A DNA stretch of 64,000 bases, from assembly GCF_000701365.1 (NCBI RefSeq), contig NZ_JNIK01000001.1, positions 62,001-126,000 of the forward strand. Reading direction: 5' to 3'. This DNA is from Blastococcus sp. URHD0036 (lineage in GTDB: Bacteria; Actinomycetota; Actinomycetes; Mycobacteriales; Geodermatophilaceae). The notes below the pieces were generated by a model. That model was not told the origin of the DNA, searched no databases, and saw nothing but the letters and a program-made list of their open reading frames with translations. Shown here piece by piece: positions 1 to 64,000 of the stretch. The translations under genes and the position numbers were made by a program. How positions within the stretch are numbered: the stretch's first letter is position 1; the number at the start of each line of letters is the position of its first letter.

Positions 1-109
1 GGACGACGTCCACCCCGCGCTCGCCCAGCTGCCGGGCGACCGCGGCCCCGACCCCCTCCGAGGCGCCTGCCACCACGGCCCACGGCCCGTACCGTTCGGC
101 GAAGTCCAT
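1..109 (-). CDS. Short-chain dehydrogenase/reductase, N-terminal fragment
   Basis: The gene runs off the left edge, so only its first 36 codons are present. It starts at an ATG (107-109 on the reverse strand). The visible N-terminus reads MDFAERYGPWAVVAGASEG and then VGAAVARQLGERG. This is the Rossmann nucleotide-binding segment of classical SDRs, with the glycine motif in a GASEGVG form. SDRs are cytoplasmic NAD(P)H oxidoreductases of varied substrate; the substrate cannot be read here. It diverges from the catabolic-looking operon that begins at 218. Confidence 0.7.
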   Translation of the reverse strand, partial: MDFAERYGPWAVVAGASEGVGAAVARQLGERGVDVV

Positions 110-217
110 GGCGGCACCGTAGGGCCCGTCGTGTGGCCGGGGCCACAGCCGGCGCCGGAGCAACGGTATGGCTGTCGATAGGGTCGGCGCCCCGGCGTCT
201 CCCGATCGGAGCAGCAC

Positions 218-1099
218 ATGACGGACGGAGTCCAGGCGACGACGGCGGCGCCGGCCCGCGTCAAGCGGGTGGTGCACACCATCCACGCCGTCCGCGACAT
301 CGACGCCTGCCGGATGCGCTACCAGGACGTGCTGGGCGGGCTGGTCTTCGCCGAGGGCTACTTCGAGCCCGAGGACCGCGACATGGCGCTGCTCTACGTC
401 GGCGACCACATGGTCGAGCCGATGGCGCCGCGGCAGCCCGACGACCTCGGGAAGCCCTACTCCCGCTACCTCGCCCGGTACGGCGAGGGCTGGCACTCGT
501 TCGAGCTGCGCATCGCCGACTGCCCGGACGTGGCGGCCCGGCTGAAGGCTGACGGCTACACGCTGGCGTCGGACTACGGGATGTTCTTCTACGTCCGTCC
601 CGAGTCGACCGGAGGCCTGCTGCTCGAGGCCTGCGACGTCTCGATCCCCAACGACCCGTACGACCGCCGCAACTGGCGCCCGGACTGGGCCGAGGGCCAC
701 GCATCCACTGTGCTGCGGCTGGACCACATCGCCTGCGTGCTGAACGACGCCGAGGCCGCCCGCCGGCTCTTCACGACCTACGTGGACGGCGAGGTGCTCG
801 ACGACCGCCGGATCTCCGCTCCCCAGCCCGCGCGGCGGGTGCTGCTCCGGCTGGGCGGCGACGACGTCGCACTGATCCAGCCCGACGACCCGGCCTCCGG
901 GGTCCTGGCGGACTTCATCCGGCCGCCGACGTCAGGCGTGTACGCGCTGGTCTGGGCGGTCGAGGACCTCGGCCGCGCCCAGGCGTTCTTCGAGGAGAAG
1001 GGACTCCGTGTGACCCGCGAGAACTGCGTCTCCGGCGGCTTCGCCATCGACCCGGCGGACTTCCAGGGCGCCCGGCACGAGTTCGTGGCCGCGTCGTGA
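218..1099 (+). CDS. Two-domain VOC (glyoxalase/dioxygenase fold) protein
   Basis: This is a 293-residue protein with two vicinal-oxygen-chelate modules, one starting at VVHTIHAVRDIDACRMRYQDVLGG and one near residue 168 at LRLDHIACVLNDAEAARRLF. VOC proteins bind a metal and act as dioxygenases, lyases or isomerases on small aromatic or keto substrates. The start ATG has a purine-rich stretch (GGAGCAGCAC) just upstream. The stop overlaps the next start (GTGA at 1096-1099), so it is translationally coupled to a SnoaL-like and an SRPBCC gene. The set looks like a small catabolic operon. The substrate is unknown. Confidence 0.75.
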   Translation: MTDGVQATTAAPARVKRVVHTIHAVRDIDACRMRYQDVLGGLVFAEGYFEPEDRDMALLYVGDHMVEPMAPRQPDDLGKPYSRYLARYGEGWHSFELRIADCPDVAARLKADGYTLASDYGMFFYVRPESTGGLLLEACDVSIPNDPYDRRNWRPDWAEGHASTVLRLDHIACVLNDAEAARRLFTTYVDGEVLDDRRISAPQPARRVLLRLGGDDVALIQPDDPASGVLADFIRPPTSGVYALVWAVEDLGRAQAFFEEKGLRVTRENCVSGGFAIDPADFQGARHEFVAAS

Positions 1100-1596
1100 G
1101 CGAGGACCTCCGCGCCGAGGTGGCCGCTCTCTCCGCGCGGCTGCGCGAGCTGGAAGACCGGCAGGAGATCGCCCAGCTCGCGACCCGGTACGGCCCGGCC
1201 GTGGACGTCGGCGACCCGGAGGCGGCGGCTGCGCTCTGGGTGGAGGACGGCGTGTACGCCGCGCCGCCCTACGCGGTGTGGACCGGCCGCGAGGAGATCG
1301 CCGGCATGGTCGCCGGAGGGCACCAGGACCTGATCCGCGCCGGCGCCGGGCACGTGCTGACCCCGCTGCACGTGGAGCTCGCCGGCGACGAGGCGTACGG
1401 CTGGAACCACGCGATGAACGTGCAGTGGCGGGAGGCCGAGGGACACTTCGTCGTCTTCCGGCTGTCGGCCAACGAGTGGCGCTTCCGGCGTGGGCCGGCG
1501 GGCTGGAGGGTGGTGAGCCGGGTGAACCGGAACCTGGACGGCGCGGCCGAGGCCCGCGAGCTGTTCCGCGGCAGCGCGGAGGCCGCTCGTGGCTGA
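1096..1596 (+). CDS. SnoaL-like / NTF2-fold protein
   Basis: This 166-residue protein has the pattern of actinobacterial SnoaL_4-type proteins: a helical N-terminus (LRELEDRQEIAQLATRYGPAVD), an acidic FTEDG-like segment (LWVEDGVY) and a conical beta-sheet C-terminal half. Members of this fold are often aldol cyclases, dehydratases or ring-modifying enzymes. It starts with GTG inside the stop of the VOC gene and overlaps the next gene by eight bases, so the three genes are almost certainly one transcript. No specific reaction can be assigned. Confidence 0.7.
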   Translation: MSEDLRAEVAALSARLRELEDRQEIAQLATRYGPAVDVGDPEAAAALWVEDGVYAAPPYAVWTGREEIAGMVAGGHQDLIRAGAGHVLTPLHVELAGDEAYGWNHAMNVQWREAEGHFVVFRLSANEWRFRRGPAGWRVVSRVNRNLDGAAEARELFRGSAEAARG

Positions 1597-2065
1597 GCGC
1601 GTGTCGGTGACCCGGCGCATCCCGGCGCCGGCGGCCGCGGTGTTCGCGGTCGTCTCCGATCCCGCCGGGCAGGTGCGGATCGACGGCTCGGGGATGCTCG
1701 TCGCCGCCGACGGGGCCCGCCCGGCCGCCGTCGGGGACACCTTCGAGATGGACATGGACCGGACACCGCTGAACGACATCCCCGGCCTGACGGCGTACCG
1801 GACGCTCAACACGGTCACCGCGTACGTGCCGGACCGGCAGTTCGAGTGGAACGTGACCGCGCCCGGCCGTCCGCCGATCGGCTACGTGTGGGGGTACCTC
1901 GTCGAGCCGGCCGGGGAGTCGGCGGCCGACGTGACCTCCTACTTCGACTGGAGCGGCCTGAGCGAGGAGCGCAAGGCCCGCTCGGCCGGCCGGATGCCGC
2001 TGATCCCCGAGTCGACGATCGCCGCGACGCTGGAGCGGCTGGAGCGCGTGGTCACCGGAGACTGA
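1589..2065 (+). CDS. SRPBCC / polyketide cyclase-like protein
   Basis: A 158-residue protein with a GTG start. The opening VSVTRRIPAPAAAVFAVVSD is the first strand and helix of the SRPBCC (START-like) fold, followed by a PGLTAYRTLNTV-type middle and a C-terminal long helix (ESTIAATLERLERVV). The fold makes a deep hydrophobic pocket and is used by cyclases, dehydratases and lipid-binding proteins. It is the third gene of a tightly overlapping operon with a VOC and a SnoaL-like gene. The ligand is unknown. Confidence 0.7.
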   Translation: MAERVSVTRRIPAPAAAVFAVVSDPAGQVRIDGSGMLVAADGARPAAVGDTFEMDMDRTPLNDIPGLTAYRTLNTVTAYVPDRQFEWNVTAPGRPPIGYVWGYLVEPAGESAADVTSYFDWSGLSEERKARSAGRMPLIPESTIAATLERLERVVTGD

Positions 2066-2147
2066 CCCCGGGCGATGACTTCTGCCGCCTCGGGAGGTCT
2101 GCCTGGTTGCGCCGAGGTCCCGGCGCACTGACGAGGGAGAGAACCCG

Positions 2148-2762
2148 ATGAGCGACGACGTGGACGCCGACCAGGTCCGCGACTGGGTGGCCCGGACGTA
2201 CGGGGGCCTGGCCGACGTGCTCGAGTCCGGGCCGGCCGGGGTCTGGGACGCCCCGTCGCTCTGCGCCGGCTGGCAGGTGCGGCACGTGGTCGCGCACGTG
2301 TCCATGCCGGTGCGGCTCACGCCCGAGCGGTTCGGGGCCGAGATGGCGGCCGCCGGCGGGGACTTCGGCGTGCTGTCGGACACCGTGGCGGGCCGGGACG
2401 CCTCCCTCCCGGTCGCCGAGCACCTGGCCGCGCTGCGCTCGCCGGTGCTGCACGCCTGGCAGCCGCCCGGCGGCGGCGCGGCCGGGGCGCTGAACCACGC
2501 CGTCATCCACTCGCTGGACGTCACCGTGGCGCTCGGCGGGCCGGCGGTCGCGCCGGCCGACGCCGTGGCCGAGATCCTGCGGCAGCTCGACGCCGTGGAC
2601 GGCGCCTGGTTCGGGGTCGACCCGGCCGGCCGGCGGCTGGAGGCCACGGACTCGCCGTGGAGCCGGGGGGACGGCGACGTCGTCCGCGGGGACAGCGGGG
2701 AGCTGGTCGCGCTGCTGAGCGGTCGCCGGCTGCCGGACGGCCGGGAACTGCCCAAGCGCTGA
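2148..2762 (+). CDS. Maleylpyruvate isomerase family, mycothiol-dependent (DinB-like)
   Basis: A 204-residue DinB-fold protein of the actinobacterial maleylpyruvate isomerase/MDMPI family. Typical elements are the early W-x-APSLCAGWQVRHVVAHV segment, which supplies family histidines, and a NHAVIHSLDVTVAL helix later in the protein. These enzymes use mycothiol as cofactor in thiol-transfer or isomerisation reactions. An ATG start follows GGGAGAGAAC. It lies 82 bases after the SRPBCC gene and may share its transcript. The exact substrate is not evident. Confidence 0.7.
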   Translation: MSDDVDADQVRDWVARTYGGLADVLESGPAGVWDAPSLCAGWQVRHVVAHVSMPVRLTPERFGAEMAAAGGDFGVLSDTVAGRDASLPVAEHLAALRSPVLHAWQPPGGGAAGALNHAVIHSLDVTVALGGPAVAPADAVAEILRQLDAVDGAWFGVDPAGRRLEATDSPWSRGDGDVVRGDSGELVALLSGRRLPDGRELPKR

Positions 2763-2767
2763 CCCCG

Positions 2768-3064
2768 TCAGGGCCGGGGGTTCGTTCGTGTCCAGCCCCG
2801 CTCGTCGCGGCGCGCGCCCATCCCGGCCGCGCAGCGACGGCAGACCGCCTGCACCTCCTCGGCGTGCCGGCCGGAGTCCGGCTGCACGTCGGCCCAGGTG
2901 ACGTGCGGGAAGCGGGAGAGCCCGGACCTGCTCAGCGACAGCCCGCAGACGGTCTCGTTGCGGCCGCGCTCCCAGGCGTGCACCTCGCCGGCCGGGTAGC
3001 GGATGCCGTCGTCGGGGTCGGTCCACCGGTCCGCGGCGGCGACCGCCGCGTTGCGCACTGCCAT
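2768..3064 (-). CDS. Small cysteine-containing protein of unknown function
   Basis: A 98-residue ORF starting at ATG 3064. It reads as a compact soluble protein with WERGRNETVCGLSLSRSGLS, HVTWADVQPD and a VCRRCAAGM pair of cysteines near residues 75-78. The CxxC together with Cys40 could bind zinc. The gene is convergent with the preceding isomerase gene and lies downstream of the TetR gene on the same strand, 41 bases away. I do not recognise the family; codon use is like the neighbours, so I think it is real. Confidence 0.5.
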   Translation of the reverse strand: MAVRNAAVAAADRWTDPDDGIRYPAGEVHAWERGRNETVCGLSLSRSGLSRFPHVTWADVQPDSGRHAEEVQAVCRRCAAGMGARRDERGWTRTNPRP

Positions 3065-3105
3065 GCCCGCCCGGATACCCGCGGCGGGCCACCCGCACCG
3101 GGAGT

Positions 3106-3699
3106 TCAGACCGTCGCGGGCGTCAGGCTGCCGAGCAGTTGGTCGGCCGTCGCCGTGAAGCGGGCGACGTCGCCGTCCAGAGCGGTGATGAGCAGGGCGC
3201 CCTCCAGCGTGCCGAGCACCATGGTCGCCGTCGCCTCGGCGGTGCCGGGGCACCGCAGGCTCCCGTCGGCGCAGCCCTCCTCGAGAACCGCGCGCAGCCA
3301 CGTGGTGTTCGCGGCGAAGAAGTCGCAGACCGCCTGCCGGAGCGGCTCGGGCAGGGTGCGGTGCTCGGCGGCGAGCATCCCGCACAGGCACATGCGGTCG
3401 CCGTCGAGCACGCCGGTGTAGAGGCCGACGTAGCCGCGCAGCTTCTGCGCCGCATCGGGGGCGGTGGCGTCGAGGTCGGCGAGGGCGCCGGCGAACCGGC
3501 CGGCGTAGCGCTCGATGAGGGCCTGGCCGAGCTCTGCCTTGCTCGGGAAGTGGTAGTGCAACGCCGCCCGGGTCAGGCCCAGCTCCCGGGCCACGTCGCC
3601 GTAGCTGAAGCCGTTGTACCCGCGGGTCTGGAGGAGGCGCTCGGAGACGTCGAGCACCCGACTCCGCGTCGCCGGATCGGCATCGTCGCGGACGGACAT
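3106..3699 (-). CDS. TetR/AcrR family transcriptional regulator
   Basis: A 197-residue protein starting at ATG 3699; a longer in-frame upstream extension is unlikely because it would run through the operator. The N-terminal helix-turn-helix reads GYNGFSYGDVARELGLTRAA then LHYHFPSKAEL, which is the TetR signature. The C-terminal half contains DRMCLCGMLAAEHRTLPEPL, typical of the QacR/YcdC-like C-terminal domain of this subgroup. It sits divergent from a cupin gene at 3794, with a perfect palindrome between them, so self-repression and control of the cupin/DUF1059 genes is likely. Confidence 0.85.
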   Translation of the reverse strand: MSVRDDADPATRSRVLDVSERLLQTRGYNGFSYGDVARELGLTRAALHYHFPSKAELGQALIERYAGRFAGALADLDATAPDAAQKLRGYVGLYTGVLDGDRMCLCGMLAAEHRTLPEPLRQAVCDFFAANTTWLRAVLEEGCADGSLRCPGTAEATATMVLGTLEGALLITALDGDVARFTATADQLLGSLTPATV

Positions 3700-3720
3700 G
3701 AGGACCTCCGGCCCTGGGCA

Positions 3721-3740
3721 CTGACTTACGTGCAAGTCAG
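3721..3740. promoter_or_regulatory. Palindromic TetR-type operator
   Basis: CTGACTT-ACGTGC-AAGTCAG is a perfect 7-bp inverted repeat with a 6-bp spacer that itself reads ACGTGC. It lies 21 bases upstream of the TetR gene start and 53 bases before the divergent cupin start. The size and position are those of a TetR-family operator controlling both directions. Confidence 0.75.
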
Positions 3741-3793
3741 GATAGACCCTGCGGCCGCACCTCCACGGGGATCCACCGATGCGAGGAGACAGG

Positions 3794-4153
3794 ATGCCCA
3801 CCCAGAACACCGAGCACCGCACCTATGCCGAACCGGACGAGGTGCGCCAGTTCCCGCACGGCCGGGCCGAGATCCTGAAGCTCGCCGGGGCCGAGATCGG
3901 CCGGCTGGTCCTGGAGCCGGGCTGGCGCTGGTCCACCGACGTCAAACCGATCGCCGGCACCGAGCTGTGCGAGGCCCCGCACATGCAGTACCACGTCAGC
4001 GGCCGGGTGCACGTCGTCATGGCCGATGGCACCGAGTTCGAGGCCGGCCCCGGCGACCTGACCTCACTGCCCCAGGGACACGACGCCTGGGTCGTCGGCG
4101 ACGAACCCGCCGTCGTCGTGGACTGGTACGGCGCGAGCAACTACGCCCGCTGA
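3794..4153 (+). CDS. Cupin-domain protein
   Basis: A 119-residue single-domain cupin. Cupin motif 1 and 2 equivalents are seen as HMQYHVSGRVHVVMADGTEFEAGPGD and then SLPQGHDAWVVGDEPAVVVDW. ATG 3794 is chosen because GAGGAGAC lies just upstream; an ATG fifteen bases earlier is less well placed. Cupins bind metals or small ligands in a beta-barrel. It is divergent from the TetR gene and shares its operator region, so it is the likely target of that repressor. Confidence 0.75.
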   Translation: MPTQNTEHRTYAEPDEVRQFPHGRAEILKLAGAEIGRLVLEPGWRWSTDVKPIAGTELCEAPHMQYHVSGRVHVVMADGTEFEAGPGDLTSLPQGHDAWVVGDEPAVVVDWYGASNYAR

Positions 4154-4262
4154 CCGCACCCGCGGAGACGCCGGCAGCGGCGCGCTCCACCCCCTGTCGC
4201 CTCGCCCGGCGACGCACCACGGCCGGTGCCACCCGCCACCGGCCCGCACGGAAGGCACGCAC

Positions 4263-4457
4263 ATGGCCCGCAAGATGGTCGACTGCCGCACGATGCCCAG
4301 CGACATCAACTGCACCCTGACGATCGCCGGCGAGGAGGACGAGGTCCTCGACGCGGCAGTGGCGCACGCCGTCGCCAAGCACGGCCACGAGGACGGCCCG
4401 GAACTCCGCGAGGGCATCCGCGGCGGTCTGGTCGACGTCGAGCCGGCACTCGCCTGA
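4263..4457 (+). CDS. DUF1059 small protein
   Basis: A 64-residue protein beginning MARKMVDCRTMPSDINCTLT. It has the conserved DCR...N-C cysteines and the later AVAHAVAKHGHED helix of the DUF1059 family. The family has no established biochemical role. It follows the cupin gene by 109 bases on the same strand and may be co-regulated by the TetR repressor. Confidence 0.75.
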   Translation: MARKMVDCRTMPSDINCTLTIAGEEDEVLDAAVAHAVAKHGHEDGPELREGIRGGLVDVEPALA

Positions 4458-4567
4458 CCGACGTCCCGAAGCCCTGTCCGGACCGCCGGGCAGGGCCGGG
4501 GGCCGTCATGTGCGAGGGGGACGGGAGAGGCAACGCCTTCTTCCCACTTCAACGTATAGCGCACCGG

Positions 4568-4587
4568 GGGGCTTGCGGCAAGACCCC
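4568..4587 (+). promoter_or_regulatory. Rifamycin-associated element (RAE)-like inverted repeat
   Basis: The sequence GGGGCTTGCGGCAAGACCCC is an imperfect palindrome centred on CTTGCGGCAAG. It matches, with one apparent difference, the RAE consensus I recall (GGGGCTTGCGGCAAGGCCCC) found upstream of rifamycin-inactivating genes and helR in actinobacteria. It lies 24 bases before the GTG start of the HelR-like helicase. A TATAGC hexamer at 4555-4560 could be the -10 box, which would put the RAE at or just after the transcription start. Confidence 0.75.
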
Positions 4588-4611
4588 GGTCCGGGCTCAC
4601 ACTCGCCCATC

Positions 4612-6810
4612 GTGCAGCCTCTGACCAGCGCTTTCGCCCTCCCCGACGAGCTCTCCCGCAAGGCCGATCCGGCGCTGATCGGCGCCGACGAGCAGCACTT
4701 CGCGACCATCGCCGACAGCCTCGAGCAGTCGATCGCCGACCTCTCCGAACGCCTCGCCATCGAGCGCCGCGCCCCCGGCGGCACCGGCCAGGAGGCCCTC
4801 GACCGCGACCTCGAGGTGCACCGGCTGACCTCGCGGCTGCGCACCCTGCGCCGTTTCGGCCTGGACCTCTGCCTCGGCCGGATGGTCCGCGAGGACGGCG
4901 AGGCGGTGTACGTCGGCCGGCTCGGGCTGACCGACGCCTCGGGACGGCGGCTGCTGCTGGACTGGCGGTCGCCGGCCGCGGCGCCCTTCTTCGGCGCGAC
5001 GCACGCCGACCCCACGGGGCTGGTCAGCCGCCGCCGGTACCGCTGGACCCGCGGCCGGATCACCGACTACTGGGACGAGGTGTTCACCCCCGACGGGCTG
5101 GAGGGGCACGCCGCACTCGACGACCAGTCGGCGTTCATCGCCAGCCTGGGCGCCGACCGGTCGCCCCGGATGCGCGACGTCCTCGGCACGATCCAGGCCG
5201 ACCAGGACGCGATCATCCGTGCCGGTTCCGGCGGCGCGCTCGTCGTCGACGGTGGTCCGGGCACCGGCAAGACCGTCGTCGCCCTGCACCGCACCGCCTA
5301 CCTGCTCTACTCCGATCCGCGGCTGGGCTCGCGCCGCGGCCGCGTGCTGTTCGTCGGCCCGCACGAGCCGTACCTGGCCTACGTCTCCGACGTCCTGCCC
5401 AGCCTGGGGGAGGACGGCGTGCTGACCTGCACGCTGCGCGACCTGGTCCCGCAGGGGCGGACGGCGGGCGCCGAGTCCGACCCGGCGGTCGCCCGGCTCA
5501 AGGCCGACGCGCGGATGGTCGCCGCCGTCGAGCCGGCGGTGGCGCTGTACGAGGTGCCCCCGACCGGGCCCACCGAGGTGGTCACGCCGTGGGGGACCGT
5601 CGTCCTCGACGCCGGCGACTGGGCCGAGGCCTTCGACGCCCGCGACCCCGGGGCGCAGCACAACGAGGCCCGCGACCAGGTGTGGAACGCGCTGCTGGGC
5701 ATCGTCGTGGACCAGCTCCGGGACGCCGACGACGAGCCCGCCGACGCGGAGGGGGAGTTCGACGCCTACGGGATCGCCGCGGCCGACCCGGACGAGGTGT
5801 ACCGGCGGTCGCTGGCCGGGAACCGTGACCTGCTGCGGGAGTTCGGCCGCGCCTGGCCGCTGATCGAGCCGGCCGACCTCGTCGGCGACCTGTGGTCGGT
5901 GCCCGCCTACCTGCGCCGGTGCGCGCCGTGGCTGTCCTCGGACGAGGTCGCGCTCCTCCAGCGCCCGGAACCTGGTGCCTGGACGGCGTCGGACCTGCCG
6001 CTGCTCGACGCGGCCCGGCAGCGACTCGGGGATCCGGAGGTGTCGCGGCGCCGGCGCCGGCAGGAGGCCGGAACCGCCGCCGAACGCGCCCGGATGGCCG
6101 ACGTCGTGGCCGACCTCCTCACCACCGACGACTCCGACATGAAGGTGATGGCGATGCTGCGCGGGCAGGACCTGCGCGCGGCGCTCGTGGACGAGGCGGC
6201 GCTGCCGACCGCCGAGCCGGACCTGCTGGCCGGCCCGTTCGCGCACGTCGTCGTGGACGAGGCGCAGGAGCTGACCGACGCCGAGTGGCAGATGCTGCTG
6301 CTGCGGTGTCCCTCGCGGAGCTTCACGGTCGTCGGGGACCGGGCGCAGGCCCGGCACGGGTTCGCCGAGTCGTGGGAGGAGCGGCTGGCGCGGGTCGGGC
6401 TGGCGGACGTGCGGCTGGCGTCGCTGACGGTGAACTACCGGACGCCGGCGGCGGTCATGGCCGAGGCCGAGCCGGTGATCCGGGCGGCGCTGCCGGACGC
6501 GAACGTGCCGATGTCGATCCGGAGCAGCGGTCTGCCGGTGCGGCACGGGTCGGCCTCGGACCTCGACGCCGTCGTCGCCGACTGGCTGGCCACGCACACC
6601 GACGGGATCGCCTGCGTGATCGGCGCACCGGCGTCCGCCGGGTCGGCGCGGGTGCGGTCGCTGACGCCGGTCCTGGCGAAGGGGCTGGAGTTCGACCTCG
6701 TCGTCCTCGTGGACCCGGAGTCGTTCGGCACCGGCATCGAGGGGGCGGTGGACCGCTACGTGGCCATGACTCGGGCGACCCAGCAGCTCGTCGTCCTCAG
6801 AAACTCCTGA
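4612..6810 (+). CDS. helR: HelR/HelD-like RNA polymerase-associated UvrD-type ATPase
   Basis: This 732-residue superfamily-1 helicase-like protein matches actinobacterial HelD/HelR in length and layout. It has an N-terminal coiled-coil region (residues about 20-90), then RLGLTDASGRRLLLDWRSPAA, Walker A GGPGTGKT at residues 214-221, a DEAQELTDAEWQ Walker B-like motif near 550, GDRAQ, and a C-terminal AMTRATQQLVVL motif. HelR binds RNA polymerase and displaces rifamycins; HelD recycles stalled polymerase. GTG 4612 is chosen because upstream in-frame sequence contains the RAE. The RAE makes rifamycin induction likely. Confidence 0.8.
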   Translation: MQPLTSAFALPDELSRKADPALIGADEQHFATIADSLEQSIADLSERLAIERRAPGGTGQEALDRDLEVHRLTSRLRTLRRFGLDLCLGRMVREDGEAVYVGRLGLTDASGRRLLLDWRSPAAAPFFGATHADPTGLVSRRRYRWTRGRITDYWDEVFTPDGLEGHAALDDQSAFIASLGADRSPRMRDVLGTIQADQDAIIRAGSGGALVVDGGPGTGKTVVALHRTAYLLYSDPRLGSRRGRVLFVGPHEPYLAYVSDVLPSLGEDGVLTCTLRDLVPQGRTAGAESDPAVARLKADARMVAAVEPAVALYEVPPTGPTEVVTPWGTVVLDAGDWAEAFDARDPGAQHNEARDQVWNALLGIVVDQLRDADDEPADAEGEFDAYGIAAADPDEVYRRSLAGNRDLLREFGRAWPLIEPADLVGDLWSVPAYLRRCAPWLSSDEVALLQRPEPGAWTASDLPLLDAARQRLGDPEVSRRRRRQEAGTAAERARMADVVADLLTTDDSDMKVMAMLRGQDLRAALVDEAALPTAEPDLLAGPFAHVVVDEAQELTDAEWQMLLLRCPSRSFTVVGDRAQARHGFAESWEERLARVGLADVRLASLTVNYRTPAAVMAEAEPVIRAALPDANVPMSIRSSGLPVRHGSASDLDAVVADWLATHTDGIACVIGAPASAGSARVRSLTPVLAKGLEFDLVVLVDPESFGTGIEGAVDRYVAMTRATQQLVVLRNS

Positions 6811-6827
6811 GATCGGCCGGCCGGGGA

Positions 6828-6854
6828 TGTCGAGAACCGGCAGCCGGCTCCGTC
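6828..6854 (+). promoter_or_regulatory. ECF42-type promoter for the DGPF/sigma operon
   Basis: TGTCGA at 6828-6833 and CGTC at 6851-6854 are separated by 17 bases. This fits the ECF42 promoter signature as I recall it (TGTCGA at -35 and CGA/TC at -10). It lies 46 bases upstream of the DGPF gene of an ECF42 module, consistent with autoregulation. The second ECF42 module in this window has the same arrangement and spacing. Confidence 0.6.
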
Positions 6855-6900
6855 CCAGGGGTGTGGCGCCAGGATGGGCGCCGAGACCGAGGAGAGAGAC

Positions 6901-7308
6901 ATGGCCAAGTACCTGCTGCTCAAGCACTACCGCGGCGCACCGGCTGCGGTGAACAACGTGTCGATGGACCACTGGACGCCGGAGGAGGTCACGGCGCACA
7001 TCCAGTACATGAACGACTTCGCCGACCGGTTGCGGGAGAACGGCGAGTTCGTGGGGGAGAACGCGCTGGCGCCCGAGGGGATGTGGGTCCGGTACGACGG
7101 CGAGGGCCGCCCGCCGGTCACCGACGGCCCGTTCGCCGAGACGAAGGACCTGATCGCCGGCTACATGATCATCGACGTCGACACCCCCGAGCGGGCGATC
7201 GAACTGGCCGGTGAGCTGTCGGCCGCGCCGGGCAAGGACAGCAAGCCGATCCACGAGTGGCTCGAGGTCCGCCCGCTCTACGGCGAGCCCTCCCTCGTCT
7301 CGGAGTGA
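6901..7308 (+). CDS. YCII/DGPF-domain protein, ECF42 module partner
   Basis: A 135-residue YCII-related protein. The conserved VTDGPFAETKDLIAGYMIIDVD segment carries the DGPF motif that names the family. ATG 6901 follows a strong GAGGAGAGAGAC. DGPF proteins are the standard genetic partners of ECF42 sigma factors, and the stop overlaps the start of the downstream sigma gene (GTGA). A putative ECF42 promoter lies just upstream. The biochemical role of the DGPF protein is not settled. Confidence 0.85.
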   Translation: MAKYLLLKHYRGAPAAVNNVSMDHWTPEEVTAHIQYMNDFADRLRENGEFVGENALAPEGMWVRYDGEGRPPVTDGPFAETKDLIAGYMIIDVDTPERAIELAGELSAAPGKDSKPIHEWLEVRPLYGEPSLVSE

Positions 7309-8462
7309 CCGTCCCGCTCGACGAGGCCCTGCTGAGGGGCCTCGTCCCGGGCGTGCTGGGCGTCCTCGTCCGCCGCGGAGCCGACTTCGCGGCGGCCGAG
7401 GACGCCGTCCAGGAGGCGCTGGTCGAGGCGGTCCGGACCTGGCCGGCCGACCCGCCGCGGGACCCACGCGGGTGGCTGGTGACCGTGGCGTGGCGCCGGT
7501 TCCTCGACGCCACCCGCTCGGAGGCGGCGCGCCGCCGGCGCGAGGACGTCGTCGACGTCGAGCCGGAGCCCGGCCCGGTGCCCGACACCGACGACTCGCT
7601 GCACCTGTACTTCCTCTGCGCGCACCCGTCGCTGTCGCCGTCGTCGGCGGTGGCACTGACGCTGCGCGCCGTCGGCGGGCTGACGACCCGGCAGATCGCC
7701 GAGGCCTACCTGGTGCCTGAGGCGACGATGGCGCAGCGGATCAGCCGGGCGAAGCGGACCGTCGCCGACCAGCGGCTGGACCAGCCGGGCGACGTCGGCA
7801 CCGTGCTGCGCACGCTCTACCTGGTGTTCAACCAGGGCTACTCCGGCGACGTCGACCTGGTCGCCGAGGCGATCCGGCTGACCCGCCAGCTCACGGAGGC
7901 CATCGACCACCCCGAGGTCGCCGGGCTGCTCGCGCTGATGCTGCTGCACGCGGCCCGGCGCGCGGCCCGGACGGCGCCCGACGGCAGTCTCGTGCCGCTG
8001 GCGGAGCAGGACCGCAGCCGCTGGGACACCGCCGCGATCGCCGAGGGGGTGCAGATCCTGCAGACGGCGCTCTCGCGCGACCGGCTGGGGGAGTACCAGG
8101 CCCAGGCGGCGATCGCGGCGCTGCACGCCGATGCGCGCACCGCCGAGGAGACCGACTGGGTGCAGATCGTCGAGTGGTACGACGAGCTCGTGCGGCTGAC
8201 CGGCAGCCCGGTGGTGCGGCTCAACCGCGCGGTGGCCGTGGGGGAGGCCGACGGCCCGCACGCCGGCCTGGCCGCGCTCGCGGAGCTCGACCCCTCCCTG
8301 CCGCGGTACGCCGCGGTGGCCGCGCACCTGCAGGAGCGGGCCGGCGACCTCGCGACGGCGGCACGGCTCTACGCCGATGCCGCGACCAGGGCGACCGACA
8401 CCGCCGAGCGCGACCACCTGACCCGGCAGGCCGCCCGCCTCAACACGGCACTGGGGAGCTAG
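7305..8462 (+). CDS. ECF42-group RNA polymerase sigma factor with TPR-like C-terminal extension
   Basis: A 385-residue protein beginning at GTG 7305. Region 2 is seen in AAAEDAVQEALVEAVRTWP and PRGWLVTVAWRRFLDATRS. Region 4 is TTRQIAEAYLVPEATMAQRI then SRAKR. The remaining 200 residues form a helical, TPR-like extension (NQGYSGDVDLVAEAIRLTRQL, ERAGDLATAARLYADAA) characteristic of ECF42, which lacks an anti-sigma factor and uses this extension for control. It overlaps the DGPF gene by four bases. Its TAG stop overlaps the stop of the convergent hemerythrin gene. Confidence 0.85.
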   Translation: MTVPLDEALLRGLVPGVLGVLVRRGADFAAAEDAVQEALVEAVRTWPADPPRDPRGWLVTVAWRRFLDATRSEAARRRREDVVDVEPEPGPVPDTDDSLHLYFLCAHPSLSPSSAVALTLRAVGGLTTRQIAEAYLVPEATMAQRISRAKRTVADQRLDQPGDVGTVLRTLYLVFNQGYSGDVDLVAEAIRLTRQLTEAIDHPEVAGLLALMLLHAARRAARTAPDGSLVPLAEQDRSRWDTAAIAEGVQILQTALSRDRLGEYQAQAAIAALHADARTAEETDWVQIVEWYDELVRLTGSPVVRLNRAVAVGEADGPHAGLAALAELDPSLPRYAAVAAHLQERAGDLATAARLYADAATRATDTAERDHLTRQAARLNTALGS

Positions 8463-8980
8463 GCGGCCGAGGGGTCGCCCTCCGGGACCTCGGTCGCGAC
8501 CACCTCGGCCACCCGCGCGTCGTCGCCGGACAGCCCGTCGGCCTCCTCGTGCTCGTCGTGGAAGGCCAGCCACCGCATGCCGAGGGCCTCCCGCTGCTCG
8601 TCGTCGACCGCGTCCTCGAACGGCGGGAAGAAGTCCGTCTCCTCCTCGGCCATGTGGTCGGCGTTGACCTGCCGGGTGGTGCGCACCGCCTCCCACCAGG
8701 CATCGCTGCCGGCCTCCTGCTCGTCGACCGCGGCCGCCGCGTGTCGGATCGCGTTGTGGTCGTGCACGCCGTCGGCCGTCGTCTGCTCGCCGTCGGCCTC
8801 CTGGGCCAGCAGCGGGTAGAACAGCTGCTCCTCGGCGACGGCGTGCACCTCGAGCCGCGCGGCCAGGGCGGTCCAGGCCTCGGCCAGTTCCTCGCCGTCG
8901 AGGTCCTCCAGTGCGCCGAAGTCCCGGCGGAAGATCTCGTGCTCGGCCAGGACGAGAGCGGTGACCTCGAAGTCGGACAT
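8459..8980 (-). CDS. Hemerythrin HHE-domain protein
   Basis: A 173-residue protein with paired HxxxE-type iron ligands of the hemerythrin cation-binding domain: LAEHEIFRRDF, LEVHAVAEEQLFYP, HDHNAIRH, NADHMAEEETDFFPPFED. Such proteins bind a di-iron centre and respond to oxygen, iron or peroxide in the cytoplasm. The C-terminal 40 residues are acidic and look disordered. It is convergent with the ECF42 sigma gene; the two stop codons share the palindrome CTAG. Confidence 0.8.
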   Translation of the reverse strand: MSDFEVTALVLAEHEIFRRDFGALEDLDGEELAEAWTALAARLEVHAVAEEQLFYPLLAQEADGEQTTADGVHDHNAIRHAAAAVDEQEAGSDAWWEAVRTTRQVNADHMAEEETDFFPPFEDAVDDEQREALGMRWLAFHDEHEEADGLSGDDARVAEVVATEVPEGDPSAA

Positions 8981-9009
8981 GCCGGCCTCCTACCCCGCCC
9001 CACCGCGGA

Positions 9010-9570
9010 TCAGGCGGGCGCGACCCGATCGTCCGCCATCCACGTCACCAGGTCGCGCAGGGGAGCGGGGACCTCGTCGGGGGTCAGCTCGGCGGCCAGC
9101 GCGCCGGCCAGCAGTTCCTTGCGGCCGGCCGTCGTGCCGGCGAACCGGTGCAGCTGGTCGGTCAGCGGACGGCCGCGCCAGGCCGGCTGGTTCTGCAGGA
9201 CGGCGAGCCGCACCGAGAGGCCCAGCCGGTCCAGCACACCGAGCACCCGCTCCGGGCCGAGCGCGCGGATCAGCTCCTCCTCCAGGTCGGCCCGGCAGAC
9301 GGTGAAGCCGTGCCCGGCCAGGTCCGCCTCGTCGCGCACGCCCTCGTCGGACAGCGCCCGGACCACCACCGACACCTCGCCGGCGTCGCACATCCCGAGC
9401 ACCCGGACCGGCCCCGCCTCGGCGCGCAGCGCAGCCAGCGAGCGGCGGATGCCCGTGACGCCGCCCATGTCGACCAGCCGGTACCCGGTCGCGGCCAGGC
9501 CGTGAGCACCCGCGACCGCGGCGACGGCCGCCACGTCGCTGCGGCCCTCGAGGAGGACGACCGTCGTCAT
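9010..9570 (-). CDS. TOPRIM-like (OLD/DUF-type) protein of unknown function
   Basis: A 186-residue protein starting at ATG 9570. It opens with VVLLEGRSDVAAVAAVAGAH, resembling the first strand and glutamate of TOPRIM domains (EGxSD), followed by DMGGVTGIRRSL and LGMCDAGEVS, which could supply the acidic second motif. TOPRIM domains cleave or bind nucleic acids in primases, OLD nucleases and topoisomerases. The start overlaps the stop of the NRDE gene (ATGA), so both are one transcript. The family is not recognised with certainty. Confidence 0.5.
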   Translation of the reverse strand: MTTVVLLEGRSDVAAVAAVAGAHGLAATGYRLVDMGGVTGIRRSLAALRAEAGPVRVLGMCDAGEVSVVVRALSDEGVRDEADLAGHGFTVCRADLEEELIRALGPERVLGVLDRLGLSVRLAVLQNQPAWRGRPLTDQLHRFAGTTAGRKELLAGALAAELTPDEVPAPLRDLVTWMADDRVAPA

Positions 9571-10250
9571 GCGTCCAGCGTCTGCCAGGCCCCGTCCACC
9601 CACGGGGTGCGGCTGTGCTCCAGGTGCAGCGCGCCCGGTCGCGCCTCGATCAGCTCCGCGAAGACCGTGGCCCAGACCTTGCCGTCCTCCTCGTGCCGGA
9701 CGAGGAGGGCGCCGGGATCGTCCCGCGGCGGGTTCGACGCGACGATCGAGCGCCAGCCGTCGGTCCAGCCGGCCGCGGCGAAGGCGGCGAGGAAGCGGTC
9801 GGCCTTGCGGTCCTCGGGCCCGCCGGAGGTGAGCATGTGGGTGCCGGGCGGGTGCTCGGTGACGGTCAGCTCGGTGCCGTCGAAGTCCCAGGTCACCGCT
9901 CGGTCCGGCGTCACGAGGAGGAGCGCGAAGCTGGCCATCCCGTGCACGTCGACGTGCTCCGGCCAGTCGGCGCCGTGCCGGGCCCCCAGGAGGGGGAGGA
10001 CCCCGCGGCTGGGAGCCCCCGGCTCGGCCTCGCGCTTGGCGGGCCGGTTGACCACCAGCGCCGTCGTCCCGGTGGCGACGTCCGTCGCGCACCAGGAGCC
10101 GCCGGCGGTGCGGTCACGGCCCCCGACGACACCGGGGAAGTCGGGCCACCACGGGCCCGGGTCGTCGAACTCGCGGGCGGTGGACTCGTCGCGGATGGCC
10201 AGGATCTGCACCGGCCGTCCCTCGGACCTGCGGACGACGACGGTGCACAT
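9567..10250 (-). CDS. NRDE (TANGO2-like) family protein
   Basis: A 227-residue protein with the N-terminal nucleophile-like Cys2 (MCTVVV), then ILAIRDESTAREFDDPG (an NRDE-like segment), GGRDRTAGGSW and ALVVNRPA. These are the hallmarks of the NRDE/TANGO2 family, which in eukaryotes is linked to Golgi organisation and haem or lipid homeostasis; bacterial roles are open. It is the promoter-proximal gene of a two-gene operon with the TOPRIM-like gene, with a four-base overlap. Confidence 0.7.
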   Translation of the reverse strand: MCTVVVRRSEGRPVQILAIRDESTAREFDDPGPWWPDFPGVVGGRDRTAGGSWCATDVATGTTALVVNRPAKREAEPGAPSRGVLPLLGARHGADWPEHVDVHGMASFALLLVTPDRAVTWDFDGTELTVTEHPPGTHMLTSGGPEDRKADRFLAAFAAAGWTDGWRSIVASNPPRDDPGALLVRHEEDGKVWATVFAELIEARPGALHLEHSRTPWVDGAWQTLDA

Positions 10251-10279
10251 CGGCCCATCGTGGCAGCCGGGAGCGGTCG

Positions 10280-11563
10280 CTACCGCCGGTGCAGGGTGAC
10301 GGGCAGCTCGGCGACCCCGAAGACGAAGGACAGCTGCCGGAAGCGGAGGTCCTGTTCGGGGACGGCGAGGGCGAGGTCGGGGAACCGGCGGAGCAGGGCG
10401 GGGAGCACGATGCGCAGCTCCATCCGCGCGAGCTCGGCGCCGATGCACCGGTGCGCACCGTGCCCGAAGGCCAGGTGGCCGCTCCGCGGGACCCGGAAGG
10501 GGTCGAACCGGTCGGCGTCCGCCCCGGCCCACGCGGGGTCGCGGTTGGCGCCGCTGATCGAGGCCATCACGGCGTCCCCCGCCGCGAGCCGCCGTCCCTG
10601 CAGGTCCATGTCCCGCTTGGCGAAGCGGGGGAAGGAGACCTGGACGACCGAGAGGTAGCGGAGCAGCTCCTCCACCGCCCGGTCGACGTCCTGACGTGAC
10701 CCGTCGCGGACCAGGGCGGCGTGCTCCGGATCGCGCAGCAGGACGAGCGTGCCCAGCGAGATCATCCCCGCGGTCGTCTCGTAGCCGCCGGTGAAGATGC
10801 CGTCGGCCAGGCCGGCGAGGTCGGCGTCGGAGATGAGGTCGCCCTCGTCGCGGATGATCTGCCCCAGCAGGCCCGGTCCCGGCTCCTTGCGCTGGTGCCG
10901 TACCGCCTCGAAGAGGAACGACCGCTGCGCCGAGACCGCGCCGAAGGCCGCCGCGCCGCCGCCGGTGGCGTCGAAGCGCGCCCCGCCGAGCCGCGCGAAC
11001 GCGTCCCGGTCGGCGTAGTCCAGCCCCAGCAGCTCGCTGATCGTCTCGAAGGGGACCGGGAAGGAGACCTCCCGGGCGAGGTCGGCCGTGGGCCCGGCGG
11101 CCTCCAGCGCGTCGAGCCGCCGCGCCGTGATCTCGGCGATCGCGGGCTCGAGCCGGGCCAGGCGGCGCATCGTGAACTCCGGCGCCACGATCTTGCGCAG
11201 CCGGGTGTGCAGGGGCGGGTCGGTGAAGCCCAGGCCGCCGATGTCGTCGGCGGTGGGGCCGTCGCCGGCGCCGAAGAGGTGCCGGATGTCGTTGCTGTAG
11301 CTGTGCTGGTCGGCGAGGACGGCGCGGGTCTGCTCGTAGCCGGTGACCAGGTGGCTGGCGAAGCCGAAGGGCAGGTCCAGCACGTGCAGCGGCTCGGTCG
11401 ACCGGAGCTCCGCGATGCGCGGCACCGGTTCGGTGCCGGTGCGCTGCAACGCGGCCCTCGCCGAGTCCGGGAGGAAGGGGATGTTCGACAGGTCGATGCC
11501 CCGTCGCCGGATCCGCCACATCACGAGGCGACGGGTCCACCGCCGCACCAGGTCCCCGATCAC
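10280..11563 (-). CDS. Cytochrome P450
   Basis: A 427-residue soluble bacterial P450. The I-helix oxygen-activation motif is GIFTGGYETTAGM, the ExxR motif lies in AVEELLRYL, and the haem-binding loop is LAFGHGAHRCIGAELARME, with the cysteine as axial iron ligand. P450s hydroxylate or epoxidise hydrophobic substrates with electrons from ferredoxin. The GTG start overlaps the stop of the upstream EamA-like transporter gene. No ferredoxin or ferredoxin reductase gene lies next to it, so redox partners must come from elsewhere. Confidence 0.85.
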   Translation of the reverse strand: MIGDLVRRWTRRLVMWRIRRRGIDLSNIPFLPDSARAALQRTGTEPVPRIAELRSTEPLHVLDLPFGFASHLVTGYEQTRAVLADQHSYSNDIRHLFGAGDGPTADDIGGLGFTDPPLHTRLRKIVAPEFTMRRLARLEPAIAEITARRLDALEAAGPTADLAREVSFPVPFETISELLGLDYADRDAFARLGGARFDATGGGAAAFGAVSAQRSFLFEAVRHQRKEPGPGLLGQIIRDEGDLISDADLAGLADGIFTGGYETTAGMISLGTLVLLRDPEHAALVRDGSRQDVDRAVEELLRYLSVVQVSFPRFAKRDMDLQGRRLAAGDAVMASISGANRDPAWAGADADRFDPFRVPRSGHLAFGHGAHRCIGAELARMELRIVLPALLRRFPDLALAVPEQDLRFRQLSFVFGVAELPVTLHRR

Positions 11564-12471
11564 GATGCCGCGGCCACCTCGTCGGTGCGGGCGAGGAGGA
11601 ACACGCCGGCCAGGATGCCGATCAGGCCGAGGACCTCGGCGGTGATGGCGGCGGCGCTCCCCGACGTCGTCTCGCCGAACGCGACGACGCCGAAGACGAG
11701 CGCCACGACGGGGTTGACGGTGTTGGCCGCGGGCGCGGAGCGGGACAGCGGCGCCCGCCGGTAGGCCTGCTGGTTCAGCAGGAACCCGGCCACCCCGAGG
11801 ACGGCGAGCACGTACACCGGCCACGACGTGAACATGGTCCCGAGCCCGGAGCTCGCGGTGTCCGACGTCGCCTTCAGGGTGCCGGCCACGAGCCCGTAGA
11901 CGACGCCCGCGGCGGCGCCCAGGAGCAGACCGGCATGCCGGGGGACGCGCAGCGCCGCCACCCATCCCGCGGTGACCGCGGCGCCGCCGAGGACCAGGAG
12001 GACGGCGGCCCGGCTGGTGTCCAGCGAGTCGCTGCCGGACTCCGCGCGGGCCGCGAGCAGGAAGACCGTCAGGCCGGCCGCCGTCAGCAGCACCCACCGC
12101 ATGGTCCGCCGCGAGGGCAGGCGACGGTCCAGCGCCGAGCGGAAGAGGAAGGCGAAGACCAGGCCGGTGACCACGAGCGGCTGCACCAGGGCGATGGTCC
12201 CGACGTGCAGCGCCAGGGCGTGCAGCGCCAGGCCGCCCAGGCTCGCGGCCATGCCCAGCCACCAGCGCCACTGGCGGACGATGTGCCGGAGGAGACCGAG
12301 CAGGCCTCCGGCGTCCTCCGGTGTGCCCGAGGCGCCGTGGTGCATGAGGGCCGTCGACCAGCCGAACGCGACTGCTGCGGCGAGCGCCACCACCACGGCC
12401 GTCCCGGTCAGCGGGCACCTCCTCCGAGCCGTCGAGCTGGACCTCGCTCCTCCGGGCAGCGTAGGAGGCAC
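11560..12471 (-). CDS. DMT/EamA-like membrane transporter
   Basis: About 303 residues with some eight to ten hydrophobic helices (VVVALAAAVAFGWSTALMHH, ALALHVGTIALVQPLVVTGL, AAAGVVYGLVAGTLKATSD, AANTVNPVVALVFGVVAFGE). The repeat-like architecture and the late NPVVALVFGVVAFGE segment fit the drug/metabolite transporter superfamily. The start is uncertain: a GTG at 12471 gives 303 residues, while a GTG cluster near residue 25 would remove a non-hydrophobic leader. The stop overlaps the P450 start, so export of a P450 product or substrate is possible. Confidence 0.65.
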   Translation of the reverse strand: MPPTLPGGARSSSTARRRCPLTGTAVVVALAAAVAFGWSTALMHHGASGTPEDAGGLLGLLRHIVRQWRWWLGMAASLGGLALHALALHVGTIALVQPLVVTGLVFAFLFRSALDRRLPSRRTMRWVLLTAAGLTVFLLAARAESGSDSLDTSRAAVLLVLGGAAVTAGWVAALRVPRHAGLLLGAAAGVVYGLVAGTLKATSDTASSGLGTMFTSWPVYVLAVLGVAGFLLNQQAYRRAPLSRSAPAANTVNPVVALVFGVVAFGETTSGSAAAITAEVLGLIGILAGVFLLARTDEVAAAS

Positions 12472-12554
12472 CTCCCAGGGAATTCGCAGACGGCCGCCGG
12501 GACGCGCTGGTGCTCGGGTCGCCGCTGGTCGGGAGCCGGAATAGCGTCGCGATC

Positions 12555-13118
12555 ATGGCGGAGCAGACCGCACGACCCGGTACCACCACGATCGTCGTGA
12601 TGGGGGTGTCCGGCTCCGGCAAGTCCACCGTCGCCGCCGAGCTCGTGTCACGCCTGGGCTGGCAGTTCGCCGAGGGCGACGAGTTCCACCCACCGGCGAA
12701 CGTCGAGAAGATGCGCGCCGGCACCCCCCTCGACGACGACGACCGCTGGCCGTGGCTGCGCCGGCTCGCGGAGTGGATCGGCGAGCACGAGGCGGCGGGC
12801 ACCTCCGTCGTCGTCACCTGCTCGGCGCTCAAGCGCTCCTACCGGGACCTGCTCCGCGACGGCCACCCGTCGGTGTGGTTCGCGCACGTCACCGCCGACC
12901 CCGACCTGATCCGCGGCCGGGTCGAGCAGCGACAGGGCCACTACATGCCGCCGTCCCTGCTGGACAGCCAGCTGGCCACGCTGGAACAGCTGGAGCCCGA
13001 CGAGCCCGGCGCCGCCATCTCCGGGGCCGGCGCGGCCGCGGACGTCGCCGCCTCCGTGATCAGCGCGCTCAGCAGCGAGCGCGAGTCGCCCGTGCCCACC
13101 CAGGAGCCGCAGTCGTGA
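12555..13118 (+). CDS. gntK: Gluconokinase
   Basis: A 187-residue P-loop kinase. Walker A is MGVSGSGKST, followed by FAEGDEFHPPANVEKMRAG and LTCSALKRSYRD-like (VVTCSALKRSYRDLLR), the signature of GntK gluconokinases, which phosphorylate gluconate to 6-phosphogluconate in the cytosol. ATG 12555 is taken because the kinase fold begins shortly after it. Its stop overlaps the GTG start of a GntP permease gene, so uptake and phosphorylation of gluconate are encoded together. Confidence 0.9.
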   Translation: MAEQTARPGTTTIVVMGVSGSGKSTVAAELVSRLGWQFAEGDEFHPPANVEKMRAGTPLDDDDRWPWLRRLAEWIGEHEAAGTSVVVTCSALKRSYRDLLRDGHPSVWFAHVTADPDLIRGRVEQRQGHYMPPSLLDSQLATLEQLEPDEPGAAISGAGAAADVAASVISALSSERESPVPTQEPQS

Positions 13119-14584
13119 CGGTCCTCGCCGACACCGTGTCGCACACCAGCAACGACACCCAGCTCATCCTCGCCGCGCTGCTCGGCATCGCGGCCGTCGT
13201 CCTGTTGATCACCGTGCTGAAGGTGCACCCGTTCGTCTCGCTGATCATCGGGTCGGCGGTGCTCGGCGTCGTCGCCGGCGTGAGCGCGGCCGACATCATC
13301 ACCAGCTTCACCACGGGGCTCGGCGCGACCACCGGCAGCGTCGGGCTGCTGATCGCGCTGGGCGCCATGATCGGCGGGCTGCTCACCCACTCCGGCGGCG
13401 CCGACGGCATCGTGACCCGGGTCGTGGACCGGGTGAGCGCCGGCCGGCTGCCGTGGGCGATGGCCGGCGTGGCCGCGCTCATCGGCATCCCGTTGTTCTT
13501 CGAGATCGGCGTCGTGCTGCTCATCCCGATCGTGCTGCTCGTGGCCCGGCGCAGCAACCAGCCGGTGCTGCGCGTGGGCATCCCCGCGCTGGCCGGGCTC
13601 TCCGTGCTGCACGGCTTCGTCCCGCCGCACCCGGGCCCGCTCGTCGCCATCTCCAGCCTGGACGCCGACCTCGGCCTCGTGCTGCTCTTCGGCCTGATCG
13701 TGGCGATCCCATCGGTGATCATCGCCGGGCCGCTGTTCGGCTCCTTCATCTCCGCCCGGGTCGCGATCGACCACCCGGCTCCGCTGATCCCGGCCGCCGT
13801 CGGAGCCCGCGAGACGGGCACCACCGGCTCGGCCGGTTCCGGTCCCGACGACGACGGCCTCGACCTGGGCCAGCCGGGGGACTCCGGCGACGTCGGGGAG
13901 GAGGGCCCGGACCGGCAGCCGAGCTTCGGCGTCACCGTGGGCACGATCCTCGTGCCGATCGTGCTCATGCTGATGCGGGCCGTCGTCGAGCTCACGATCG
14001 ACGACCCGGAGAACGGTCTGCAGAAGGTCACTGACGTCCTCGGCAACCCGTCCGTGGCGCTGCTCATCGGGCTCGTCCTGGCGATGTTCACGCTCGGGAC
14101 GGCGGTCGGGTTCGGCCGCGAGAAGATCAACAGCATCACCGGTGGGGCGCTGCCGGCGATCGCGGGGATCCTGCTCATCGTCGCCGCGGGCGGCGGGTTC
14201 AAGCAGCTGCTGGTCGACTCCGGGATCGGCGACCTGATCGCCGACTGGGCCGACGGCGCGAACCTGTCCCCGCTCATCCTGGGCTGGTTGGTCGCGGTCG
14301 GCATCCGGCTGGCCACTGGCTCGGCCACGGTCGCCACCATCACCGCGGCCGGCATCGTCGCGCCGCTCGCCGAGGGCCTGGACAGCCCGACGGTCGCCCT
14401 CCTGGCGCTGGCCGTCGGCGCCGGCTCGCTGTTCTTCTCGCACGTCAACGACGCCGGCTTCTGGCTGGTGAAGGAGTACTTCGGGATGACGGTCGGCGAG
14501 ACGATCAAGAGCTGGTCGGTGATGGAGACGGTCATCTCCGTCGTCGGGCTGCTCGGGGTGCTGCTGCTCTCGGTCGTCGTCTAG
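13115..14584 (+). CDS. gntP: Gluconate:H+ symporter, GntP family
   Basis: A 489-residue polytopic membrane protein. Characteristic segments are KVHPFVSLIIGSAVLGVVAG, GLLTHSGGADGIVTRVVDRV, IGIPLFFEIGVVLLIPIVLL, LHGFVPPHPGPLVAI and FFSHVNDAGFWLVKEYFGM, all hallmarks of GntP transporters. A central acidic cytoplasmic loop (about residues 230-270) is longer than in many homologues. It overlaps gntK by four bases. Its TAG stop shares CTAG with the stop of the convergent gene at 14581. Confidence 0.9.
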   Translation: MTVLADTVSHTSNDTQLILAALLGIAAVVLLITVLKVHPFVSLIIGSAVLGVVAGVSAADIITSFTTGLGATTGSVGLLIALGAMIGGLLTHSGGADGIVTRVVDRVSAGRLPWAMAGVAALIGIPLFFEIGVVLLIPIVLLVARRSNQPVLRVGIPALAGLSVLHGFVPPHPGPLVAISSLDADLGLVLLFGLIVAIPSVIIAGPLFGSFISARVAIDHPAPLIPAAVGARETGTTGSAGSGPDDDGLDLGQPGDSGDVGEEGPDRQPSFGVTVGTILVPIVLMLMRAVVELTIDDPENGLQKVTDVLGNPSVALLIGLVLAMFTLGTAVGFGREKINSITGGALPAIAGILLIVAAGGGFKQLLVDSGIGDLIADWADGANLSPLILGWLVAVGIRLATGSATVATITAAGIVAPLAEGLDSPTVALLALAVGAGSLFFSHVNDAGFWLVKEYFGMTVGETIKSWSVMETVISVVGLLGVLLLSVVV

Positions 14585-14997
14585 CTGCCCGGCGCGGTGC
14601 TGCTCGCGCCGGGCAGCCCGGCGTCGCCCGGGCCGTCGAGGCGGGGGTCGTCGATCGTCGAGCCGCCCAGGAGCATGCCGACGAGCACCGCCGCCAGGAC
14701 GAGCAGCGCGAGCAGCACCCCGACGATCCACGGCCAGGTCGAGAAGCGGCGCTGACGGCGGGGCCGCGCGGTGACGGTCACCTTCACCGGTTCCGGGACG
14801 CCGAACTCGAATGTGCGGTGCCGGGAGTTCGACGTCGGCCGGGGGAGCCCGACGGTCGACATGTCGTCGGGGTGGCCGGGTCGGGCAGGCAGGGAAGGCG
14901 GCGGGGACGCCGGCTCGGCGGCGAGCGGCGGCGGGCGGTCCAGCCGGACGGTCGGGGAGGCGCCCTGGTCGGGGGCTCCGGGCTTCGGCGAGGACAT
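14581..14997 (-). CDS. Proline-rich single-pass membrane protein
   Basis: A 138-residue protein. The first 80 residues are proline-rich and low in complexity, followed by a basic stretch (TARPRRQRR) and one strong transmembrane helix (WPWIVGVLLALLVLAAVLVGMLLGG), then a short tail. It would sit in the membrane with the disordered N-terminus inside. No domain is recognised. It is convergent with gntP and shares a CTAG double stop with it. Confidence 0.5.
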   Translation of the reverse strand: MSSPKPGAPDQGASPTVRLDRPPPLAAEPASPPPSLPARPGHPDDMSTVGLPRPTSNSRHRTFEFGVPEPVKVTVTARPRRQRRFSTWPWIVGVLLALLVLAAVLVGMLLGGSTIDDPRLDGPGDAGLPGASSTAPGS

Positions 14998-15026
14998 GGG
15001 ATCAGGGGTGCCCGCTCCGCGCGCGG

Positions 15027-15914
15027 TTACGCCCGGGCCCCGGGATCCGCCGGGTCCAGCGCGCGAGCCGCGCCGGCCAGGACCGCCTCGCGGACGCGGT
15101 CGAGCGTCGCCGAGCGGAGCTTCCACTGCTGCCAGTACAGGACGACGTCGACCGTGCCGGCCGGGTCGAGCTCGACGAGGTGGAGATCCCCGGCCTGCAG
15201 GTCCGGCACCATGCCCCAGCCCAGGCCCAGGGCGACCGCCGCGACGAAGTCCGCCGACGCCGGCACGTAGGTCGCCGGCGGGATCCCGGGGACGGCGCGG
15301 GCGGACAGATAGCGGTGCTGGAGGTCGTCCTTGCGGTCGAAGACGACGACGGGAGCTCGCGCCAGGGCCTCGGGCGTCGGGCCGTCGGGGAACCAGCGTG
15401 CGGCGAACTCGGGGGTGGCCATCGGCCGGTAGCGCATGGACCCGAGCCGGGTGGAGGTGCAGCCGGGCACCGGGTCGGCCTGGGCGGTGACCGCCGCCAT
15501 GACGGTGCCGGCGCGGAGCAGGGCGCTGGTGTGCTCCTGGTCCTCGCGGTGCAGGTCGAGCGCGACCTCGCCGGCCAGGGGCGCCAGCGCCGGCAGCACC
15601 CAGGTGGCCATCGAGTCGGCGTTGACCGCGACGGGCAGCGTCGGCACGTCGACGGGTTCGTCCCCGAGTTCCCGGGTCACGTCGGCGGTGAGGACGTCGA
15701 TCTGGCGGGCGAGCCGGAGCACGGCCTGACCGGACTCGGTGACCTGCACCGGCTTGGAGCGCACGAGCAGGATCCGGCCGGTGCTGACTTCGAGTGCGCG
15801 CAACCGCTGGCTGATCGCCGACGGCGTGACGTGCAGGGCGCGGGCGGCCGCCTCGAGCGTGCCCTCGCGGACGGTGGCGTCGAGTGCGCGCAACTGGCCG
15901 AGGTCGAGGTCCAT
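15027..15914 (-). CDS. lysG: LysR-type regulator LysG/ArgP of amino-acid export
   Basis: A 295-residue LysR-family protein. The N-terminal helix-turn-helix is LRALDATVREGTLEAAARAL and HVTPSAISQRLRALE, typical of ArgP/LysG. The C-terminal effector domain contains PATYVPASADFVAAVALGLG. It is divergent from a LysE-type exporter, the classical lysG-lysE layout in which LysG with lysine, arginine or histidine switches on the exporter. ATG 15914 is preferred over an in-frame TTG nine bases upstream. Confidence 0.85.
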   Translation of the reverse strand: MDLDLGQLRALDATVREGTLEAAARALHVTPSAISQRLRALEVSTGRILLVRSKPVQVTESGQAVLRLARQIDVLTADVTRELGDEPVDVPTLPVAVNADSMATWVLPALAPLAGEVALDLHREDQEHTSALLRAGTVMAAVTAQADPVPGCTSTRLGSMRYRPMATPEFAARWFPDGPTPEALARAPVVVFDRKDDLQHRYLSARAVPGIPPATYVPASADFVAAVALGLGWGMVPDLQAGDLHLVELDPAGTVDVVLYWQQWKLRSATLDRVREAVLAGAARALDPADPGARA

Positions 15915-15985
15915 GAACAGCAACGCTAACGAACCATCAATATCTTTAGCTGGACCGGTGATCAGAGTCTTCCTAGCGTCGAGAC

Positions 15986-16618
15986 GTGTTGACCTCCGCG
16001 GCGCTGCTGGCCGCCGTCTCCGGACTCGCCCTCGGCCTCGGGCTGATCGTCGCCATCGGTGCGCAGAACGCGTTCGTGCTCCGGCAGGGGCTGCGGCTGG
16101 AGCACGTCGCGGCGGTGGTGGCGGTGTGCGCGCTGTCGGACCTCGCGCTGATCTTCGCCGGCGTGCTCGGGGCCGGGGAGGTGCTGGAGCGGGTGTCGTG
16201 GCTGGTGCCGGTGGTGTGCTTCGCCGGGGCCGCGTTCCTGCTCGGGTACGGGGCGCTGGCGGCGCGGCGGGCGCTGCGGCCCGGCGTGCTGCTCTCCGAC
16301 GCGGCGGGGATCGGGGCGGGGCTCGCGGTCACGGTCGGCACGTGCCTGGCGCTGACCTGGCTGAACCCGCACGTCTACCTGGACACCGTGGTGCTGCTGG
16401 GATCGACCGCGTCGACCTACGGCGACCAGCGGTGGGCCTTCGCCGTCGGTGCCGGCATCGGCAGCATCGTGTGGTTCACCGGGCTCGGCTTCGGCGCACG
16501 GCTGCTGCGGCCGGTGTTCGCCCGGCCGGTCGCGTGGCGGGTGCTGGACGGCGTCATCGCCGCCGTCATGACGCTCCTGGCCGTGTCGCTGCTGGTGCGC
16601 GGCATCGCCGAGGCCTGA
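15986..16618 (+). CDS. lysE: LysE/ArgO basic amino-acid exporter
   Basis: A 210-residue membrane protein with a GTG start. It begins SGLALGLGLIVAIGAQNAFVLRQGL, the conserved LysE motif, and later TWLNPHVYLDTVVLLGS. Six helices are visible. LysE exports lysine and arginine to prevent toxic build-up. It is divergent from lysG across 71 bases that contain an AT-rich segment (CAATATCTTTAG) suitable for LysG binding. Confidence 0.9.
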   Translation: MLTSAALLAAVSGLALGLGLIVAIGAQNAFVLRQGLRLEHVAAVVAVCALSDLALIFAGVLGAGEVLERVSWLVPVVCFAGAAFLLGYGALAARRALRPGVLLSDAAGIGAGLAVTVGTCLALTWLNPHVYLDTVVLLGSTASTYGDQRWAFAVGAGIGSIVWFTGLGFGARLLRPVFARPVAWRVLDGVIAAVMTLLAVSLLVRGIAEA

Positions 16619-16626
16619 GCCGGGTC

Positions 16627-17634
16627 TCAGTCGGACCGCGGGCCGACCACGACGGTCAGGGCGACGACGTCCGCCGCACCGAGCGGGTCGTCGGCGGGGC
16701 CGGCCAGGTCCCGGTCGAAGACCCGCGCGACGGAGTTGCCGGCGACGTCCTCCAGGGCCGGGTCGACGGCGACGCGGACGACGCCGGTCACCCACGGGCG
16801 GTCGGGCACGAACGCCCAGCCCCGGCCGTCGGCGTCGGCGCTTCCTGCCCCCGGTAGCTCGTCGACCCGCAGGCACCGGTCGGTCAGTGCACGGTCGAGC
16901 GGCCGGTCGAAGCGGATCCGCAGCGGCTCCCGGGTGCCGGCGCGCGGCGCGGACACCGACCACGTCTCCGGTCGCACCCGGCCGCGCAGGTCCGGTCCCA
17001 CCCGGAAGGTCGCGGCGGCCCCGGCGCTGAGCCCCCGGCCCTCGGCGTCCCGGAAGCCGGCGTCCACCACGAGGCGGACGTCCGCCCCCTCGGTCAGCGG
17101 GTAGCCGGCCTCGAGGTGTGGCGCCAGGCCACGCTTGATCCGGGCCGGGTCGAGCAGCACGGTCAGCCGCCGGCGCCCGGCGTCCCACAGCTCGGGCTCC
17201 ATGCCCAGGAACGCCCCGGGGACGACGGCTCCGTCGTCGGCCCGCTCCAGGCGGATCGCGCGGGCGGCCCACCCCTCGCTCATCGGGGAGGAGAACCGCA
17301 CGGCGAAGCGCAAGAGGTTGCGGGGGACGACGTCCAGGGCGGGCTCGATCGCGACCACGGAGGTCTGCCCGGTGCCGGGCCGCGGGATCCGGGGGAGGAC
17401 CGCCGCGGGTCCGTCGTCCCCCGTCACCACGGCGTACTCGGTGCCCGGGAGGAAGGGGAAGCGCGGCACGAACACGGCATCGCCGTCCACGGTCTCCCAG
17501 CGACCGGCCATGGGCTGGCGCCGGGGAGTCCGGTCCCCGCCGAGCGCGTCGGCGGGGTAGACGCGCAGACCCACGGCCGGGCCGCGGACCATGAGGACGA
17601 CGTCCCCCCGCCGTTCCCCCCAGCCGACCTCCAC
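16627..17634 (-). CDS. Protein with bacterial Ig-like (SbsA-type) repeats
   Basis: A 335-residue protein beginning at GTG 17634. Several segments repeat an Ig-like theme: VVPRNLLRFAVRFSSPMSEG, GLSAGAAATFRVG and REPLRIRFDRPLDRALT followed by WVTGVVRVAVDPALEDVAGN. The pattern of 'beginning of domain with F...P...' and 'D.aGN' is typical of SbsA/Big-type Ig domains that describe values at an edge. No signal peptide is visible. It begins six bases before the end of the beta-propeller gene and is co-transcribed with it. The function is unknown. Confidence 0.55.
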   Translation of the reverse strand: MEVGWGERRGDVVLMVRGPAVGLRVYPADALGGDRTPRRQPMAGRWETVDGDAVFVPRFPFLPGTEYAVVTGDDGPAAVLPRIPRPGTGQTSVVAIEPALDVVPRNLLRFAVRFSSPMSEGWAARAIRLERADDGAVVPGAFLGMEPELWDAGRRRLTVLLDPARIKRGLAPHLEAGYPLTEGADVRLVVDAGFRDAEGRGLSAGAAATFRVGPDLRGRVRPETWSVSAPRAGTREPLRIRFDRPLDRALTDRCLRVDELPGAGSADADGRGWAFVPDRPWVTGVVRVAVDPALEDVAGNSVARVFDRDLAGPADDPLGAADVVALTVVVGPRSD

Positions 17635-17639
17635 GCGCG

Positions 17640-18728
17640 CTAGAGGGAGGCGGTCTTCAGCGAGCGGAGGGACCGGACCCCCGCGTCGTCGGCCTGCACG
17701 ACGAGGACGTGCTGGTCGTCGAGGGCCGCCATCAGGGAGACGCCGAGGACGTCCTCCTCGGTGCGCGGCACCCCGAGGGGCTCCTTCGGCTCGGTGAGGG
17801 CCTCCTGGCGGTCGATGTCGGCGCAGGCGATCTTCATCAGCGGGTACGCGGTGTGCGAGACGAGCAGCTGCTCGGCGCCGTCCTGCTCGAAGGCGACCAT
17901 GCCGAGGGGCTGGTTGCCCCAGCCGAGCTCGGCGACGGTGCGGCCGGTGACGCGACCGCCGGCGGCGAGGTCGGCCATCGGGAAGTGGACCAGCGGGGTG
18001 CAGGTGTAACTGGCGAGGATGCCGCCGGAGTGGGGCACGAACCTGCGGATCGGCGCTGCCGTCTCCCACGCGCCGTGCGACACGTGGAAGATCTCCAGCC
18101 CGCTGGCGGCCTGCCGGCCGTCGAACGGGTAGGGGATCCGGCGCAGCGTCGAGGCGAACTCCTCGTCGGAGAGGCCCGCCACCAGCACCGCGCCGTCCAC
18201 GTAGGCCAGGTCGGTGATCGCCGACAGACGGGCCGGGACGCGCGTGGCGCGGATGACCCGGCCGTTGTACTCGCGCCCCTCGCCCTCGCCCAGCCAGACG
18301 TCCTTGAGCTCGTCGTCCACGGCGGGGGCGTCGGCCAGCTCGGCGGTCGCGTGGGCGACGGCGTCGAGCGGGACGTCGCTCAGGCTGCCGTCGGCGCGGT
18401 CGAGACGGACGAGCACCGGCTGGCCGGCGGTTCCGCTGCCGCGCATCACCGAGAGGTAGACGTTGCCGGTGCGGGGGTGGACGGCCAGGTCGCGCAGCGC
18501 CACGTCCGCCCGCTCGCAGCCGAGGTAGGCGGCGAGCGCGCCGTCGAGGTCGGTCAGGTCGAGCGGGTCGGTCGCCGCGGCCGTCGACGGGTCGGCGACG
18601 TCGAGGGCGACCACGCGGGCCCCCTGGTAGTCGGCGGCGAAGAGGACGTCGTCCGGTCCGAAGGCCAGCGCCCCGATCGAGGCCATGCCGGTGTCGCCGG
18701 TCTGCAGTCCGTGGTCGGCGATCGCCAT
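17640..18728 (-). CDS. Beta-propeller (WD40/YVTN-like) protein
   Basis: A 362-residue protein with repeated blade-like units: GALAFGPDDVLFAADYQGARV, RDLAVHPRTGNVYLSVMRGS, AITDLAYVDGAVLVAGLSDEE, QPLGMVAFEQDGAEQLLVSH. The start MAIADHGLQTGDTG lacks a signal peptide, so a cytosolic location is likely. It is followed directly by an Ig-like protein in the same operon. The combination suggests a two-component structural or binding module rather than an enzyme; I cannot name a family. Confidence 0.6.
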   Translation of the reverse strand: MAIADHGLQTGDTGMASIGALAFGPDDVLFAADYQGARVVALDVADPSTAAATDPLDLTDLDGALAAYLGCERADVALRDLAVHPRTGNVYLSVMRGSGTAGQPVLVRLDRADGSLSDVPLDAVAHATAELADAPAVDDELKDVWLGEGEGREYNGRVIRATRVPARLSAITDLAYVDGAVLVAGLSDEEFASTLRRIPYPFDGRQAASGLEIFHVSHGAWETAAPIRRFVPHSGGILASYTCTPLVHFPMADLAAGGRVTGRTVAELGWGNQPLGMVAFEQDGAEQLLVSHTAYPLMKIACADIDRQEALTEPKEPLGVPRTEEDVLGVSLMAALDDQHVLVVQADDAGVRSLRSLKTASL

Positions 18729-18882
18729 GTCGAGCTCCCTCGGTCGTCGCCCTCGATGGGCAGGCCGAGCCTAGGCGCAGGTGCCTCCCCGGGAGAGCCG
18801 CTCGGCGGGCTGTTACTCCGGTGGGTGTTCCGGGGTACAGCAGGCGCGTCCGTCCACCGGCCACCGAACGGAAGGCGCCATC

Positions 18883-19155
18883 GTGGAGATCATCGGAGTC
18901 ATCGTCGCGGGCATCATCATCGGCCTGCTCGGCAAGTTCGTCGCTCCCGGCAACCGGGACAACATCCCGCTGTGGCTGACCGTGGTCTGCGGGATCGCCG
19001 GCGTCCTGATCGGCTACTACCTCGCTGCCGCCCTGGGCGTCGACGAGACCAAGGGCATCGACTGGATCCGCTGGATCATCAGCATCATCGTCGCGGCCGT
19101 CCTCGTGGTCATCGCGGCGACGGTGACCGGGCGGCGCAGCGGCCACCGGGTCTGA
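18883..19155 (+). CDS. GlsB/YeaQ/YmgE family small membrane protein
   Basis: A 90-residue protein with three hydrophobic segments (IIGVIVAGIIIGLLGKFVAPG, LWLTVVCGIAGVLIGYYLAAAL, IIVAAVLVVIAATVTG). The GIIIGLLGKFVAPG motif is diagnostic of the transglycosylase-associated/YeaQ family, often stress-induced in actinobacteria. GTG 18883 follows GGAAGGCGCC. A strong hairpin terminator follows the gene. Confidence 0.85.
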   Translation: MEIIGVIVAGIIIGLLGKFVAPGNRDNIPLWLTVVCGIAGVLIGYYLAAALGVDETKGIDWIRWIISIIVAAVLVVIAATVTGRRSGHRV

Positions 19156-19163
19156 CCGCTCTG

Positions 19164-19199
19164 CGGCCCCAGCAGCCGGCGCCGAGGCTGCTGGGGCCG
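19164..19199. terminator. Hairpin terminator between convergent genes
   Basis: GGCCCCAGCAGCC at 19165-19177 pairs perfectly with GGCTGCTGGGGCC at 19186-19198 over an 8-base loop, and the flanking C/G extend it to 14 bp. It lies between the GlsB-like gene and the convergent uppP gene and can serve both. Confidence 0.8.
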
Positions 19200-19225
19200 T
19201 TCCCGGTCCGTGGGAGGAGCGGTGG

Positions 19226-20062
19226 TCAGGTGGTCGCGACGGCGCCCGTGGCCAGGGCGATGACCAGGGACACCCCCAGCGCGATCCGGTAGGGAACGAA
19301 CACGGTGATGGGGTGGCCCGCGACCAGGCGCAGCAACCAGGCGATGGACGCGTAACCCACGAGCAGGCTCACCAGCGTGGCCAGCAGCGTCGGCCCCCAG
19401 CCGACACTGTCGGCGACCGCCCCGCCCTCGGAGACGGCCTCGAGGCCTCCGGCGGCGAGCAGGGCAGGGATCGACAGCAGGAACGAGATGCGGGTCGCGG
19501 CGACCCGGTCCAGTCCGCGGAACAGTCCGGCGCTGATGGTCGCCCCGGAGCGGGAGACGCCGGGGACGAGGGCGACGCACTGGACAGCGCCCATCACGAC
19601 GGCGTCCCGGAGCCCGACCGAGGACTCCGGGCGGTCCTGCCGGCCGACCCGCTCGGCCAGCACCATGACCGCGCTCCAGGCGATGAGGGCGACGGCGACG
19701 ACCCAGAGACTGCGCAGCGGCCCGGAGACGAGATGCCGGGTGAGCAGCCCGACCACCCCGATCGGCACGGAGCCGACGACCACCACGCAGGCCTCCCGCC
19801 AGGCCGGTCCGCGGCGGGCCGACGGGCTCCGCAGGCCGCGCACGAAGCCGGTGATCAGCCGCCCGATGTCGCGGCGGAAGTAGCCGATGACCGCGAGGAT
19901 CGCGCCCACCTGCACGATCGCGGTGAACGCAGTGACCCCGTCGTCGTCCGTCGAGAGGCCCATCAACCGCTCGACGACGGTGAGGTGGCCCGTGCTGGAC
20001 ACGGGCAGGAACTCGGTCAGCCCCTCCACGATGCCGAGGACGACTGCCTGCAGCCAGGTCAC
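19226..20062 (-). CDS. uppP: Undecaprenyl-diphosphatase (BacA type)
   Basis: A 278-residue polytopic membrane enzyme that dephosphorylates undecaprenyl pyrophosphate to recycle the lipid carrier for cell-wall synthesis. Both signature motifs are present: EGLTEFLPVSSTGH near residue 13 and PGVSRSGAT in the middle. GTG 20062 overlaps the stop of the COG4705-like gene (GTGA), so they form one operon. The upstream gene carries a CTGTAC-type direct repeat in its promoter region that also occurs by the neighbouring two-component system. Confidence 0.92.
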   Translation of the reverse strand: MTWLQAVVLGIVEGLTEFLPVSSTGHLTVVERLMGLSTDDDGVTAFTAIVQVGAILAVIGYFRRDIGRLITGFVRGLRSPSARRGPAWREACVVVVGSVPIGVVGLLTRHLVSGPLRSLWVVAVALIAWSAVMVLAERVGRQDRPESSVGLRDAVVMGAVQCVALVPGVSRSGATISAGLFRGLDRVAATRISFLLSIPALLAAGGLEAVSEGGAVADSVGWGPTLLATLVSLLVGYASIAWLLRLVAGHPITVFVPYRIALGVSLVIALATGAVATT

Positions 20063-20853
20063 GCAGCGACCTCGCCCCGGGCCTCGGTCCGGTCGCGCCC
20101 CGACACGGTGAGGTAGGCGACGATCGCCACGATGGCGACCAGGAAGACGAAGCTGGTCCAGGTGGTGCCGAGTCCCAGCCCGCCGTCCTCGCGGGGCTGG
20201 GAGAGGCCGTCGCCGAGGGACGCGCCCAGGGGTCGGGTGAGGACGTAGGCGATCCAGAACGTGAGCACCGCGTTGGCGCGGAAGACCAGGTGGCTGACCG
20301 CGACGGCGGCGATGAGCAGGGCGACGATCAGCGCGGTGGCCCAGTAGCCGACGCCGAACTGCTCGTCGACGAGGTCGCCGACGGCCGTGCCGAGGGCGAA
20401 GGTCATGAGGACGGCGAGCCAGTAGAAGGCCTCGCGGCGGAACGTGACGATGCTGTGGATCGACAACGTGTGCTCGAACCGGAACCAGACGGCGAACGTG
20501 ACCGCGAGCGCGACGGAGAAGACGACCGTGCTGACCCCGAGCGGCACGCCGAGGGCGTCGGTGAGGTTGTCGGTGAGCAAGGTGCCGACGACGCTGATCA
20601 GCACGACGGTGAGCCAGTACACGGCCGGGATGTAGCGGCGGGTGCGGAACTGCCAGACGAGCACCGCCAGGAAGACGGCGGTCATCACGACGGTGGTGCC
20701 GCCGAGGCCGAGGCCCACGTTGTCGGCGAGGAAGTCCGCGGCCGTCTCGCCGACGGTCGTGGCCAGGACCTTGATGATCCAGAAGAAGACCGTGACCTCG
20801 GGGACCTTGTTCAGCAACGCCCGACCGGTCGGTACCTGGGGAGCTCTCGTCAT
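20059..20853 (-). CDS. COG4705-like polytopic membrane protein
   Basis: A 264-residue protein with about eight transmembrane helices. The opening LLNKVPEVTVFFWIIKVLAT and the internal repeat KVLATTVGETAADFLADNVG / LISVVGTLLTDNLTDALGV / FALGTAVGDLVDEQFGVGYW are typical of the COG4705 membrane-anchored family. Each repeat has a TxxG(E/D)xxxD core, suggestive of a ligand or ion site. ATG 20853 is taken. It is co-transcribed with uppP. Its role is unknown; the context suggests envelope lipid metabolism. Confidence 0.7.
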   Translation of the reverse strand: MTRAPQVPTGRALLNKVPEVTVFFWIIKVLATTVGETAADFLADNVGLGLGGTTVVMTAVFLAVLVWQFRTRRYIPAVYWLTVVLISVVGTLLTDNLTDALGVPLGVSTVVFSVALAVTFAVWFRFEHTLSIHSIVTFRREAFYWLAVLMTFALGTAVGDLVDEQFGVGYWATALIVALLIAAVAVSHLVFRANAVLTFWIAYVLTRPLGASLGDGLSQPREDGGLGLGTTWTSFVFLVAIVAIVAYLTVSGRDRTEARGEVAA

Positions 20854-21240
20854 GCCCGCCAGCATCGGCACCCGGTCCTGTACAGCGCCTGAACGTCGGC
20901 GAAGGCCGGTGGCACCGGCGCATCCGCCACTCGCCGTCAGGCCTGAGCGGCTTCGGGGCCTGGCAGCTTCGTGGGAGCGCCCAGCAGCCAGGTGAGGTCC
21001 CCGAGGGGAGGGACTGGGCGCGGAGGGGAGGGGCCACCGGCGTCCTCCTCGAGCTCCTCGCCGCCCAGCTGGATGCGCATCCCCGCTGGCTGGTGCCGGA
21101 TCACCGGCCTCACAGCGCACGCACAGGCCGTTTCAACGTCGTCCCAGCCTCCGGAGCCGAGGCTCGGGCGCGAACCCACTCCAGGGCGCGGGCCTCCCGC
21201 GAGGTCGCCGAGCGGGAGCACGACGGCAGGGAGATGCAGC
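20854..21240. other. Intergenic control region between divergent envelope genes
   Basis: No gene is seen here. The region separates the divergent COG4705-like gene and the phosphodiester glycosidase gene. It holds the CTGTAC repeat listed separately at 20878-20894. A leader ORF that opens before 21241 in the glycosidase frame is not convincing because it has no start with a ribosome-binding site. Confidence 0.5.
20878..20894. promoter_or_regulatory. CTGTAC-N4-CCTGAAC direct repeat, candidate response-regulator site
   Basis: CTGTAC, four bases, then CCTGAAC forms two similar half-sites about ten bases apart, the geometry used by OmpR-family regulators. It lies 25 bases upstream of the COG4705-like gene. 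The same arrangement occurs twice upstream of the PAP2 gene and response-regulator gene (23128-23184). Confidence 0.55.
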
Positions 21241-22401
21241 ATGACCATGCTGGACCAGAGACCGGCCGACGTGCCCGCGGGATCGGACGGACCGGCGACG
21301 GGGCGGCGCGCCCGCCGGTGGCGGCGTCTCCTCGGCCTCGCGCTGGCGGCGCTCCTGCTCCTGCCGGCGATCTCGTTCGAGCGGGCCATGACGGCTCCGG
21401 GGGGTGGCAGCTGGGAGGAGCGCACCGTGGAGTGGGTGAGAGACCACGGCGGAGCGCCCGTCGTCAACTGGATGGAGAACTGGTACTACTCGCGCCACGA
21501 GCCGTCCGGGGTGGCCCCTGAAGACGCAGCACTGCCCGACACGGCGCTCGCACCCACGCAGCCGGCCGGTGTGGCCGGGCCTCCTGCGGTCGCGCCGCTG
21601 GCCGGCGCGGAGCCCGTGGCGGGAGAAGGGGACTGGTCGCCGGGCCGGACCGACTCGGGGGGCCGGCCCGCCATCTACACGACGTTCCTCCGGCCGGACG
21701 GATCTCATCCGAGCGTCGTCGTCGGCGCGGCCTGGATGCGATCCGGCGACACCGCGGCACACCTGGTCGCCGGCTCGATGCAACCCGGCGGGCCCGGCTG
21801 GCCGGGCAGCGCCCAGGTGCCCTCCTCCGACGTCCCGGCGCTCGTCGCCACCTTCAACTCCGGCTGGAAGTTCCAGGACATCACCGGCGGGTTCTACCTC
21901 GACGGACGGACGGGGGAACCGCTCGTGGACGGGCAGGCCTCGGTGGTCATCGACGACCACGGCCGCGTGACGGTGGGCGACTGGGGGCGGGACGTCACCA
22001 TGACCGGCCACGTCGCCGCTGTGCGGCAGAACCTCGCCCTGGTCGTCGACGGCGGTCAGCCGGTGGACGGGCTCTCGACCAACGCGCACGGCCTGTGGGG
22101 CAGCTCGAGGAACCAGCTCCAGTACACCTGGCGCTCGGGGCTGGGCGTCGACGCCCACGGCAACCTGGTGTACGTCGCGGGTGATGGGCTCACCCTGCAG
22201 ACCCTCGCAGCGGCCATGGTGGACGCCGGCATCCAGCGGGGCATGGAGCTGGACATCCACCCGGGCAAGGAGTCGTTCGCCTCGTGGGCTCCGAACGGTT
22301 CCTCGGCGACGCCCACCGCGCTCCTCCCGCACATGGGCCGCCCGGCCGACCGCTACCTGACCGTCGACCAGCGCGACTTCTTCTACGTCACGCTGCGCTG
22401 A
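21241..22401 (+). CDS. Membrane-anchored phosphodiester glycosidase (NAGPA/DUF2233) family protein
   Basis: A 386-residue protein. A basic stretch (RRARRWRR) and one hydrophobic helix (LLGLALAALLLLPAISF) near residues 30-45 anchor it, with the rest outside the membrane. The C-terminal half contains ATFNSGWKFQDITGGFYLDG, VRQNLALVVDGGQPVDG and RGMELDIHPGKESFASW, matching the phosphodiester glycosidase fold (N-acetylglucosamine-1-phosphodiester alpha-N-acetylglucosaminidase-like). Such enzymes trim sugar-phosphodiester bonds in envelope polymers. ATG 21241 follows AGGGAGATGCAGC. It is convergent with the PAP2 gene. Confidence 0.75.
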   Translation: MTMLDQRPADVPAGSDGPATGRRARRWRRLLGLALAALLLLPAISFERAMTAPGGGSWEERTVEWVRDHGGAPVVNWMENWYYSRHEPSGVAPEDAALPDTALAPTQPAGVAGPPAVAPLAGAEPVAGEGDWSPGRTDSGGRPAIYTTFLRPDGSHPSVVVGAAWMRSGDTAAHLVAGSMQPGGPGWPGSAQVPSSDVPALVATFNSGWKFQDITGGFYLDGRTGEPLVDGQASVVIDDHGRVTVGDWGRDVTMTGHVAAVRQNLALVVDGGQPVDGLSTNAHGLWGSSRNQLQYTWRSGLGVDAHGNLVYVAGDGLTLQTLAAAMVDAGIQRGMELDIHPGKESFASWAPNGSSATPTALLPHMGRPADRYLTVDQRDFFYVTLR

Positions 22402-23103
22402 GGACAGCGGGCGTCCACTGCACGCGGACCTCCCGGCTGCCCGGATGGGGACGCCGGCCGAGCCACCTCCGGCCCTCCGTGCTCGCGGCCGGGAGCCGAG
22501 CACGTCGCTCGGCCAGTGCACGCCCAGGTAGACACGCGTGAAGCCCACGGCGACCGCCCAACCGACGGCCAGCGCCGCGACGCCGCCGCCCGAGCCCCGT
22601 CGTCGAGCCGCCACGACGACCAGGGCGGCCACCACCGCCGCCGACGACGTGTGACCCGAGGGGAACGAGAAACCGCTCGCCGTCGTCGCCCAGTCGGCAG
22701 CCGGGGGACGGGCGCGACCGATCCAGGACGACAGGCCCAACCGGAGCAGCTGGACGCCGCCGTAGGCCGCGATCGCCAGCAGGACCCGTCGCGGCCATCC
22801 GAGGCGCCCTCCGGCGTACACCCCCGCAAGGGCGGCGAGGGGGACGGCGACGAATCCCGCGGCGGTCGCGGTGACCACCCGCGCGATGCCGGTGACCGGG
22901 GTCGTCCGGTGGTCGAGCAGCCAGCCGTGCACTGCGAGGTCGGCGGGGAACGGCCGTCCTCCGCGGGCGGTCACGAGCAGGCCGAGCGCTGCGAACAGCG
23001 CGGCGGCCGTCAGCCCGCCGAGGAAGCCCACGCGGCCGACGACGGGCTGCGTCCGGGCTCCCTCCCGGCCCGGGCCGGTGGCCCACCTGAGTCGGGTCGT
23101 CAT
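22388..23103 (-). pseudogene. PAP2 phosphatase with an aberrant C-terminus
   Basis: The gene starts at ATG 23103 and encodes a membrane PAP2-type lipid phosphatase. The three catalytic motifs are present: IGRARPP, FSFPSGHTSSAAVV and GVHWPSDVLG. In this frame the sequence after DVLG (about 22495) loses the expected last helix and stays open without a stop far into the convergent glycosidase gene. The only nearby stop is at 22388 in another frame, reached if a one-base shift occurs near 22495; that tail is also not hydrophobic. I therefore read it as a C-terminally damaged or frameshifted gene, or a sequence error. The end is approximate. Confidence 0.6.
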
Positions 23104-23127
23104 GCCCGCCACGATGGGCCGCTCCTG

Positions 23128-23184
23128 CTGTACGCCGCCTGTACGGCGACCCGACCGGGACGTCGTCCTGTACGGCGCCTGCAC
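23128..23184. promoter_or_regulatory. Two CTGTAC-N4-CCTGNAC repeats between PAP2 and response-regulator genes
   Basis: CTGTAC-GCCG-CCTGTAC spans 23128-23144 and CTGTAC-GGCG-CCTGCAC spans 23168-23184, 40 bases apart. Both lie between the divergent PAP2 gene (start 23103) and the response-regulator gene (start 23227). A third copy sits at 20878. They are likely binding sites of the OmpR-type regulator encoded at 23227. Confidence 0.6.
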
Positions 23185-23226
23185 GCTGGTGGCGGTGCGC
23201 GATGCCGACGGGGGACGATCCCGCAC

Positions 23227-23898
23227 GTGGAGGGAGCGAGCGTCCTGGTCGTGGAGGACGACGCCGCGCTGCGGGAGGTCGTCGCCCGGGGACTGCGCGA
23301 GGCCGACCTGCGGGTGGTCACCGCCGCGGACGGCGCGAGCGCGCTCCGGGCGGTCGCCACAGGGGGGTTCGCCGCGGTGGTGCTCGACATCGGGCTGCCC
23401 GACTCCGACGGCCGGGACGTGTGCGCCGCGATGCGGGCCCGCGGGATCGCCGTCCCGGTGCTCTTCCTGACCGCCCGCGACCAGCTGCCGGACGTGCTGT
23501 CGTCCTTCGCCGCGGGCGGCGACGACCACCTGGCCAAGCCCTTCCACGTCAGCGAGCTCCTGGCGCGGCTGCGGGCGATGATCCGCCGCGGGGTGCCGCG
23601 GCCACCGGCCGCCGACGACGGCCTGCGGCTCGACCCGGCCGGCCACGACCTGCACGGACCGGCGGGCCGGCAGGCCCTCACGCCCACCGAGTACCGCCTC
23701 CTGGCTGCACTGCTCGCGGCACCGGGTCAGGTGGTGCGCCGGCGGGCGCTGGTGCTGGCCGGCTGGCCGCACGGGGAGGCGGTCGCGGAGAACACGCTGG
23801 ACCAGTACGTCGCCCGGCTGCGCCGCAAGCTGGCCGCGGCGGGCGCCGAGGGTCCCGGCATCGCCACCGTCCACGGCGTCGGCTACCGGTTCTCGTGA
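23227..23898 (+). CDS. OmpR/PhoB-family response regulator
   Basis: A 223-residue two-domain regulator. The receiver domain has EDD at residues 10-12, the phospho-acceptor Asp54 in VVLDIGLPDSDG, T in LFLTARD and K in HLAKPFH. The C-terminal winged helix reads LTPTEYRLLAALLAAPGQVV, ENTLDQYVARLRRKL and IATVHGVGYRFS. GTG 23227 is followed directly by the receiver fold. A sensor kinase gene begins 13 bases downstream. The repeats just upstream suggest autoregulation. Confidence 0.9.
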   Translation: MEGASVLVVEDDAALREVVARGLREADLRVVTAADGASALRAVATGGFAAVVLDIGLPDSDGRDVCAAMRARGIAVPVLFLTARDQLPDVLSSFAAGGDDHLAKPFHVSELLARLRAMIRRGVPRPPAADDGLRLDPAGHDLHGPAGRQALTPTEYRLLAALLAAPGQVVRRRALVLAGWPHGEAVAENTLDQYVARLRRKLAAAGAEGPGIATVHGVGYRFS

Positions 23899-23911
23899 GC
23901 CGGCCGCCCGC

Positions 23912-25249
23912 GTGAGCGCGACGCGGAGCCTGCGCAGCCGGCTGTCCTGGTCGGCGACGGCGGTCGTCGCGCTGTGGGTGGTCGTGCTGACGGTCGGGGC
24001 GAACGTCCTCCTCGGCGGCGTGCTGGCGCGGGAGGCCGACGGCGTCCTCCGGGCCCGGGCGGAGGCGGCCGCCGCGACGGTGACCGAGGACGGGGGAGAG
24101 GTACGGGTCGTCGACGTCCGGGACGACGCGGCGCTCGACGTCGGCACCTGGATCTTCGCCGCCGACGGATCGGCCGTGGAGACGCCACCGGGGAGCACCG
24201 CGGACCTGGACGCGCGGGCGGCGGAACTGGCCGGCGCGGACGGGGAGGCGACTGCGGAGACGGGCCTGCCGGACCGGCTGCGCCTGTTCGCGCTGCCGGT
24301 GCGGGACGGCGAGCAGCGGATCGCCACCGTCGTCACGAGCACCTCGCTGCAGCCCTACCGGAAGGTGCAGCGGCTGGCGTGGGTGGCCAGCGCCGCCCTG
24401 GGCGTGCTGCTCCTGGTCGTCGTCCACCTGGTGCTGCGGGCCAACGTCCGGCGGGCGCTGCGGCCGGTCGGCGCCATGACGGCGCAGGCCGGCCGGTGGA
24501 GCGCCGAGGACGTCGAGCGCCGCTTCGGGACGACGCCCCGCCCGGCCGAGCTCGACGAGCTGGCCCGCACCCTGGACGAGCTGCTGGACCGCCTCGGCGC
24601 GGTGCTGCGCCACGAGCGGCAGCTGTCCGACGAGCTCAGCCACGAGCTCCGCACACCGCTGGCCCGCCTGCAGGCCGAGGTGGACCTGCTGCGGGAGCGG
24701 CCGCGCAGCACCGCCGAGCAGGCCGCGGCGCTCGCCGCGATCGACGACGCGGCGGGCTCGATGCGGCGGATCGTCGAGACGCTGATGGTCGCGGCGCGCA
24801 CCGGCTCCGGCGCGCTCCCCGGCCGGTGCCACCCCGCCGAGGTCCTCCCGGAGCTGGTCCGGGCCGCGGTCGGGAGCTCCGGGATCGAGGCCGTCGCGGA
24901 CGTCCCCGCGGACCTGGTGGTGGGCGTCGACGCGCCGGTGCTCGAGCGGCTGGTGGCGCCGGTCCTCGCCAACGCCGCCCGGTACGCCCGCACCCGGGTG
25001 ACGGTGACCGGGGAGAGCCGCCCGGGTCGGGTCCGGCTGGTGATCGCCGACGACGGACCCGGCGTCGGGCCGGCGGACGCCGACCGGGTCTTCGACGCCG
25101 GCTGGCGGGCCGACCCCGGGGACGGGCACGACGGTGCCGGGCTCGGCCTCGCCCTGGCCCGCCGACTCGCCCGGGCGGCCGGAGGCGACATCGACGTCGG
25201 CCGAGCGGGTGCCGGCGGGTGCTTCGTCCTCGACCTGCCGGCGGGATAG
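23912..25249 (+). CDS. Sensor histidine kinase
   Basis: A 445-residue membrane kinase. One transmembrane helix lies near residues 13-35 and a second near 155-176, flanking an extracellular sensor region of about 120 residues without a known domain. HAMP-like sequence follows. The phospho-acceptor His244 lies in DELSHELRTPLARLQAEVDL. N, G1 and G2 boxes are seen as PVLANAARYA, IADDGPGVG and GAGLGLALARRLARAAGG. It is the partner of the upstream response regulator and precedes a DedA gene; an envelope signal is likely. Confidence 0.9.
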   Translation: MSATRSLRSRLSWSATAVVALWVVVLTVGANVLLGGVLAREADGVLRARAEAAAATVTEDGGEVRVVDVRDDAALDVGTWIFAADGSAVETPPGSTADLDARAAELAGADGEATAETGLPDRLRLFALPVRDGEQRIATVVTSTSLQPYRKVQRLAWVASAALGVLLLVVVHLVLRANVRRALRPVGAMTAQAGRWSAEDVERRFGTTPRPAELDELARTLDELLDRLGAVLRHERQLSDELSHELRTPLARLQAEVDLLRERPRSTAEQAAALAAIDDAAGSMRRIVETLMVAARTGSGALPGRCHPAEVLPELVRAAVGSSGIEAVADVPADLVVGVDAPVLERLVAPVLANAARYARTRVTVTGESRPGRVRLVIADDGPGVGPADADRVFDAGWRADPGDGHDGAGLGLALARRLARAAGGDIDVGRAGAGGCFVLDLPAG

Positions 25250-25337
25250 CGGCGCGGGTGGTGCACCTGGGGCCCGGGTGGTGTCCCGACCGGTCACGTG
25301 CAGGCGAAATTCAGGTCCGTCCCGGACGATCGGCCGG

Positions 25338-25949
25338 GTGAGCTCATTCCTGGACCCCACCCACCTGATCGACACCTTCGGGCTGATCGGGGTGATGGTG
25401 ATCCTCTTCGCCGAGTGCGGCCTGCTGATCGGCTTCTTCCTGCCGGGTGACTCGCTGCTGTTCACCGCGGGTCTGCTGATCGCCGACGGGCTGATCGCGC
25501 CGCTGTGGGTGGCGCTGCTGCTCTTCCCGGTCGCGGCGATCGTCGGGAACCTCGTGGGCTGGTACATCGGCCGCCGCGTCGGTCCGTCGGTGTTCGACAA
25601 GCCGGACTCGCGGTTCTTCCGCGCCTCGCACGTGCAGAAGGCCCACGAGTTCTTCGAGCGCAACGGCGCCAAGGCGATCGTCCTCGCCCGCTTCGTGCCG
25701 ATCGTCCGCACGTTCATCACGGTCATGGCCGGCGTCGCCGGCATGGGCTTCCGCCGTTTCGCGACCTACTCGGCCATCGGCGGGCTGCTGTGGACGACCG
25801 TGGTCACGATGCTCGGCTACTGGCTCGGCGGGGTGGCCGTCGTCCGCGAGCACGTCGAGCTGTTCATCCTCGGCGTCGTCGCGCTCTCGCTGCTCCCGGC
25901 CGTCATCGAGGTCCTGCGCAGCCGCCGGGACCGCCCGGTCGCCGGCTGA
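25338..25949 (+). CDS. DedA family membrane protein
   Basis: A 203-residue DedA/VTT-domain membrane protein. Diagnostic stretches are FAECGLLIGFFLPGDSLLFT, GNLVGWYIGRR, AHEFFERNGAKAIVLARFVP and RTFITVMAGVAGM. DedA proteins act as lipid scramblases or flippases, including undecaprenyl phosphate carriers, which fits the uppP-containing neighbourhood. GTG 25338 is chosen. It lies 88 bases after the kinase gene. The stop codon sits inside a hairpin. Confidence 0.88.
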   Translation: MSSFLDPTHLIDTFGLIGVMVILFAECGLLIGFFLPGDSLLFTAGLLIADGLIAPLWVALLLFPVAAIVGNLVGWYIGRRVGPSVFDKPDSRFFRASHVQKAHEFFERNGAKAIVLARFVPIVRTFITVMAGVAGMGFRRFATYSAIGGLLWTTVVTMLGYWLGGVAVVREHVELFILGVVALSLLPAVIEVLRSRRDRPVAG

Positions 25950-25957
25950 CCGGGCGG
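25931..25957. terminator. Hairpin at the end of dedA
   Basis: CCGCCCGGT and ACCGGGCGG form a perfect 9-bp stem around the nine bases that end in the dedA stop codon region. It lies between the convergent dedA gene and the gene at 25971 and may terminate both. Confidence 0.5.
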
Positions 25958-25970
25958 CGCCGCACCGTCG

Positions 25971-26294
25971 TCACCCCTCGGGTGCGGCGGCTCCGTCTCC
26001 CTCGGCCGATGACGGCGCTCCCGTGCCCTCCGCGTCGAGGCGCTCGAGCCGCTGGCGGATCGCCGCGACGTTGAGCGCCACGTCCTCCAGCGCCTCGACC
26101 GCCCGCGTCGCCAGCGCGAACGTGAGGTTCTCCCGCTGCTCCTGCGGGCTGGGCTCGCGGACGGGGCGGGCTCCCGAGCGCCCGGTGAACGGGTCCGCCG
26201 GGGAGTCGTCACCACGCTGGTCGCCGAAGAACTGGCGCAGCGCCCGCTGTGCCATCTCGAGGAAGTCCGCCGGATCGGGCCGGTCGCTCGCCAT
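25971..26294 (-). CDS. Small helical protein of unknown function
   Basis: A 107-residue protein (MASDRPDPADFLEMAQRALR at the start). Two amphipathic helices are visible, FLEMAQRALRQFFGDQ and LATRAVEALEDVALNVAAIRQRLERLDAE, the latter a likely coiled coil. The tail is acidic and low in complexity. No transmembrane segment or known domain is seen. It is convergent with dedA and lies 134 bases downstream of an ECF42 sigma gene on the same strand. Confidence 0.5.
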   Translation of the reverse strand: MASDRPDPADFLEMAQRALRQFFGDQRGDDSPADPFTGRSGARPVREPSPQEQRENLTFALATRAVEALEDVALNVAAIRQRLERLDAEGTGAPSSAEGDGAAAPEG

Positions 26295-26428
26295 CGCTGT
26301 CGCCTCTCCTCGCCGTGGGCGTCCCGGGGCCGGTGCCGGTCCGGAGGCGCTGTGCTCCCGGGTCGGTACCCACGCCGGCCCTCCTCGACCGCATCTCGGC
26401 CCACCACCTCGGGCGGCAGGCCGCCGGC

Positions 26429-27628
26429 TCACCGGCCGAGCCGGCGCAGCCGCTCCTGCAGGTGGCGCTGCTCGGCGACGTTGAGCGTCGCGGCGATCGC
26501 CCCGCGGTAGGCCTCGGCGGCCTCGGCGGTGCGGCCGGACCGTTCGAGCAGGTGCGCGCGGACGGCGTCGGCCCTCGGGAGACGCGGATGGTCGGTGACC
26601 AGGCGGTCGAGTGCGGTCAGCGCCTGGTCGGGGCCCTTCAGCATCGCCTCGGCGACGATCCGGTTGAGGGTGACCGTCGGGTTGTCGGTGAGCGCCTCGA
26701 GCAGCGTGTAGAGCAGGTGGATCTCGGCCCAGTCGGTCGAGGCGGTGTCCGGCGCCGACGCGTGCAGGCCGGCGATGCACGCCTGCAGCAGGTACGGGCC
26801 GGGGACGGCGCCCGGGGTGACGACGTCGAGCATCGCCAGACCTTCCGCGACGAGGGCGGCGTCCCACCGCGTGCGGTCCTGCTCGTCGAGCGGGACGAGC
26901 CGCCCACCCGGGCCGACCCGCGCCGGGTGCCGCGCCTCGGTGAGCAGCATCAGCGCGAGGAGCCCGGCGACCTCGGTGTTCGTCGGGGCGGCCCGCCGGA
27001 GCAGCCGCGCGAGGTGGATGGCCTCCGCGGCGAGGTCGGCGTCGCGGGCCGGCGCGCCGCTGGTCGTGTGGTGGGCCTCGGTGAACATCACGTAGAGGAC
27101 GTCGAGCACCGGGGCGAGCCGCTCGCTGACGTCGTCCGGCCGCGGGAAGGTGCCGGTCAGCCGGCGCTTGGCCCGGGTGATCCGCTGGCCGATCGTCGCC
27201 TCGGGCAGCTGGTAGGCGTGGGCGATCTGCGCGGTGGTGAGCCCGGCGACGGCGCGCAGGGTCAGGGCCACCTGCTGCGACCGGGGCAGCTCGGGGGAGC
27301 AGCAGAGCTGGAGCAGGAGCAGGGCGTCGTCGCTCTGGGCCGCCGCGCCGTCCAGGGGCGCCGACAGCCGCGCCGTCCGCTCCTCCCGGTCGCGGCGGCG
27401 GACGTCGCTGCGCACGAGGTCGACGTACCGCCGGCGGGCGGTCGCGACCAGCCACGCCTGCGGATCGGCCGGAGGATCGGTCGCCCATTGGCGGTGGGCG
27501 TCGAGGAGTGCCTCCTGGACGGCGTCCTCGCACAGGTCGAACTGGTCGCGCCCGTAGGTGCGCACCAGGCGGGCGAGGGTCTGCGGCGCCAGCTCGCGCC
27601 ACAGACCCTCGCCCAGAGCGCTGGTCAT
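26429..27628 (-). CDS. ECF42-group sigma factor, second copy
   Basis: A 399-residue protein with the same layout as the ECF42 factor at 7305. Region 2 is FDLCEDAVQEALLDAHRQWA and PQAWLVATARRRYVDLVRSD; region 4 is TTAQIAHAYQLPEATIGQRI then TRAKRRL. The C-terminal TPR-like extension includes ARLLRRAAPTNTEVAGLLAL, LLYTLLEALTDNPTVTLNRI and RSGRTAEAAEAYRGAI. Its ATG overlaps the stop of the upstream DGPF gene (ATGA). The two sigma proteins differ considerably, so they are paralogues, not a recent duplication. Confidence 0.87.
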   Translation of the reverse strand: MTSALGEGLWRELAPQTLARLVRTYGRDQFDLCEDAVQEALLDAHRQWATDPPADPQAWLVATARRRYVDLVRSDVRRRDREERTARLSAPLDGAAAQSDDALLLLQLCCSPELPRSQQVALTLRAVAGLTTAQIAHAYQLPEATIGQRITRAKRRLTGTFPRPDDVSERLAPVLDVLYVMFTEAHHTTSGAPARDADLAAEAIHLARLLRRAAPTNTEVAGLLALMLLTEARHPARVGPGGRLVPLDEQDRTRWDAALVAEGLAMLDVVTPGAVPGPYLLQACIAGLHASAPDTASTDWAEIHLLYTLLEALTDNPTVTLNRIVAEAMLKGPDQALTALDRLVTDHPRLPRADAVRAHLLERSGRTAEAAEAYRGAIAATLNVAEQRHLQERLRRLGR

Positions 27629-27990
27629 CCGTCGCCCAGGTCGGCGAACACCACCGGGCGGATCTCCAGGGCCAGGCCGGGGATCTGCGCGTCCGGGATC
27701 TGCAGGGCGAGCTCGACGGCGCGGGCCTCGTCCTCGACGTCGAGCAGGTAGAAGCCGCCCATGAACTCCTTCGACTCGACGAAGGGGCCGTCGGTCACCT
27801 CGGGCCGGTCGCCGCCGCGGACGACCTTGGACCGGCTCGGGTCGCCGAGCGCCTGGGTGGCGATGAACTCGCCGGACTCCTTGGTGGCGGCCATGAACGC
27901 GCCGTGGCCGTCGCCGATCAGCTGCTGCTGCTCCTCGGTGAGCTGCTCGAGCACGGCCGGGTCGACCTGCATCAGGATCACGTACTTCAC
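27625..27990 (-). CDS. YCII/DGPF-domain protein, partner of second ECF42 factor
   Basis: A 121-residue YCII-like protein. The DGPF motif is seen in EVTDGPFVESKEFMGGFYLL. GTG 27990 (VKYVILMQVDPA) is preferred because GAGGAGGACGAA lies just upstream; an ATG 24 bases earlier is possible. The stop overlaps the sigma gene start. A likely ECF42 promoter lies at 28027-28053 on the same strand. Confidence 0.85.
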   Translation of the reverse strand: MKYVILMQVDPAVLEQLTEEQQQLIGDGHGAFMAATKESGEFIATQALGDPSRSKVVRGGDRPEVTDGPFVESKEFMGGFYLLDVEDEARAVELALQIPDAQIPGLALEIRPVVFADLGDG

Positions 27991-28026
27991 TTCGTCCTCC
28001 TCGGTGGGCATCACTGGCGCCCTCTG

Positions 28027-28053
28027 GTCGGCACCGACCCGGCAGATCCGACA
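28027..28053 (-). promoter_or_regulatory. ECF42-type promoter of the second DGPF/sigma operon
   Basis: Read on the minus strand, TGTCGG (28053-28048) and CGAC (28030-28027) are 17 bases apart. Apart from the last base of the -35 box this matches the promoter seen before the other ECF42 module at 6828. It lies 37 bases upstream of the GTG start of the DGPF gene. Confidence 0.55.
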
Positions 28054-28097
28054 TCCTCGGCGAGGATTTCTGATCGACGTCGCAGAGGGAGGTTCCC

Positions 28098-28637
28098 GTG
28101 ACCCGGTACGCGGTGCTGTTGCGGGGGATCAACGTGGGCCGCGCGAAGCGGATCGCGATGGCCGATCTGCGTGCCCGGCTGGGCGAGGCGGGGTTCGAGG
28201 ACGTCGCGACGCTGCTGAACAGCGGCAACGTGGTGCTGAGCTCGTCGTCGTCGGCCGCGAAGGTGGGGCCGGCCGTCGAGAAGGTGATCCAGGACGAGCT
28301 CGGCGTCGAGTCCGCCGCCGTGGTGCGGACGGCCGACGAGATCCGGGCGGTCGTCGCGCTGGACCCGCTCGGGGACGTCGCGGACGACGGGTCGCGCTAC
28401 GTGGTCGCGTTCATGGCCTCGAAGCCCGGCAAGGAACTCGAGGAGCTGCTGGGCTCGGTCGACGCGGGGGAGGACCGCTACGCCGTCCACGGGCGCGAGC
28501 TGTTCGTGTGGTGCCCGAAGGGTCAGATGGACAGCCCGCTGATGACGGCCTTCGGCAAGGCCAAGGGCGGCCCGGTGACGACGGCCCGGAACTGGAACAC
28601 GGTGCAGAAGCTGGCCGATCTGCTGGGCACGCCGTGA
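28098..28637 (+). CDS. DUF1697 family protein
   Basis: A 179-residue protein that begins VTRYAVLLRGINVG and continues with LRARLGEAGFEDVATLLNSGN, the hallmark of DUF1697. The C-terminal part TARNWNTVQKLADLL is also conserved. The family is widespread and without assigned activity. GTG 28098 follows GAGGGAGGTTCCC. Its stop overlaps the GTG start of the MmcQ/YjbR-like gene. Confidence 0.85.
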   Translation: MTRYAVLLRGINVGRAKRIAMADLRARLGEAGFEDVATLLNSGNVVLSSSSSAAKVGPAVEKVIQDELGVESAAVVRTADEIRAVVALDPLGDVADDGSRYVVAFMASKPGKELEELLGSVDAGEDRYAVHGRELFVWCPKGQMDSPLMTAFGKAKGGPVTTARNWNTVQKLADLLGTP

Positions 28638-29071
28638 CCGCTGACCGGCCGGCTCGGGTGGAGGACGTGCACGAGCTCGCCCAGGCGATGCCGCACGTGA
28701 CCGTGGTGCAGGGCTCCCGCGGGAACGAGGTCTACCAGGTGGGCGGCAGGTCGTTCGTCTTCTTCCGGACGCCGCGGCCGGACGCGGTCGACCCGGCGAC
28801 GGGGGAGAAGCTGCCCGACGTGATCGTGCTCTGGGTGGAGTCGGAGGAGGAGAAGCTGGCGCTGGTCCAGGACGAGACGACGCCGTTCTTCACCACCCCG
28901 CACTTCGACGGCCACCGGTCGGTGCTGGTGCGGGCGTCGCGGCTCGGGGAGATCAGCCGGCGGGAGCTGGCCGAGGTGGTGCAGGACGCCTGGCTGTCGC
29001 AGGCCTCGCTCCGCCGTCGGTCGGTGTGGCTCGCCGAGCACGGTGGCCCCGAGCCCGGGGAGTCGTCATGA
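28634..29071 (+). CDS. MmcQ/YjbR-like protein
   Basis: A 145-residue protein of the CyaY-like fold family MmcQ/YjbR. Evident elements are ARVEDVHELAQAMPHV, NEVYQVGGRSFVFFRTPRPD, TPFFTTPHFDGHRSVLVRA and a final LAEVVQDAWLSQASLRRR helix. Proteins of this family may bind DNA, but the function is not settled. GTG start overlaps the DUF1697 stop and its own stop overlaps the next gene (ATGA): a tight three-gene unit. Confidence 0.75.
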   Translation: MTADRPARVEDVHELAQAMPHVTVVQGSRGNEVYQVGGRSFVFFRTPRPDAVDPATGEKLPDVIVLWVESEEEKLALVQDETTPFFTTPHFDGHRSVLVRASRLGEISRRELAEVVQDAWLSQASLRRRSVWLAEHGGPEPGESS

Positions 29072-29475
29072 GGACGCTGCACGTCGGCCTCCGGGTCGCC
29101 GATCCGGATCGGGCGCTCGCCTTCTACGAGGCCGTGGGCTACGAGGTGGTCGGACAGGTGCCGGACAGCCCGGCCGGCGATCTGACGATGCTCAAGCTGC
29201 CGGACGACGAGTTCGTGAGCATCGAGCTGGTCCACGACGCCTCGGTCGCTGTCGGGGGGAGCAGCCTCAGCCACCTCGTGATCCAGGTCGAGTCGATGGC
29301 GGCGACGGTCGCCCGCTTGCAGGAGAAGGGCCTCGAGGTCGCCGAGCCCTCGTCGCCGGACGGGTCGGCGGACTTCCTGACCAGCTGGATCACCGACCCC
29401 GACGGCAACCAGATCGAGCTGGTCCAGTGGCCGGCGGGGCACGCCGTCGGGATGAGCGCGGCCGACTGGGCGTGA
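29068..29475 (+). CDS. VOC-family (glyoxalase-like) protein
   Basis: A 135-residue single VOC protein. The N-terminal MRTLHVGLRVADPDRALAFY and C-terminal ITDPDGNQIELVQW are the canonical glyoxalase I-type ends, with metal ligands expected at His5, Glu54-like and the terminal Glu. It overlaps the YjbR-like gene by four bases. It resembles lactoylglutathione lyase-like proteins, but the actinobacterial substrate is uncertain. Confidence 0.8.
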   Translation: MRTLHVGLRVADPDRALAFYEAVGYEVVGQVPDSPAGDLTMLKLPDDEFVSIELVHDASVAVGGSSLSHLVIQVESMAATVARLQEKGLEVAEPSSPDGSADFLTSWITDPDGNQIELVQWPAGHAVGMSAADWA

Positions 29476-29480
29476 CGGCG

Positions 29481-29888
29481 TCAGGTGCGCAGCTGCTCGC
29501 GCAGGCCCATGTCGTCGCGGCAGGCCCAGTGCTCGACGATCCCGCCGTCGGCGACCCGCCAGATGTGGATGAACGCCCAGGTCACCGACTTCCCCGACGG
29601 GGCCAGGCCGGCGAGGAGTGGCATCGTCGACGCCCGGTGGGTGCCGTGCAGCGTGAGGTGCTGGGCCACGGTGTCGCCGTCGGCGATCAGGTGGTGCTGT
29701 TCGAGCGGGACCGGCCCGAGGTCGTGGTCGATGGTGCGCAGGATCTGGGCCAGCCCGTTGCGGCCCTGGGGGCCGGCGGCGTGGTTGACCATGTCCTCGG
29801 CGATCAGCTCGTCGAGGTAGGTCTCGTCACCCGCCTGCTGACGCCGGAACAGCTCCTCGACGACCTCGCGTGCTCCGCGTTCCGGCAT
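29481..29888 (-). CDS. SnoaL-like ester cyclase-type protein
   Basis: A 135-residue SnoaL-fold protein. It opens with VVEELFRRQQAGDETYLDEL, then NHAAGPQGRNGLAQILRTID, VAQHLTLHGTH and HIWRVADGGIVEHWACRDDM, the pattern of the 'ester cyclase' SnoaL group. It is convergent with the VOC gene. No substrate can be inferred. Confidence 0.75.
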   Translation of the reverse strand: MPERGAREVVEELFRRQQAGDETYLDELIAEDMVNHAAGPQGRNGLAQILRTIDHDLGPVPLEQHHLIADGDTVAQHLTLHGTHRASTMPLLAGLAPSGKSVTWAFIHIWRVADGGIVEHWACRDDMGLREQLRT

Positions 29889-29970
29889 GCCGGTCAGCGT
29901 CCCGGAGCGGGCAGGGCAGCGCCAGATGCCCGACCGGGGCGACCGCCCGGACTCCGTTGACCCTTCTCGG

Positions 29971-30189
29971 TCAACCGGCGAGGGAGAGGGCGACGTCCAC
30001 GCCAGTGATCAACGCGCCGTCGGTCGCACACCACACGGCACCGGCCCCGACCCCCCAGCGGACCTCCGCGACGCAGGAGTCGCAGAGGAACACCCGACGG
30101 GATCCGCATGACCTGCACACGACATCAGCCGCAGTGACCGCGGTGTCGTTGCACCGCGACGGCGGCGCTCCGGTGGAGTAGGTGACCAC
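29971..30189 (-). CDS. Small cysteine-rich (zinc-ribbon-like) protein
   Basis: A possible 72-residue protein from GTG 30189. It contains CRSCGSRRVFLCDSC, two CxxC pairs six to seven residues apart in a zinc-ribbon pattern, and another Cys further on. Codon use is GC-rich at third positions. A longer ORF in frame opens further upstream. It is divergent from the phosphofructokinase region. Existence is plausible but not secure. Confidence 0.4.
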   Translation of the reverse strand: MVTYSTGAPPSRCNDTAVTAADVVCRSCGSRRVFLCDSCVAEVRWGVGAGAVWCATDGALITGVDVALSLAG

Positions 30190-30391
30190 CGCACAGCCGA
30201 TGTGCGCGGGAAGCATGCTCCGGGGCCGACGGGCGAAGACCTCCGAGGAGGCCACCTCCATGGCGACGGCGCCGGTTGTCACGCATACAGGGTGCGCACG
30301 CGGGTGTGTCGCGCGGGTTACGGGATCGTGTCTTCCTGGCCGGAGGCGATGTTCACACTCCCGGAACAGCGGCAGCGCACCATCCGTAGGC

Positions 30392-31789
30392 GTGCACACG
30401 GGTGACCAACTCTCCCTGACCGCGGCCCACCTCGCGGTGCGCACGCTGGGCCCCGCCACCGTCCCGTCGCCACTTGCCGGCGGCCTCCTGGACCGGCGGG
30501 ACACGGTCCACTACGTCGCCGAGACCGACCGGGTGCTGCTCGACGACACCCTGGACATGGCCGCGCGCCGGAGGGTGCCGACCTCCGAGCTCCCCGCGTT
30601 CGAACCCGGTGGTCCACGGTTGCGGCTGTTCTTCGAGCCGGAGAGCACTCGCGCGGGTGTGGTCACATGCGGTGGGCTCTGTCCGGGATTGAACAACGTC
30701 GTCCGCGGGCTGGTGCTGGAGCTCTACGGCCACTACGGGGTGACGTCGGTGACCGGGTTCCGCAACGGCTATCGGGGGCTGACCCGTGCGGGAGCCAAGG
30801 ACAGCCTGACGTTGACGCCCGAGGGTGTGCGCGGGATCAACAGCCAGGGTGGCACCGTGCTCGGCACCTCCCGCGGCGGGCAGGACACCGTGGAGATGGT
30901 CGACACCCTGACCCAGCGGGCGATCGACGTCCTGTTCGTGGTCGGCGGCGACGGCACGTTGCGAGGTGCCCAGGAGATCGCCGACGAGGCGGATCGCCGC
31001 GGGATCCCCCTGGCCGTCGTCGGGATCCCCAAGACGATCGACAACGACATCCCGTGGATCGACCACAGTTTCGGCTTCCAGACCGCGTTCTCCCGCGCCG
31101 CGGAGTCCATCCGCGCCGCACACACCGAGGCCAGCTCGATCCCCGACGGTGTGGGGCTCATCAAGTTGATGGGCCGGCACTCCGGCTTCATCGCCGCGTA
31201 TGCGAGCCTCGCCAGCGAGGACGTCGACATGGTGCTCGTTCCGGAGGTGCCGGTCACCCTCGAGGGCGAGCAGGGCCTCCTCGCGCACGTCGATCGCGTC
31301 CTGGACCGGCAGGGTCACGCGGTGGTCGTCGTCGCCGAGGGCGCCGGTCAGGACCTCTTCACCGAGCGCCCGACCGCTCGGGACGCCTCGGGCAACGTCC
31401 GGCTGCACGACATCGGCGGACTGCTGCGCGAGCGCATCACCGACCACACGGCGGCGGGCGGCCGCAGCATCAGCCTGCGCTACGTCGATCCTGGTTACGC
31501 GATCCGCAGCGTGCCGGCCAACCCGTTCGACAGCGTCTACTGCACGCGCCTGGCACAGGCTGCGGTGCATGCGGCGATGGCCGGGAGGACGGCGACCGTC
31601 GTGGGTCGCTGGCACGGACGCTTCGTCCACCTGCCGATCGCGTTGGCCACGGGAAGCCGCAACCAGGTCGATCCCAGCGGCGACCTGTGGCTCTCTGTGC
31701 TCGAATCGACCGGCCAGCCCGTTCCCGCTGGAAGGCCACCGACCAGCGATGCGCGTTCCGACCTGTCGTCGGAACCCCCAGGGCGCTGA
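30392..31789 (+). CDS. pfkA: 6-phosphofructokinase (long, GGDGT/PKTIDND type)
   Basis: A 465-residue phosphofructokinase. Key motifs are GVVTCGGLCPGLNNVVRGL, VGGDGT at 184-189, IPKTIDND at 212-219, SFGFQTAF and KLMGRHSGFIA. Gly in GGDGT with Lys in PKTIDND is the combination seen in ATP-dependent members of the long PFK clade (plant and spirochaete type), while PPi-dependent forms have GGDD. About 90 residues precede the core, as in that clade. GTG 30392 is one of several possible starts. It transfers phosphate to fructose 6-phosphate in glycolysis. Confidence 0.85.
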   Translation: MHTGDQLSLTAAHLAVRTLGPATVPSPLAGGLLDRRDTVHYVAETDRVLLDDTLDMAARRRVPTSELPAFEPGGPRLRLFFEPESTRAGVVTCGGLCPGLNNVVRGLVLELYGHYGVTSVTGFRNGYRGLTRAGAKDSLTLTPEGVRGINSQGGTVLGTSRGGQDTVEMVDTLTQRAIDVLFVVGGDGTLRGAQEIADEADRRGIPLAVVGIPKTIDNDIPWIDHSFGFQTAFSRAAESIRAAHTEASSIPDGVGLIKLMGRHSGFIAAYASLASEDVDMVLVPEVPVTLEGEQGLLAHVDRVLDRQGHAVVVVAEGAGQDLFTERPTARDASGNVRLHDIGGLLRERITDHTAAGGRSISLRYVDPGYAIRSVPANPFDSVYCTRLAQAAVHAAMAGRTATVVGRWHGRFVHLPIALATGSRNQVDPSGDLWLSVLESTGQPVPAGRPPTSDARSDLSSEPPGR

Positions 31790-31875
31790 GCAGCGCGGTC
31801 GATCCGCTCCTCCTCACGGCCCGACGCAGCCGTAAGGTCCGGTGACCGCCCTCACGCACGTCATCGGGAGACCTG

Positions 31876-32700
31876 TTGTCGCCGTCGATCGCCCCCGAGC
31901 ACATGAACCACATCAACGCGATGGTCGAGGACTTCGACGGGGCCATCGGGCACTACCGCGACGTCCTCGGTGCGCAGTTCCTGATGGACATGCCGGGTCC
32001 GGACTGGCACGGGTGCCTGATGACGCTCGGCGGCGTGATCTTCCAGTTCTGGGTGCCGCACCAGCTGCTGCTGCACTCCCGGTACGGCGCGCACTACGTC
32101 GGCGTGGAGTTCGTCGTCCCCGACGTCGAGGAGGCCCGCGTCGCGGTGCGGGCCCGGGGGATGCGGATCGTGCGGGAGCTGGGCCCGGCCTTCCACACCT
32201 ACGCCGGCGACAGCTTCGGCGTCTCTCTCGAGTGCTACGACCAGAGCTTCCACGCCGTGCCCGCGCCGGTCCCCTACGAGGAGCCGATCAGGCCGCTCGA
32301 GTACTGGCGCGACGAGCAGCCCCTCGGCACCACGGGACTCAAGCGGTGCACCGTCGCGGTCCGCGATCTGGACGCCGCGCTCGGGTACTTCGCCGGCTTC
32401 CTCAACGGCAGCAAGGTGTACGAGGCCGCGCGACCGGCTGTCTCGGCGGAGGCCGTCGGTCTCCAGATCGGCGACATCGTCGTCGAGCTGATCACGCCGA
32501 CCGGAGCCGGCGTGATCCAGCAGCACCTCGACCGCTACGGCGACGGCATCCGATCGACGGTGTTCGCCGTCCGCGACCTCGGCCAGACGGAGGCCTACCT
32601 GACCGGTCGTGGCGTCCCGCTCCAGCCGGGTGACGCGCCGGGTTCCCTGGCCATCGCCGCGGCGGACAACCACGGCCTCATCTTCGAGTTCTCGGAGTAG
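31876..32700 (+). CDS. Two-domain VOC family protein
   Basis: A 274-residue protein with a TTG start preceded by GGGAG. Two VOC modules are seen: APEHMNHINAMVEDFDGAIG with HYVGVEFVVPDVEEARVAVR, and GLKRCTVAVRDLDAALGYFA with IRSTVFAVRDLGQTEAYLTG. Such paired-module proteins are found among extradiol dioxygenase-like and methylmalonyl-CoA epimerase-like enzymes. It stands alone between the PFK and thioesterase genes. Confidence 0.7.
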   Translation: MSPSIAPEHMNHINAMVEDFDGAIGHYRDVLGAQFLMDMPGPDWHGCLMTLGGVIFQFWVPHQLLLHSRYGAHYVGVEFVVPDVEEARVAVRARGMRIVRELGPAFHTYAGDSFGVSLECYDQSFHAVPAPVPYEEPIRPLEYWRDEQPLGTTGLKRCTVAVRDLDAALGYFAGFLNGSKVYEAARPAVSAEAVGLQIGDIVVELITPTGAGVIQQHLDRYGDGIRSTVFAVRDLGQTEAYLTGRGVPLQPGDAPGSLAIAAADNHGLIFEFSE

Positions 32701-32712
32701 GGCCGACCCGGT

Positions 32713-33495
32713 CTACACCCGGGGATGGCGGTAGACGATCTCCTGGTCGAGGTCGGCGACGACGGCCCCGTCCTGCCGGATCGTCCCCCGGTAGAGGCCG
32801 CGGCCGCTGCCGACCGACGTGGGTTCGAAGGCGACGGAGAACCAGTCGTCCAGCCGGACCGGACGCCGGAACCACATCGCGTGGTCCAGGCTCGCTCCGA
32901 CGCCGGAGGCCGGCTGGCCGGGGCCGCTGCCGAAGCCGTTGTAGGAGTCCGAGACGTAGGTCAGGGCGGCCAGGTGCAGCAACGGGTCGTCCGGGAACGG
33001 GACCGCGAGCCGGTGCCAGAGGTGCATCGGCATGCCCCACTGCTCGTGGAACGCGGCGACCCGGGTCTCGACCGACGGCAGGTGATAGGTCGGGAACACC
33101 TCGAGACCCGCAGGCGACACCGGCTCGGTGGTGATCGGAGTCGGCCAGTCGGGGCCGCTCGAGGTGTCGGAACCCAGCGAGGTCAGCATCTGGAAGAGGA
33201 GCTGGCCGTCCTGACGGGCCTCGACCCGGCGGGCGGAGTAGGACCGTCCGTCGCGGTCGCGGATCACCTGGTACTCGGTCGGCACGTCGGAGCGGCCGGC
33301 CCGCAGGAAGTAGGCGTGCAGCGAGTGCGGGAGCCAGCCCGTCGGCACGGTGCTCCCCGCTGCCACCAGGGCCTGGGCGGCGACGCGGCCGCCGTACAGG
33401 TGGGTGTGCTCGACGGCGGGACCGGCCGCAGCGCGGAACTGGTCCGGACCGGTCTGCTCGAGGGTCAACAGGTCCAGGAGACTCGGATCGGACAC
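32713..33495 (-). CDS. Acyl-CoA thioesterase II (TesB-like)
   Basis: A 260-residue double-hotdog protein. Visible elements: VEHTHLYGGRVAAQALVAAG, HSLHAYFLRAGRSDVPTEYQ, GRSYSARRVEARQDGQLLFQ and a second hotdog with GASLDHAMWFRRPVRLDDWF. These match TesB acyl-CoA thioesterases, which hydrolyse acyl-CoA to free fatty acid and CoA. GTG 33495 (VSDPSLLDLL) is chosen; the reading frame continues upstream without support. Confidence 0.85.
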   Translation of the reverse strand: MSDPSLLDLLTLEQTGPDQFRAAAGPAVEHTHLYGGRVAAQALVAAGSTVPTGWLPHSLHAYFLRAGRSDVPTEYQVIRDRDGRSYSARRVEARQDGQLLFQMLTSLGSDTSSGPDWPTPITTEPVSPAGLEVFPTYHLPSVETRVAAFHEQWGMPMHLWHRLAVPFPDDPLLHLAALTYVSDSYNGFGSGPGQPASGVGASLDHAMWFRRPVRLDDWFSVAFEPTSVGSGRGLYRGTIRQDGAVVADLDQEIVYRHPRV

Positions 33496-33571
33496 TTCCG
33501 CACGGTAGCCGACCGCGCCGTCGTCCTCGTTTCGGTCTGAGGCGACGCCGACAGCCGCACTTCGGGATCGG

Positions 33572-33904
33572 TCACGCGTCGGGAGGTGGCGGAACGCTCT
33601 CGTCGCCGGCGCTCTGCTCGGCGTCCAGGGTGGGTGGCGGGGGGATGTCCTGCCCGGAGGACTCGTTCGGCACCGACGGAACGGACGGTGGGGCGACCGA
33701 CTCGTCGGAGGGTGCGGCCGGGGGCGGGGGAATCGCCTCGACGGCTGCCGGCCCGTCCGTCGGGTCGGCGGTCGGTGGCGGGGGGATGTCGATGTCGGGC
33801 GGGGACCCGGGAGCGCCGTGCGCCACAACTGCCTGGGGTGCGCCGGACACGGCCGCGGTGCCGTCCTTGTTCAGGTAGATGTTGATCACGATGACGGGAT
33901 CCAT
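33572..33904 (-). CDS. Proline-rich small protein of the subtilase operon
   Basis: A 110-residue protein. A short ordered start (MDPVIVINIYLNKDGTAAVS) is followed by a low-complexity region with repeated IPPPP or VPPPP units (five copies) spaced by acidic and serine-rich linkers. No signal peptide is seen. It is the last gene of a same-strand set with a stand-alone C-terminal-type domain gene, a subtilase and a propeptide-like gene. It could be a flexible binding partner. Confidence 0.55.
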   Translation of the reverse strand: MDPVIVINIYLNKDGTAAVSGAPQAVVAHGAPGSPPDIDIPPPPTADPTDGPAAVEAIPPPPAAPSDESVAPPSVPSVPNESSGQDIPPPPTLDAEQSAGDESVPPPPDA

Positions 33905-33965
33905 GACTGCCTTCTCGAGGTCTGCGGCCTGGTGAATTCCGGAAAGCGCCCGTGGGATGCGCCGG

Positions 33966-34187
33966 TCAGCGCAGGGTGGCCTCGGTGATCTCGTTGTCGA
34001 CGATCAGCACGTCCACCTTGCGGTTGTTCGCCAGGGCGGTCGTGAGGAGAAGGAACACATTTGTCACACCGTCGGGGCTGTTCGGCCTTATGCGGAGCCA
34101 GCCGGAAAAGCCCTGGATGATGGCCCACGCCTGCTGGGCGGGGTTCTTGCAGTGGGTGCTGATGACGGTGAGGTTGTTCTGCCACAT
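33966..34187 (-). CDS. Stand-alone homologue of the subtilase C-terminal domain
   Basis: A 73-residue protein. It aligns along its whole length with residues 495-566 of the subtilase encoded just upstream: W-x-NN-x-TV-x-x-TH-x-KN, then AWAI-x-x-G-x-GW, DGVTN, a LT-x-ALAN-x-R motif and VDVL, ending IxEAT(I/L)R. So this gene encodes only that domain. It starts at ATG 34187, 33 bases after the protease stop. The likely role is binding the protease, its target or a ligand; this is inference. Confidence 0.65.
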   Translation of the reverse strand: MWQNNLTVISTHCKNPAQQAWAIIQGFSGWLRIRPNSPDGVTNVFLLLTTALANNRKVDVLIVDNEITEATLR

Positions 34188-34220
34188 GATGCGCCTTCTC
34201 GTTCGTCGGGATCGGCGGCT

Positions 34221-35921
34221 CTACCGGATGGTCGCTTCGGCGATCGAGCCCTGCTGGAGGAGGACGTCGACCGTTCGGCCGTTGGCCAATGCCTCGGTCA
34301 GGACTGCGAGGTTGTTGGTGACGCCGTCTGTGGCGCGGGGTGCCACGCGAATCCAGCCGGTGCCGTTCAAAATGGCCCAGGCCATCTGAGTGCTGTTCTT
34401 CGCATGGGTTCTGACCACCGTGCGGTTGTTGCTCCAACCGTCGGCCACCCGGGCGATGAGTTGGCGCAGATCCGGTCGGTTCCCGATGCGCTGGGTGGCA
34501 GGCCGGCCGGGCTCGTCCTGCTGCGGTGAACCGCTGGACCGGAGTGCGCCGATCGCTGCGCTGGAGGTCAGCAGCGTGCCGCCTTGGGCGCGGATGACGC
34601 CCTGCGCGCAGGCCAGCGCACCGACCACGATGGGGGAGGCGCTGGACGTGCCGGAGAAGCGGTCCGTGTACCAGAGATCGGTGGCCGAGCCGCCCTGCAG
34701 GTCGCCGTACCCGGTGGACGTCACCTCACGGCCCCATCCCTGGCAGTCGACCCGGCGGCCGTAGTTGGAGAACCCGAGCCGGGACCGATCCGCTCCGTGG
34801 TTGCCGCCGTGGGTTCCCGGTGGCGGCGCCCCAGCGCCGACGAGCACCGCCTGTGAGCTGGTGTTCGCCGGGTTGAACGGATTGCGCCAACTCGCGGGAA
34901 AGGTCGCGGGACGTGTGTCGTAGAGGCCGTCGTCCAGATTCTCGGCGCCGTTGCCGGCGGCCTCCACGACGATGATTCCTCTGCTCACCGCGTACTGGAT
35001 GGCGGCATAGTCGTCCGGCCACCACTCGATGCCGATGTACCCCAATTGGTCGTCGCGGGACTGGAAGTTGTGGCGCGGGCCAGGTCGATGGATCTCCAAC
35101 AGGATGATGTCGCCGGCCCCGAGCTTGTCAGCGGCGCGCGTGATGGCGCCCGCGGACGAGAAGGACGCGAATGAGGCGGCTCCGACGGCCGCATCGGGGG
35201 CAATCCCTGTTATGCCCACGGCATTGGTGTCGCCACCGATCTCACCGATCACGGCGGTGCCGTGGTTGACCGATCGGTTGTTGCTCGTGCCAGCCGTCGG
35301 GTCGGCGTCGTAGCTCAGCGACGACCCGACCAGGACGCCGGAGGAGTTCTGGGCGAGGTCCTCGTGAGTGAACCGCCACCCCCACTCGCAGTCGATCACC
35401 CGTACGCCGACGCCTCGACCGCCCGCGACGGTCCAGGCGTAGCGGGCATCGATGCCGCCGGGGGCTGCGTCGAGGTACCCCTGTCGCCCCTCGAAGCTCG
35501 GAGTGGCCGGAGGTGCCTCGCCCGCACTCGGGGACATGTCGTTGATCGGCGCCGTAGCCGGCTCTGCCGGCGGCTTGACGTAGGCCGCCTCCACGCCGTC
35601 GAGCTGCCCGAGGGACTCGGCGAGGGAGTCCAACCGGTCGTCGGGCGCTTGGACCAGGTAGAAGGTCGCCAGATCCGGGGCGTCCGGCGCGCCGACGCTC
35701 GCCGCGCGCACTCGGTCCTCGCTGGGTCCGAACAGGGGCAGCAGCGTCGCCCCGGCCTGGTCCAGGGCGGCCGTGACGTCGCCGGCAAAGGCGTCCGATG
35801 CCGCGGTCACGCCCGCCGGCGTCGCGCGGACGTCGGCGTCGGTCGCCATGACCGCGATGAGCTCGGGACGGCCTGGGCCGGGAAGGGTTCTGTCCCCGCC
35901 GCGATTCTTCTCTTTCGCCAT
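34221..35921 (-). CDS. Subtilisin-like S8 serine protease without signal peptide
   Basis: A 566-residue protein. Residues about 80-120 resemble an inhibitor I9/propeptide segment (FYLVQAPDDRLDSLAESLGQ then LDGVEAAYVKPP). The S8 catalytic domain (about 150-490) has Asp177 (VRVIDCEWGW), His220 (SVNHGTAVIGEI), oxyanion Asn324 (AAGNGAE) and Ser426 (FSGTSSASPIVVG). Residues 494-566 are a C-terminal domain that exists as a separate gene downstream. No signal peptide or membrane helix is visible, so an intracellular protease is likely. A stand-alone propeptide-like gene lies just upstream. Confidence 0.85.
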   Translation of the reverse strand: MAKEKNRGGDRTLPGPGRPELIAVMATDADVRATPAGVTAASDAFAGDVTAALDQAGATLLPLFGPSEDRVRAASVGAPDAPDLATFYLVQAPDDRLDSLAESLGQLDGVEAAYVKPPAEPATAPINDMSPSAGEAPPATPSFEGRQGYLDAAPGGIDARYAWTVAGGRGVGVRVIDCEWGWRFTHEDLAQNSSGVLVGSSLSYDADPTAGTSNNRSVNHGTAVIGEIGGDTNAVGITGIAPDAAVGAASFASFSSAGAITRAADKLGAGDIILLEIHRPGPRHNFQSRDDQLGYIGIEWWPDDYAAIQYAVSRGIIVVEAAGNGAENLDDGLYDTRPATFPASWRNPFNPANTSSQAVLVGAGAPPPGTHGGNHGADRSRLGFSNYGRRVDCQGWGREVTSTGYGDLQGGSATDLWYTDRFSGTSSASPIVVGALACAQGVIRAQGGTLLTSSAAIGALRSSGSPQQDEPGRPATQRIGNRPDLRQLIARVADGWSNNRTVVRTHAKNSTQMAWAILNGTGWIRVAPRATDGVTNNLAVLTEALANGRTVDVLLQQGSIAEATIR

Positions 35922-35966
35922 CGATGCAGTCCCCTCGTGCACTTTCCTGTGGACCTCGGCGCGGAA

Positions 35967-36266
35967 CTATCGAGGCGGTTCTCCACCCGGCTTCACGAAT
36001 GCGGACCGGACGCCCGCCATCCCGCCCGCTCGGCGCGCGAACTCCTCCGCCCTGTCCCGGTCGTCCATCCGGGCAGTGAGGTACCAGCTCTCGGTTCCCT
36101 CGTCGGACGACGCCGGGGTCTGCTCGAAGGAGACCTCGGGCAGGGCACTGGCCAGCCGCGACGCCTCATCGGTCGAGCCGGAGAGCAACACCACGAGTTC
36201 GCACGCCTCGCCCAATGACCTGCCTCGGCTTCCTTCCCGCGATCTCCGCCGTTCGGAAACGATCAA
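35967..36266 (-). CDS. Stand-alone subtilase propeptide-like protein
   Basis: A 99-residue protein. It resembles the N-terminal part of the protease encoded downstream: ESWYLTARMDDRDRAEEFAR and AGGMAGVRSAFVKPGGEPP correspond to TFYLVQAPDDRLDSLAESLG and QLDGVEAAYVKPPAEP there. This suggests an I9-like chaperone or inhibitor supplied in trans. The TTG start at 36266 is weak and the true start may be further in. It lies 45 bases before the protease gene on the same strand. Confidence 0.55.
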   Translation of the reverse strand: MIVSERRRSREGSRGRSLGEACELVVLLSGSTDEASRLASALPEVSFEQTPASSDEGTESWYLTARMDDRDRAEEFARRAGGMAGVRSAFVKPGGEPPR

Positions 36267-36471
36267 CGAACAGGAAGCTAGGGACGTCGCGTCACGGCGC
36301 CGTCACCGAACCGTCTTGCTGAGCCGGGAACGACCGCCTCACGCATGAGCGTTGGTGCCGCCATCGATCCGGGGGCGGTTCAGCCACCGGTGATCGGTGA
36401 CGCCGGGACGAAGCAGCGCTGCGCGTACACCGGTGACTCTCAGCTGGCATGCGCAGGAGGCCCTCAGTAGT

Positions 36472-36536
36472 TCTGACCTGCGGTTTTGCGTGGAGCGGGT
36501 GACCGGGATCGAACCGGCATGGCCAGCTTGGAAGGC
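36472..36536. repeat. Left attachment site (partial tRNA-Gly 3' half)
   Basis: Positions 36487-36536 are identical over 50 bases to 58526-58575, which is the 3' half of the intact tRNA-Gly(TCC) gene plus its 3' flank. A further 15 bases on the left (36472-36486) match 58511-58525 with two differences. The 5' half of the tRNA is absent here. This is the displaced 3' end left when the element integrated. Confidence 0.9.
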
Positions 36537-36597
36537 GGGAACCTCCCGGCGGATATGTGCAGGTCAGTCGCCCTATTGGCCCTCCCCTGAGGGGCTC

Positions 36598-36646
36598 GTG
36601 ACCCAGGCATGACCCAGGGTCCCGGCGTGACCCACGCGTGACCCAC
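36598..36646. repeat. Left arm-type repeats, four RTGACCC copies
   Basis: GTGACCC begins at 36598, ATGACCC at 36609, GTGACCC at 36627 and 36638. Spacings are 11, 18 and 11 bases, close to one helical turn or its multiples. They lie 60-110 bases inside the left att site, as expected for arm-type integrase binding sites. The same motif occurs inside the right end and beside the intact integrase gene. Confidence 0.65.
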
Positions 36647-36662
36647 GGCGGCTGATGACCTG

Positions 36663-36765
36663 TCAGTCGTCCCGCTTCGGATCGTCGTCCGATCGGTTGT
36701 GTACTGCGCTCAGCAAGGCGTCGAGTGAACGGGCGACCTCGCCGTCGCGGTCATCCGGGTGGCTT
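36663..36765 (-). pseudogene. C-terminal remnant of a second tyrosine integrase
   Basis: On the minus strand the sequence ends HPDDRDGEVARSLDALLSAV then HNRSDDDPKRDD and a stop. This aligns with the last 32 residues of the intact integrase at 39105 (AADDRDVEIARALDAMLGAV...SDDDPKDE). The nucleotide match is about 75-80 percent by eye over 90 bases, and similarity stops abruptly upstream. The catalytic residues are missing. It is the broken integrase of the original or an earlier element at this att site. Confidence 0.75.
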
Positions 36766-37285
36766 GTCGAAGGCGGCCCCGGACCAAGCATGCGTGCAGG
36801 GCGCAGCCTGTACGGCACGTTGGCACCCCACGCTGGCAGCAGCGTCCGTGATGTTCGGGTTCGTCTCCCCGAACCCCCTGGCTCGTTCGGCGTCACCTCC
36901 AGCCCAGACACCGACGTCGGCTTGGTGCTGATCTTCGGACCATCTTTGGCGATCCCGACGGGGTTCACTTCCGCGCGGGCGGTTATCGCCCACTGAGTCG
37001 CCGGGGCGTCAAGCGGTCAGTGTGTTGCCGGATTGTCGGCCGCCGCTGATCGTCTCCTGGGCGCTAAGAGTGCGATCTTAGGAAGCCGATCGGTTACGAG
37101 CGGCCAATCCAAGGTATCAACTGAACGTTAGTGTGAGACTCGATGAAACACTCGCAACTTGTGTGTGGGAGGTTGAGTGTCGAGCAAATCTCATTAGTCG
37201 GCCGTCCAAGGGCGGGCGCTTGGTCTGACCTGTTATCTCATATGGGTTCAATATAGTACTATTGCACGAGCGGAAGGAGTGCCTA
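36766..37285. other. AT-richer non-coding region ahead of the first cargo module
   Basis: No convincing gene is present. The last 200 bases are clearly lower in GC than the chromosome (for example CAATATAGTACTATT near 37250) and probably hold the promoter of the gene at 37286, with candidates TTGGTC near 37219 and TATAGT near 37253. No repeat array or hairpin stands out. Confidence 0.4.
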
Positions 37286-37996
37286 ATGACAGACGAACGG
37301 CCAGCCGAGGACTTGCCTCGAAACGAAACAACCAGCGAGCTTCCTCAGCTCACAGTCGAGGCTCGAGACCTCGCCATCGAAGAGTTGAAGTTTCACCACG
37401 ACCGACAAGCCGCTGGCTCCGACGTTGTCACGACGATCGGCCAAAACATTTTCATTCTTGTAGGTGCCGGTCTCGTCGCGGCGACGCAAGTACAAGAAGC
37501 GCTCGTGTTCGTACCGCTATTCTGGTCCGCCTGGCTCCTCCACTCACTCCAGCGAGCCAGGGACACCATCAAGCATCAAGTCTATGCTCGCACGCTTGAA
37601 TCACTCCTGAATGAAGCGGTCAAAACCCCGATTCTCGTATGGAGTCGAACTTTGACGAGCGGGCGACTTTCATCGACGCCCGCGAGTATGGCCAATTTCG
37701 CATACTGGGGGCTATTGAACCTCGCCTCGTGGATCATCGGAATCGTGGTCCTCTTCGACCATAAACACACGTTGCTGGCTTATCTTCTAATTGCGGCGTG
37801 TGTGTCGGTGTATGGCATAGCAGGGTACACGTTCCTGACGAATTCTAATTTCGAAGAAGAGTGCCAACGTGCCATCCTTAGCGACCTCCGGACGGTCGCC
37901 AACTGGACGCCTAGGTATGGGAAGAAGAGTAGAACTCTTTGGGCGCCCGCGCAGGGTTCCGTGCCTCCGCGGCAGGACGGGGGCGTGGCGCCGTGA
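37286..37996 (+). CDS. Membrane protein of a two-gene defence-like module
   Basis: A 236-residue protein. ATG 37286 follows GGAAGGA; an upstream in-frame TTG is less likely. After a 45-residue polar N-terminus come two helical hairpins: TIGQNIFILVGAGLVAATQV with VFVPLFWSAWLLHSL, and WGLLNLASWIIGIVVLFDH with LAYLLIAACVSVYGIAGYTF. I do not recognise the family. Codon use and GC are unlike the host. Its TGA stop overlaps the GTG start of an alpha/beta hydrolase gene, so both are made together. A membrane sensor or effector role is inference. Confidence 0.7.
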   Translation: MTDERPAEDLPRNETTSELPQLTVEARDLAIEELKFHHDRQAAGSDVVTTIGQNIFILVGAGLVAATQVQEALVFVPLFWSAWLLHSLQRARDTIKHQVYARTLESLLNEAVKTPILVWSRTLTSGRLSSTPASMANFAYWGLLNLASWIIGIVVLFDHKHTLLAYLLIAACVSVYGIAGYTFLTNSNFEEECQRAILSDLRTVANWTPRYGKKSRTLWAPAQGSVPPRQDGGVAP

Positions 37997-38859
37997 CCCC
38001 TCAAGCAACTATGTTTCGCAGCGGGCCGTCCCCGAGTGAAACGCTAGTCATCTCGTACTATCCCGTCGGCGGCAATGACAGGAACACAGGGCCCCGCTAT
38101 CAGGCCGAGGCTCTGCTTACAGGATTCGACGTGCTCGGTGTTCCGCGAGTGGGGACAAACACCTTGATCCCACGTCCGAGCCTTCGTCGCCGCTTATCTA
38201 GCGACGCGTTTGAAGAGATGTGCGCCAACGATGCGGCAGCCCTCGCGCCCATGTGCACAGATTACGATCGAGTCATCTTGCGCGGTCAGTCGACCGGAGC
38301 CTTCCCAACCTTGGGTGTAGTCAAGGCGAACGTCCTGCCAGTCACCCATCTCCTGATCGAAGACGGAATAAACACTCGGGTATCGTCGGGCGGGCGGATG
38401 CGCGGGCCACTTACTGCGAGGATCGACTGGATGCGGCACACTCTGCTGGAGCGTCGCGCGCTGGGTGGGTCGCCATTTGAGGGCTGGTCTCTCCCAGGTC
38501 GGGTGCCACCGACCCTTGGAACCTTCTGTAAATTCTTGGTAGAGCAATACCATTGGGCACCCATGTGGCGCAGTGAGTACACGCGAAAAGCCACTTTGGA
38601 AATCGTTAGGCGGCATGCCACTCTTGTAGTTCTCATGAAGTTCCTCGGCAACACTGCCACCACCACGCGCGCGGAGGTTGAGGCGTTCGAGAGAGACGTT
38701 TCGCAGATTCTTCAATGTCGCGATGCGTCACGAAGCGGACCTCGCGGGGTTCGGGTGGATTACGACCCGGATGGATGGCACGGCTATCTCGTCTATCCTC
38801 AGTATGGAGCGGCGAACCTGCGTGAGGTGTGCGAAATGCGGCGCGCCTCGGCGGCATGA
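37993..38859 (+). CDS. Alpha/beta-hydrolase-like protein coupled to a membrane protein
   Basis: A 288-residue protein starting at GTG 37993 within the upstream stop (GTGA). DRVILRGQSTGAFPTLGVVK (residues 92-111) carries a G-x-S-x-G nucleophile elbow with Ser100, and YDPDGWHGYLVYPQYG near the C-terminus offers a late histidine, as in alpha/beta hydrolases. The N-terminus (ETLVISYYPVGGNDRN) fits the first strands. Substrates could be lipids or peptides. Together with the membrane protein it resembles sensor-effector pairs of defence islands, but I know no named system with this pair. Confidence 0.65.
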   Translation: MTPQATMFRSGPSPSETLVISYYPVGGNDRNTGPRYQAEALLTGFDVLGVPRVGTNTLIPRPSLRRRLSSDAFEEMCANDAAALAPMCTDYDRVILRGQSTGAFPTLGVVKANVLPVTHLLIEDGINTRVSSGGRMRGPLTARIDWMRHTLLERRALGGSPFEGWSLPGRVPPTLGTFCKFLVEQYHWAPMWRSEYTRKATLEIVRRHATLVVLMKFLGNTATTTRAEVEAFERDVSQILQCRDASRSGPRGVRVDYDPDGWHGYLVYPQYGAANLREVCEMRRASAA

Positions 38860-39069
38860 TCCAAGTTTGGACGGGTGGCGCTGCCTTGGTGAATGGGTTG
38901 CTCTAGGCGAAGGGGCAGCATTGTTCATGGTGCTGACGACTCATCGGCTAGTCGCGAGCCGATGGCGAATGACCTGCCCGGGCGGGGATCCGCGGGGCAC
39001 GTTCGCCGATGGTCAAGGGGCGGATGTCTCAAAGGACGGGCATTCGTAAACCACAGGCCCCGGTGTTGG

Positions 39070-39088
39070 CTGACCCACGTGCGACCCA
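39070..39088. repeat. Arm-type repeats beside the intact integrase gene
   Basis: CTGACCCA at 39070 and GCGACCCA at 39081 are 11 bases apart and lie 17 bases beyond the integrase stop codon. The motif and spacing equal those of the left-arm repeats next to the integrase remnant at 36598-36646. No tRNA-like core is present here. This second int-plus-arm block suggests two successive insertions or an internal duplication. Confidence 0.5.
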
Positions 39089-39104
39089 ACGTGGGAGGTC
39101 GTTG

Positions 39105-40232
39105 CTATTCGTCCTTCGGGTCATCGTCCGATGGGCGTCGTACTGCCCCCAGCATGGCGTCGAGGGCGCGGGCGATCTCGACGTCGCGGTCGTCCGCCGC
39201 GTGCTGGTACAGCAGGGCGGCAGCGGGGGAGGAGTGCCCGAGCCGGCGCATCAGTTCCTTGGTCGTAGCGCCGGTGGCCGCGGCGAGGGTGGCGCCGGTG
39301 TGGCGAAGTTCGTGCGGCCGGACCGCCGGCAGTCCGATGGCGTTCGCGGCGCGGCGGAAGGTCGAGTTCCAGTTGCTGCGGGCCAGGTAGCTGCCCGTAC
39401 TGGTGGAGAACAGGAGAGCGCCCGGAGCAGCGGCGACGTGCTTCTCCAGGTGCTCCTCCAGTACCGCCGTGACAGCGGCGGGGAGCGTCACGGTGCGGTG
39501 CCCGGCATCGGTCTTGGGCTCGCCGACCACCCACCGACCTTCGACGCGCCGCACGGATCGTTCGATGCGGATGCGGCCCCCGGGGAGGATGTCGGACCGG
39601 CGGAGGGCGGTGGCCTCACCGAACCGGAGGCCACCGAAGGCGAGGACCAGTAGGAGTGCCCGGTAGCGCTCGGTCCTCCGGTCCCGCCCCAGCTGCTCCG
39701 CCAGCTGCAGGGCTTCGGCCGCGGTGAGCGCGCGGGAGGGACGGGAGGCCTTGGGCGTGCCGGCGCCTCGGAGACGGCACGGGTTGGACGCGATGGCCTC
39801 GTCGGCGACGGCCACGTTGAGGATCGCCCGCAGGAGCCGGTAGGACTGGGCGCCGGCCGTCGGGCCCGTCGTTCGGCCGGCTTTGGCGTGCCAGGAGCGG
39901 ATGGCCGCGGGTGTCACCTCGTCGACGGGGACGTCCGCCCACGGCTTGGCAAGGTGGTGCTGCCATAGGCCGGCGTAGAGAACGCGGGTGCTCGAGCGGA
40001 GGTCGTTGCGGGCGAGGTAGTCCTCGGCGTAGTCGCCGACGGTCCGGGAACGGGCGCTCGGAGCTCGCCAGCTCTTGCAGAGGAGATCGGTCTGCTGGGT
40101 GGCGAGCCAGGCCCACGCGTCGGCCCTGGTGCTGAAGACTTTGGCGTGCCGCCGCCCGTCAGGGCCGCGATACCGGGCGCGGAAGGAACCGCTGGGCAGC
40201 TCGTCGACCGTCCCGAACGTTCGCTTCTCCAC
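39105..40232 (-). CDS. int: Tyrosine recombinase / integrase
   Basis: A 375-residue phage-type integrase. An N-terminal AP2-like arm-binding domain (GSFRARYRGPDGRRHAKVFS) is followed by a SAM-like core-binding domain (TVGDYAEDYLARNDL...) and a catalytic domain with Arg203 (GGLRFGEA), His307-Arg310 (RPHELRH), His333 (LGHSS) and nucleophile Tyr342 (LLYQHA). All residues needed for strand exchange are visible. It should catalyse integration at tRNA-Gly. It lies 2.6 kb from the left att, downstream of an excisionase-like gene on the same strand. Confidence 0.93.
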   Translation of the reverse strand: MEKRTFGTVDELPSGSFRARYRGPDGRRHAKVFSTRADAWAWLATQQTDLLCKSWRAPSARSRTVGDYAEDYLARNDLRSSTRVLYAGLWQHHLAKPWADVPVDEVTPAAIRSWHAKAGRTTGPTAGAQSYRLLRAILNVAVADEAIASNPCRLRGAGTPKASRPSRALTAAEALQLAEQLGRDRRTERYRALLLVLAFGGLRFGEATALRRSDILPGGRIRIERSVRRVEGRWVVGEPKTDAGHRTVTLPAAVTAVLEEHLEKHVAAAPGALLFSTSTGSYLARSNWNSTFRRAANAIGLPAVRPHELRHTGATLAAATGATTKELMRRLGHSSPAAALLYQHAADDRDVEIARALDAMLGAVRRPSDDDPKDE

Positions 40233-40271
40233 GCCGCGACCCTGGCCGGATTCAGCGAGCGGCTGTCCAAA

Positions 40272-40490
40272 TCACCGCTGGCTGGGGACGCGGCCGGCAT
40301 CCACAAAGGCGTCTAGCGTCGCCCGCTCAAGGCGCACATACTTGCCGACTTTGACGTAGCTGATCCGGCGCTCCGTGATGAGCCGGCGGATGAACCGCTC
40401 GCCGGTTCCGAGGAACTCGCCAGCCTGCGCGACGGTCAGCAGCGGATCGCCGGAAGAGTGTCGTCGTTCCGTCGTCCGGTGCGCCGTCAT
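40272..40490 (-). CDS. xis: Excisionase-like helix-turn-helix protein
   Basis: A 72-residue protein from ATG 40490. LLTVAQAGEFLGTGERFIRR followed by LITERRISYVKVGKYVRLER is the MerR-like winged helix of the AlpA/excisionase family. It lies 39 bases upstream of the integrase gene and is probably co-transcribed. Such proteins bend DNA to direct excision or regulate int. A longer in-frame ORF extends upstream to 40949 but has no supported start. Confidence 0.85.
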   Translation of the reverse strand: MTAHRTTERRHSSGDPLLTVAQAGEFLGTGERFIRRLITERRISYVKVGKYVRLERATLDAFVDAGRVPSQR

Positions 40491-40585
40491 GGTTTGGAGC
40501 CTTCTCAGAGGCCTCCAGTTGTCCTCCAGCAAGGGCTGGCCCCGGCGACGGAGGGAGTCCAGTGGCAAGCCTTGGCCTCGGCTTG

Positions 40586-40604
40586 TGTCCCTTAGCGGCC
40601 CACC
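40586..40604 (+). repeat. Recurring island motif TGTCCCNNAGCGGCCCAC, copy 1
   Basis: TGTCCCTTAGCGGCCCACC lies about 97 bases upstream of the nuclease gene at 40702. Nearly the same 18 bases recur at 41614 and 44353, each in a gap upstream of another cargo gene. It is not a perfect palindrome. It may be a shared promoter or operator, or a trace of cargo exchange. Confidence 0.55.
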
Positions 40605-40701
40605 CCGGAACAGGGTTGAAGGTGGGCGGCGTGGCCTCATACGGGCGCTGCAAACAGCCCGCGGGTCGGGGGCGACAGCGTCCGCGGCGCAGACTGGCCG
40701 G

Positions 40702-41247
40702 GTGAAGCATGAGGAGCTGCGGCAGATCGCGGACCTGCTCGGGAAGCGCAACCGACTTGACGGCGAGATCGCGGCGCGCATCGGCCGACCGATGACCTCA
40801 GGCCACCTCGGGGAGTGGATCGCTGCTGAGATCTTCGATGTCGAACTCGAGCAGTCAGCGTCGGCGGCCGCCTGGGACGGCCACTTCCGCTCCGGTCCAC
40901 TCCAGGGTCGTTCGGTCAACGTGAAGTGGTACTTGCGACGGGAAGGCATCCTCGACCTGACGTCACCCCTGATGCCGCACGAGTATTTGGTGATGACCGG
41001 CCCGGCTGGCGCGGCGGCGACCTCACATGGCGGAACGCGGCCTTGGCGGATCGACAGCGTCTACCTTTTCGATGCCATCGGATTACGGGACAACCTGCTC
41101 GTGCGCGGCGGGAAGGTTGGAACGGCCTCAAGCGTCCGGGCGGAACTGTGGGCGCAGGCTGAGATCTATCCACAGCCGGTCAACCCTCGGCTGCGTGTCG
41201 ATGAGCACCAGGTGGAAGCACTGAAGCTGTTCGCGCCGGCTATGTGA
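40702..41247 (+). CDS. PD-(D/E)XK-like nuclease, small
   Basis: A 181-residue protein from GTG 40702. The N-terminal helix (LRQIADLLGKRNRLDGEIAA) is followed by GHLGEWIAAEIFDVELEQSA (Glu38), an isolated DG at 59-60 and VNVKWY with Lys75. The E-x(20)-D-x(13)-x-x-K spacing fits a restriction-endonuclease fold. I recall related uncharacterised proteins beside restriction or defence genes. It diverges from the excisionase gene. It could be a stand-alone restriction enzyme or an effector. Confidence in the fold is moderate. Confidence 0.6.
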   Translation: MKHEELRQIADLLGKRNRLDGEIAARIGRPMTSGHLGEWIAAEIFDVELEQSASAAAWDGHFRSGPLQGRSVNVKWYLRREGILDLTSPLMPHEYLVMTGPAGAAATSHGGTRPWRIDSVYLFDAIGLRDNLLVRGGKVGTASSVRAELWAQAEIYPQPVNPRLRVDEHQVEALKLFAPAM

Positions 41248-41384
41248 CCACAGTCTGTCCCGTCGCGGGCCACCAAGGATCGCGTCGCTGGCTCACAACG
41301 GTGCTGCCTCCATGCCACACAGAAGGGGCGGCCAAGTCAGTCTGGGTCTAGATCGAAGATCGCTCTCAGCCCTACTGTCGCCGG

Positions 41385-41585
41385 GTGCCGTACTGGACCG
41401 GAGTCCAGCGTCGAGTGATGCCCGCCGCCCTGGTAGGGCTGGTCGTCGGCATCGCCTTCGGGCTCCTGTGGGGCTGGACCTCCGGGCTGATCATGGGCGG
41501 TGCCACCTTCTTGGGGGCCCTGTTGCTTCCAACGAAGCAGCCAGGACGGTCCCGCCCTGCGTATCCCCATCGAGATGTCCCATAG
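41385..41585 (+). CDS. Small membrane protein, possible
   Basis: A possible 66-residue protein with GTG start. One or two hydrophobic helices are visible (ALVGLVVGIAFGLLWGWTSG and LIMGGATFLGALLLP) after a basic stretch. No ribosome-binding site is clear. It lies between the two nuclease genes on the same strand. It could be a toxin-like or accessory peptide, or not a gene. Confidence 0.4.
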   Translation: MPYWTGVQRRVMPAALVGLVVGIAFGLLWGWTSGLIMGGATFLGALLLPTKQPGRSRPAYPHRDVP

Positions 41586-41613
41586 GCCGCCCTTCGAGCA
41601 AGCCGGCATCGCC

Positions 41614-41631
41614 TGTCCCTCAGCGGCCCAC
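41614..41631 (+). repeat. Recurring island motif, copy 2
   Basis: TGTCCCTCAGCGGCCCAC lies about 138 bases upstream of the nuclease gene at 41769. It differs from copy 1 (40586) at one base over the 18 shared positions. Confidence 0.55.
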
Positions 41632-41768
41632 TATGGGCCACCGTTGGTGTGCGTCGACGTAGCGGGAGGACCAAAGCTCGCCTGAGGCGGCTGGGCCGCT
41701 GTGCAGGAAGGCGCGCCGTCCCCGCCGAGGTCGTCCATGTCGACGGACGGCGGTGACAGGGTCGCCGG

Positions 41769-42761
41769 ATGACGTTCAGCGGCACGATCCGTTACGACCG
41801 ACGCGTCAGCAACCACTTCCTAGCGCACTTCCTGCATGGCGGCGTGGCTCACTCCCTAACCGAGTACGCCAGGAATGCGCGCTTTCCGGTGGACCTGCAG
41901 ATGCGACACAACCCCAAGACTGGCGCCGAGCACGCCTCGTTGTACGTGGGGCTTACAAGCGTGCTCAACGTCGAGTCGAAGCCCCGGCCGCATCCCCGTC
42001 TTGCGCTGACCGCTAACGCGAGGTGGGCGAGCACTGAGCACGGATTCGATCCCGACTGGTCGACGCCGGCCGACGTGACGCAGTGGACGTCCCGCTGGTC
42101 GCAGGTGGAGGGCTATCTGGAGCAAGTCATCCCAGTCGTCGCCGTCACGCGGCACGCGCACACCGAGGGTGCAGTCCAGGCTGCGGTCAGCGCCTTCTCC
42201 GACGAGAGCCGGGTGATGCTCGACCGGGAGGTGACGCCCCACTTCCTCGACACCGCTGCCAAGGAAGCCGTGCTGAGACCACTGAGCAACGCGCTGGTGG
42301 CCGCCCTCGAGCAGAGGCGACCGGTTCAGGCGGCGGTGCCGAAGAACTTTGGTGCCGAGTGTGATCTGCTCGCTGTCGACCGCTTGGGGCGATTGCTCGC
42401 TGTCGAGGTCAAGCCGAAAGCGCCGTCCCTGGTGTGGACTCCCGCTCAGGCGACCATGTACGCGCGGGTCCTTCAGGCATGGGTGGCGGATGACTGCGAC
42501 GCGCAACCCGGATGGACCGCCGTCGTCACCGGCATGCTCGAGCAGCGACGTGCTCTGGGGCTAGCTCCGCGATTCGAGGTTGCCCTTCCGAGGATCCCTG
42601 AGGTCGTGCCTGTGATCGCGTTCCAGCGGGGAGTGCCGCAGCAGTACGTCGACGGTCTCTGGGCGGTTCAACAAGCCTTGCTCGAGCAGGGGGTTGGTGA
42701 CCCGACCCTCGAGGTCTACGAGGTGTCCCTGTCCGGGCGACTCGACAGGGTGTTCGCCTGA
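41769..42761 (+). CDS. PD-(D/E)XK nuclease-domain protein
   Basis: A 330-residue protein. The C-terminal half contains FGAECDLLAVDRLGRLLAVE then VKPK, a clear ECD-x(13)-EVK active site with Asp199, Glu213 and Lys215 of the PD-(D/E)XK superfamily. The N-terminal half (about 1-180) has no domain I know and may recognise DNA or a partner. ATG 41769 is taken. It is in the same orientation as the smaller nuclease upstream. It could be a solitary restriction nuclease of type IV character. Confidence 0.75.
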   Translation: MTFSGTIRYDRRVSNHFLAHFLHGGVAHSLTEYARNARFPVDLQMRHNPKTGAEHASLYVGLTSVLNVESKPRPHPRLALTANARWASTEHGFDPDWSTPADVTQWTSRWSQVEGYLEQVIPVVAVTRHAHTEGAVQAAVSAFSDESRVMLDREVTPHFLDTAAKEAVLRPLSNALVAALEQRRPVQAAVPKNFGAECDLLAVDRLGRLLAVEVKPKAPSLVWTPAQATMYARVLQAWVADDCDAQPGWTAVVTGMLEQRRALGLAPRFEVALPRIPEVVPVIAFQRGVPQQYVDGLWAVQQALLEQGVGDPTLEVYEVSLSGRLDRVFA

Positions 42762-43161
42762 CCAGGCTGACCGGACCAGGGAGCGCGTCTTTGAGTCCGC
42801 CATCAGGGACACCTCTAGGACGCACGACAGGCCCAGTGCACCCAACGCTCGGCGACCAGTGACGCCACTGCGGGCCCCGGTTCTGCACCGGAGATCAGCA
42901 AGATGACGAGGCGACACACCTCTTGCATCTTCGGTAAGGGCGACTCGTTGTGACGACTTCGACGGACGCACCGCGCGCTGAACATCCTCAACGCCAGCCC
43001 CTGGTGCCTGGGGGCAAGAGGTGTGATGCCTTGTGATCTTGAGGTAGGCATGGAAGGGGCGCTCGATGAAGCCGTATCCCAAGGTTGCCTTGCTAGGGGG
43101 TCGGCTTGTGTCTGGAGCCTTCAGGTGTCCCTGAAGGCGGCTTACGGGCCAGGATGACTCG
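42762..43161. other. 400-bp gap with an inverted repeat, no gene seen
   Basis: No convincing coding region. CCGCCATCAGGGACACCT at 42796-42813 is the near-complement of AGGTGTCCCTGAAGGCGG at 43123-43140 (17 of 18 bases pair). The second copy ends 21 bases before the GTG of the next gene. The first part lies after the nuclease stop. The repeats may bracket an acquired segment or be transcription signals. Confidence 0.45.
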
Positions 43162-44286
43162 GTGAAGCGAGACGCCCAGGTTCTGCACACCAAGGCCATT
43201 GCCTCGATGCGGGTCGCCACGGCGGCGTTCAACTCACCGGATGACGTCGGCCGGGTGACACAGGTGCTCCTTTCCCTCCAGCACTCGTTCGAGATGTTGC
43301 TCAAGGCCGCGCTGGTGCAACAACGAGTGCGGGTCTTCGACAAGGAGTCGGGCCGGTCCATCGGGATGGACAAGTGCATCAACCAGGCGCAGAACAACAC
43401 CGTCATCAAGCTGACCGACGACGAGGCGGGCACCCTTCGCACCATCGACGCGATGCGGGACGACGAGCAGCACTGGTTCGCCGAGGTGTCGGAGCAGATC
43501 CTCTACCTGCACGCCCGAGCTGGGATCACCCTCTTCGACGAGTTGCTGGACCGTGTGTTCGGGCAGCGACTGGCCACCCACCTGCCCCTCCGGGTCTTAC
43601 CCCTCTCGACGGACCCACCACGCGACCTCCATCTCCTCCTCGACGAGGAGTACAGCGCCATCGCCGACCTACTCAGGCCGAAGCGCCGGATGACCGAGCC
43701 CGCGAAGGCCAGAATCCGCACTCTGCTCGCGATGGAGGCTCACGAGGAGCCGGACACCCGCGTCTCCGACAAGGACGTCAAACGAGTCGTCAAGGGGATC
43801 CGAGCGGGCAAGACCCGAGCCGAGGTCTTTCCCCGGCTGGAAAACCTGGCCTCGGAGGTGATCGGTGATGGGCCGAACGTGACGGTGCACTTCAGCAAGA
43901 AGGGCGAGGGCGCTGCCGTGCACTTCGTCGCCGAGGACGCCGACGTTGAGTCGGCCGCGATCCGCGAGGTCGACCTCAACGCTCGGTTCCACCGCTCGAA
44001 GGCTGAGCTAGCCGACGCGCTCGGGGTGAAGCAGCACATCGCCACCGCACTGAGGGACCACCTCGCGGTCGACCAGGATCCCCGTTGCTACCGGGATACC
44101 AAGTACAACAACTCCGTCCTCCGCAAGTACTCGGACCGGGCCTTCGCCTCGATGCGCGAGGTCATCAAGGCCGGCAATGCCGAGGCGGTGAGGTCGGCGC
44201 ACAACCCGAACAAGGGCACGCGCCACGAGCGTTGCTCGATCGAGGGCTGCAAGGCCTGCACGAACCCCGCCCCGACACACAGGTGA
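43162..44286 (+). CDS. DUF3644-like protein with a HEPN-type RX4H motif
   Basis: A 374-residue protein. The N-terminal region VTQVLLSLQHSFEMLLKAAL looks like the first helices of a HEPN-type fold, and AMRDDEQHWFAEVSEQILYL carries Arg99-x4-His104, the RX4-6H pattern of HEPN ribonucleases. I recognise the overall sequence as DUF3644-like. The C-terminus has CSIEGCKAC, a possible metal site. GTG 43162 is taken. HEPN proteins often cleave RNA to halt growth on infection. No antitoxin is adjacent. Confidence 0.65.
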   Translation: MKRDAQVLHTKAIASMRVATAAFNSPDDVGRVTQVLLSLQHSFEMLLKAALVQQRVRVFDKESGRSIGMDKCINQAQNNTVIKLTDDEAGTLRTIDAMRDDEQHWFAEVSEQILYLHARAGITLFDELLDRVFGQRLATHLPLRVLPLSTDPPRDLHLLLDEEYSAIADLLRPKRRMTEPAKARIRTLLAMEAHEEPDTRVSDKDVKRVVKGIRAGKTRAEVFPRLENLASEVIGDGPNVTVHFSKKGEGAAVHFVAEDADVESAAIREVDLNARFHRSKAELADALGVKQHIATALRDHLAVDQDPRCYRDTKYNNSVLRKYSDRAFASMREVIKAGNAEAVRSAHNPNKGTRHERCSIEGCKACTNPAPTHR

Positions 44287-44352
44287 CTCGGCGAACTAGT
44301 ACCCCGGCCAACTGCGTTCGCCCCGCCTATGCAGCGTGGGCGCGGGGCTGCG

Positions 44353-44370
44353 TGTCCCCAAGCGGCCCAC
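44353..44370 (+). repeat. Recurring island motif, copy 3
   Basis: TGTCCCCAAGCGGCCCAC lies 48 bases upstream of the KAP NTPase start. It shares 16 of 18 bases with copies at 40586 and 41614. Confidence 0.55.
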
Positions 44371-44418
44371 CTAAGAGACGGTCCACCGCTCAGACTGAAA
44401 CTTGGAGAGGATGTGCCA

Positions 44419-46515
44419 ATGAGTGAAGCCGCCTGGACCGACGACCCGTTGGACTCTTCCAGAGGCGACACGTTAGGGCGACGGCCGTACGCTCACCGGG
44501 CTGCCGAACTCATCCGCGGCACCCACTCCTTTGACTCCAGCATTGTCTTTGGGTTGAGCGGACCGTGGGGAAGCGGCAAGACGTCTCTCATCAATATGAT
44601 CGTCGAGCATCTGACTGCTCAATCGAACTGGGCGATCGCTCGCTTCACGCCCTGGGCCACGAGCGACATCACTGGGCTGCTGGAAGAATTTTACTCCTCG
44701 CTCTCGCAGTCGCTCCCAAAGAAGAAGGGGCGCCAAGTTAGACGAGCCCTCGGCGTGGCTGCGCGAGTCGCTGCCCCAGCAGCTAACCTGATCCCGATCG
44801 CTGGCGCTTCCGCGGCCGAAGCCGGAAGGATTGTCGCTGACAGGCTGACCAAGACGCCACCGTGGGATCTTGCCTTCTCTGAGGCGTCACAGGAACTGCG
44901 CAAGCTGGAGACCCCGATACTCGTCGTAGTCGACGACATTGACCGTTTACACGTCGACGAGTTGATGACCCTCCTCAAAGTTGTTCGACTCCTTGGACGA
45001 TTCCCGGGCGTTCAGTACCTCTTAGCATACGATGATGAAACTCTCTTTCGTACTTTATCATCCACCTCCACGGTTAGTGCCAACGATGGGTCCGCAGAAC
45101 GATATATGGAGAAGATTGTTCAATATCCTCTCCTGGTTCCGCCTCTGCTCCATCACCAGCAGCTATCTCGCTTGAATGACGGAATCGCACAAGTCGCTCG
45201 GCGCACGGACTCCGGAGAGGATCGCTTGAGTGCCCTCGTCGACTGCTTCGTCGCACTTCTGCGAACACCTCGAGCCATCGATCGGTACGTCGCTCAGCTG
45301 CGGCATCACCTCCCGATGGTCCCTCCGGATGAAGTCGACGACGCTGACGTCCAACTGCTGACCTTGCTTCGCGTCAGTTTTCCGAGCCTCTTCACTGCGC
45401 TACCTCGGTATCGACGCCAGCTCCTTGATGGGCACACAGGCGAGATGGAGCGGGGTGGCCCGTCCGTCAACTTCGTTCGCTTCCAACTGGACCCACTCCT
45501 GTCCCTAGTCCCAGACATGCACCGAGACGTCGTTGAGCAGCTCCTGGTCTCTCTTTTTCCGAAGACAAAGGACGAACGAAAGTTTGCCGTCTACGGGAGC
45601 CACACTGGGCGCGGCGTGGCTAATGAGAAATACTTCGATCGGTACTTCGCAATGGGGATTCCCGCGCATGACGTCAGCGATGCAGCGGTGCGAGCGGCCA
45701 CGCGTGCAGCATCTCAGGGCGACGGCGCAGCGTTGAGCACACTTCTCCAAGACGAAGATCGAGAGCGTCAACTCCTAGTCTTGAGCAAAGCGACTAACGA
45801 TGACAATCAACCTGCCATCGACTCCGAGCGACTCCAACTCGCCCTTGTCGTTGCCGACCTGGTGAACCAGGCGCCGGACGAGGACGGAAGCCCATTCGGA
45901 ACCCGAGAGGAACTGCTTGGATGGCTATCGCGCCAAATAGCAGACCTCGATCCCGATACGCCGGCACAACGGATCGTTGACCTTCTCCAGACCCTTTCGT
46001 CGGGCGCGCTCAGGACGCGCGCTTGGCGCAGGGTCGAGTATGCCCTCGAAAGACGCCCGTCCGACCGTTTACCTAAATGGTCGACCGAAGTGGCGGAGAG
46101 CCTTGCCAGTGAAGCTGTGTCCCACTTTGTGGAGCACTTGCTGCAGGCGGATTCGGCGCCAACGGGGTCTCAAGTGGGATATGAACTTCACTTCGCCCTG
46201 CGCCATGGTCGAGCAAGTGAACTCCGTGCCAAAGTGCAGGAACTGCTGACAAGTGAAAAGATTGACCTTTCGGTTCTGGCTTCGCGGCTCGTTTCTGCGC
46301 ACACGATCGTTGGGATCAGGCCAAACTGGGAACTGTCGACTGACTTCGATCAAGAGACATATGACCTTATTGCACCGCCTGGTGACAACCCTTGGTACTC
46401 GGAGTCGCGGGAAGAAGTTGACACTCACGACCTGAGCTGGGCCAACCGCAGGCGATTCGTCGTCGGCCGAGTCTCCCCGCCATCAGCAACGGAAGGGACC
46501 CCGCAAGAGGAGTGA
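44419..46515 (+). CDS. KAP-family P-loop NTPase
   Basis: A 698-residue protein. ATG 44419 has GGAGAGG eight bases upstream. Walker A is GPWGSGKTS (48-56). Walker B ILVVVDDIDRL starts at 167, followed by LMTLLKVVRLLGRFPGVQYL and LAYDDE, all typical of KAP NTPases. A weakly hydrophobic stretch (APAANLIPIAGASAAEAG, 119-136) lies between them where KAP proteins carry membrane helices; here it is short. The C-terminal 400 residues are helical and unrecognised. KAP NTPases occur in several anti-phage systems as sensors or motors. Confidence 0.82.
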   Translation: MSEAAWTDDPLDSSRGDTLGRRPYAHRAAELIRGTHSFDSSIVFGLSGPWGSGKTSLINMIVEHLTAQSNWAIARFTPWATSDITGLLEEFYSSLSQSLPKKKGRQVRRALGVAARVAAPAANLIPIAGASAAEAGRIVADRLTKTPPWDLAFSEASQELRKLETPILVVVDDIDRLHVDELMTLLKVVRLLGRFPGVQYLLAYDDETLFRTLSSTSTVSANDGSAERYMEKIVQYPLLVPPLLHHQQLSRLNDGIAQVARRTDSGEDRLSALVDCFVALLRTPRAIDRYVAQLRHHLPMVPPDEVDDADVQLLTLLRVSFPSLFTALPRYRRQLLDGHTGEMERGGPSVNFVRFQLDPLLSLVPDMHRDVVEQLLVSLFPKTKDERKFAVYGSHTGRGVANEKYFDRYFAMGIPAHDVSDAAVRAATRAASQGDGAALSTLLQDEDRERQLLVLSKATNDDNQPAIDSERLQLALVVADLVNQAPDEDGSPFGTREELLGWLSRQIADLDPDTPAQRIVDLLQTLSSGALRTRAWRRVEYALERRPSDRLPKWSTEVAESLASEAVSHFVEHLLQADSAPTGSQVGYELHFALRHGRASELRAKVQELLTSEKIDLSVLASRLVSAHTIVGIRPNWELSTDFDQETYDLIAPPGDNPWYSESREEVDTHDLSWANRRRFVVGRVSPPSATEGTPQEE

Positions 46516-46943
46516 CCGCCCACGAGCGGCGTTACGGCAGTGGGCGGCACCAACTGGGAACGAAAAACGAATGTCCTTGAGGCCGCCTTCAGGGCGGTTG
46601 AACGACTCACTATGAGTGGCAGCACGACCGCTCGCGTATTCGTCACAACGAGTCCTGACGCCGCAGATGAAAGACGTGTGACGGCGATGATCTCGTGGAG
46701 GTTCAGTGGTGAATGGGGGCGCCTGTGTCAGGTGCCGAGCATCGGGGGAATCTGTTCGTGGCATACGTCTTCGAGTTGCCCTCTGAGGCTGCCTCGCGAG
46801 GGTCTTGCGGTTGCTGACTCGAGCCCAGGCAAACCGACGGCCGTCATCTCGATGGAGGTCGCTTGGAGTTGCCGCCAGCGGTTGTCGGCCCTCTCCCTGG
46901 TCGGGCTCTCGGCGTCCAGGGCCACCGCTCACCGCTTGCCTCC
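46516..46943. other. 428-bp gap between convergent genes with small hairpins
   Basis: No gene is supported. CCGCCCAC (46516-46523) pairs with GTGGGCGG (46540-46547) right after the KAP stop. A second small palindrome, CCGCC-TTCAG-GGCGG, lies at 46583-46597. Either may terminate transcription of the KAP gene. Confidence 0.4.
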
Positions 46944-49900
46944 TCAGCTTCCTCCGAGCCCCATCCCGAGAGTCCATAAGGGTCCGGTCTGCTCGATGAA
47001 CGGGTTGCTGGCCACCGCTCGCGGGTCTACTCGGCGAAGCGACTCGATGGCGTCGGTCAGGCTCTCCGCCGGCAGTTGCCCGATGGCCTGCAGGGCGAAA
47101 GATGCGACGAGAACGTTGCGTCCAACACTGTCGCGTTCCCCCGCGGTCAGTTGGGAGAGGCGGCCCGCTGCGGCGGGGAGGTCGTCGGGGTCGAAGAACC
47201 AGGGGGATGGTCGAGTTGGTTGGCTGCCGGCGATCGTGGCGAGCATTGCCCGTCGAGCCGCCGGGTCGCGGCGGAGGCGATACAGCAGGGGAAGGGTGAG
47301 CTGCCACAGGGAGTCCCGGAGATGCTCGGTTCGTCGGGGATGGAACAGGCCACCGACGAGAGCTGGGAGCTCGGCTGCGGGACCGGCGCCGAAGCAGAGC
47401 GCCGCAACTTCGACCCAGTTGGCCGGCGGAGGCATCTCGGGAGGCCTCTCTCGGAACCAGTCGGACAAAGTGGCGCGCCAGTACCGCGTCTGGGCATCTT
47501 CAGGGAAGAGCAGCGTGAACGCCGTCCGGCGGACCGACCGGTGCGCGTGGGACCAGGCGCTCGCATCGATCCAGGCGTCGCTGTCCTGGTCGGGGATGAG
47601 TGCCCGACGAATGTCGTTCATGCTTGCGGGGCGCCGACCCTGCTCGTCCAGAAGGCGCTGCAGCGCCCACCGGTTGACGCGTTGATGTCGGTCCCCGTCG
47701 CTGGCGGAGCCGTCTTCGGTCGCGCGAAGGACCCACTGCACCGTGGCGGTCACCGGGCTGGCGTCTTGCTGCCGCCAATCGATCACGGTGGGCGCCAGTG
47801 ACAGTTGCTGTCGGGTCTGCGCGTCGGCGAGTAGGTGTGGCCCTGCGGCGCTGCCGGCGTCAGATTCCGCGGTGCCGTTGAGGTGGGCGCTGAGAAGTTC
47901 TTGGATGTCTGGGCTCTGGTCGGCCGCCAGGGCCAGGGATTCGAGCGCCCGGAGCAGGCGAGGTTGCACAGGCTCCCTATCGATGCGCCCGCCGGTGAGT
48001 CGCGTCAACAGCGTCGACCCGAAGTGCTGCGTCAGTCGGGCCCAACTGTCGGCGATCAGCCGGACCAGCATCTCGTCCGGATTGCCGAAGATGTCGTGTA
48101 GCCGTACGCCGGGTTCGGTCGGCTCGCCGATCGCTTCTCGAAGCCCGTCGATCAGGTCCAGCCGTTCCAGCAACAGCATGCTGATCCAGGCGTTCTGCCG
48201 GTCCTCTTCGAACGTCGGCCCGTAGCAGCACAGATCGTCCCGGACCTCCTGCTGCCACCGGGCGAGTTCCGGAAGGAGCTCGGCCGAAGTCCCGAAGTTG
48301 GCGGCTTGATGCCGCAAGAGGTGCAGGGTCATTCCCACGGTAACGGTGCGGCGGACACCGTTATCGGGGTCGGTCTTCCATGCGGCGAGGACGTCGCCGA
48401 GTTCGGTGGGAGTCAGACTGCTGCGGCACAGCTCGTGAGCGAGGACCTCGCGGAGTTCGGCGTCCAGAAAGCCCATCAGGTTCATAGCTTCGTCGACGAC
48501 CTGCGGCGATCGCGCGCAGGGGCGCTCGATGTGGGCGCGCAGCGCCGCAGAGTGGATGGTGTCCGGAATGCCGTCGGTGACGTGCCGGTTGCTGCGCAGC
48601 GCGTCCAGCGCGTAGTCGACGGTCAGGTCAGGCCACGTGTAGATGATGTCCGCGATGTGCCAGCCCAGCCCGGAGGTAGGCACCCGCGTGCAAGAGGCGC
48701 ACACATCTGTCGGGCGGTATGCCGCCAGGATTTCGCGGGCATGGCTGCGCCGCTCGTCAGCCGATAGCCCGACGTCGACCTGCGCCGAATGGGTGGCGGT
48801 GGGAGAGGTGCTTGCGGCCTCGCTGATGAGATGCCAGGCGCTGGCCACCGATTGGGCCAAGACGACTTGGTCCTGCCCGCGAATGGGGCTGTCGGCCTGG
48901 TGCGAGGACAAGAGCAACCCGAGAATGCGTTCGAAGCCGGCTCGGAGGCCAAGGACGTCGAGGGCGATCGGAGACAGCGCAGCAGCCTTGCTGTCGTCGG
49001 TGAGTCGGGCGATGAGCTCGGCTCGGACGGCCTCGTCGTGCCCGAACTGATCGTTCAGCTGTGCCGCGATGCCCCACGGACGCCAGGCGTTGAGGCCCTG
49101 CAGCAGGACAGCGCGGCGCCTGTCCGGCGGCAAGACGGCGGCCGCGGACAGCCAATCAGTCAGGGCCAGACCGGCGGCTTCTGCCTCTAGCCGCTGGCCG
49201 AGGGCGTCCTGCAAAGGGACGTGATCACGCCACTGCTGCGGAAGAGCGCTGAGGTTGCTTAGCTGCAGCAAGCCGCCGTGTTCGCGGCCAAGCTCGGACA
49301 CGAACCAATCGCGGACGCGGTCGTCGTCGGCGAGCGGGCCGCAGGCCAGCGCCAACGCCAGCGGGCGATTCCCTCCCCGGCGCCCGTTGGTGCGCAGCGT
49401 GTTCAGCACGTCGTCGGTGATCGCAGCACGCGTTGGGGGCTCGGCGTCCTGCACGACGCGGGCGACCGCCTCGTGAAGCAAGCTTGTCGCCGTTTGCTCG
49501 GGCCACCAGTACTCCTGCTGCAGGTGATCGAGCAGCCAACGGGTCTCCTCGGGGGTCAGAATGCTGCGCGCAGGGGCATCGGGAGTTCCGGAGACCGCCA
49601 GGTACAGCGCCGTCGTGCGGATGGCGAACCGCCGCTGGCGTCGACCCCAAGCCAGGTGCTCGTAAGTCTCTGGCGCGTGCGGCCATCCCAGGCCGAGAGC
49701 CAGGAGCGCAGCGGCCTGAGCGCTGACCGTGGGGCCGTCCCGGATGACGTGGAGCAGCGCCGTCAGCGCCAGGCGACGAACGGCGTCCGAGGGTGCCGTG
49801 CGGTCATCGTCGCTGGACGTGGCGGTCGGTTGCCTCGGGGGTGGAGGCGCCGGCCCGAACCGGCGGGCGATCGCCTCGGCGGCGGATGCCCGAACGTCCG

Positions 49901-52646
49901 GCGCGGTGGACCGTAACGCCCAGAGCATCACGGGCAGGACGCGGTCGTCGGGCAGTGGCAGGCGGGCCAGAGACCAGACAGCGGGCCCGGGAAAGGGGCG
50001 CGTCGCACCGAGCCACCGCTTGAACGTGGGAAACAACCGGGTTCGCCGCGACGGCTCGGCGCAGGCTCCGACGAGTGCCGTGACGAGCGCCGCCCGATGC
50101 TCCAGCCATGGCGAGGTGTCCACCTCGTCGATCAGCAGGTCCAGAAGGGCGGCTGTTCGGTCAGCGGGCAGTACGACGTCGGCGGCCAACGCGTTGGCGA
50201 TGAGTTCTTGACTGGCATGCCGCTGACGGACGTCGTCCGGCCACCGCAGCTGGCTGTCGCGGTCGTCGGTCCTGGCCAGCGGTCCATCGAGCAGGGCAGC
50301 GACGTGGTCCGGGTCCCGGGATCCTGCCAGGGCGGAGAGAAGAACGTCCTGCCATGCCGGGTCGGTGTATCGCCTGGTGAACACGGCTAACTGCTCGGCC
50401 GGGTCCTGTCGGGCGAGGTGTTGGCCGGCGAGGTGGTCGAGGACGACTCGATGCAGGAAGCCGACATGATCGGCGCCTTGCGACACGACGAGGCCGAACT
50501 CGTCTTCGGCCATCGTGAGGGCGGCGGCGGCCATTCGGTGAGACTCGGCTGGCGGGTACCCGAGGATGTCGTCGTCGGCGAGCGCTGCCTGGATGCGCTT
50601 GGTCATCTGGCGGGTGGGCAGGGGCCCGGTGTGGCCGTCGGCCCGGAGTGAGTAGGCGACCGCTTGGAAGACGAGCTTGAAGTCGGCGTCGGCCAGTGGA
50701 CGTTGTCCGGCGCGGGATGCGCGTCGCCGCATGTGCGGATGTCGCACGACGAGCAGTTCAACAATGTGGGTGTAGAGCTCATAGCGCTTGCGTGGGAGGG
50801 GTTCGCCCCGCCAACGTTCGGCCAGCAGAGCCAGGAACAGTGGGGTCCGCGTGAGGTCGGACAGCTCTGGAACCGTCGACAGTTCCGCGATGAACGAGTC
50901 CACGCCAGGCCGCGGGTGCTCGCCCGATGTTTGGCGCTGGGGGCTGGGTGGCTCGGCTGCCTCTGCCTGCTGAGGTGCCTGGGGGTGACGGTCGTCAGCC
51001 AAGTACTGCGCGGCCATATGCCGACGTTGCTTGTCGGTTAACGGCGCCAGGTCACCGCGCCGCCATGGCGACGCCGAGGCCAGCCGCGTCACCGCGTAGG
51101 GGCGCGAGGAGAGAACGGCTGCCGCTCTGGTCCGGTTGAGGAAGGTCTCGATCGCTCCGAGCGCATGATTGGCGGCGTCGAGTGACTTCCACTCGTCAAT
51201 GCCATCGATCAGCAGCACGAGGCGGTCATCGTCCAGGGCCTGCTCGACCAGCGGCCACAACGCCGCAGCGTCCTGACTGCTGAGCCAGGAGCGGATGGCT
51301 GACTGGAGGGAGTTGGTGTCGGCGTCATCGAGGTGGCGCGTCAGGAAGCCGAACGGCAGCCAAATTGGCAGCCGCCCACCGTGCTCCTGCTGCAGCCGGG
51401 TGGAGTGCGGATCGGACGACAGCAGGTCTCGAGCCACGAAGCGCAGCAGGCTGGACTTGCCGGAGCCGGGCCCACCGACGACGAGACTGCGAGGCGCCCG
51501 GGACAGCCAGATGTCCGCCTGCTCCCGATAGGCGCCGTCGCCACCCGATGAGCTTTCGGTGAGCAGCAGAGCGGCGGGGCGAAGTGTGCGGCGGGGGCGG
51601 TCCAGGCCCGCCGCAGGCGTCGATGTGGAGGGGGCGTCGGCCGCGGCCCCCGTCCCCACCCGGCGGGGATCGGTCTCGGCGGCGCCGGATGGGCCGAAGC
51701 CGAACCGCGCGCCTGGGAGCAAGGGGCCGCCGCTCTGGTCACCTACGCTGCCAGGCGCGCCCAGCGTTGACCCAAGCAGCGAGTCCTCGCCTGGCGTGAT
51801 GTCCAAAACGATGAACCGATCGGCGTCCACGGCTGCGTGCTGAGGCGGGCGGACCGCGTTCTGCGCGTCGAAGGTTGCCCGGTACAGGCGGTCCAGGTCT
51901 GCGCGCAGCTGACTGGCTTGGTCGAAGGTCAAACGAGTCCGCAGCTGGGTCACGGCTTCTGGTCCGCAAAACGTCTCCACCCAATGCCGGCCGAAGAAGT
52001 CGTCGACCAGCTGAGGACGGCGCCTGAGCATCGTGAAGATGTCCTCAGCGCCCCACGGGATGAAGGTGATGCCTTCTGCGGCCAATCTCTGCTCGGCCGC
52101 GCGGAGAGCATCGTCCAGGCGGGTGTCGGTCAGGTCGAAGGTCGTGGCGTAGTAAAAGGTGCGGGTGCTGGCCGGCCAGCTGCCGGCCAGGAAATCGTCG
52201 ACGGCACCTGTGATGTCGCTCGAGGAGAGCTTCTGGACGCGCCGGGACTGTAGGACCGCGTACAGGCGCCGGGCCGTCAGTGTGTCGGTCGCCTCGTAGT
52301 CGGTTGATCGTGAAGGGGGCAGCATCCGGGCATAGACGTCGATGCCCTCCTGCTCCTGCCCGGCGGTGCCGTACAGCTTCGTGCGCACCACCGAGGCTTG
52401 ACCGGCCAGCAGCTGCACGAACAGGCGCTCGACGTTCTGCCACGACAGGTCGAGCAGCGGCAGTGCAGTCGCCTTGGTGACGACGGGAGGCTGAGTGGGC
52501 TGTTCGTCGGGCGGGGTCCACAACCATGCCTGGGTGGCGTTTTCGTGCAGGGCGTTTGGGGCCGCGCTGTCCGCAGCTCGTGACGCGGATTCGGTGGCCG
52601 CCCCGGCGGTGGAGCTCGGGCACGGGTCGTGGCCCTTATTGCTCAC
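46944..52646 (-). CDS. Giant nuclease-NACHT STAND NTPase (Avs/NLR-like)
   Basis: A 1900-residue protein with GTG start. Residues about 60-230 look like an Mrr-type nuclease module: GQEQEGIDVYAR (97-108), LYAVLQSRRVQKL (128-140), FYYATTFDL and ITFIPWGAEDI. The usual Q-x-K appears as Q133-S-R135, so the catalytic Lys may be replaced by Arg. A NACHT core has Walker A GGPGSGKSS (391-399) and Walker B LVLLIDGIDEW (476-486). The remaining 1300 residues are helical HEAT/TPR-like repeats that would sense a ligand. The layout equals Avs-type anti-phage sensors that recognise viral proteins and then cut DNA. It diverges from the AlbA_2 gene. Confidence 0.85.
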   Translation of the reverse strand: MSNKGHDPCPSSTAGAATESASRAADSAAPNALHENATQAWLWTPPDEQPTQPPVVTKATALPLLDLSWQNVERLFVQLLAGQASVVRTKLYGTAGQEQEGIDVYARMLPPSRSTDYEATDTLTARRLYAVLQSRRVQKLSSSDITGAVDDFLAGSWPASTRTFYYATTFDLTDTRLDDALRAAEQRLAAEGITFIPWGAEDIFTMLRRRPQLVDDFFGRHWVETFCGPEAVTQLRTRLTFDQASQLRADLDRLYRATFDAQNAVRPPQHAAVDADRFIVLDITPGEDSLLGSTLGAPGSVGDQSGGPLLPGARFGFGPSGAAETDPRRVGTGAAADAPSTSTPAAGLDRPRRTLRPAALLLTESSSGGDGAYREQADIWLSRAPRSLVVGGPGSGKSSLLRFVARDLLSSDPHSTRLQQEHGGRLPIWLPFGFLTRHLDDADTNSLQSAIRSWLSSQDAAALWPLVEQALDDDRLVLLIDGIDEWKSLDAANHALGAIETFLNRTRAAAVLSSRPYAVTRLASASPWRRGDLAPLTDKQRRHMAAQYLADDRHPQAPQQAEAAEPPSPQRQTSGEHPRPGVDSFIAELSTVPELSDLTRTPLFLALLAERWRGEPLPRKRYELYTHIVELLVVRHPHMRRRASRAGQRPLADADFKLVFQAVAYSLRADGHTGPLPTRQMTKRIQAALADDDILGYPPAESHRMAAAALTMAEDEFGLVVSQGADHVGFLHRVVLDHLAGQHLARQDPAEQLAVFTRRYTDPAWQDVLLSALAGSRDPDHVAALLDGPLARTDDRDSQLRWPDDVRQRHASQELIANALAADVVLPADRTAALLDLLIDEVDTSPWLEHRAALVTALVGACAEPSRRTRLFPTFKRWLGATRPFPGPAVWSLARLPLPDDRVLPVMLWALRSTAPDVRASAAEAIARRFGPAPPPPRQPTATSSDDDRTAPSDAVRRLALTALLHVIRDGPTVSAQAAALLALGLGWPHAPETYEHLAWGRRQRRFAIRTTALYLAVSGTPDAPARSILTPEETRWLLDHLQQEYWWPEQTATSLLHEAVARVVQDAEPPTRAAITDDVLNTLRTNGRRGGNRPLALALACGPLADDDRVRDWFVSELGREHGGLLQLSNLSALPQQWRDHVPLQDALGQRLEAEAAGLALTDWLSAAAVLPPDRRRAVLLQGLNAWRPWGIAAQLNDQFGHDEAVRAELIARLTDDSKAAALSPIALDVLGLRAGFERILGLLLSSHQADSPIRGQDQVVLAQSVASAWHLISEAASTSPTATHSAQVDVGLSADERRSHAREILAAYRPTDVCASCTRVPTSGLGWHIADIIYTWPDLTVDYALDALRSNRHVTDGIPDTIHSAALRAHIERPCARSPQVVDEAMNLMGFLDAELREVLAHELCRSSLTPTELGDVLAAWKTDPDNGVRRTVTVGMTLHLLRHQAANFGTSAELLPELARWQQEVRDDLCCYGPTFEEDRQNAWISMLLLERLDLIDGLREAIGEPTEPGVRLHDIFGNPDEMLVRLIADSWARLTQHFGSTLLTRLTGGRIDREPVQPRLLRALESLALAADQSPDIQELLSAHLNGTAESDAGSAAGPHLLADAQTRQQLSLAPTVIDWRQQDASPVTATVQWVLRATEDGSASDGDRHQRVNRWALQRLLDEQGRRPASMNDIRRALIPDQDSDAWIDASAWSHAHRSVRRTAFTLLFPEDAQTRYWRATLSDWFRERPPEMPPPANWVEVAALCFGAGPAAELPALVGGLFHPRRTEHLRDSLWQLTLPLLYRLRRDPAARRAMLATIAGSQPTRPSPWFFDPDDLPAAAGRLSQLTAGERDSVGRNVLVASFALQAIGQLPAESLTDAIESLRRVDPRAVASNPFIEQTGPLWTLGMGLGGS

Positions 52647-52797
52647 GTTCTGTCGCCCGCTGCTGCCATGTCGCCATCATGAACGACCGGTCCGACTCCT
52701 TCCCTGAACGCAGCCCTGCGCCGTTCTGCGGCCGCGCGTCCGTAGTCGAGGCTGCGGTCGCTGGCGGTCTCGGCCACGGATCTGTTTCGGTAGCTCG

Positions 52798-54087
52798 GTG
52801 ATCGACACGTCCCTGTTCACCGTCCCGGCCGAGCGCATCGACGCACCCCTGCTCATGGCCTTCCTTGCCCAGCAGGTGACCGAGCGGCTCTTCACCGAGA
52901 GCACGACGCTGGAGTTCAAGCGGCAGAGCAGTAGCGACAATGTCGTCCGCGCCATCTGTGCCATGGCCAACACCTCGGGCGGCATCGTTTTGGTCGGCGT
53001 CGACGAAAGAACACCGCGTCAGGCGCCGGGTGTCGAGCCGGACGAGCACGGCAAGTTGGTGGACCGCTGCCGACTTGCTTTGGAACCGACCTTCGTGCCC
53101 GAGATCATTCCGGTCCCGCTCGATGCCGAGCGAGTGGTTCTCGTCGTGCGGGTGCAACCGCAGCTGGCTGATCGGCCGGTCTTCTGCGGGGGAGCGGTGT
53201 GGGTTCGGGTGCCCGGTCAAACGGTGCGGGCGAGCCGCCCGCAAGTGATGGACATGTTCGCCCGGCAGACCGCGTACGGCACGGTGCCGGCCGGGATGGC
53301 TTCGGCCGCCCTGGTCAGCACGTTCTATCCGCCGACGCCGAACGGAACGACCGACGACGCAGCCCTACCGAAGCTTCGGCTGCGGGCCGCCGCAGGCGTT
53401 CTTCTTCGTCCGGAGGCCCACGCTCACATGATGATTGGCTCGGCGCTGAAAGACCGTCTCCGCGACGCAATCGACGCTTCCGATGCGGTCCGCTGGGCTG
53501 CCGGCAGGAACCCTCCAGCGGCGAGGAGCTGGTGGGAGCCCGAGATCGTGCGGGCGACCGAATGGCGGGAGCGGCGGCTCCTGAACCGGCGCTGGGGACC
53601 GGACAATGTCTCGGTCGCGGTGCATGTCCGCCTTGAGGCCGCTCGGCTCGCCTGGTCGGTTGACGTGGACATTGCGGGGTCCCAGCCCCAGGACGCCGCG
53701 GAGGCCGATCTGGTGGTTCCGGTCGAGCATTGGTTGCGTGGTTGGACCGAGCTCGCTGCCCTCGTAGGGACGGTGCTTCCTGATGCGGTGTCCGAGGAGA
53801 TCCTGTCCCCGCCCCTGACTCACGCAGGCATCGTGCTGTGGGTGGTCTCCGGTTGCGCCGACCTTCGTCGCGCCCTCGGCCTGCACCGCCTGTCGTATGA
53901 CCTCGACCGGGGAAACCGCACGGCCGATTGGCGGATCGACCTTGATGGTCCCGACGAAGTGCCGGCAGCCCTCTCAGCGTGGCTGCAGCGGTTGCTGCTC
54001 GACGAGGGCGTCACCGATGGCGACCGAGTGGCGGTCTCGTTTGTCGAGCAGGCGTTGGGCACGCAGTCCGGCGCGGCCGGGCTCTGA
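52798..54087 (+). CDS. AlbA_2 (Schlafen-like) domain protein
   Basis: A 429-residue protein with GTG start. The N-terminal domain reads ESTTLEFKRQSSSDNVVRAI then CAMANTSGGIVLVGVDE (about 34-70): Glu39, Lys41 and N-T-S-G-G are the AlbA_2/Schlafen core. The next 100 residues (EIIPVPLDAERVVLVVRVQP...) complete it. The C-terminal 250 residues are unassigned. AlbA_2 proteins bind or cleave nucleic acids and occur in defence islands. It is divergent from the STAND gene (151 bases) and upstream of the reverse transcriptase. Confidence 0.75.
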   Translation: MIDTSLFTVPAERIDAPLLMAFLAQQVTERLFTESTTLEFKRQSSSDNVVRAICAMANTSGGIVLVGVDERTPRQAPGVEPDEHGKLVDRCRLALEPTFVPEIIPVPLDAERVVLVVRVQPQLADRPVFCGGAVWVRVPGQTVRASRPQVMDMFARQTAYGTVPAGMASAALVSTFYPPTPNGTTDDAALPKLRLRAAAGVLLRPEAHAHMMIGSALKDRLRDAIDASDAVRWAAGRNPPAARSWWEPEIVRATEWRERRLLNRRWGPDNVSVAVHVRLEAARLAWSVDVDIAGSQPQDAAEADLVVPVEHWLRGWTELAALVGTVLPDAVSEEILSPPLTHAGIVLWVVSGCADLRRALGLHRLSYDLDRGNRTADWRIDLDGPDEVPAALSAWLQRLLLDEGVTDGDRVAVSFVEQALGTQSGAAGL

Positions 54088-54294
54088 ACCGGCTGTGCCC
54101 TCGTAAGCAGGCGTGAGGTGGCCAACTCCGCCGCCGCCGACCAGGTCTCGGGTCGTGGGCCAGTCGCGGCCACAGCGCCGCGTTGCGTCGGTGCAGGCAG
54201 GACCTCTTGGACCGGGCGGCGGGGGCACCCCGGTGGCGCAACGTCCAATTGTTGCCCGGGTGGAGTGGTGCGGCCGCTATGTTGCCCGAAGGTG

Positions 54295-54322
54295 CTCATG
54301 CCGAGCCGCAGCTCGGCATGAG
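54295..54322. repeat. Perfect 11-bp hairpin upstream of the reverse transcriptase
   Basis: CTCATGCCGAG (54295-54305) and CTCGGCATGAG (54312-54322) are perfect inverted repeats around a 6-base loop. It lies 25 bases upstream of the preferred GTG start of the reverse transcriptase (54348) and encloses the alternative ATG 54318. It could be part of a non-coding RNA, an operator or an attenuator. Defence-type reverse transcriptases frequently have an RNA gene just upstream. Confidence 0.65.
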
Positions 54323-54347
54323 GGTCAGGCGGTGGTTGGAGGTGAAC

Positions 54348-55997
54348 GTGGCTGCACCGAAGGTGTGCGCGGCATTGGCGGGACGAAACCTGGAGGACGA
54401 TCTCCAGCGGGTCGGACGGACGAATGACATGCTTCCGCCGCGCGAAGACGACAAGGTCGCCGGCCGCATTCCGAAGCGGTTTGTTCAGGCACTCAGCCTG
54501 AATGTGAGCGAAAACAGCTACGAACCGGCACCGGCTTCGTTCGTCTACGTGCCTAAGACTCGCTTCGCCACCAGGCCGGCGGCGCTACTCACTCTGGCGG
54601 ACCGGGTTGTCTTTGAAGCTCTACTGGAGCCAATGCGTCCAAAGATCGAGGCGTACCTCGTCTCGGATGGTGTCGTCTTCTGGCCCCGTGGCAGCGTCAC
54701 TGAGAAGCGATGGGATGAGTTCGAAGCGGCCCCAGTTGCAAGCGGCGGTGGTCACGTCGTCGTCGCTGATGTGGCCGGCTTCTACGAGTCCATAGATCAC
54801 GCGCAACTCCGGCGCGTCTTAGTCAGCGCCGGAGTAGCAGTCGCCGACGCGGAAGCGCTCGAAGAGTTCCTGCGCTCAGTAATGCGGTCGAGCAAGGGTT
54901 TGCCACAGGGGGTAGCAACCTCCGACCCGCTCGCAACGATCTACCTTGCGGCTGCGGACGCCGCAGTTCGTCGCACGGGTGCCGGCTACTGGCGGCACGG
55001 CGATGACATCCGGATGGCAGCGTCGACCTTCGCGGAAGCCAGGCGTGCCATCAACACACTTGAGGCCGCCTTGCGAGACTCCGGCCTGCTTATGAACGCC
55101 GCAAAGCTCCGTGTCTTGAGGTTTGCGACTTACGCTGAGCACCAAGCCGATCTGGAGAAGGCTAGGGATGACTTTCGGACACGGCTACTGGAGGCGCGAA
55201 AGGAGGCAATTCGGAACTCCGAGGAGCCGGAGGAGTTGGAGGAGTTGATGCATGCTGCCAACGTCGACGAGGACATGCAGTGGGGGTTTTGGTACCACCA
55301 CAACATTGACATAAATGAGGTCCTGGAAGCGCTTAACGAGCACATCGCGCCGTCGCTCCTCGAGGTGCAGCGAGAGATGTTCAAGGACGCCATGCGGCGG
55401 CGACCCGGGACACCGGACGGGCTCAGTCGAGAGCTTTGGCACGCGCGCGTCGCATACTGTCTACGGCGCTTCGCGGCTGCGAGATCGAACGCGGCGCTGC
55501 CATACGCCGGCGACTTGCTGGTTCGATATCCCGAGGAGACTCAGTTCGTAGCGAGTTACCTGCTGTCCCTAGTCGACGCTCAGCCCTCGCGTGTTGCGCA
55601 GGCAGTTGAGCACGGGCTCGACAACTCTGAGTTCCTTCTGGGGTGGCAGAGAGGATGGCTTTACCGCGTTCTAAGCCGCGTCGCGCATCAGGTAACCGAC
55701 GGCACTTTGACAGAGGCTTCTCGCGTCATGCGGTCGCAAGACCATGACTGGTTGGCACGGGTAGAGGCCGCGCGCCTCCTGGGCGTCCGAAGTCGCTTGA
55801 CGGCAGACGATGTCAACAGCCTTTACCGAAACGCACCGTCGGCCTTTAGGACTGATCTGTTCGCGATTGCTGCCGAGCTAGAAGATGCCGCCCCGTGGGC
55901 GCAGGCATTCCTGGATGGCGCTAAGCAGGATGCACTTGCCGCAGTCGTGATCGACGCAGTTCGCGCGAAGCAAGCCCAACGGTCGAGCTCCAGCTGA
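54348..55997 (+). CDS. Reverse transcriptase, unknown-group/defence (UG/DRT, Abi-like) type
   Basis: A 549-residue protein. GTG 54348 has GGAGG five bases upstream; ATG 54318 lies inside a hairpin. Fingers region: FVYVPKTRFATRPAALLTLA then DRVVFEALL. Motif A is DVAGFYESIDH (141-151), motif B GLPQGVATSDPLA (184-196), motif C HGDD (217-220) in place of the common YxDD. Motif D/E-like sequence follows (LLMNAAKLRVLRF). No maturase (intron) domain is present; the C-terminal 250 residues are HEAT-like helices as in Abi/UG enzymes. A helical partner gene follows 175 bases on. An anti-phage role is likely. Confidence 0.85.
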   Translation: MAAPKVCAALAGRNLEDDLQRVGRTNDMLPPREDDKVAGRIPKRFVQALSLNVSENSYEPAPASFVYVPKTRFATRPAALLTLADRVVFEALLEPMRPKIEAYLVSDGVVFWPRGSVTEKRWDEFEAAPVASGGGHVVVADVAGFYESIDHAQLRRVLVSAGVAVADAEALEEFLRSVMRSSKGLPQGVATSDPLATIYLAAADAAVRRTGAGYWRHGDDIRMAASTFAEARRAINTLEAALRDSGLLMNAAKLRVLRFATYAEHQADLEKARDDFRTRLLEARKEAIRNSEEPEELEELMHAANVDEDMQWGFWYHHNIDINEVLEALNEHIAPSLLEVQREMFKDAMRRRPGTPDGLSRELWHARVAYCLRRFAAARSNAALPYAGDLLVRYPEETQFVASYLLSLVDAQPSRVAQAVEHGLDNSEFLLGWQRGWLYRVLSRVAHQVTDGTLTEASRVMRSQDHDWLARVEAARLLGVRSRLTADDVNSLYRNAPSAFRTDLFAIAAELEDAAPWAQAFLDGAKQDALAAVVIDAVRAKQAQRSSSS

Positions 55998-55998
55998 G

Positions 55999-56040
55999 GC
56001 GCCAGTTCTGCGGCGCGAGTTCTGCGGCGCCAGTTGGCGG
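55999..56040 (+). repeat. Three tandem 14-bp repeats after the reverse transcriptase gene
   Basis: GCGCCAGTTCTGCG, GCGCGAGTTCTGCG and GCGCCAGTTGGCGG follow one another directly after the reverse transcriptase stop codon. Units 1 and 2 differ at one base, and unit 3 diverges at its end. It may be a simple tandem duplication, a terminator or part of a structured RNA. Confidence 0.6.
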
Positions 56041-56172
56041 CTCCGTAAGCGCGCGTCTTGACTTGAGCACTCTCCCTAGTCCTCGGACGAATAGAGCGGG
56101 CTTCTCACGGGGATCGTGCGCAGGGTGGGAAGTTCAGGCGGACAGAGCCCATAGGACGACGGGGACAGGGGA

Positions 56173-57951
56173 ATGTCGAGAGGACGTGCCACGCGGCGAC
56201 CGACCAGGCCGCGGACCGCCCGCAGGGCTGCCACACGGGCCGCGCTCAAGGGCGCCGACCGCGCCGAGCGACGTGGCCGGCAGGTCCCGCCGACCGTCGA
56301 GGGATTCAGCACCGCTCTGGCCAACCGCGGGCATGACGGCGTGGCGGAGGCGCTCATCTCGCGACACAACCAGCGCATGCAGCGCCTACAGGAGGCCGGC
56401 GAAGTCCTCCAACAGTCTGCCCTGCCGGCCCTGTCGGGCTACTTGCCGATGCAGCTCGTGGCCCAAGAGCTCGGCGCCCATCCCGGACGGTGGCCCGCCC
56501 ACCCCGGCAGCACGTGGCCGGACCACCTGGCGTGGGGGTTGGACAGCGTCGCGGCCGCCGTCCGGCTCATGCTCGCCATTCAGCCGGTCGGCGCAGCGGT
56601 GCTCTCCCGCACGCAACTGGAGCGCTGGTCGTCGAACCTGCAGTTCAACAGCGAGGTCGCCCAAGTCCCGGGCGAGGACACTGCCACCTGGCTGACGCGC
56701 CTGTGGACATCGCCGGGCGTATCGCTGACCCCCCGCTCCTCGAGCGTGGGCGCACTGTTTGCCGACCTCAGCGAGGTGTTGCACGGCCGTGGGCCGCTCA
56801 TGCCCCTGGTCTGGCTCGACGTCGCCGACGTCACCGCACTCCCGACCGGCGACCAACTTCGGTTGATGGACACCATTACTGACGCTCAGATCGTCAGCTT
56901 GACCCAGCTGCGCAACTGCCTTGCCACCGCAGCCGAGGAGAAGGACTGGCCGGTACTCGCGGAGACCGCCGCGCGCATCAGGCTCATCGAGCGCGCCCAC
57001 GGCTGGACCCCCAACATCGCCCCGACCGTCGTCCCGCTCATCCCCAGCCACTTCGCCGCTCTGGAAGGACCGCTTGGGGCGCTCGCGACCGGCCACGCAA
57101 AGGCTATGCACGCGCTGCGCCACGTTCACGACCCCGAGTACCCGTCCGAGATGTGGCCGCTGTTCGCGTTCGGTCAGCAACGCTTCCGCGCGCTGACCAC
57201 GGCGAGGAGGGCGTTCGAGCGCGAGCGGGACCTTCTGGGTGAGCGCTTTGGCGAGCACGGCATCGAAGAGCTGGCAACCGAGGCGGTCCTGTCGGGTGAG
57301 ATGGCCGCGATGCTCGCGGTCTGGCTGCGCGAGCGCAACACCGTGCCGCTGGCGGCAGACGCGTTCGCGGTCTGCGCCTCGGCATTGCGGTCAGCGCACT
57401 GGCTGTGGCTTGAGGATGACGACCGAGCGATGGGATGCCTGCGGTGCGTCATCGAGCAGCTCGCGCGCGCTCGGACCTGGCGGGTCAAGCCGGAACGGGC
57501 GGCCAAGATTGAAGCCAACCTGAACGCCACTCCACGGGACTGGATCGAAGCCTCCGGATGGCGGCGCCTCGGCCTGATGAACAGAGCCCTCGGCGAGTTC
57601 GCGCATGGCTCGACCAGTGTGGACTGGTCTCTTGCCCGCGACGCGCTCGTCGCGCTGCAATCCGATCCCGAGGACGAGCTTGCGCGGTTCACCGGTCGAA
57701 GCCACGCCCTTTCCGCGCTCATCTTCATGGTCTCGGTGGAGTGCTCGGCGTGGGTGGATGAGTTCAGTGCCGAGCTAGGGGAGGCGTACCGCAAGGTCAT
57801 CCGCATCAACGACGACCAGGCCAACCGGGCAATCGAAGCGCTGATGAACCGGGCGTGGAACGCGCGAGACACCCCGTTGCGCGCCCCGCGGACCACCAGT
57901 CCTCACGACGACCGCGGAGCAGCGCCCGACGGGTCGGGCGACGCCTCCTGA
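56173..57951 (+). CDS. Helical protein of unknown function downstream of the reverse transcriptase
   Basis: A 592-residue protein from ATG 56173 (CAGGGG just upstream). The first 45 residues are strongly basic and arginine-rich (MSRGRATRRPTRPRTARRAA), suggesting nucleic-acid contact. The rest is mostly alpha-helical with no motif I recognise. No transmembrane helix or P-loop is visible. It is in the same orientation as the reverse transcriptase, 175 bases downstream, and nothing else separates them, so it may be its partner or effector. The assignment rests on context only. Confidence 0.6.
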   Translation: MSRGRATRRPTRPRTARRAATRAALKGADRAERRGRQVPPTVEGFSTALANRGHDGVAEALISRHNQRMQRLQEAGEVLQQSALPALSGYLPMQLVAQELGAHPGRWPAHPGSTWPDHLAWGLDSVAAAVRLMLAIQPVGAAVLSRTQLERWSSNLQFNSEVAQVPGEDTATWLTRLWTSPGVSLTPRSSSVGALFADLSEVLHGRGPLMPLVWLDVADVTALPTGDQLRLMDTITDAQIVSLTQLRNCLATAAEEKDWPVLAETAARIRLIERAHGWTPNIAPTVVPLIPSHFAALEGPLGALATGHAKAMHALRHVHDPEYPSEMWPLFAFGQQRFRALTTARRAFERERDLLGERFGEHGIEELATEAVLSGEMAAMLAVWLRERNTVPLAADAFAVCASALRSAHWLWLEDDDRAMGCLRCVIEQLARARTWRVKPERAAKIEANLNATPRDWIEASGWRRLGLMNRALGEFAHGSTSVDWSLARDALVALQSDPEDELARFTGRSHALSALIFMVSVECSAWVDEFSAELGEAYRKVIRINDDQANRAIEALMNRAWNARDTPLRAPRTTSPHDDRGAAPDGSGDAS

Positions 57952-58159
57952 TGAACTCCTCGGGCGTTTGCAGCGATCCACCGCCGAGGTAGCTCCATGA
58001 CGCCGTCAAATGCAGGGTTGCGTCTCCGCTCTCGTGCGCAAGTTCCACCGCCCGGTGCGCCTTGTCTGGTTGCAGTTGTGGTTGCAGTTGACCGCGTTCA
58101 CGGTCATTCGTAGTCGTACGCGGCCGTATTTATCCGCTGCTCATCCGGCTTACGGAACG
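57952..58159. other. Gap with a 12-bp tandem repeat
   Basis: No gene is supported before 58160. TGGTTGCAGTTG occurs twice in tandem at 58067-58090. The segment lies between the last large cargo gene and the right end of the island. Confidence 0.5.
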
Positions 58160-58390
58160 ATGGTGAATCGGCCTGAACGCGATCATGACGGCCTGGCAGT
58201 GTGGGGGTCAGGGGCCGACTTCGTTGCGGCGTACGAGGTGCCCGGCGACGTGACCTACAGCAGGGCGGCGGCCGAGCGCCTCTCGGTTCCGCTCAGGAAG
58301 ATCGTCAGGCGGATCGCCGGGCGGCACGGCTTCGACCTCACCGCGTGCCAGCCGTGGTCACGAGGAAGGGGGGCGAGGCCCTCTGCCTAG
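58160..58390 (+). CDS. Small possible DNA-binding protein near the right end
   Basis: A possible 76-residue protein from ATG 58160. VTYSRAAAERLSVPLRKIVR and RIAGRHGFDLTACQ look like a helix-turn-helix. It ends 17 bases before the right-arm repeats. A longer in-frame start at 58010 runs through the tandem repeat. Evidence for expression is weak. Confidence 0.35.
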   Translation: MVNRPERDHDGLAVWGSGADFVAAYEVPGDVTYSRAAAERLSVPLRKIVRRIAGRHGFDLTACQPWSRGRGARPSA

Positions 58391-58407
58391 CGTTTCGGCC
58401 GCCAGGC

Positions 58408-58458
58408 GTGACCCATTCATGACCCACGCAGCGGAAAACAGAGGCCAAAACGGGTCAT
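58408..58458. repeat. Right arm-type repeats
   Basis: GTGACCCA at 58408 and ATGACCCA at 58419 are direct copies 11 bases apart; GGGTCAT at 58452-58458 is an inverted copy. They lie 68-118 bases inside the right att site and match the left-arm repeats in motif and spacing. They are likely integrase or excisionase binding sites. Confidence 0.65.
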
Positions 58459-58510
58459 ATCGGGCCTCCGGAGGGTCCTCCGGACCTTCTCCAGTTCCGC
58501 TGACAGGCGC

Positions 58511-58575
58511 TCTGACCTGCCGTTATGCGTGGAGCGGGTGACCGGGATCGAACCGGCATGGCCAGCTTGGAAGGC
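58511..58575. repeat. Right attachment site within tRNA-Gly
   Basis: 58526-58575 is the 50-bp repeat identical to the left site, covering the CCA end, T-arm, variable loop and 3' side and loop of the anticodon arm of the intact tRNA. The adjoining 58511-58525, inside the island, repeats the host flank with two changes, so integration restores both the tRNA and its 3' flank. Confidence 0.9.
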
Positions 58576-58603
58576 TGGGGCTCTACCATTGAGCTACACC
58601 CGC
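58530..58603 (-). tRNA. glyT: tRNA-Gly(TCC)
   Basis: The minus strand gives a 74-base cloverleaf with encoded CCA. The acceptor stem is GCGGGTG/CACCCGC-like (GCGGGTG with TCACCCGC), the D-arm contains AGCTCAATGGTAGAGC, the anticodon stem-loop is CCAGC-CTTCCAA-GCTGG with anticodon TCC, and the T-arm is CCGGTTCGATCCCGG. The gene is the integration target of the adjoining island; its 3' half is supplied by the element. Confidence 0.95.
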
Positions 58604-59011
58604 GAGACGCCGTACGGGCGCGATCCCCGCACGGTGAGAGCCCTCGGGGATCAAGACCGAGGGCGCTCGGTCCGGGGTTGAGGGTAGCGCGGCTCGCAGG
58701 TCGATCTCGCGCAGGTCCAACCCCCGCGAAGCAGCGGCCGCGAGTCCCGCGCGAGGGCTCGATGACCGCCTCGTGACGCCGCGCCCGCGGTCCGCCGGCC
58801 TCGCCGCTCGCCCTCGCCTCCGCGCGCCGAGCCACGCGCCCGTACGAGCCGTGGCGCCGGACGGTGGCGATCCAGCATCGGCCAGACGAAGTCCTTGACG
58901 TGACCCACATCACTTCGCCAGAGTGCGCCGATCGCTGTATGCGATACGCCGTTCTAGCGATTGAACGTCCGCAATTCCCGGATAGGGTTTCGACTCAGAA
59001 GTGGGTGGGAC
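58604..59011. other. 408-bp gap upstream of the binding-protein gene
   Basis: No gene is supported. GCCCTCGG (58640-58647) and CCGAGGGC (58657-58664) form an 8-bp hairpin that may end transcription entering from either side. The last 100 bases, lower in GC (GATTGAACGTCCGCAATTCC), probably hold the promoter of the lipoprotein gene. Confidence 0.4.
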
Positions 59012-60265
59012 ATGACAAGACGAGGTCTCGCGGCGGTGAGCGCGGCGTGTGCCGTTGCGCTCGTGCTGGCCGCGTGCGGCAGCGACGACGAGGACAGCGA
59101 CGACAGCGCGAGCGGTGGTGGCGGGGACAGCGGCGGCAGCGGTGGCAGCACGACGCTGGACATCGGGCTGCTGACCTCCCTCAGCGGACCGGCCGGCTCC
59201 TTCACGTCGACCAGCGTGCAGGGCGTCCAGGCCCGCTTCGACGCCTACGAGGAGGACGGCGGAGAGTGCGCCGACTCTGTCGACTTCAACCTCATCCAGG
59301 CCGACGACACCTCTGCCGCGCCGGGCGCTCTCGCCGGTGCGCAGCGGCTGGTCGAGCAGGAGGACGTCTACGCGATGCTCGAGGTGAGCGCCTTCTTCTA
59401 CGGGGCCTCGCCGTACCTCACGACGCAGGGGCAAGACGTCCCGGTGATCGGTTTCGCCTTCGACGGGGCCGAGCAGTGGCTGAGCACCGACAACAACCTG
59501 TTCTCCTACCTCCCCGCGCCGGACTACACGAAGGTCTACTCGACCTCGGGTGACTACCTGAAGAGCCAGGGCGGGACCGTCGTCGCCGGCGTCGCCTACC
59601 AGAGCCCGAGCTCTCAGGCCGGCCTGGAGCAGGGGTTGGCCTCGGTCGAGGCGGCGGGACTCGAGGTCGGCTACACCAACGACAGCGTGCCCTTCGGCAG
59701 CACCGACGTCGGCGCCATCGTGCTGGGCATCCGCGACTCCGGCGCCGACGCGCTGTACCTGACGATCAACCCGGACACGGCCTTCGCCATCGTCGCGGGG
59801 CTGCGCCAGGCCGGGATCGATCTGAACGTCATCGTCTCACCGACCGGCTACGGCGGCGACCTGCTCAAGTCGGAGCCCGCGGTCCAGATCGCCCAGGGCG
59901 TCACCTTCACCACCGGGACCGCGCCCGTCGAGATCGGTGCCCCCGGCGCCGAGCGGCTCGCCCAGGCCCTGGAGGACGCCGGTGCGGACTCGCCGATCCC
60001 GGGGTTCTTCCAGGTGACCGGCTGGCTGGCCGCGGACACGCTCATCTACGGCCTGGAGCAGGCCGGCTGTGACGCGTCGCAGGCCGAGTTCATGTCCACG
60101 TTGCGGGGTGTCGACGACTACGACGGCGACGGGCTCCTCCCGACGCCGCGGAACTTCGCCAACGCCACGGAGGACGAGCAGTGCTCGTACTACCTGAAGC
60201 TCGACGGCAACGAGTTCGTGCCCGTGGAGGACGCCTCCCCGCTGTGCGGTGAGGCGATCAACTGA
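59012..60265 (+). CDS. Branched-chain amino-acid-type ABC substrate-binding lipoprotein
   Basis: A 417-residue type I periplasmic-binding-fold protein. The signal peptide MTRRGLAAVSAACAVALVLA is followed by the lipobox LAAC, then a Ser/Gly/Asp-rich linker. TLDIGLLTSLSGPAGSFTST begins the Peripla_BP_6 domain, which continues with FNLIQADDTSAAPGALAGAQ and GADALYLTINPDTAFAIVAG. It is anchored outside the membrane and binds a small ligand. No permease or ATPase gene is next to it, so its transporter is elsewhere or it acts as a sensor. ATG 59012 is taken. Confidence 0.88.
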   Translation: MTRRGLAAVSAACAVALVLAACGSDDEDSDDSASGGGGDSGGSGGSTTLDIGLLTSLSGPAGSFTSTSVQGVQARFDAYEEDGGECADSVDFNLIQADDTSAAPGALAGAQRLVEQEDVYAMLEVSAFFYGASPYLTTQGQDVPVIGFAFDGAEQWLSTDNNLFSYLPAPDYTKVYSTSGDYLKSQGGTVVAGVAYQSPSSQAGLEQGLASVEAAGLEVGYTNDSVPFGSTDVGAIVLGIRDSGADALYLTINPDTAFAIVAGLRQAGIDLNVIVSPTGYGGDLLKSEPAVQIAQGVTFTTGTAPVEIGAPGAERLAQALEDAGADSPIPGFFQVTGWLAADTLIYGLEQAGCDASQAEFMSTLRGVDDYDGDGLLPTPRNFANATEDEQCSYYLKLDGNEFVPVEDASPLCGEAIN

Positions 60266-60271
60266 GAGACG

Positions 60272-60312
60272 CCGGCGGCGCGCCCGATCCCCGAGGTCGG
60301 GCGGGCCGCCGG
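60272..60312. terminator. Bidirectional hairpin terminator
   Basis: CCGGCGGCGCGCCCGA (60272-60287) pairs with TCGGGCGGGCCGCCGG (60297-60312) with one mismatch over 16 bp and a 9-base loop. It lies between the convergent lipoprotein and methyltransferase genes. Confidence 0.8.
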
Positions 60313-60320
60313 TGCACCGC

Positions 60321-61643
60321 TCAGGTCCAGGCGTCCCGGCGGAGCGGTGGCGCCTCGCCGCCCCGCCGCTGGGCGAGCACCTGGTTGACGCCCAGCGCAC
60401 CGGCCTCGAACGACAGCGCCGACGCCGCCATGTACAGCCGCCACACCCGCGCCCGGCCCTCGCTGGTCTCCTTCACGGCGGCCGACCAGTTCTCCTCGAG
60501 CAGCCGCGTCCACGCCCGGAGCGTCAGCGCGTAGTGCTGCCGCAGCGCCTCGACGTCCAGCACCTCCAGCCCGGTCGCCTCGATGGCGCTCACCGTGTCC
60601 CCGAGCCGCAGCAGCTCGCCGTCCGGGAACACGTACCGGCTGATGAAGGTGTCGTTGTCCCACGTCGTCTCGCCGGCGCTCCAGGCGATCGCGTGGTTGA
60701 GCACCCGCCCACCGGGGCGCACCAGCTCGTGCAGCCGCGCGGTGTAGGCGGCCATCTGGTGCCGGCCGACATGCTCGGCCATCCCGATCGAGCTGATCGC
60801 GTCGAACGGCCCGTCGTCGATGTCGCGGTAGTCCTGCACCCGGATGTCGATCCGGTCGGTCAGCCCGGCCTCGGCGACCCGCTTGCGCGCCAGCGTCGCC
60901 TGCTCGATCGACAGCGTCACGCCGACGACGTCCACGCCGTACTCCTGCGCCGCGTGCAGCGCCATGCTTCCCCAGCCGCAGCCGATGTCCAGCAGCCGCA
61001 TCCCCGGCCGGAGCCCGAGCTTCCGGCAGACCAGGTCGAGCTTCGCCTCCTGCGCCGCGTCGAGCCCGGTGTCCTGGTCGGCCCAGACCGCGCAGGAGTA
61101 GACCATCGAGGGCCCCAGGACCAGCCGGTAGAAGGTGTTGCCGACGTCGTAGTGGTGCGAGATCGCCGCGGCGTCCCGACTCTTCGAGTGCCGGAGTCCC
61201 CGCCGGCGCATCTCGATCTCCTCCGGCGGCGGAGCCGGCTCCGGGCCCACGGCGCCCAGCCGCGCCGCGATCCCGGCCAGCCGCAACCGGTCGCGGGCCT
61301 CCAGCGTCTTCGGTGCCCCCTCGGGCCGGCCGGCCGACGTCAGCCCGGTGAACGCGGCCAGCGCCTCGAACAGGTCGCCCTCGACGTCGATCTCGCCGGC
61401 CACGAACGCGCGGCCCAGTCCGAGCTCGCCCGGTGCCCACGCCAGCCGGCGCAGCGCCCGCCGCGACCGGACGACGACCACCGGCCCACCGACCGGACCG
61501 GCCTCCGACCCGTCCCAGGCGCGCAGCCGCACCGGCACCTCGTCGGTGCCCAGCACGAGGCAGAGCGCCTCACCCAACCGTTCGGCGACGCCACCCCGCG
61601 CGCCGCTCCGGCTCGGGACGCCGCCCGAGGACAACTCCGACAT
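60321..61643 (-). CDS. Cyclopropane-fatty-acyl-phospholipid synthase-like methyltransferase
   Basis: A 440-residue SAM-dependent methyltransferase. The SAM site is LLDIGCGWGSMALHAA; nearby YDVGNTFYRLVLGPSMVYSC and LDLVCRKLGLRPGM are typical of CFA/mycolic-acid cyclopropane synthases, which add a methylene group to unsaturated acyl chains of phospholipids. The N-terminal 110 residues (lipid-binding domain) are also present. ATG 61643 follows GGAGAG; another ATG 15 bases upstream is less likely. Confidence 0.85.
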   Translation of the reverse strand: MSELSSGGVPSRSGARGGVAERLGEALCLVLGTDEVPVRLRAWDGSEAGPVGGPVVVVRSRRALRRLAWAPGELGLGRAFVAGEIDVEGDLFEALAAFTGLTSAGRPEGAPKTLEARDRLRLAGIAARLGAVGPEPAPPPEEIEMRRRGLRHSKSRDAAAISHHYDVGNTFYRLVLGPSMVYSCAVWADQDTGLDAAQEAKLDLVCRKLGLRPGMRLLDIGCGWGSMALHAAQEYGVDVVGVTLSIEQATLARKRVAEAGLTDRIDIRVQDYRDIDDGPFDAISSIGMAEHVGRHQMAAYTARLHELVRPGGRVLNHAIAWSAGETTWDNDTFISRYVFPDGELLRLGDTVSAIEATGLEVLDVEALRQHYALTLRAWTRLLEENWSAAVKETSEGRARVWRLYMAASALSFEAGALGVNQVLAQRRGGEAPPLRRDAWT

Positions 61644-61831
61644 CCGACTCTCCTGCATCCGACGACGAGGTGGTTGCGCAGCGGGACAATCATCGCCCCG
61701 ATGATCACCGGCCGACAGTGCTTTCTCGGTCACATCCGCAGCTCAGGCGCGCAAGAGCTGCCGCAGGGCCGGTGGGTCGGGCCGGCGACCGGATCACGGA
61801 GGCGGACCGGGGACCTAGACTCGGCCCGCCA

Positions 61832-61905
61832 CGGGGTGTGGCGCAGCTTGGTAGCGCACCTGCTTTGGGAGCAGGGGGCCGCAGGTTCAAATCCTGTCAC
61901 CCCGA
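61832..61905 (+). tRNA. proT: tRNA-Pro(TGG)
   Basis: A 74-base cloverleaf: acceptor CGGGGTG with CACCCCG, D-arm GCGCAGCTTGGTAGCGC, anticodon stem-loop CCTGC-TTTGGGA-GCAGG with anticodon TGG, and T-arm GCAGGTTCAAATCCTGT. CCA is not encoded. It lies upstream of trigger factor, a common actinobacterial arrangement. Confidence 0.95.
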
Positions 61906-62013
61906 CACCGCAATCCGGCACCGCCCGCGACGTCTCTAGACTCGGGGGTCGACCGGCGTCGTCCGTCCCGCCCGACGCCCATCCTGACTGCGACATCCGA
62001 GGAGCACTGCGCT

Positions 62014-63495
62014 GTGAAGAGCACCATCGAGGAACTGGGCCCCACGCGGGTCCGGATGGCGATCGAGGTGCCCTGGGGGGACCTGGACCACGCTTTCGGT
62101 GAGGTCTACAAGGAGCTCCGCACCCAGGTGCGCATCCCCGGCTTCCGCCCGGGCAAGGTGCCCAACCGCATCCTCGACCAGCGCGTCGGCCGCCCCGCGG
62201 TCCTCGAGCAGGTCGTGAACCACGCGATCCCCGAGGTCTACTCCGAGGTCGTCCGCGAGAACCAGGTCCGTGTCATCGGCCAGCCCGACGTCGAGGTGAC
62301 CAAGATCGAGGACAACGAGGTCCTCGAGTTCACCGCCGAGGTCGACGTCGCCCCCAAGCTGGAGCTGCCGGACCTCGGCACCCTCGCGGTCACCGTCGAC
62401 GACGTCGCCGTCGCCGACGAGGACATCGACCAGCAGATCGCGGTCATGCGCGAGCGCTTCGCGATGCTCAACGCCGTCGAGCGCTCGGCCCAGGACGGCG
62501 ACTTCGTCTCCATCGACCTCGAGGCCACCCTCGACGGCGAGAAGCTCGAGGACGGCTCGACCAGCGGCATGTCCTACGAGGTCGGCTCCGGCCAGCTGAT
62601 GGAGGGCCTGGACGACGCGATCCGCGGCCTGTCCGTCGACGAGTCGAAGGCCTTCGAGACCGCGCTGCTCAACGGCCCGGACGCCGGCAAGACCGCCGAG
62701 GTCACCGTGACCGTCCGCTCGGTCAAGGAGAAGGAGCTCCCCGAGCTCGACGACGAGTTCGCCTCCACCGCGAGCGAGTTCGACACCCTCGAGGAGCTGC
62801 GCGACGACGTCCGCACCCGCCTGTCGCGCACCAAGGTGCTGCAGCAGGGGGCGCAGGCCCGCGACAAGCTGGTCGAGCACCTGCTCGAGGTCGTCGAGGT
62901 GCCGATCCCGGAGAACCTCGTCGAGCGCGAGGTCGAGTGGCGCAACAACGCCATGGCCCAGGAGCTGCAGAAGGCCGGCATGGACTGGGACGCCTACCTC
63001 GAGATGTCCGGCGTCACCGACCGCGAGGCCTACGACGCCGACCAGCGCAAGAACATCGAGGAGGCGGTCAAGACGCAGTTCGTCCTCGACGCGATCGCCG
63101 ACGAGCGCGAGGTCACCGTCGACAACGACGACCTGTCCGCGCAGATCATGGCCCAGGCCCAGCGCAACCGGATGAGCCCGGAGCAGTACGCGCAGCAGCT
63201 GCAGCAGGGCGGCAACATCGCCGAGTTCGTCGCCGACGTCCGCCGCACCAAGACCCTCGCCCAGCTGCTCGAGCAGACGACGATCACCGACGAGTCGGGC
63301 AACGTCGTCGACCTCGAGGCGCTGCGCCCGAAGACGGTCCAGGCCGACCACGACCACGACCACGACCACGGTGACCACGACCACGACCACGGTGACGACG
63401 CCGAGGAGGCGCCCGACGCCGAGGTCGCCGACGCGGCCGCGGTCGAGGCCGCCGAGGGAGCGGTCGAGGACACCGAGGACGTCACCAAGGCCTGA
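62014..63495 (+). CDS. tig: Trigger factor
   Basis: A 493-residue ribosome-associated chaperone and prolyl isomerase. The ribosome-binding signature GFRPGKVP lies at 43-50. The PPIase domain spans about 160-245 (DGDFVSIDLEATLDGEKLED, MSYEVGSGQLMEGLDDAIRG), and the long helical arms follow. The C-terminal 50 residues form an acidic, His-Asp-rich tail (HDHDHDHGDHDHDHGDD at about 446-463) that may bind metal. GTG start with AGGAG upstream. It precedes clpP, as in most actinobacteria. Confidence 0.96.
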   Translation: MKSTIEELGPTRVRMAIEVPWGDLDHAFGEVYKELRTQVRIPGFRPGKVPNRILDQRVGRPAVLEQVVNHAIPEVYSEVVRENQVRVIGQPDVEVTKIEDNEVLEFTAEVDVAPKLELPDLGTLAVTVDDVAVADEDIDQQIAVMRERFAMLNAVERSAQDGDFVSIDLEATLDGEKLEDGSTSGMSYEVGSGQLMEGLDDAIRGLSVDESKAFETALLNGPDAGKTAEVTVTVRSVKEKELPELDDEFASTASEFDTLEELRDDVRTRLSRTKVLQQGAQARDKLVEHLLEVVEVPIPENLVEREVEWRNNAMAQELQKAGMDWDAYLEMSGVTDREAYDADQRKNIEEAVKTQFVLDAIADEREVTVDNDDLSAQIMAQAQRNRMSPEQYAQQLQQGGNIAEFVADVRRTKTLAQLLEQTTITDESGNVVDLEALRPKTVQADHDHDHDHGDHDHDHGDDAEEAPDAEVADAAAVEAAEGAVEDTEDVTKA

Positions 63496-63514
63496 CGCGC
63501 CCCGAGCGCCTGAC

Positions 63515-63558
63515 GACGACGCCGTCCCACCCCGTGCCCGGGGAGGGGCGGCGTCGTC
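63515..63558 (+). terminator. Hairpin terminator after tig
   Basis: Twenty bases at 63515-63534 (GACGACGCCG first) pair with 63539-63558 (CGGCGTCGTC last) with only two mismatches and a four-base loop. It lies 19 bases after the trigger factor stop and would separate it from the clpP transcript. Confidence 0.8.
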
Positions 63559-63774
63559 CGTTTCTGGGGCCGTCCGTCGCCGGCGCCCGCTGCGCCCACG
63601 GCGAACACCCCGGCCGGCGGGACTCCTGCCCCCGGACCGCGCGTTAGGGTCGACAGGACTCAGGCGAGCACCGGGGGAGACCCCTCCGGGCGGCGCGCCC
63701 CCGGGCCCCGCACCACCCCGAACCATCCACTCCAGACCGACTGTCCGACCTGTCCTACGGAGGTCACACCACCC

Positions 63775-64000
63775 GTGAGCACCCACTCGAACTCGGCGAG
63801 CGCCCCGCTGCTGCGCGGCGCCACCGGGGGGATGAACCTCAACGACTCGGTCTACGAGCGCCTCCTGCGCGAGCGGATCATCTTCCTGGGCAGCCAGGTC
63901 GACGACCCGATCGCCAACCAGCTCTGCGCCCAGATGCTGCTGCTGTCGGCGGAGGACCCCAAGAGCGACATCCACCTGTACATCAACTCGCCCGGCGGCT
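63775..64000 (+). CDS. clpP: ATP-dependent Clp protease proteolytic subunit, N-terminal part
   Basis: The first 75 codons of clpP; the gene runs off the right edge. It starts at GTG 63775 with CGGAGG upstream. [20 protein letters not shown] then [20 protein letters not shown] and [15 protein letters not shown] match ClpP up to the oxyanion loop; the catalytic Ser lies beyond the window. It forms the proteolytic barrel used with ClpX/ClpC. Following tig, it is likely the clpP1 of a clpP1P2 pair. Confidence 0.92.

What the first reader, a model, noticed from the sequence alone, without database searches (positions are those of the whole stretch)
54088..57951. Reverse transcriptase with an upstream perfect hairpin, tandem repeats and an unknown helical partner: candidate new defence RT system
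The RT has motifs A (DVAGFYESID), B (GLPQG) and C (HGDD instead of YxDD), no intron maturase domain and a HEAT-like C-terminus, which places it with unknown-group/defence RTs. A perfect 11-bp hairpin sits at its start, three 14-bp tandem repeats follow its stop, and a 592-residue protein of no known family with an arginine-rich N-terminus lies 175 bases on. I know no named DRT type with this partner. Established knowledge: many defence RTs use a nearby non-coding RNA template.
Basis: partly seen in the sequence, partly recalled or inferred. Interest (0 to 1): 0.85.

Follow-up and report, generated by a model that had tools for sequence, protein, structure and literature searches.

The report
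Solo UG22 reverse transcriptase, mobile island
This is a bacterial reverse transcriptase of a named but little-studied antiviral-type group, carried as a single gene among other defence genes on a mobile DNA element; the neighbouring unknown protein does not look like its partner, and the usual partner of its group is missing.

Summary
The sequence features are real: an RT with HGDD at motif C, a perfect hairpin (12 bp, not 11), three 14-bp tandem repeats, and a 592-aa orphan 175 bp on. The RT matches the named group UG22 (PADLOC E 8e-113), on a sub-branch of it. Seven of 7 'core' UG22 loci examined have a downstream HEPN partner gene; 0 of 5 window-branch loci have it. Window-branch RTs read HGDD (4 of 5) and carry 23-64 extra residues between the palm and an invariant Tyr-Leu in the helical C-terminus. 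The 592-aa protein lies near none of the 4 other window-branch RTs, and its 3 relatives have no such RT in the DNA held. No conserved or significantly structured flanking RNA was found. RT and 592-aa gene are cargo of a 22-kb element bounded by a 50-bp direct repeat in tRNA-Gly, with an integrase and PDC-S19, PifA-like, NACHT and Schlafen-type genes. Best reading: a single-gene, Abi/DRT4-like, probably template-independent, protein-primed DNA polymerase that works without HEPN. The biochemistry is inferred; the structural support is weak.

The parts
36487..36536 (.). attL: 50-bp copy of the 3' part of tRNA-Gly
   Evidence: exact direct repeat of 58526-58575
39105..40232 (-). tyrosine integrase of the element
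   Evidence: Pfam Phage_integrase E 9.7e-20; 84% identical DNA in the same-genus genome G629, which also holds the tRNA-Gly flank
40272..40949 (-). helix-turn-helix protein (excisionase or regulator, inferred)
   Evidence: Pfam HTH_17
43162..44286 (+). DUF3644 / PADLOC candidate defence protein PDC-S19
   Evidence: E 1.8e-152
44329..46515 (+). KAP P-loop NTPase, PifA-like
   Evidence: PifA E 8.3e-56
46944..52646 (-). 1900-aa NACHT NTPase
   Evidence: Pfam NACHT
52798..54087 (+). Schlafen AlbA_2 protein
   Evidence: Pfam SLFN_AlbA_2 E 2e-14
54295..54322 (+). perfect 12-bp inverted repeat, 26 nt before the likely RT start; leader structure or operator (inferred)
54348..55997 (+). UG22-type RT, 549 aa, window sub-branch; catalytic Asp 141, 219 and 220, HGDD, Tyr404 in the helical domain
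55994..56035 (+). three 14-bp tandem repeats overlapping the RT stop
56173..57951 (+). 592-aa orphan, separate cargo, family of 4 known here
58526..58575 (.). attR: 50-bp repeat within tRNA-Gly (58530-58603, minus strand)

Best explanation
The RT is a stand-alone member of a sub-branch of the UG22 reverse transcriptases, carried as cargo of a 22-kb tRNA-Gly integrative element with several defence genes. Shown: UG22 relationship, sub-branch, absence of the HEPN partner, no recurring partner gene, no conserved flanking element, mobile defence setting. Inferred: it is an Abi/DRT4-like DNA polymerase that primes on one of its own tyrosines (best candidates Tyr404, invariant in 12 of 12 aligned UG22/UG23 RTs, and Tyr262 at the palm-helical junction) and makes non-templated DNA when a phage trigger appears. 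The extra helical residues between palm and helical domain may replace an assembly role that the HEPN partner could have in core UG22 (in AbiA the fused HEPN domain mediates dimerisation and is needed for polymerase activity: PMC11077055, passages).
For: PADLOC RT_UG22 E 8e-113, next UG21 8e-51. Five window-branch RTs group together at 94/94. HEPN partner 7 of 7 core versus 0 of 5 window-branch loci. Window branch: motif C HGDD in 4 of 5; palm-to-Tyr spacer 148-169 residues versus 105-125 in core and 90-91 in UG23. In G661 the RT stands alone between genes that I recognise by eye as valS-folC and ndk-rne. Weak: Foldseek top 8 chains are DRT6, Abi-P2, UG15/DRT4. RT-alpha-repeat class 1 enzymes studied so far make DNA without a nucleic-acid template (PMC13174585, passages). 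Neighbours PDC-S19, PifA-like, NACHT and SLFN; att repeats and integrase.
Against: No activity or phage data. The RT half of the model is poor (pLDDT 23-56) and Foldseek TM-scores are only 0.20-0.25, one hit below E 0.001; DRT9, an RNA-templated enzyme, is at rank 10. By sequence the best solved relatives are group II intron RTs (E 4e-22), then UG15/DRT4 (7e-11) and DRT9 (1e-8), and the nearest numbered profile is Drt8, whose mechanism is unsettled (PMC13213688). I could not read the paper that assigns UG groups to classes, so UG22's class is not established here. Tyr404 may be structural. Only five window-branch loci were found, and the support of 94/94 is just under treekit's star level.
Confidence: 0.5

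Rival explanations
1. An RNA-templated RT: a non-coding RNA in the 260-nt leader (with the 12-bp hairpin) or in the 175-nt spacer (with the tandem repeats) is the template, as in DRT2, DRT9 and DRT10.
For: A 260-nt intergenic leader with a rare perfect hairpin; leader fold z -1.93, 9 of 200 shuffles as good. L039 also has a 12-bp hairpin, but at -243 to -207.
Against: No Rfam match. Pairwise flank comparisons gave nothing below E 0.009. Hairpins of 8 bp or more are absent upstream of L036 and L037. Fold z for 9 flanks between -1.52 and +0.47 in a second test; downstream spacer z +1.22. L036 leaves only 75 nt between its upstream ORF and the RT. With 4-5 diverged loci the test is weak.
Confidence: 0.2
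2. RT and 592-aa protein form a two-gene defence system.
For: Same strand, 175 bp apart, both inside the element.
Against: 0 of 4 other window-branch loci hold the 592-aa gene; its 3 relatives (60%, 32%, 30% identical by tblastn) have no RT of this kind in the stretches held (flanks 1-10 kb). G264, the one genome with a weak match to both queries, proved to be a match antisense to another gene plus an RT with FADD that I read as group II intron type. GC differs: RT 0.621, 592-aa gene 0.696.
Confidence: 0.06
3. A UG22-HEPN system whose HEPN partner acts from elsewhere in the genome, or a decaying one that lost it.
For: 7 of 7 core UG22 loci have the HEPN gene.
Against: No HEPN match in the 64-kb window at E 1e-3 by tblastn; best profile score 10.7 bits, E 0.059, taken as chance. 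The RT frame is intact with all catalytic Asp, and the whole sub-branch lacks the partner. The rest of the genome was not searched for it.
Confidence: 0.12

Closest known systems
UG22 RT with RTasHEPN (PADLOC PDLC03760 and PDLC03820)
   Same: full-length match to the UG22 profile, RT plus helical C-terminus, invariant Tyr-Leu
   Different: no HEPN gene, HGDD instead of YADD/FNDD/YNDD, 23-64 more residues between palm and the Tyr-Leu, about 20-25% identity to core members
AbiA (RT, helical domain, fused HEPN)
   Same: RT plus helical-repeat architecture
   Different: no HEPN domain; sequence only remotely related
DRT4 (UG15) and DRT6, single-gene template-independent DRTs
   Same: single gene with RT and helical C-terminus; among the best structural matches (weak)
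   Different: different UG group; no activity shown here
DRT2, DRT9 and DRT10 (RNA-templated DRTs)
   Same: defence-type RT with a non-coding leader
   Different: no conserved RNA found; no SLATT gene as in DRT10 recognised in the window's element

Membership tests
UG22 RTs (PADLOC RT_UG22) | best and full-length match to the UG22 profile | tested here: met
   E 8.1e-113, residues 19-547 of the ATG form, next profile 8e-51
UG22 RTs (PADLOC RT_UG22) | intact RT catalytic aspartates | tested here: met
   D141, D219 and D220 invariant in A6, 12 of 12 rows
UG22 with RTasHEPN | downstream RTasHEPN gene | tested here: not met
   7 of 7 core loci, 0 of 5 window-branch loci
Numbered DRT1-DRT9 | best PADLOC match is a Drt model, or NCBIfam Drt model above cut-off | tested here: not met
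   best Drt model is Drt8, E 8e-30; NCBIfam Drt3a, Drt5, Drt2, Drt4 far below cut-off
Class 1 UG RTs (Abi-like) | RT followed by alpha-helical HEAT-like repeat domain | tested here: inconclusive
   helical repeat predicted with good confidence, but the RT part is poor and TM-scores low
Class 1 UG RTs (Abi-like) | protein-primed, template-independent DNA synthesis | not testable with these tools
   needs purified enzyme
RNA-templated (Class 2) UG RTs | conserved structured ncRNA in cis | tested here: inconclusive
   none found, but only 4-5 diverged loci
RT plus 592-aa protein system | recurrent gene pair | tested here: not met
   no second case among the loci examined
UG22 phylogenetic class (1, 2 or 3) | place in the published UG tree | not tested
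   the paper is not held

The most novel reading that the evidence does not exclude
The window RT represents a HEPN-free, self-sufficient sub-lineage of UG22 in which a helical insertion between palm and helical domain took over the assembly role that a trans-acting HEPN protein plays in core UG22, with an HGDD active site that may give a DNA product unlike those of known DRTs.
Probability: 0.25. Interest if true: 0.55.

Novelty: new variant of a known kind. Interest (0 to 1): 0.36.

Why it matters
Most UG groups have no known DNA product. A group with one branch that always has a HEPN gene and another that never does, in the loci seen here, gives a natural comparison of what the HEPN protein does: assembly factor, as reported for the fused domain of AbiA, or toxin. 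The finding also corrects a tempting but unsupported operon (RT plus 592-aa gene) and shows that the genes are separate cargo of a mobile defence island.

Tried and rejected
Rejected: RT plus 592-aa operon. Rejected: Rx6H of the 592-aa protein (NRALGEFAH) as a HEPN motif, because the relative L071 has Tyr in place of Arg. Rejected: G264 as a case of co-occurrence. Led nowhere: viral contigs with RT alignment, 592-aa protein and hairpin pattern (no relatives, no relatives, no match); phage records (one RT of 24% identity, none for the 592-aa protein); a scan of genome contigs found only two loci, one close (L039, 46%) and one remote; closer relatives for a covariance model were sought in the genera of G661 (168 genomes) and G419 (7) and the family of G340 (14) and gave only the loci known already plus one RT fragment in G074; comparison of that fragment's upstream DNA with L046 showed no convincing similarity in the part of the output that I printed. 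Structure of the 592-aa protein failed (mean pLDDT 40.7), so no fold search was made with it. 'UG22' and 'RTasHEPN' were not found in relevant papers of the held library, which does not hold the main UG/Abi survey; novelty in print is therefore not established. RT-like loci fetched but not classified, and not in any count: L072, L077 (TIR-RT fusion by Pfam), L078, L079, L040.
Full report
Observation. The RT ends at 55997; its likely start is a GTG at 54348 behind GGAGGT (by eye). The hairpin is 12 bp, 54295-54322, and the 14-bp repeats lie at 55994-56035. In 5 shuffled windows the count of perfect stems of 10 bp or more was 1, 6, 0, 2 and 1 against 8 real ones, and of 12 bp or more 0 in each against 3 real ones. 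The 592-aa ORF begins 175 bp after the RT stop.

What the RT is. PADLOC's best model is RT_UG22 (E 8.1e-113), then UG21 (8e-51), UG20, UG23, UG32, UG19, UG9 and Drt8 (8e-30). Pfam sees RVT_1 only. In solved structures, by sequence profile, group II intron RTs come first (4e-22), then UG15/DRT4 (7e-11), DRT9, Abi-P2, Drt3a, AbiK, DRT6 and DRT2.

Relatives. A UG22-model search of 396 genomes of the phylum gave 98 with some match, but only 4 with E below 1e-70 (G316, G000, G340, G078); the rest I take as general RT matches, though G306, G042 and many others were not classified. In 298 genomes of the order the window RT found G419 and G661 as near relatives and G429, G475, G655 as remote ones; in 394 genomes of the class a 5-row profile found G419 again among 14. 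L039 (Prauserella isguenensis) and G419 have the same upstream sequence where I compared them and are counted once. Thus 5 window-branch loci (window, L039, L046/G661, L036/G340, L037/G078; 28-46% identical to the window RT by tblastn) and one fragment in G074, and 7 core loci (L035/G316, L047/G655, L048/G475, L049/G429, L076/G750, and Rhodococcus plasmids L095 and L096). L048's RT is interrupted.

Two branches. A tree of 11 RTs (L048 left out, UG23 as outgroup) puts the 5 window-branch RTs together at 94/94, while the core group is weakly supported (56/31) and long branches are flagged. Motif C is HGDD in 4 of 5 window-branch RTs and VGDD in L037; core ones read YADD, FNDD or YNDD. The stretch from Lys253 to Tyr404 has 148-169 residues in the window branch, 105-125 in the 5 core RTs aligned and 90-91 in 2 UG23 RTs. 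Of 19 invariant columns among 12 RTs, the only ones in the helical C-terminus are Tyr404-Leu405.

Partner genes. A small ORF follows the RT in core loci: tblastn and a profile find it in 7 of 7, four of four scanned hit PADLOC RTasHEPN (E 1e-32 to 2e-39), and the six aligned carry RNAV[AV]HG. An ATGA overlap of RT stop and HEPN start is seen in L047, L049 and L095, and coordinates imply it for L076 and L096. No window-branch locus has it at tblastn E 1e-3; in the profile search only the window gave a chance-level score (10.7 bits, E 0.059, on the opposite strand). So the association UG22-HEPN is already catalogued, and the window branch lacks it. Other neighbours of window-branch RTs differ from locus to locus and match no PADLOC model.

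The 592-aa protein. Relatives: Rhodococcus fascians D188 plasmid (2 records of one plasmid among 72,556), G596 (60%) and G576 (32%) among 249 genomes of the order; none in 396 genomes of the phylum except the window's own and a chance match in G264; none in 50,697 phage records. In G576 the gene follows an ORF that I read as an integrase. None has a window-type RT in the DNA held: 12 kb for G596, with only 1 kb on one side; 18 kb for G576; 4 kb either side for the plasmid. It is best seen as a separate mobile-island gene of unknown function; its structure could not be predicted.

Flanking RNA. No Rfam family at gathering score except two tRNAs, and only chance-level matches between 54000 and 56300. 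The leader folds with z -1.93, or -1.12 by a second shuffling method; the spacer z is +1.22. The other flanks tested lie between -1.52 and +0.31, and no flank similarity stands out (best E 0.009 in a two-sequence comparison). The hairpin is not at a matching place in L039, L046, L036 or L037. It may be an operator or leader hairpin; this is inference.

Setting. A 50-bp perfect direct repeat links 36487-36536 to 58526-58575 inside tRNA-Gly. Between them lie a tyrosine integrase, HTH_17, PDC-S19, a PifA-like KAP NTPase, NACHT, SLFN AlbA_2, the RT and the 592-aa gene. A same-genus genome, G629, has the integrase DNA (84%) and the tRNA-Gly flank (90%) about 10.5 kb apart with no other match to the window between them, as expected of a shared site with changing cargo.

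Mechanism. Published class 1 UG RTs with helical-repeat domains make DNA without a nucleic-acid template and prime on tyrosine (PMC9508834, PMC13174585, PMC11077055: passages read; PMC13314766: passages; PMC13213688: first part of two). In AbiA the fused HEPN domain makes the dimer and is needed for polymerase activity (PMC11077055). By analogy I propose a self-sufficient protein-primed polymerase. The class of UG22 was not established here, and the Foldseek support is weak. Confidence 0.5 covers the single-gene reading with this chemistry; the family and the setting are much firmer.

Noticed in passing
L035, L047, L048, L049, L076, L095, L096: Core UG22 RTs carry a downstream gene of the PADLOC RTasHEPN type with invariant RNAV[AV]HG, often with overlapping stop and start.
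   Followed up: yes
36487-58575: 22-kb integrative element in tRNA-Gly with 50-bp att repeats and several defence-type genes; a same-genus genome has a related integrase and flank with other cargo.
   Followed up: partly
46944-52646: 1900-aa NACHT protein; its N-terminal 350 residues look to me like a nuclease-type domain (by eye, no tool hit).
   Followed up: no
37262-38859 and 41769-43445: Low-GC ORFs inside the element; 37939-38859, 41769-42761 and 42561-43445 have no Pfam, PADLOC or PHROGs match, and 37262-37996 was scanned with PADLOC only, without a match.
   Followed up: partly
L073:2065-4360 and L074:4814-6896: UG23 RTs followed by a small two-helix membrane-type protein; L074's has a weak SLATT_4 match (E 0.0012, below cut-off).
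   Followed up: no
L077:5606-7624: TIR domain fused to an RT in one ORF.
   Followed up: no
L046, about 110 nt upstream of the RT: Two direct copies of a 20-bp repeat, each holding the palindrome ACGAGCTCGT, read by eye; possible operator sites.
   Followed up: no
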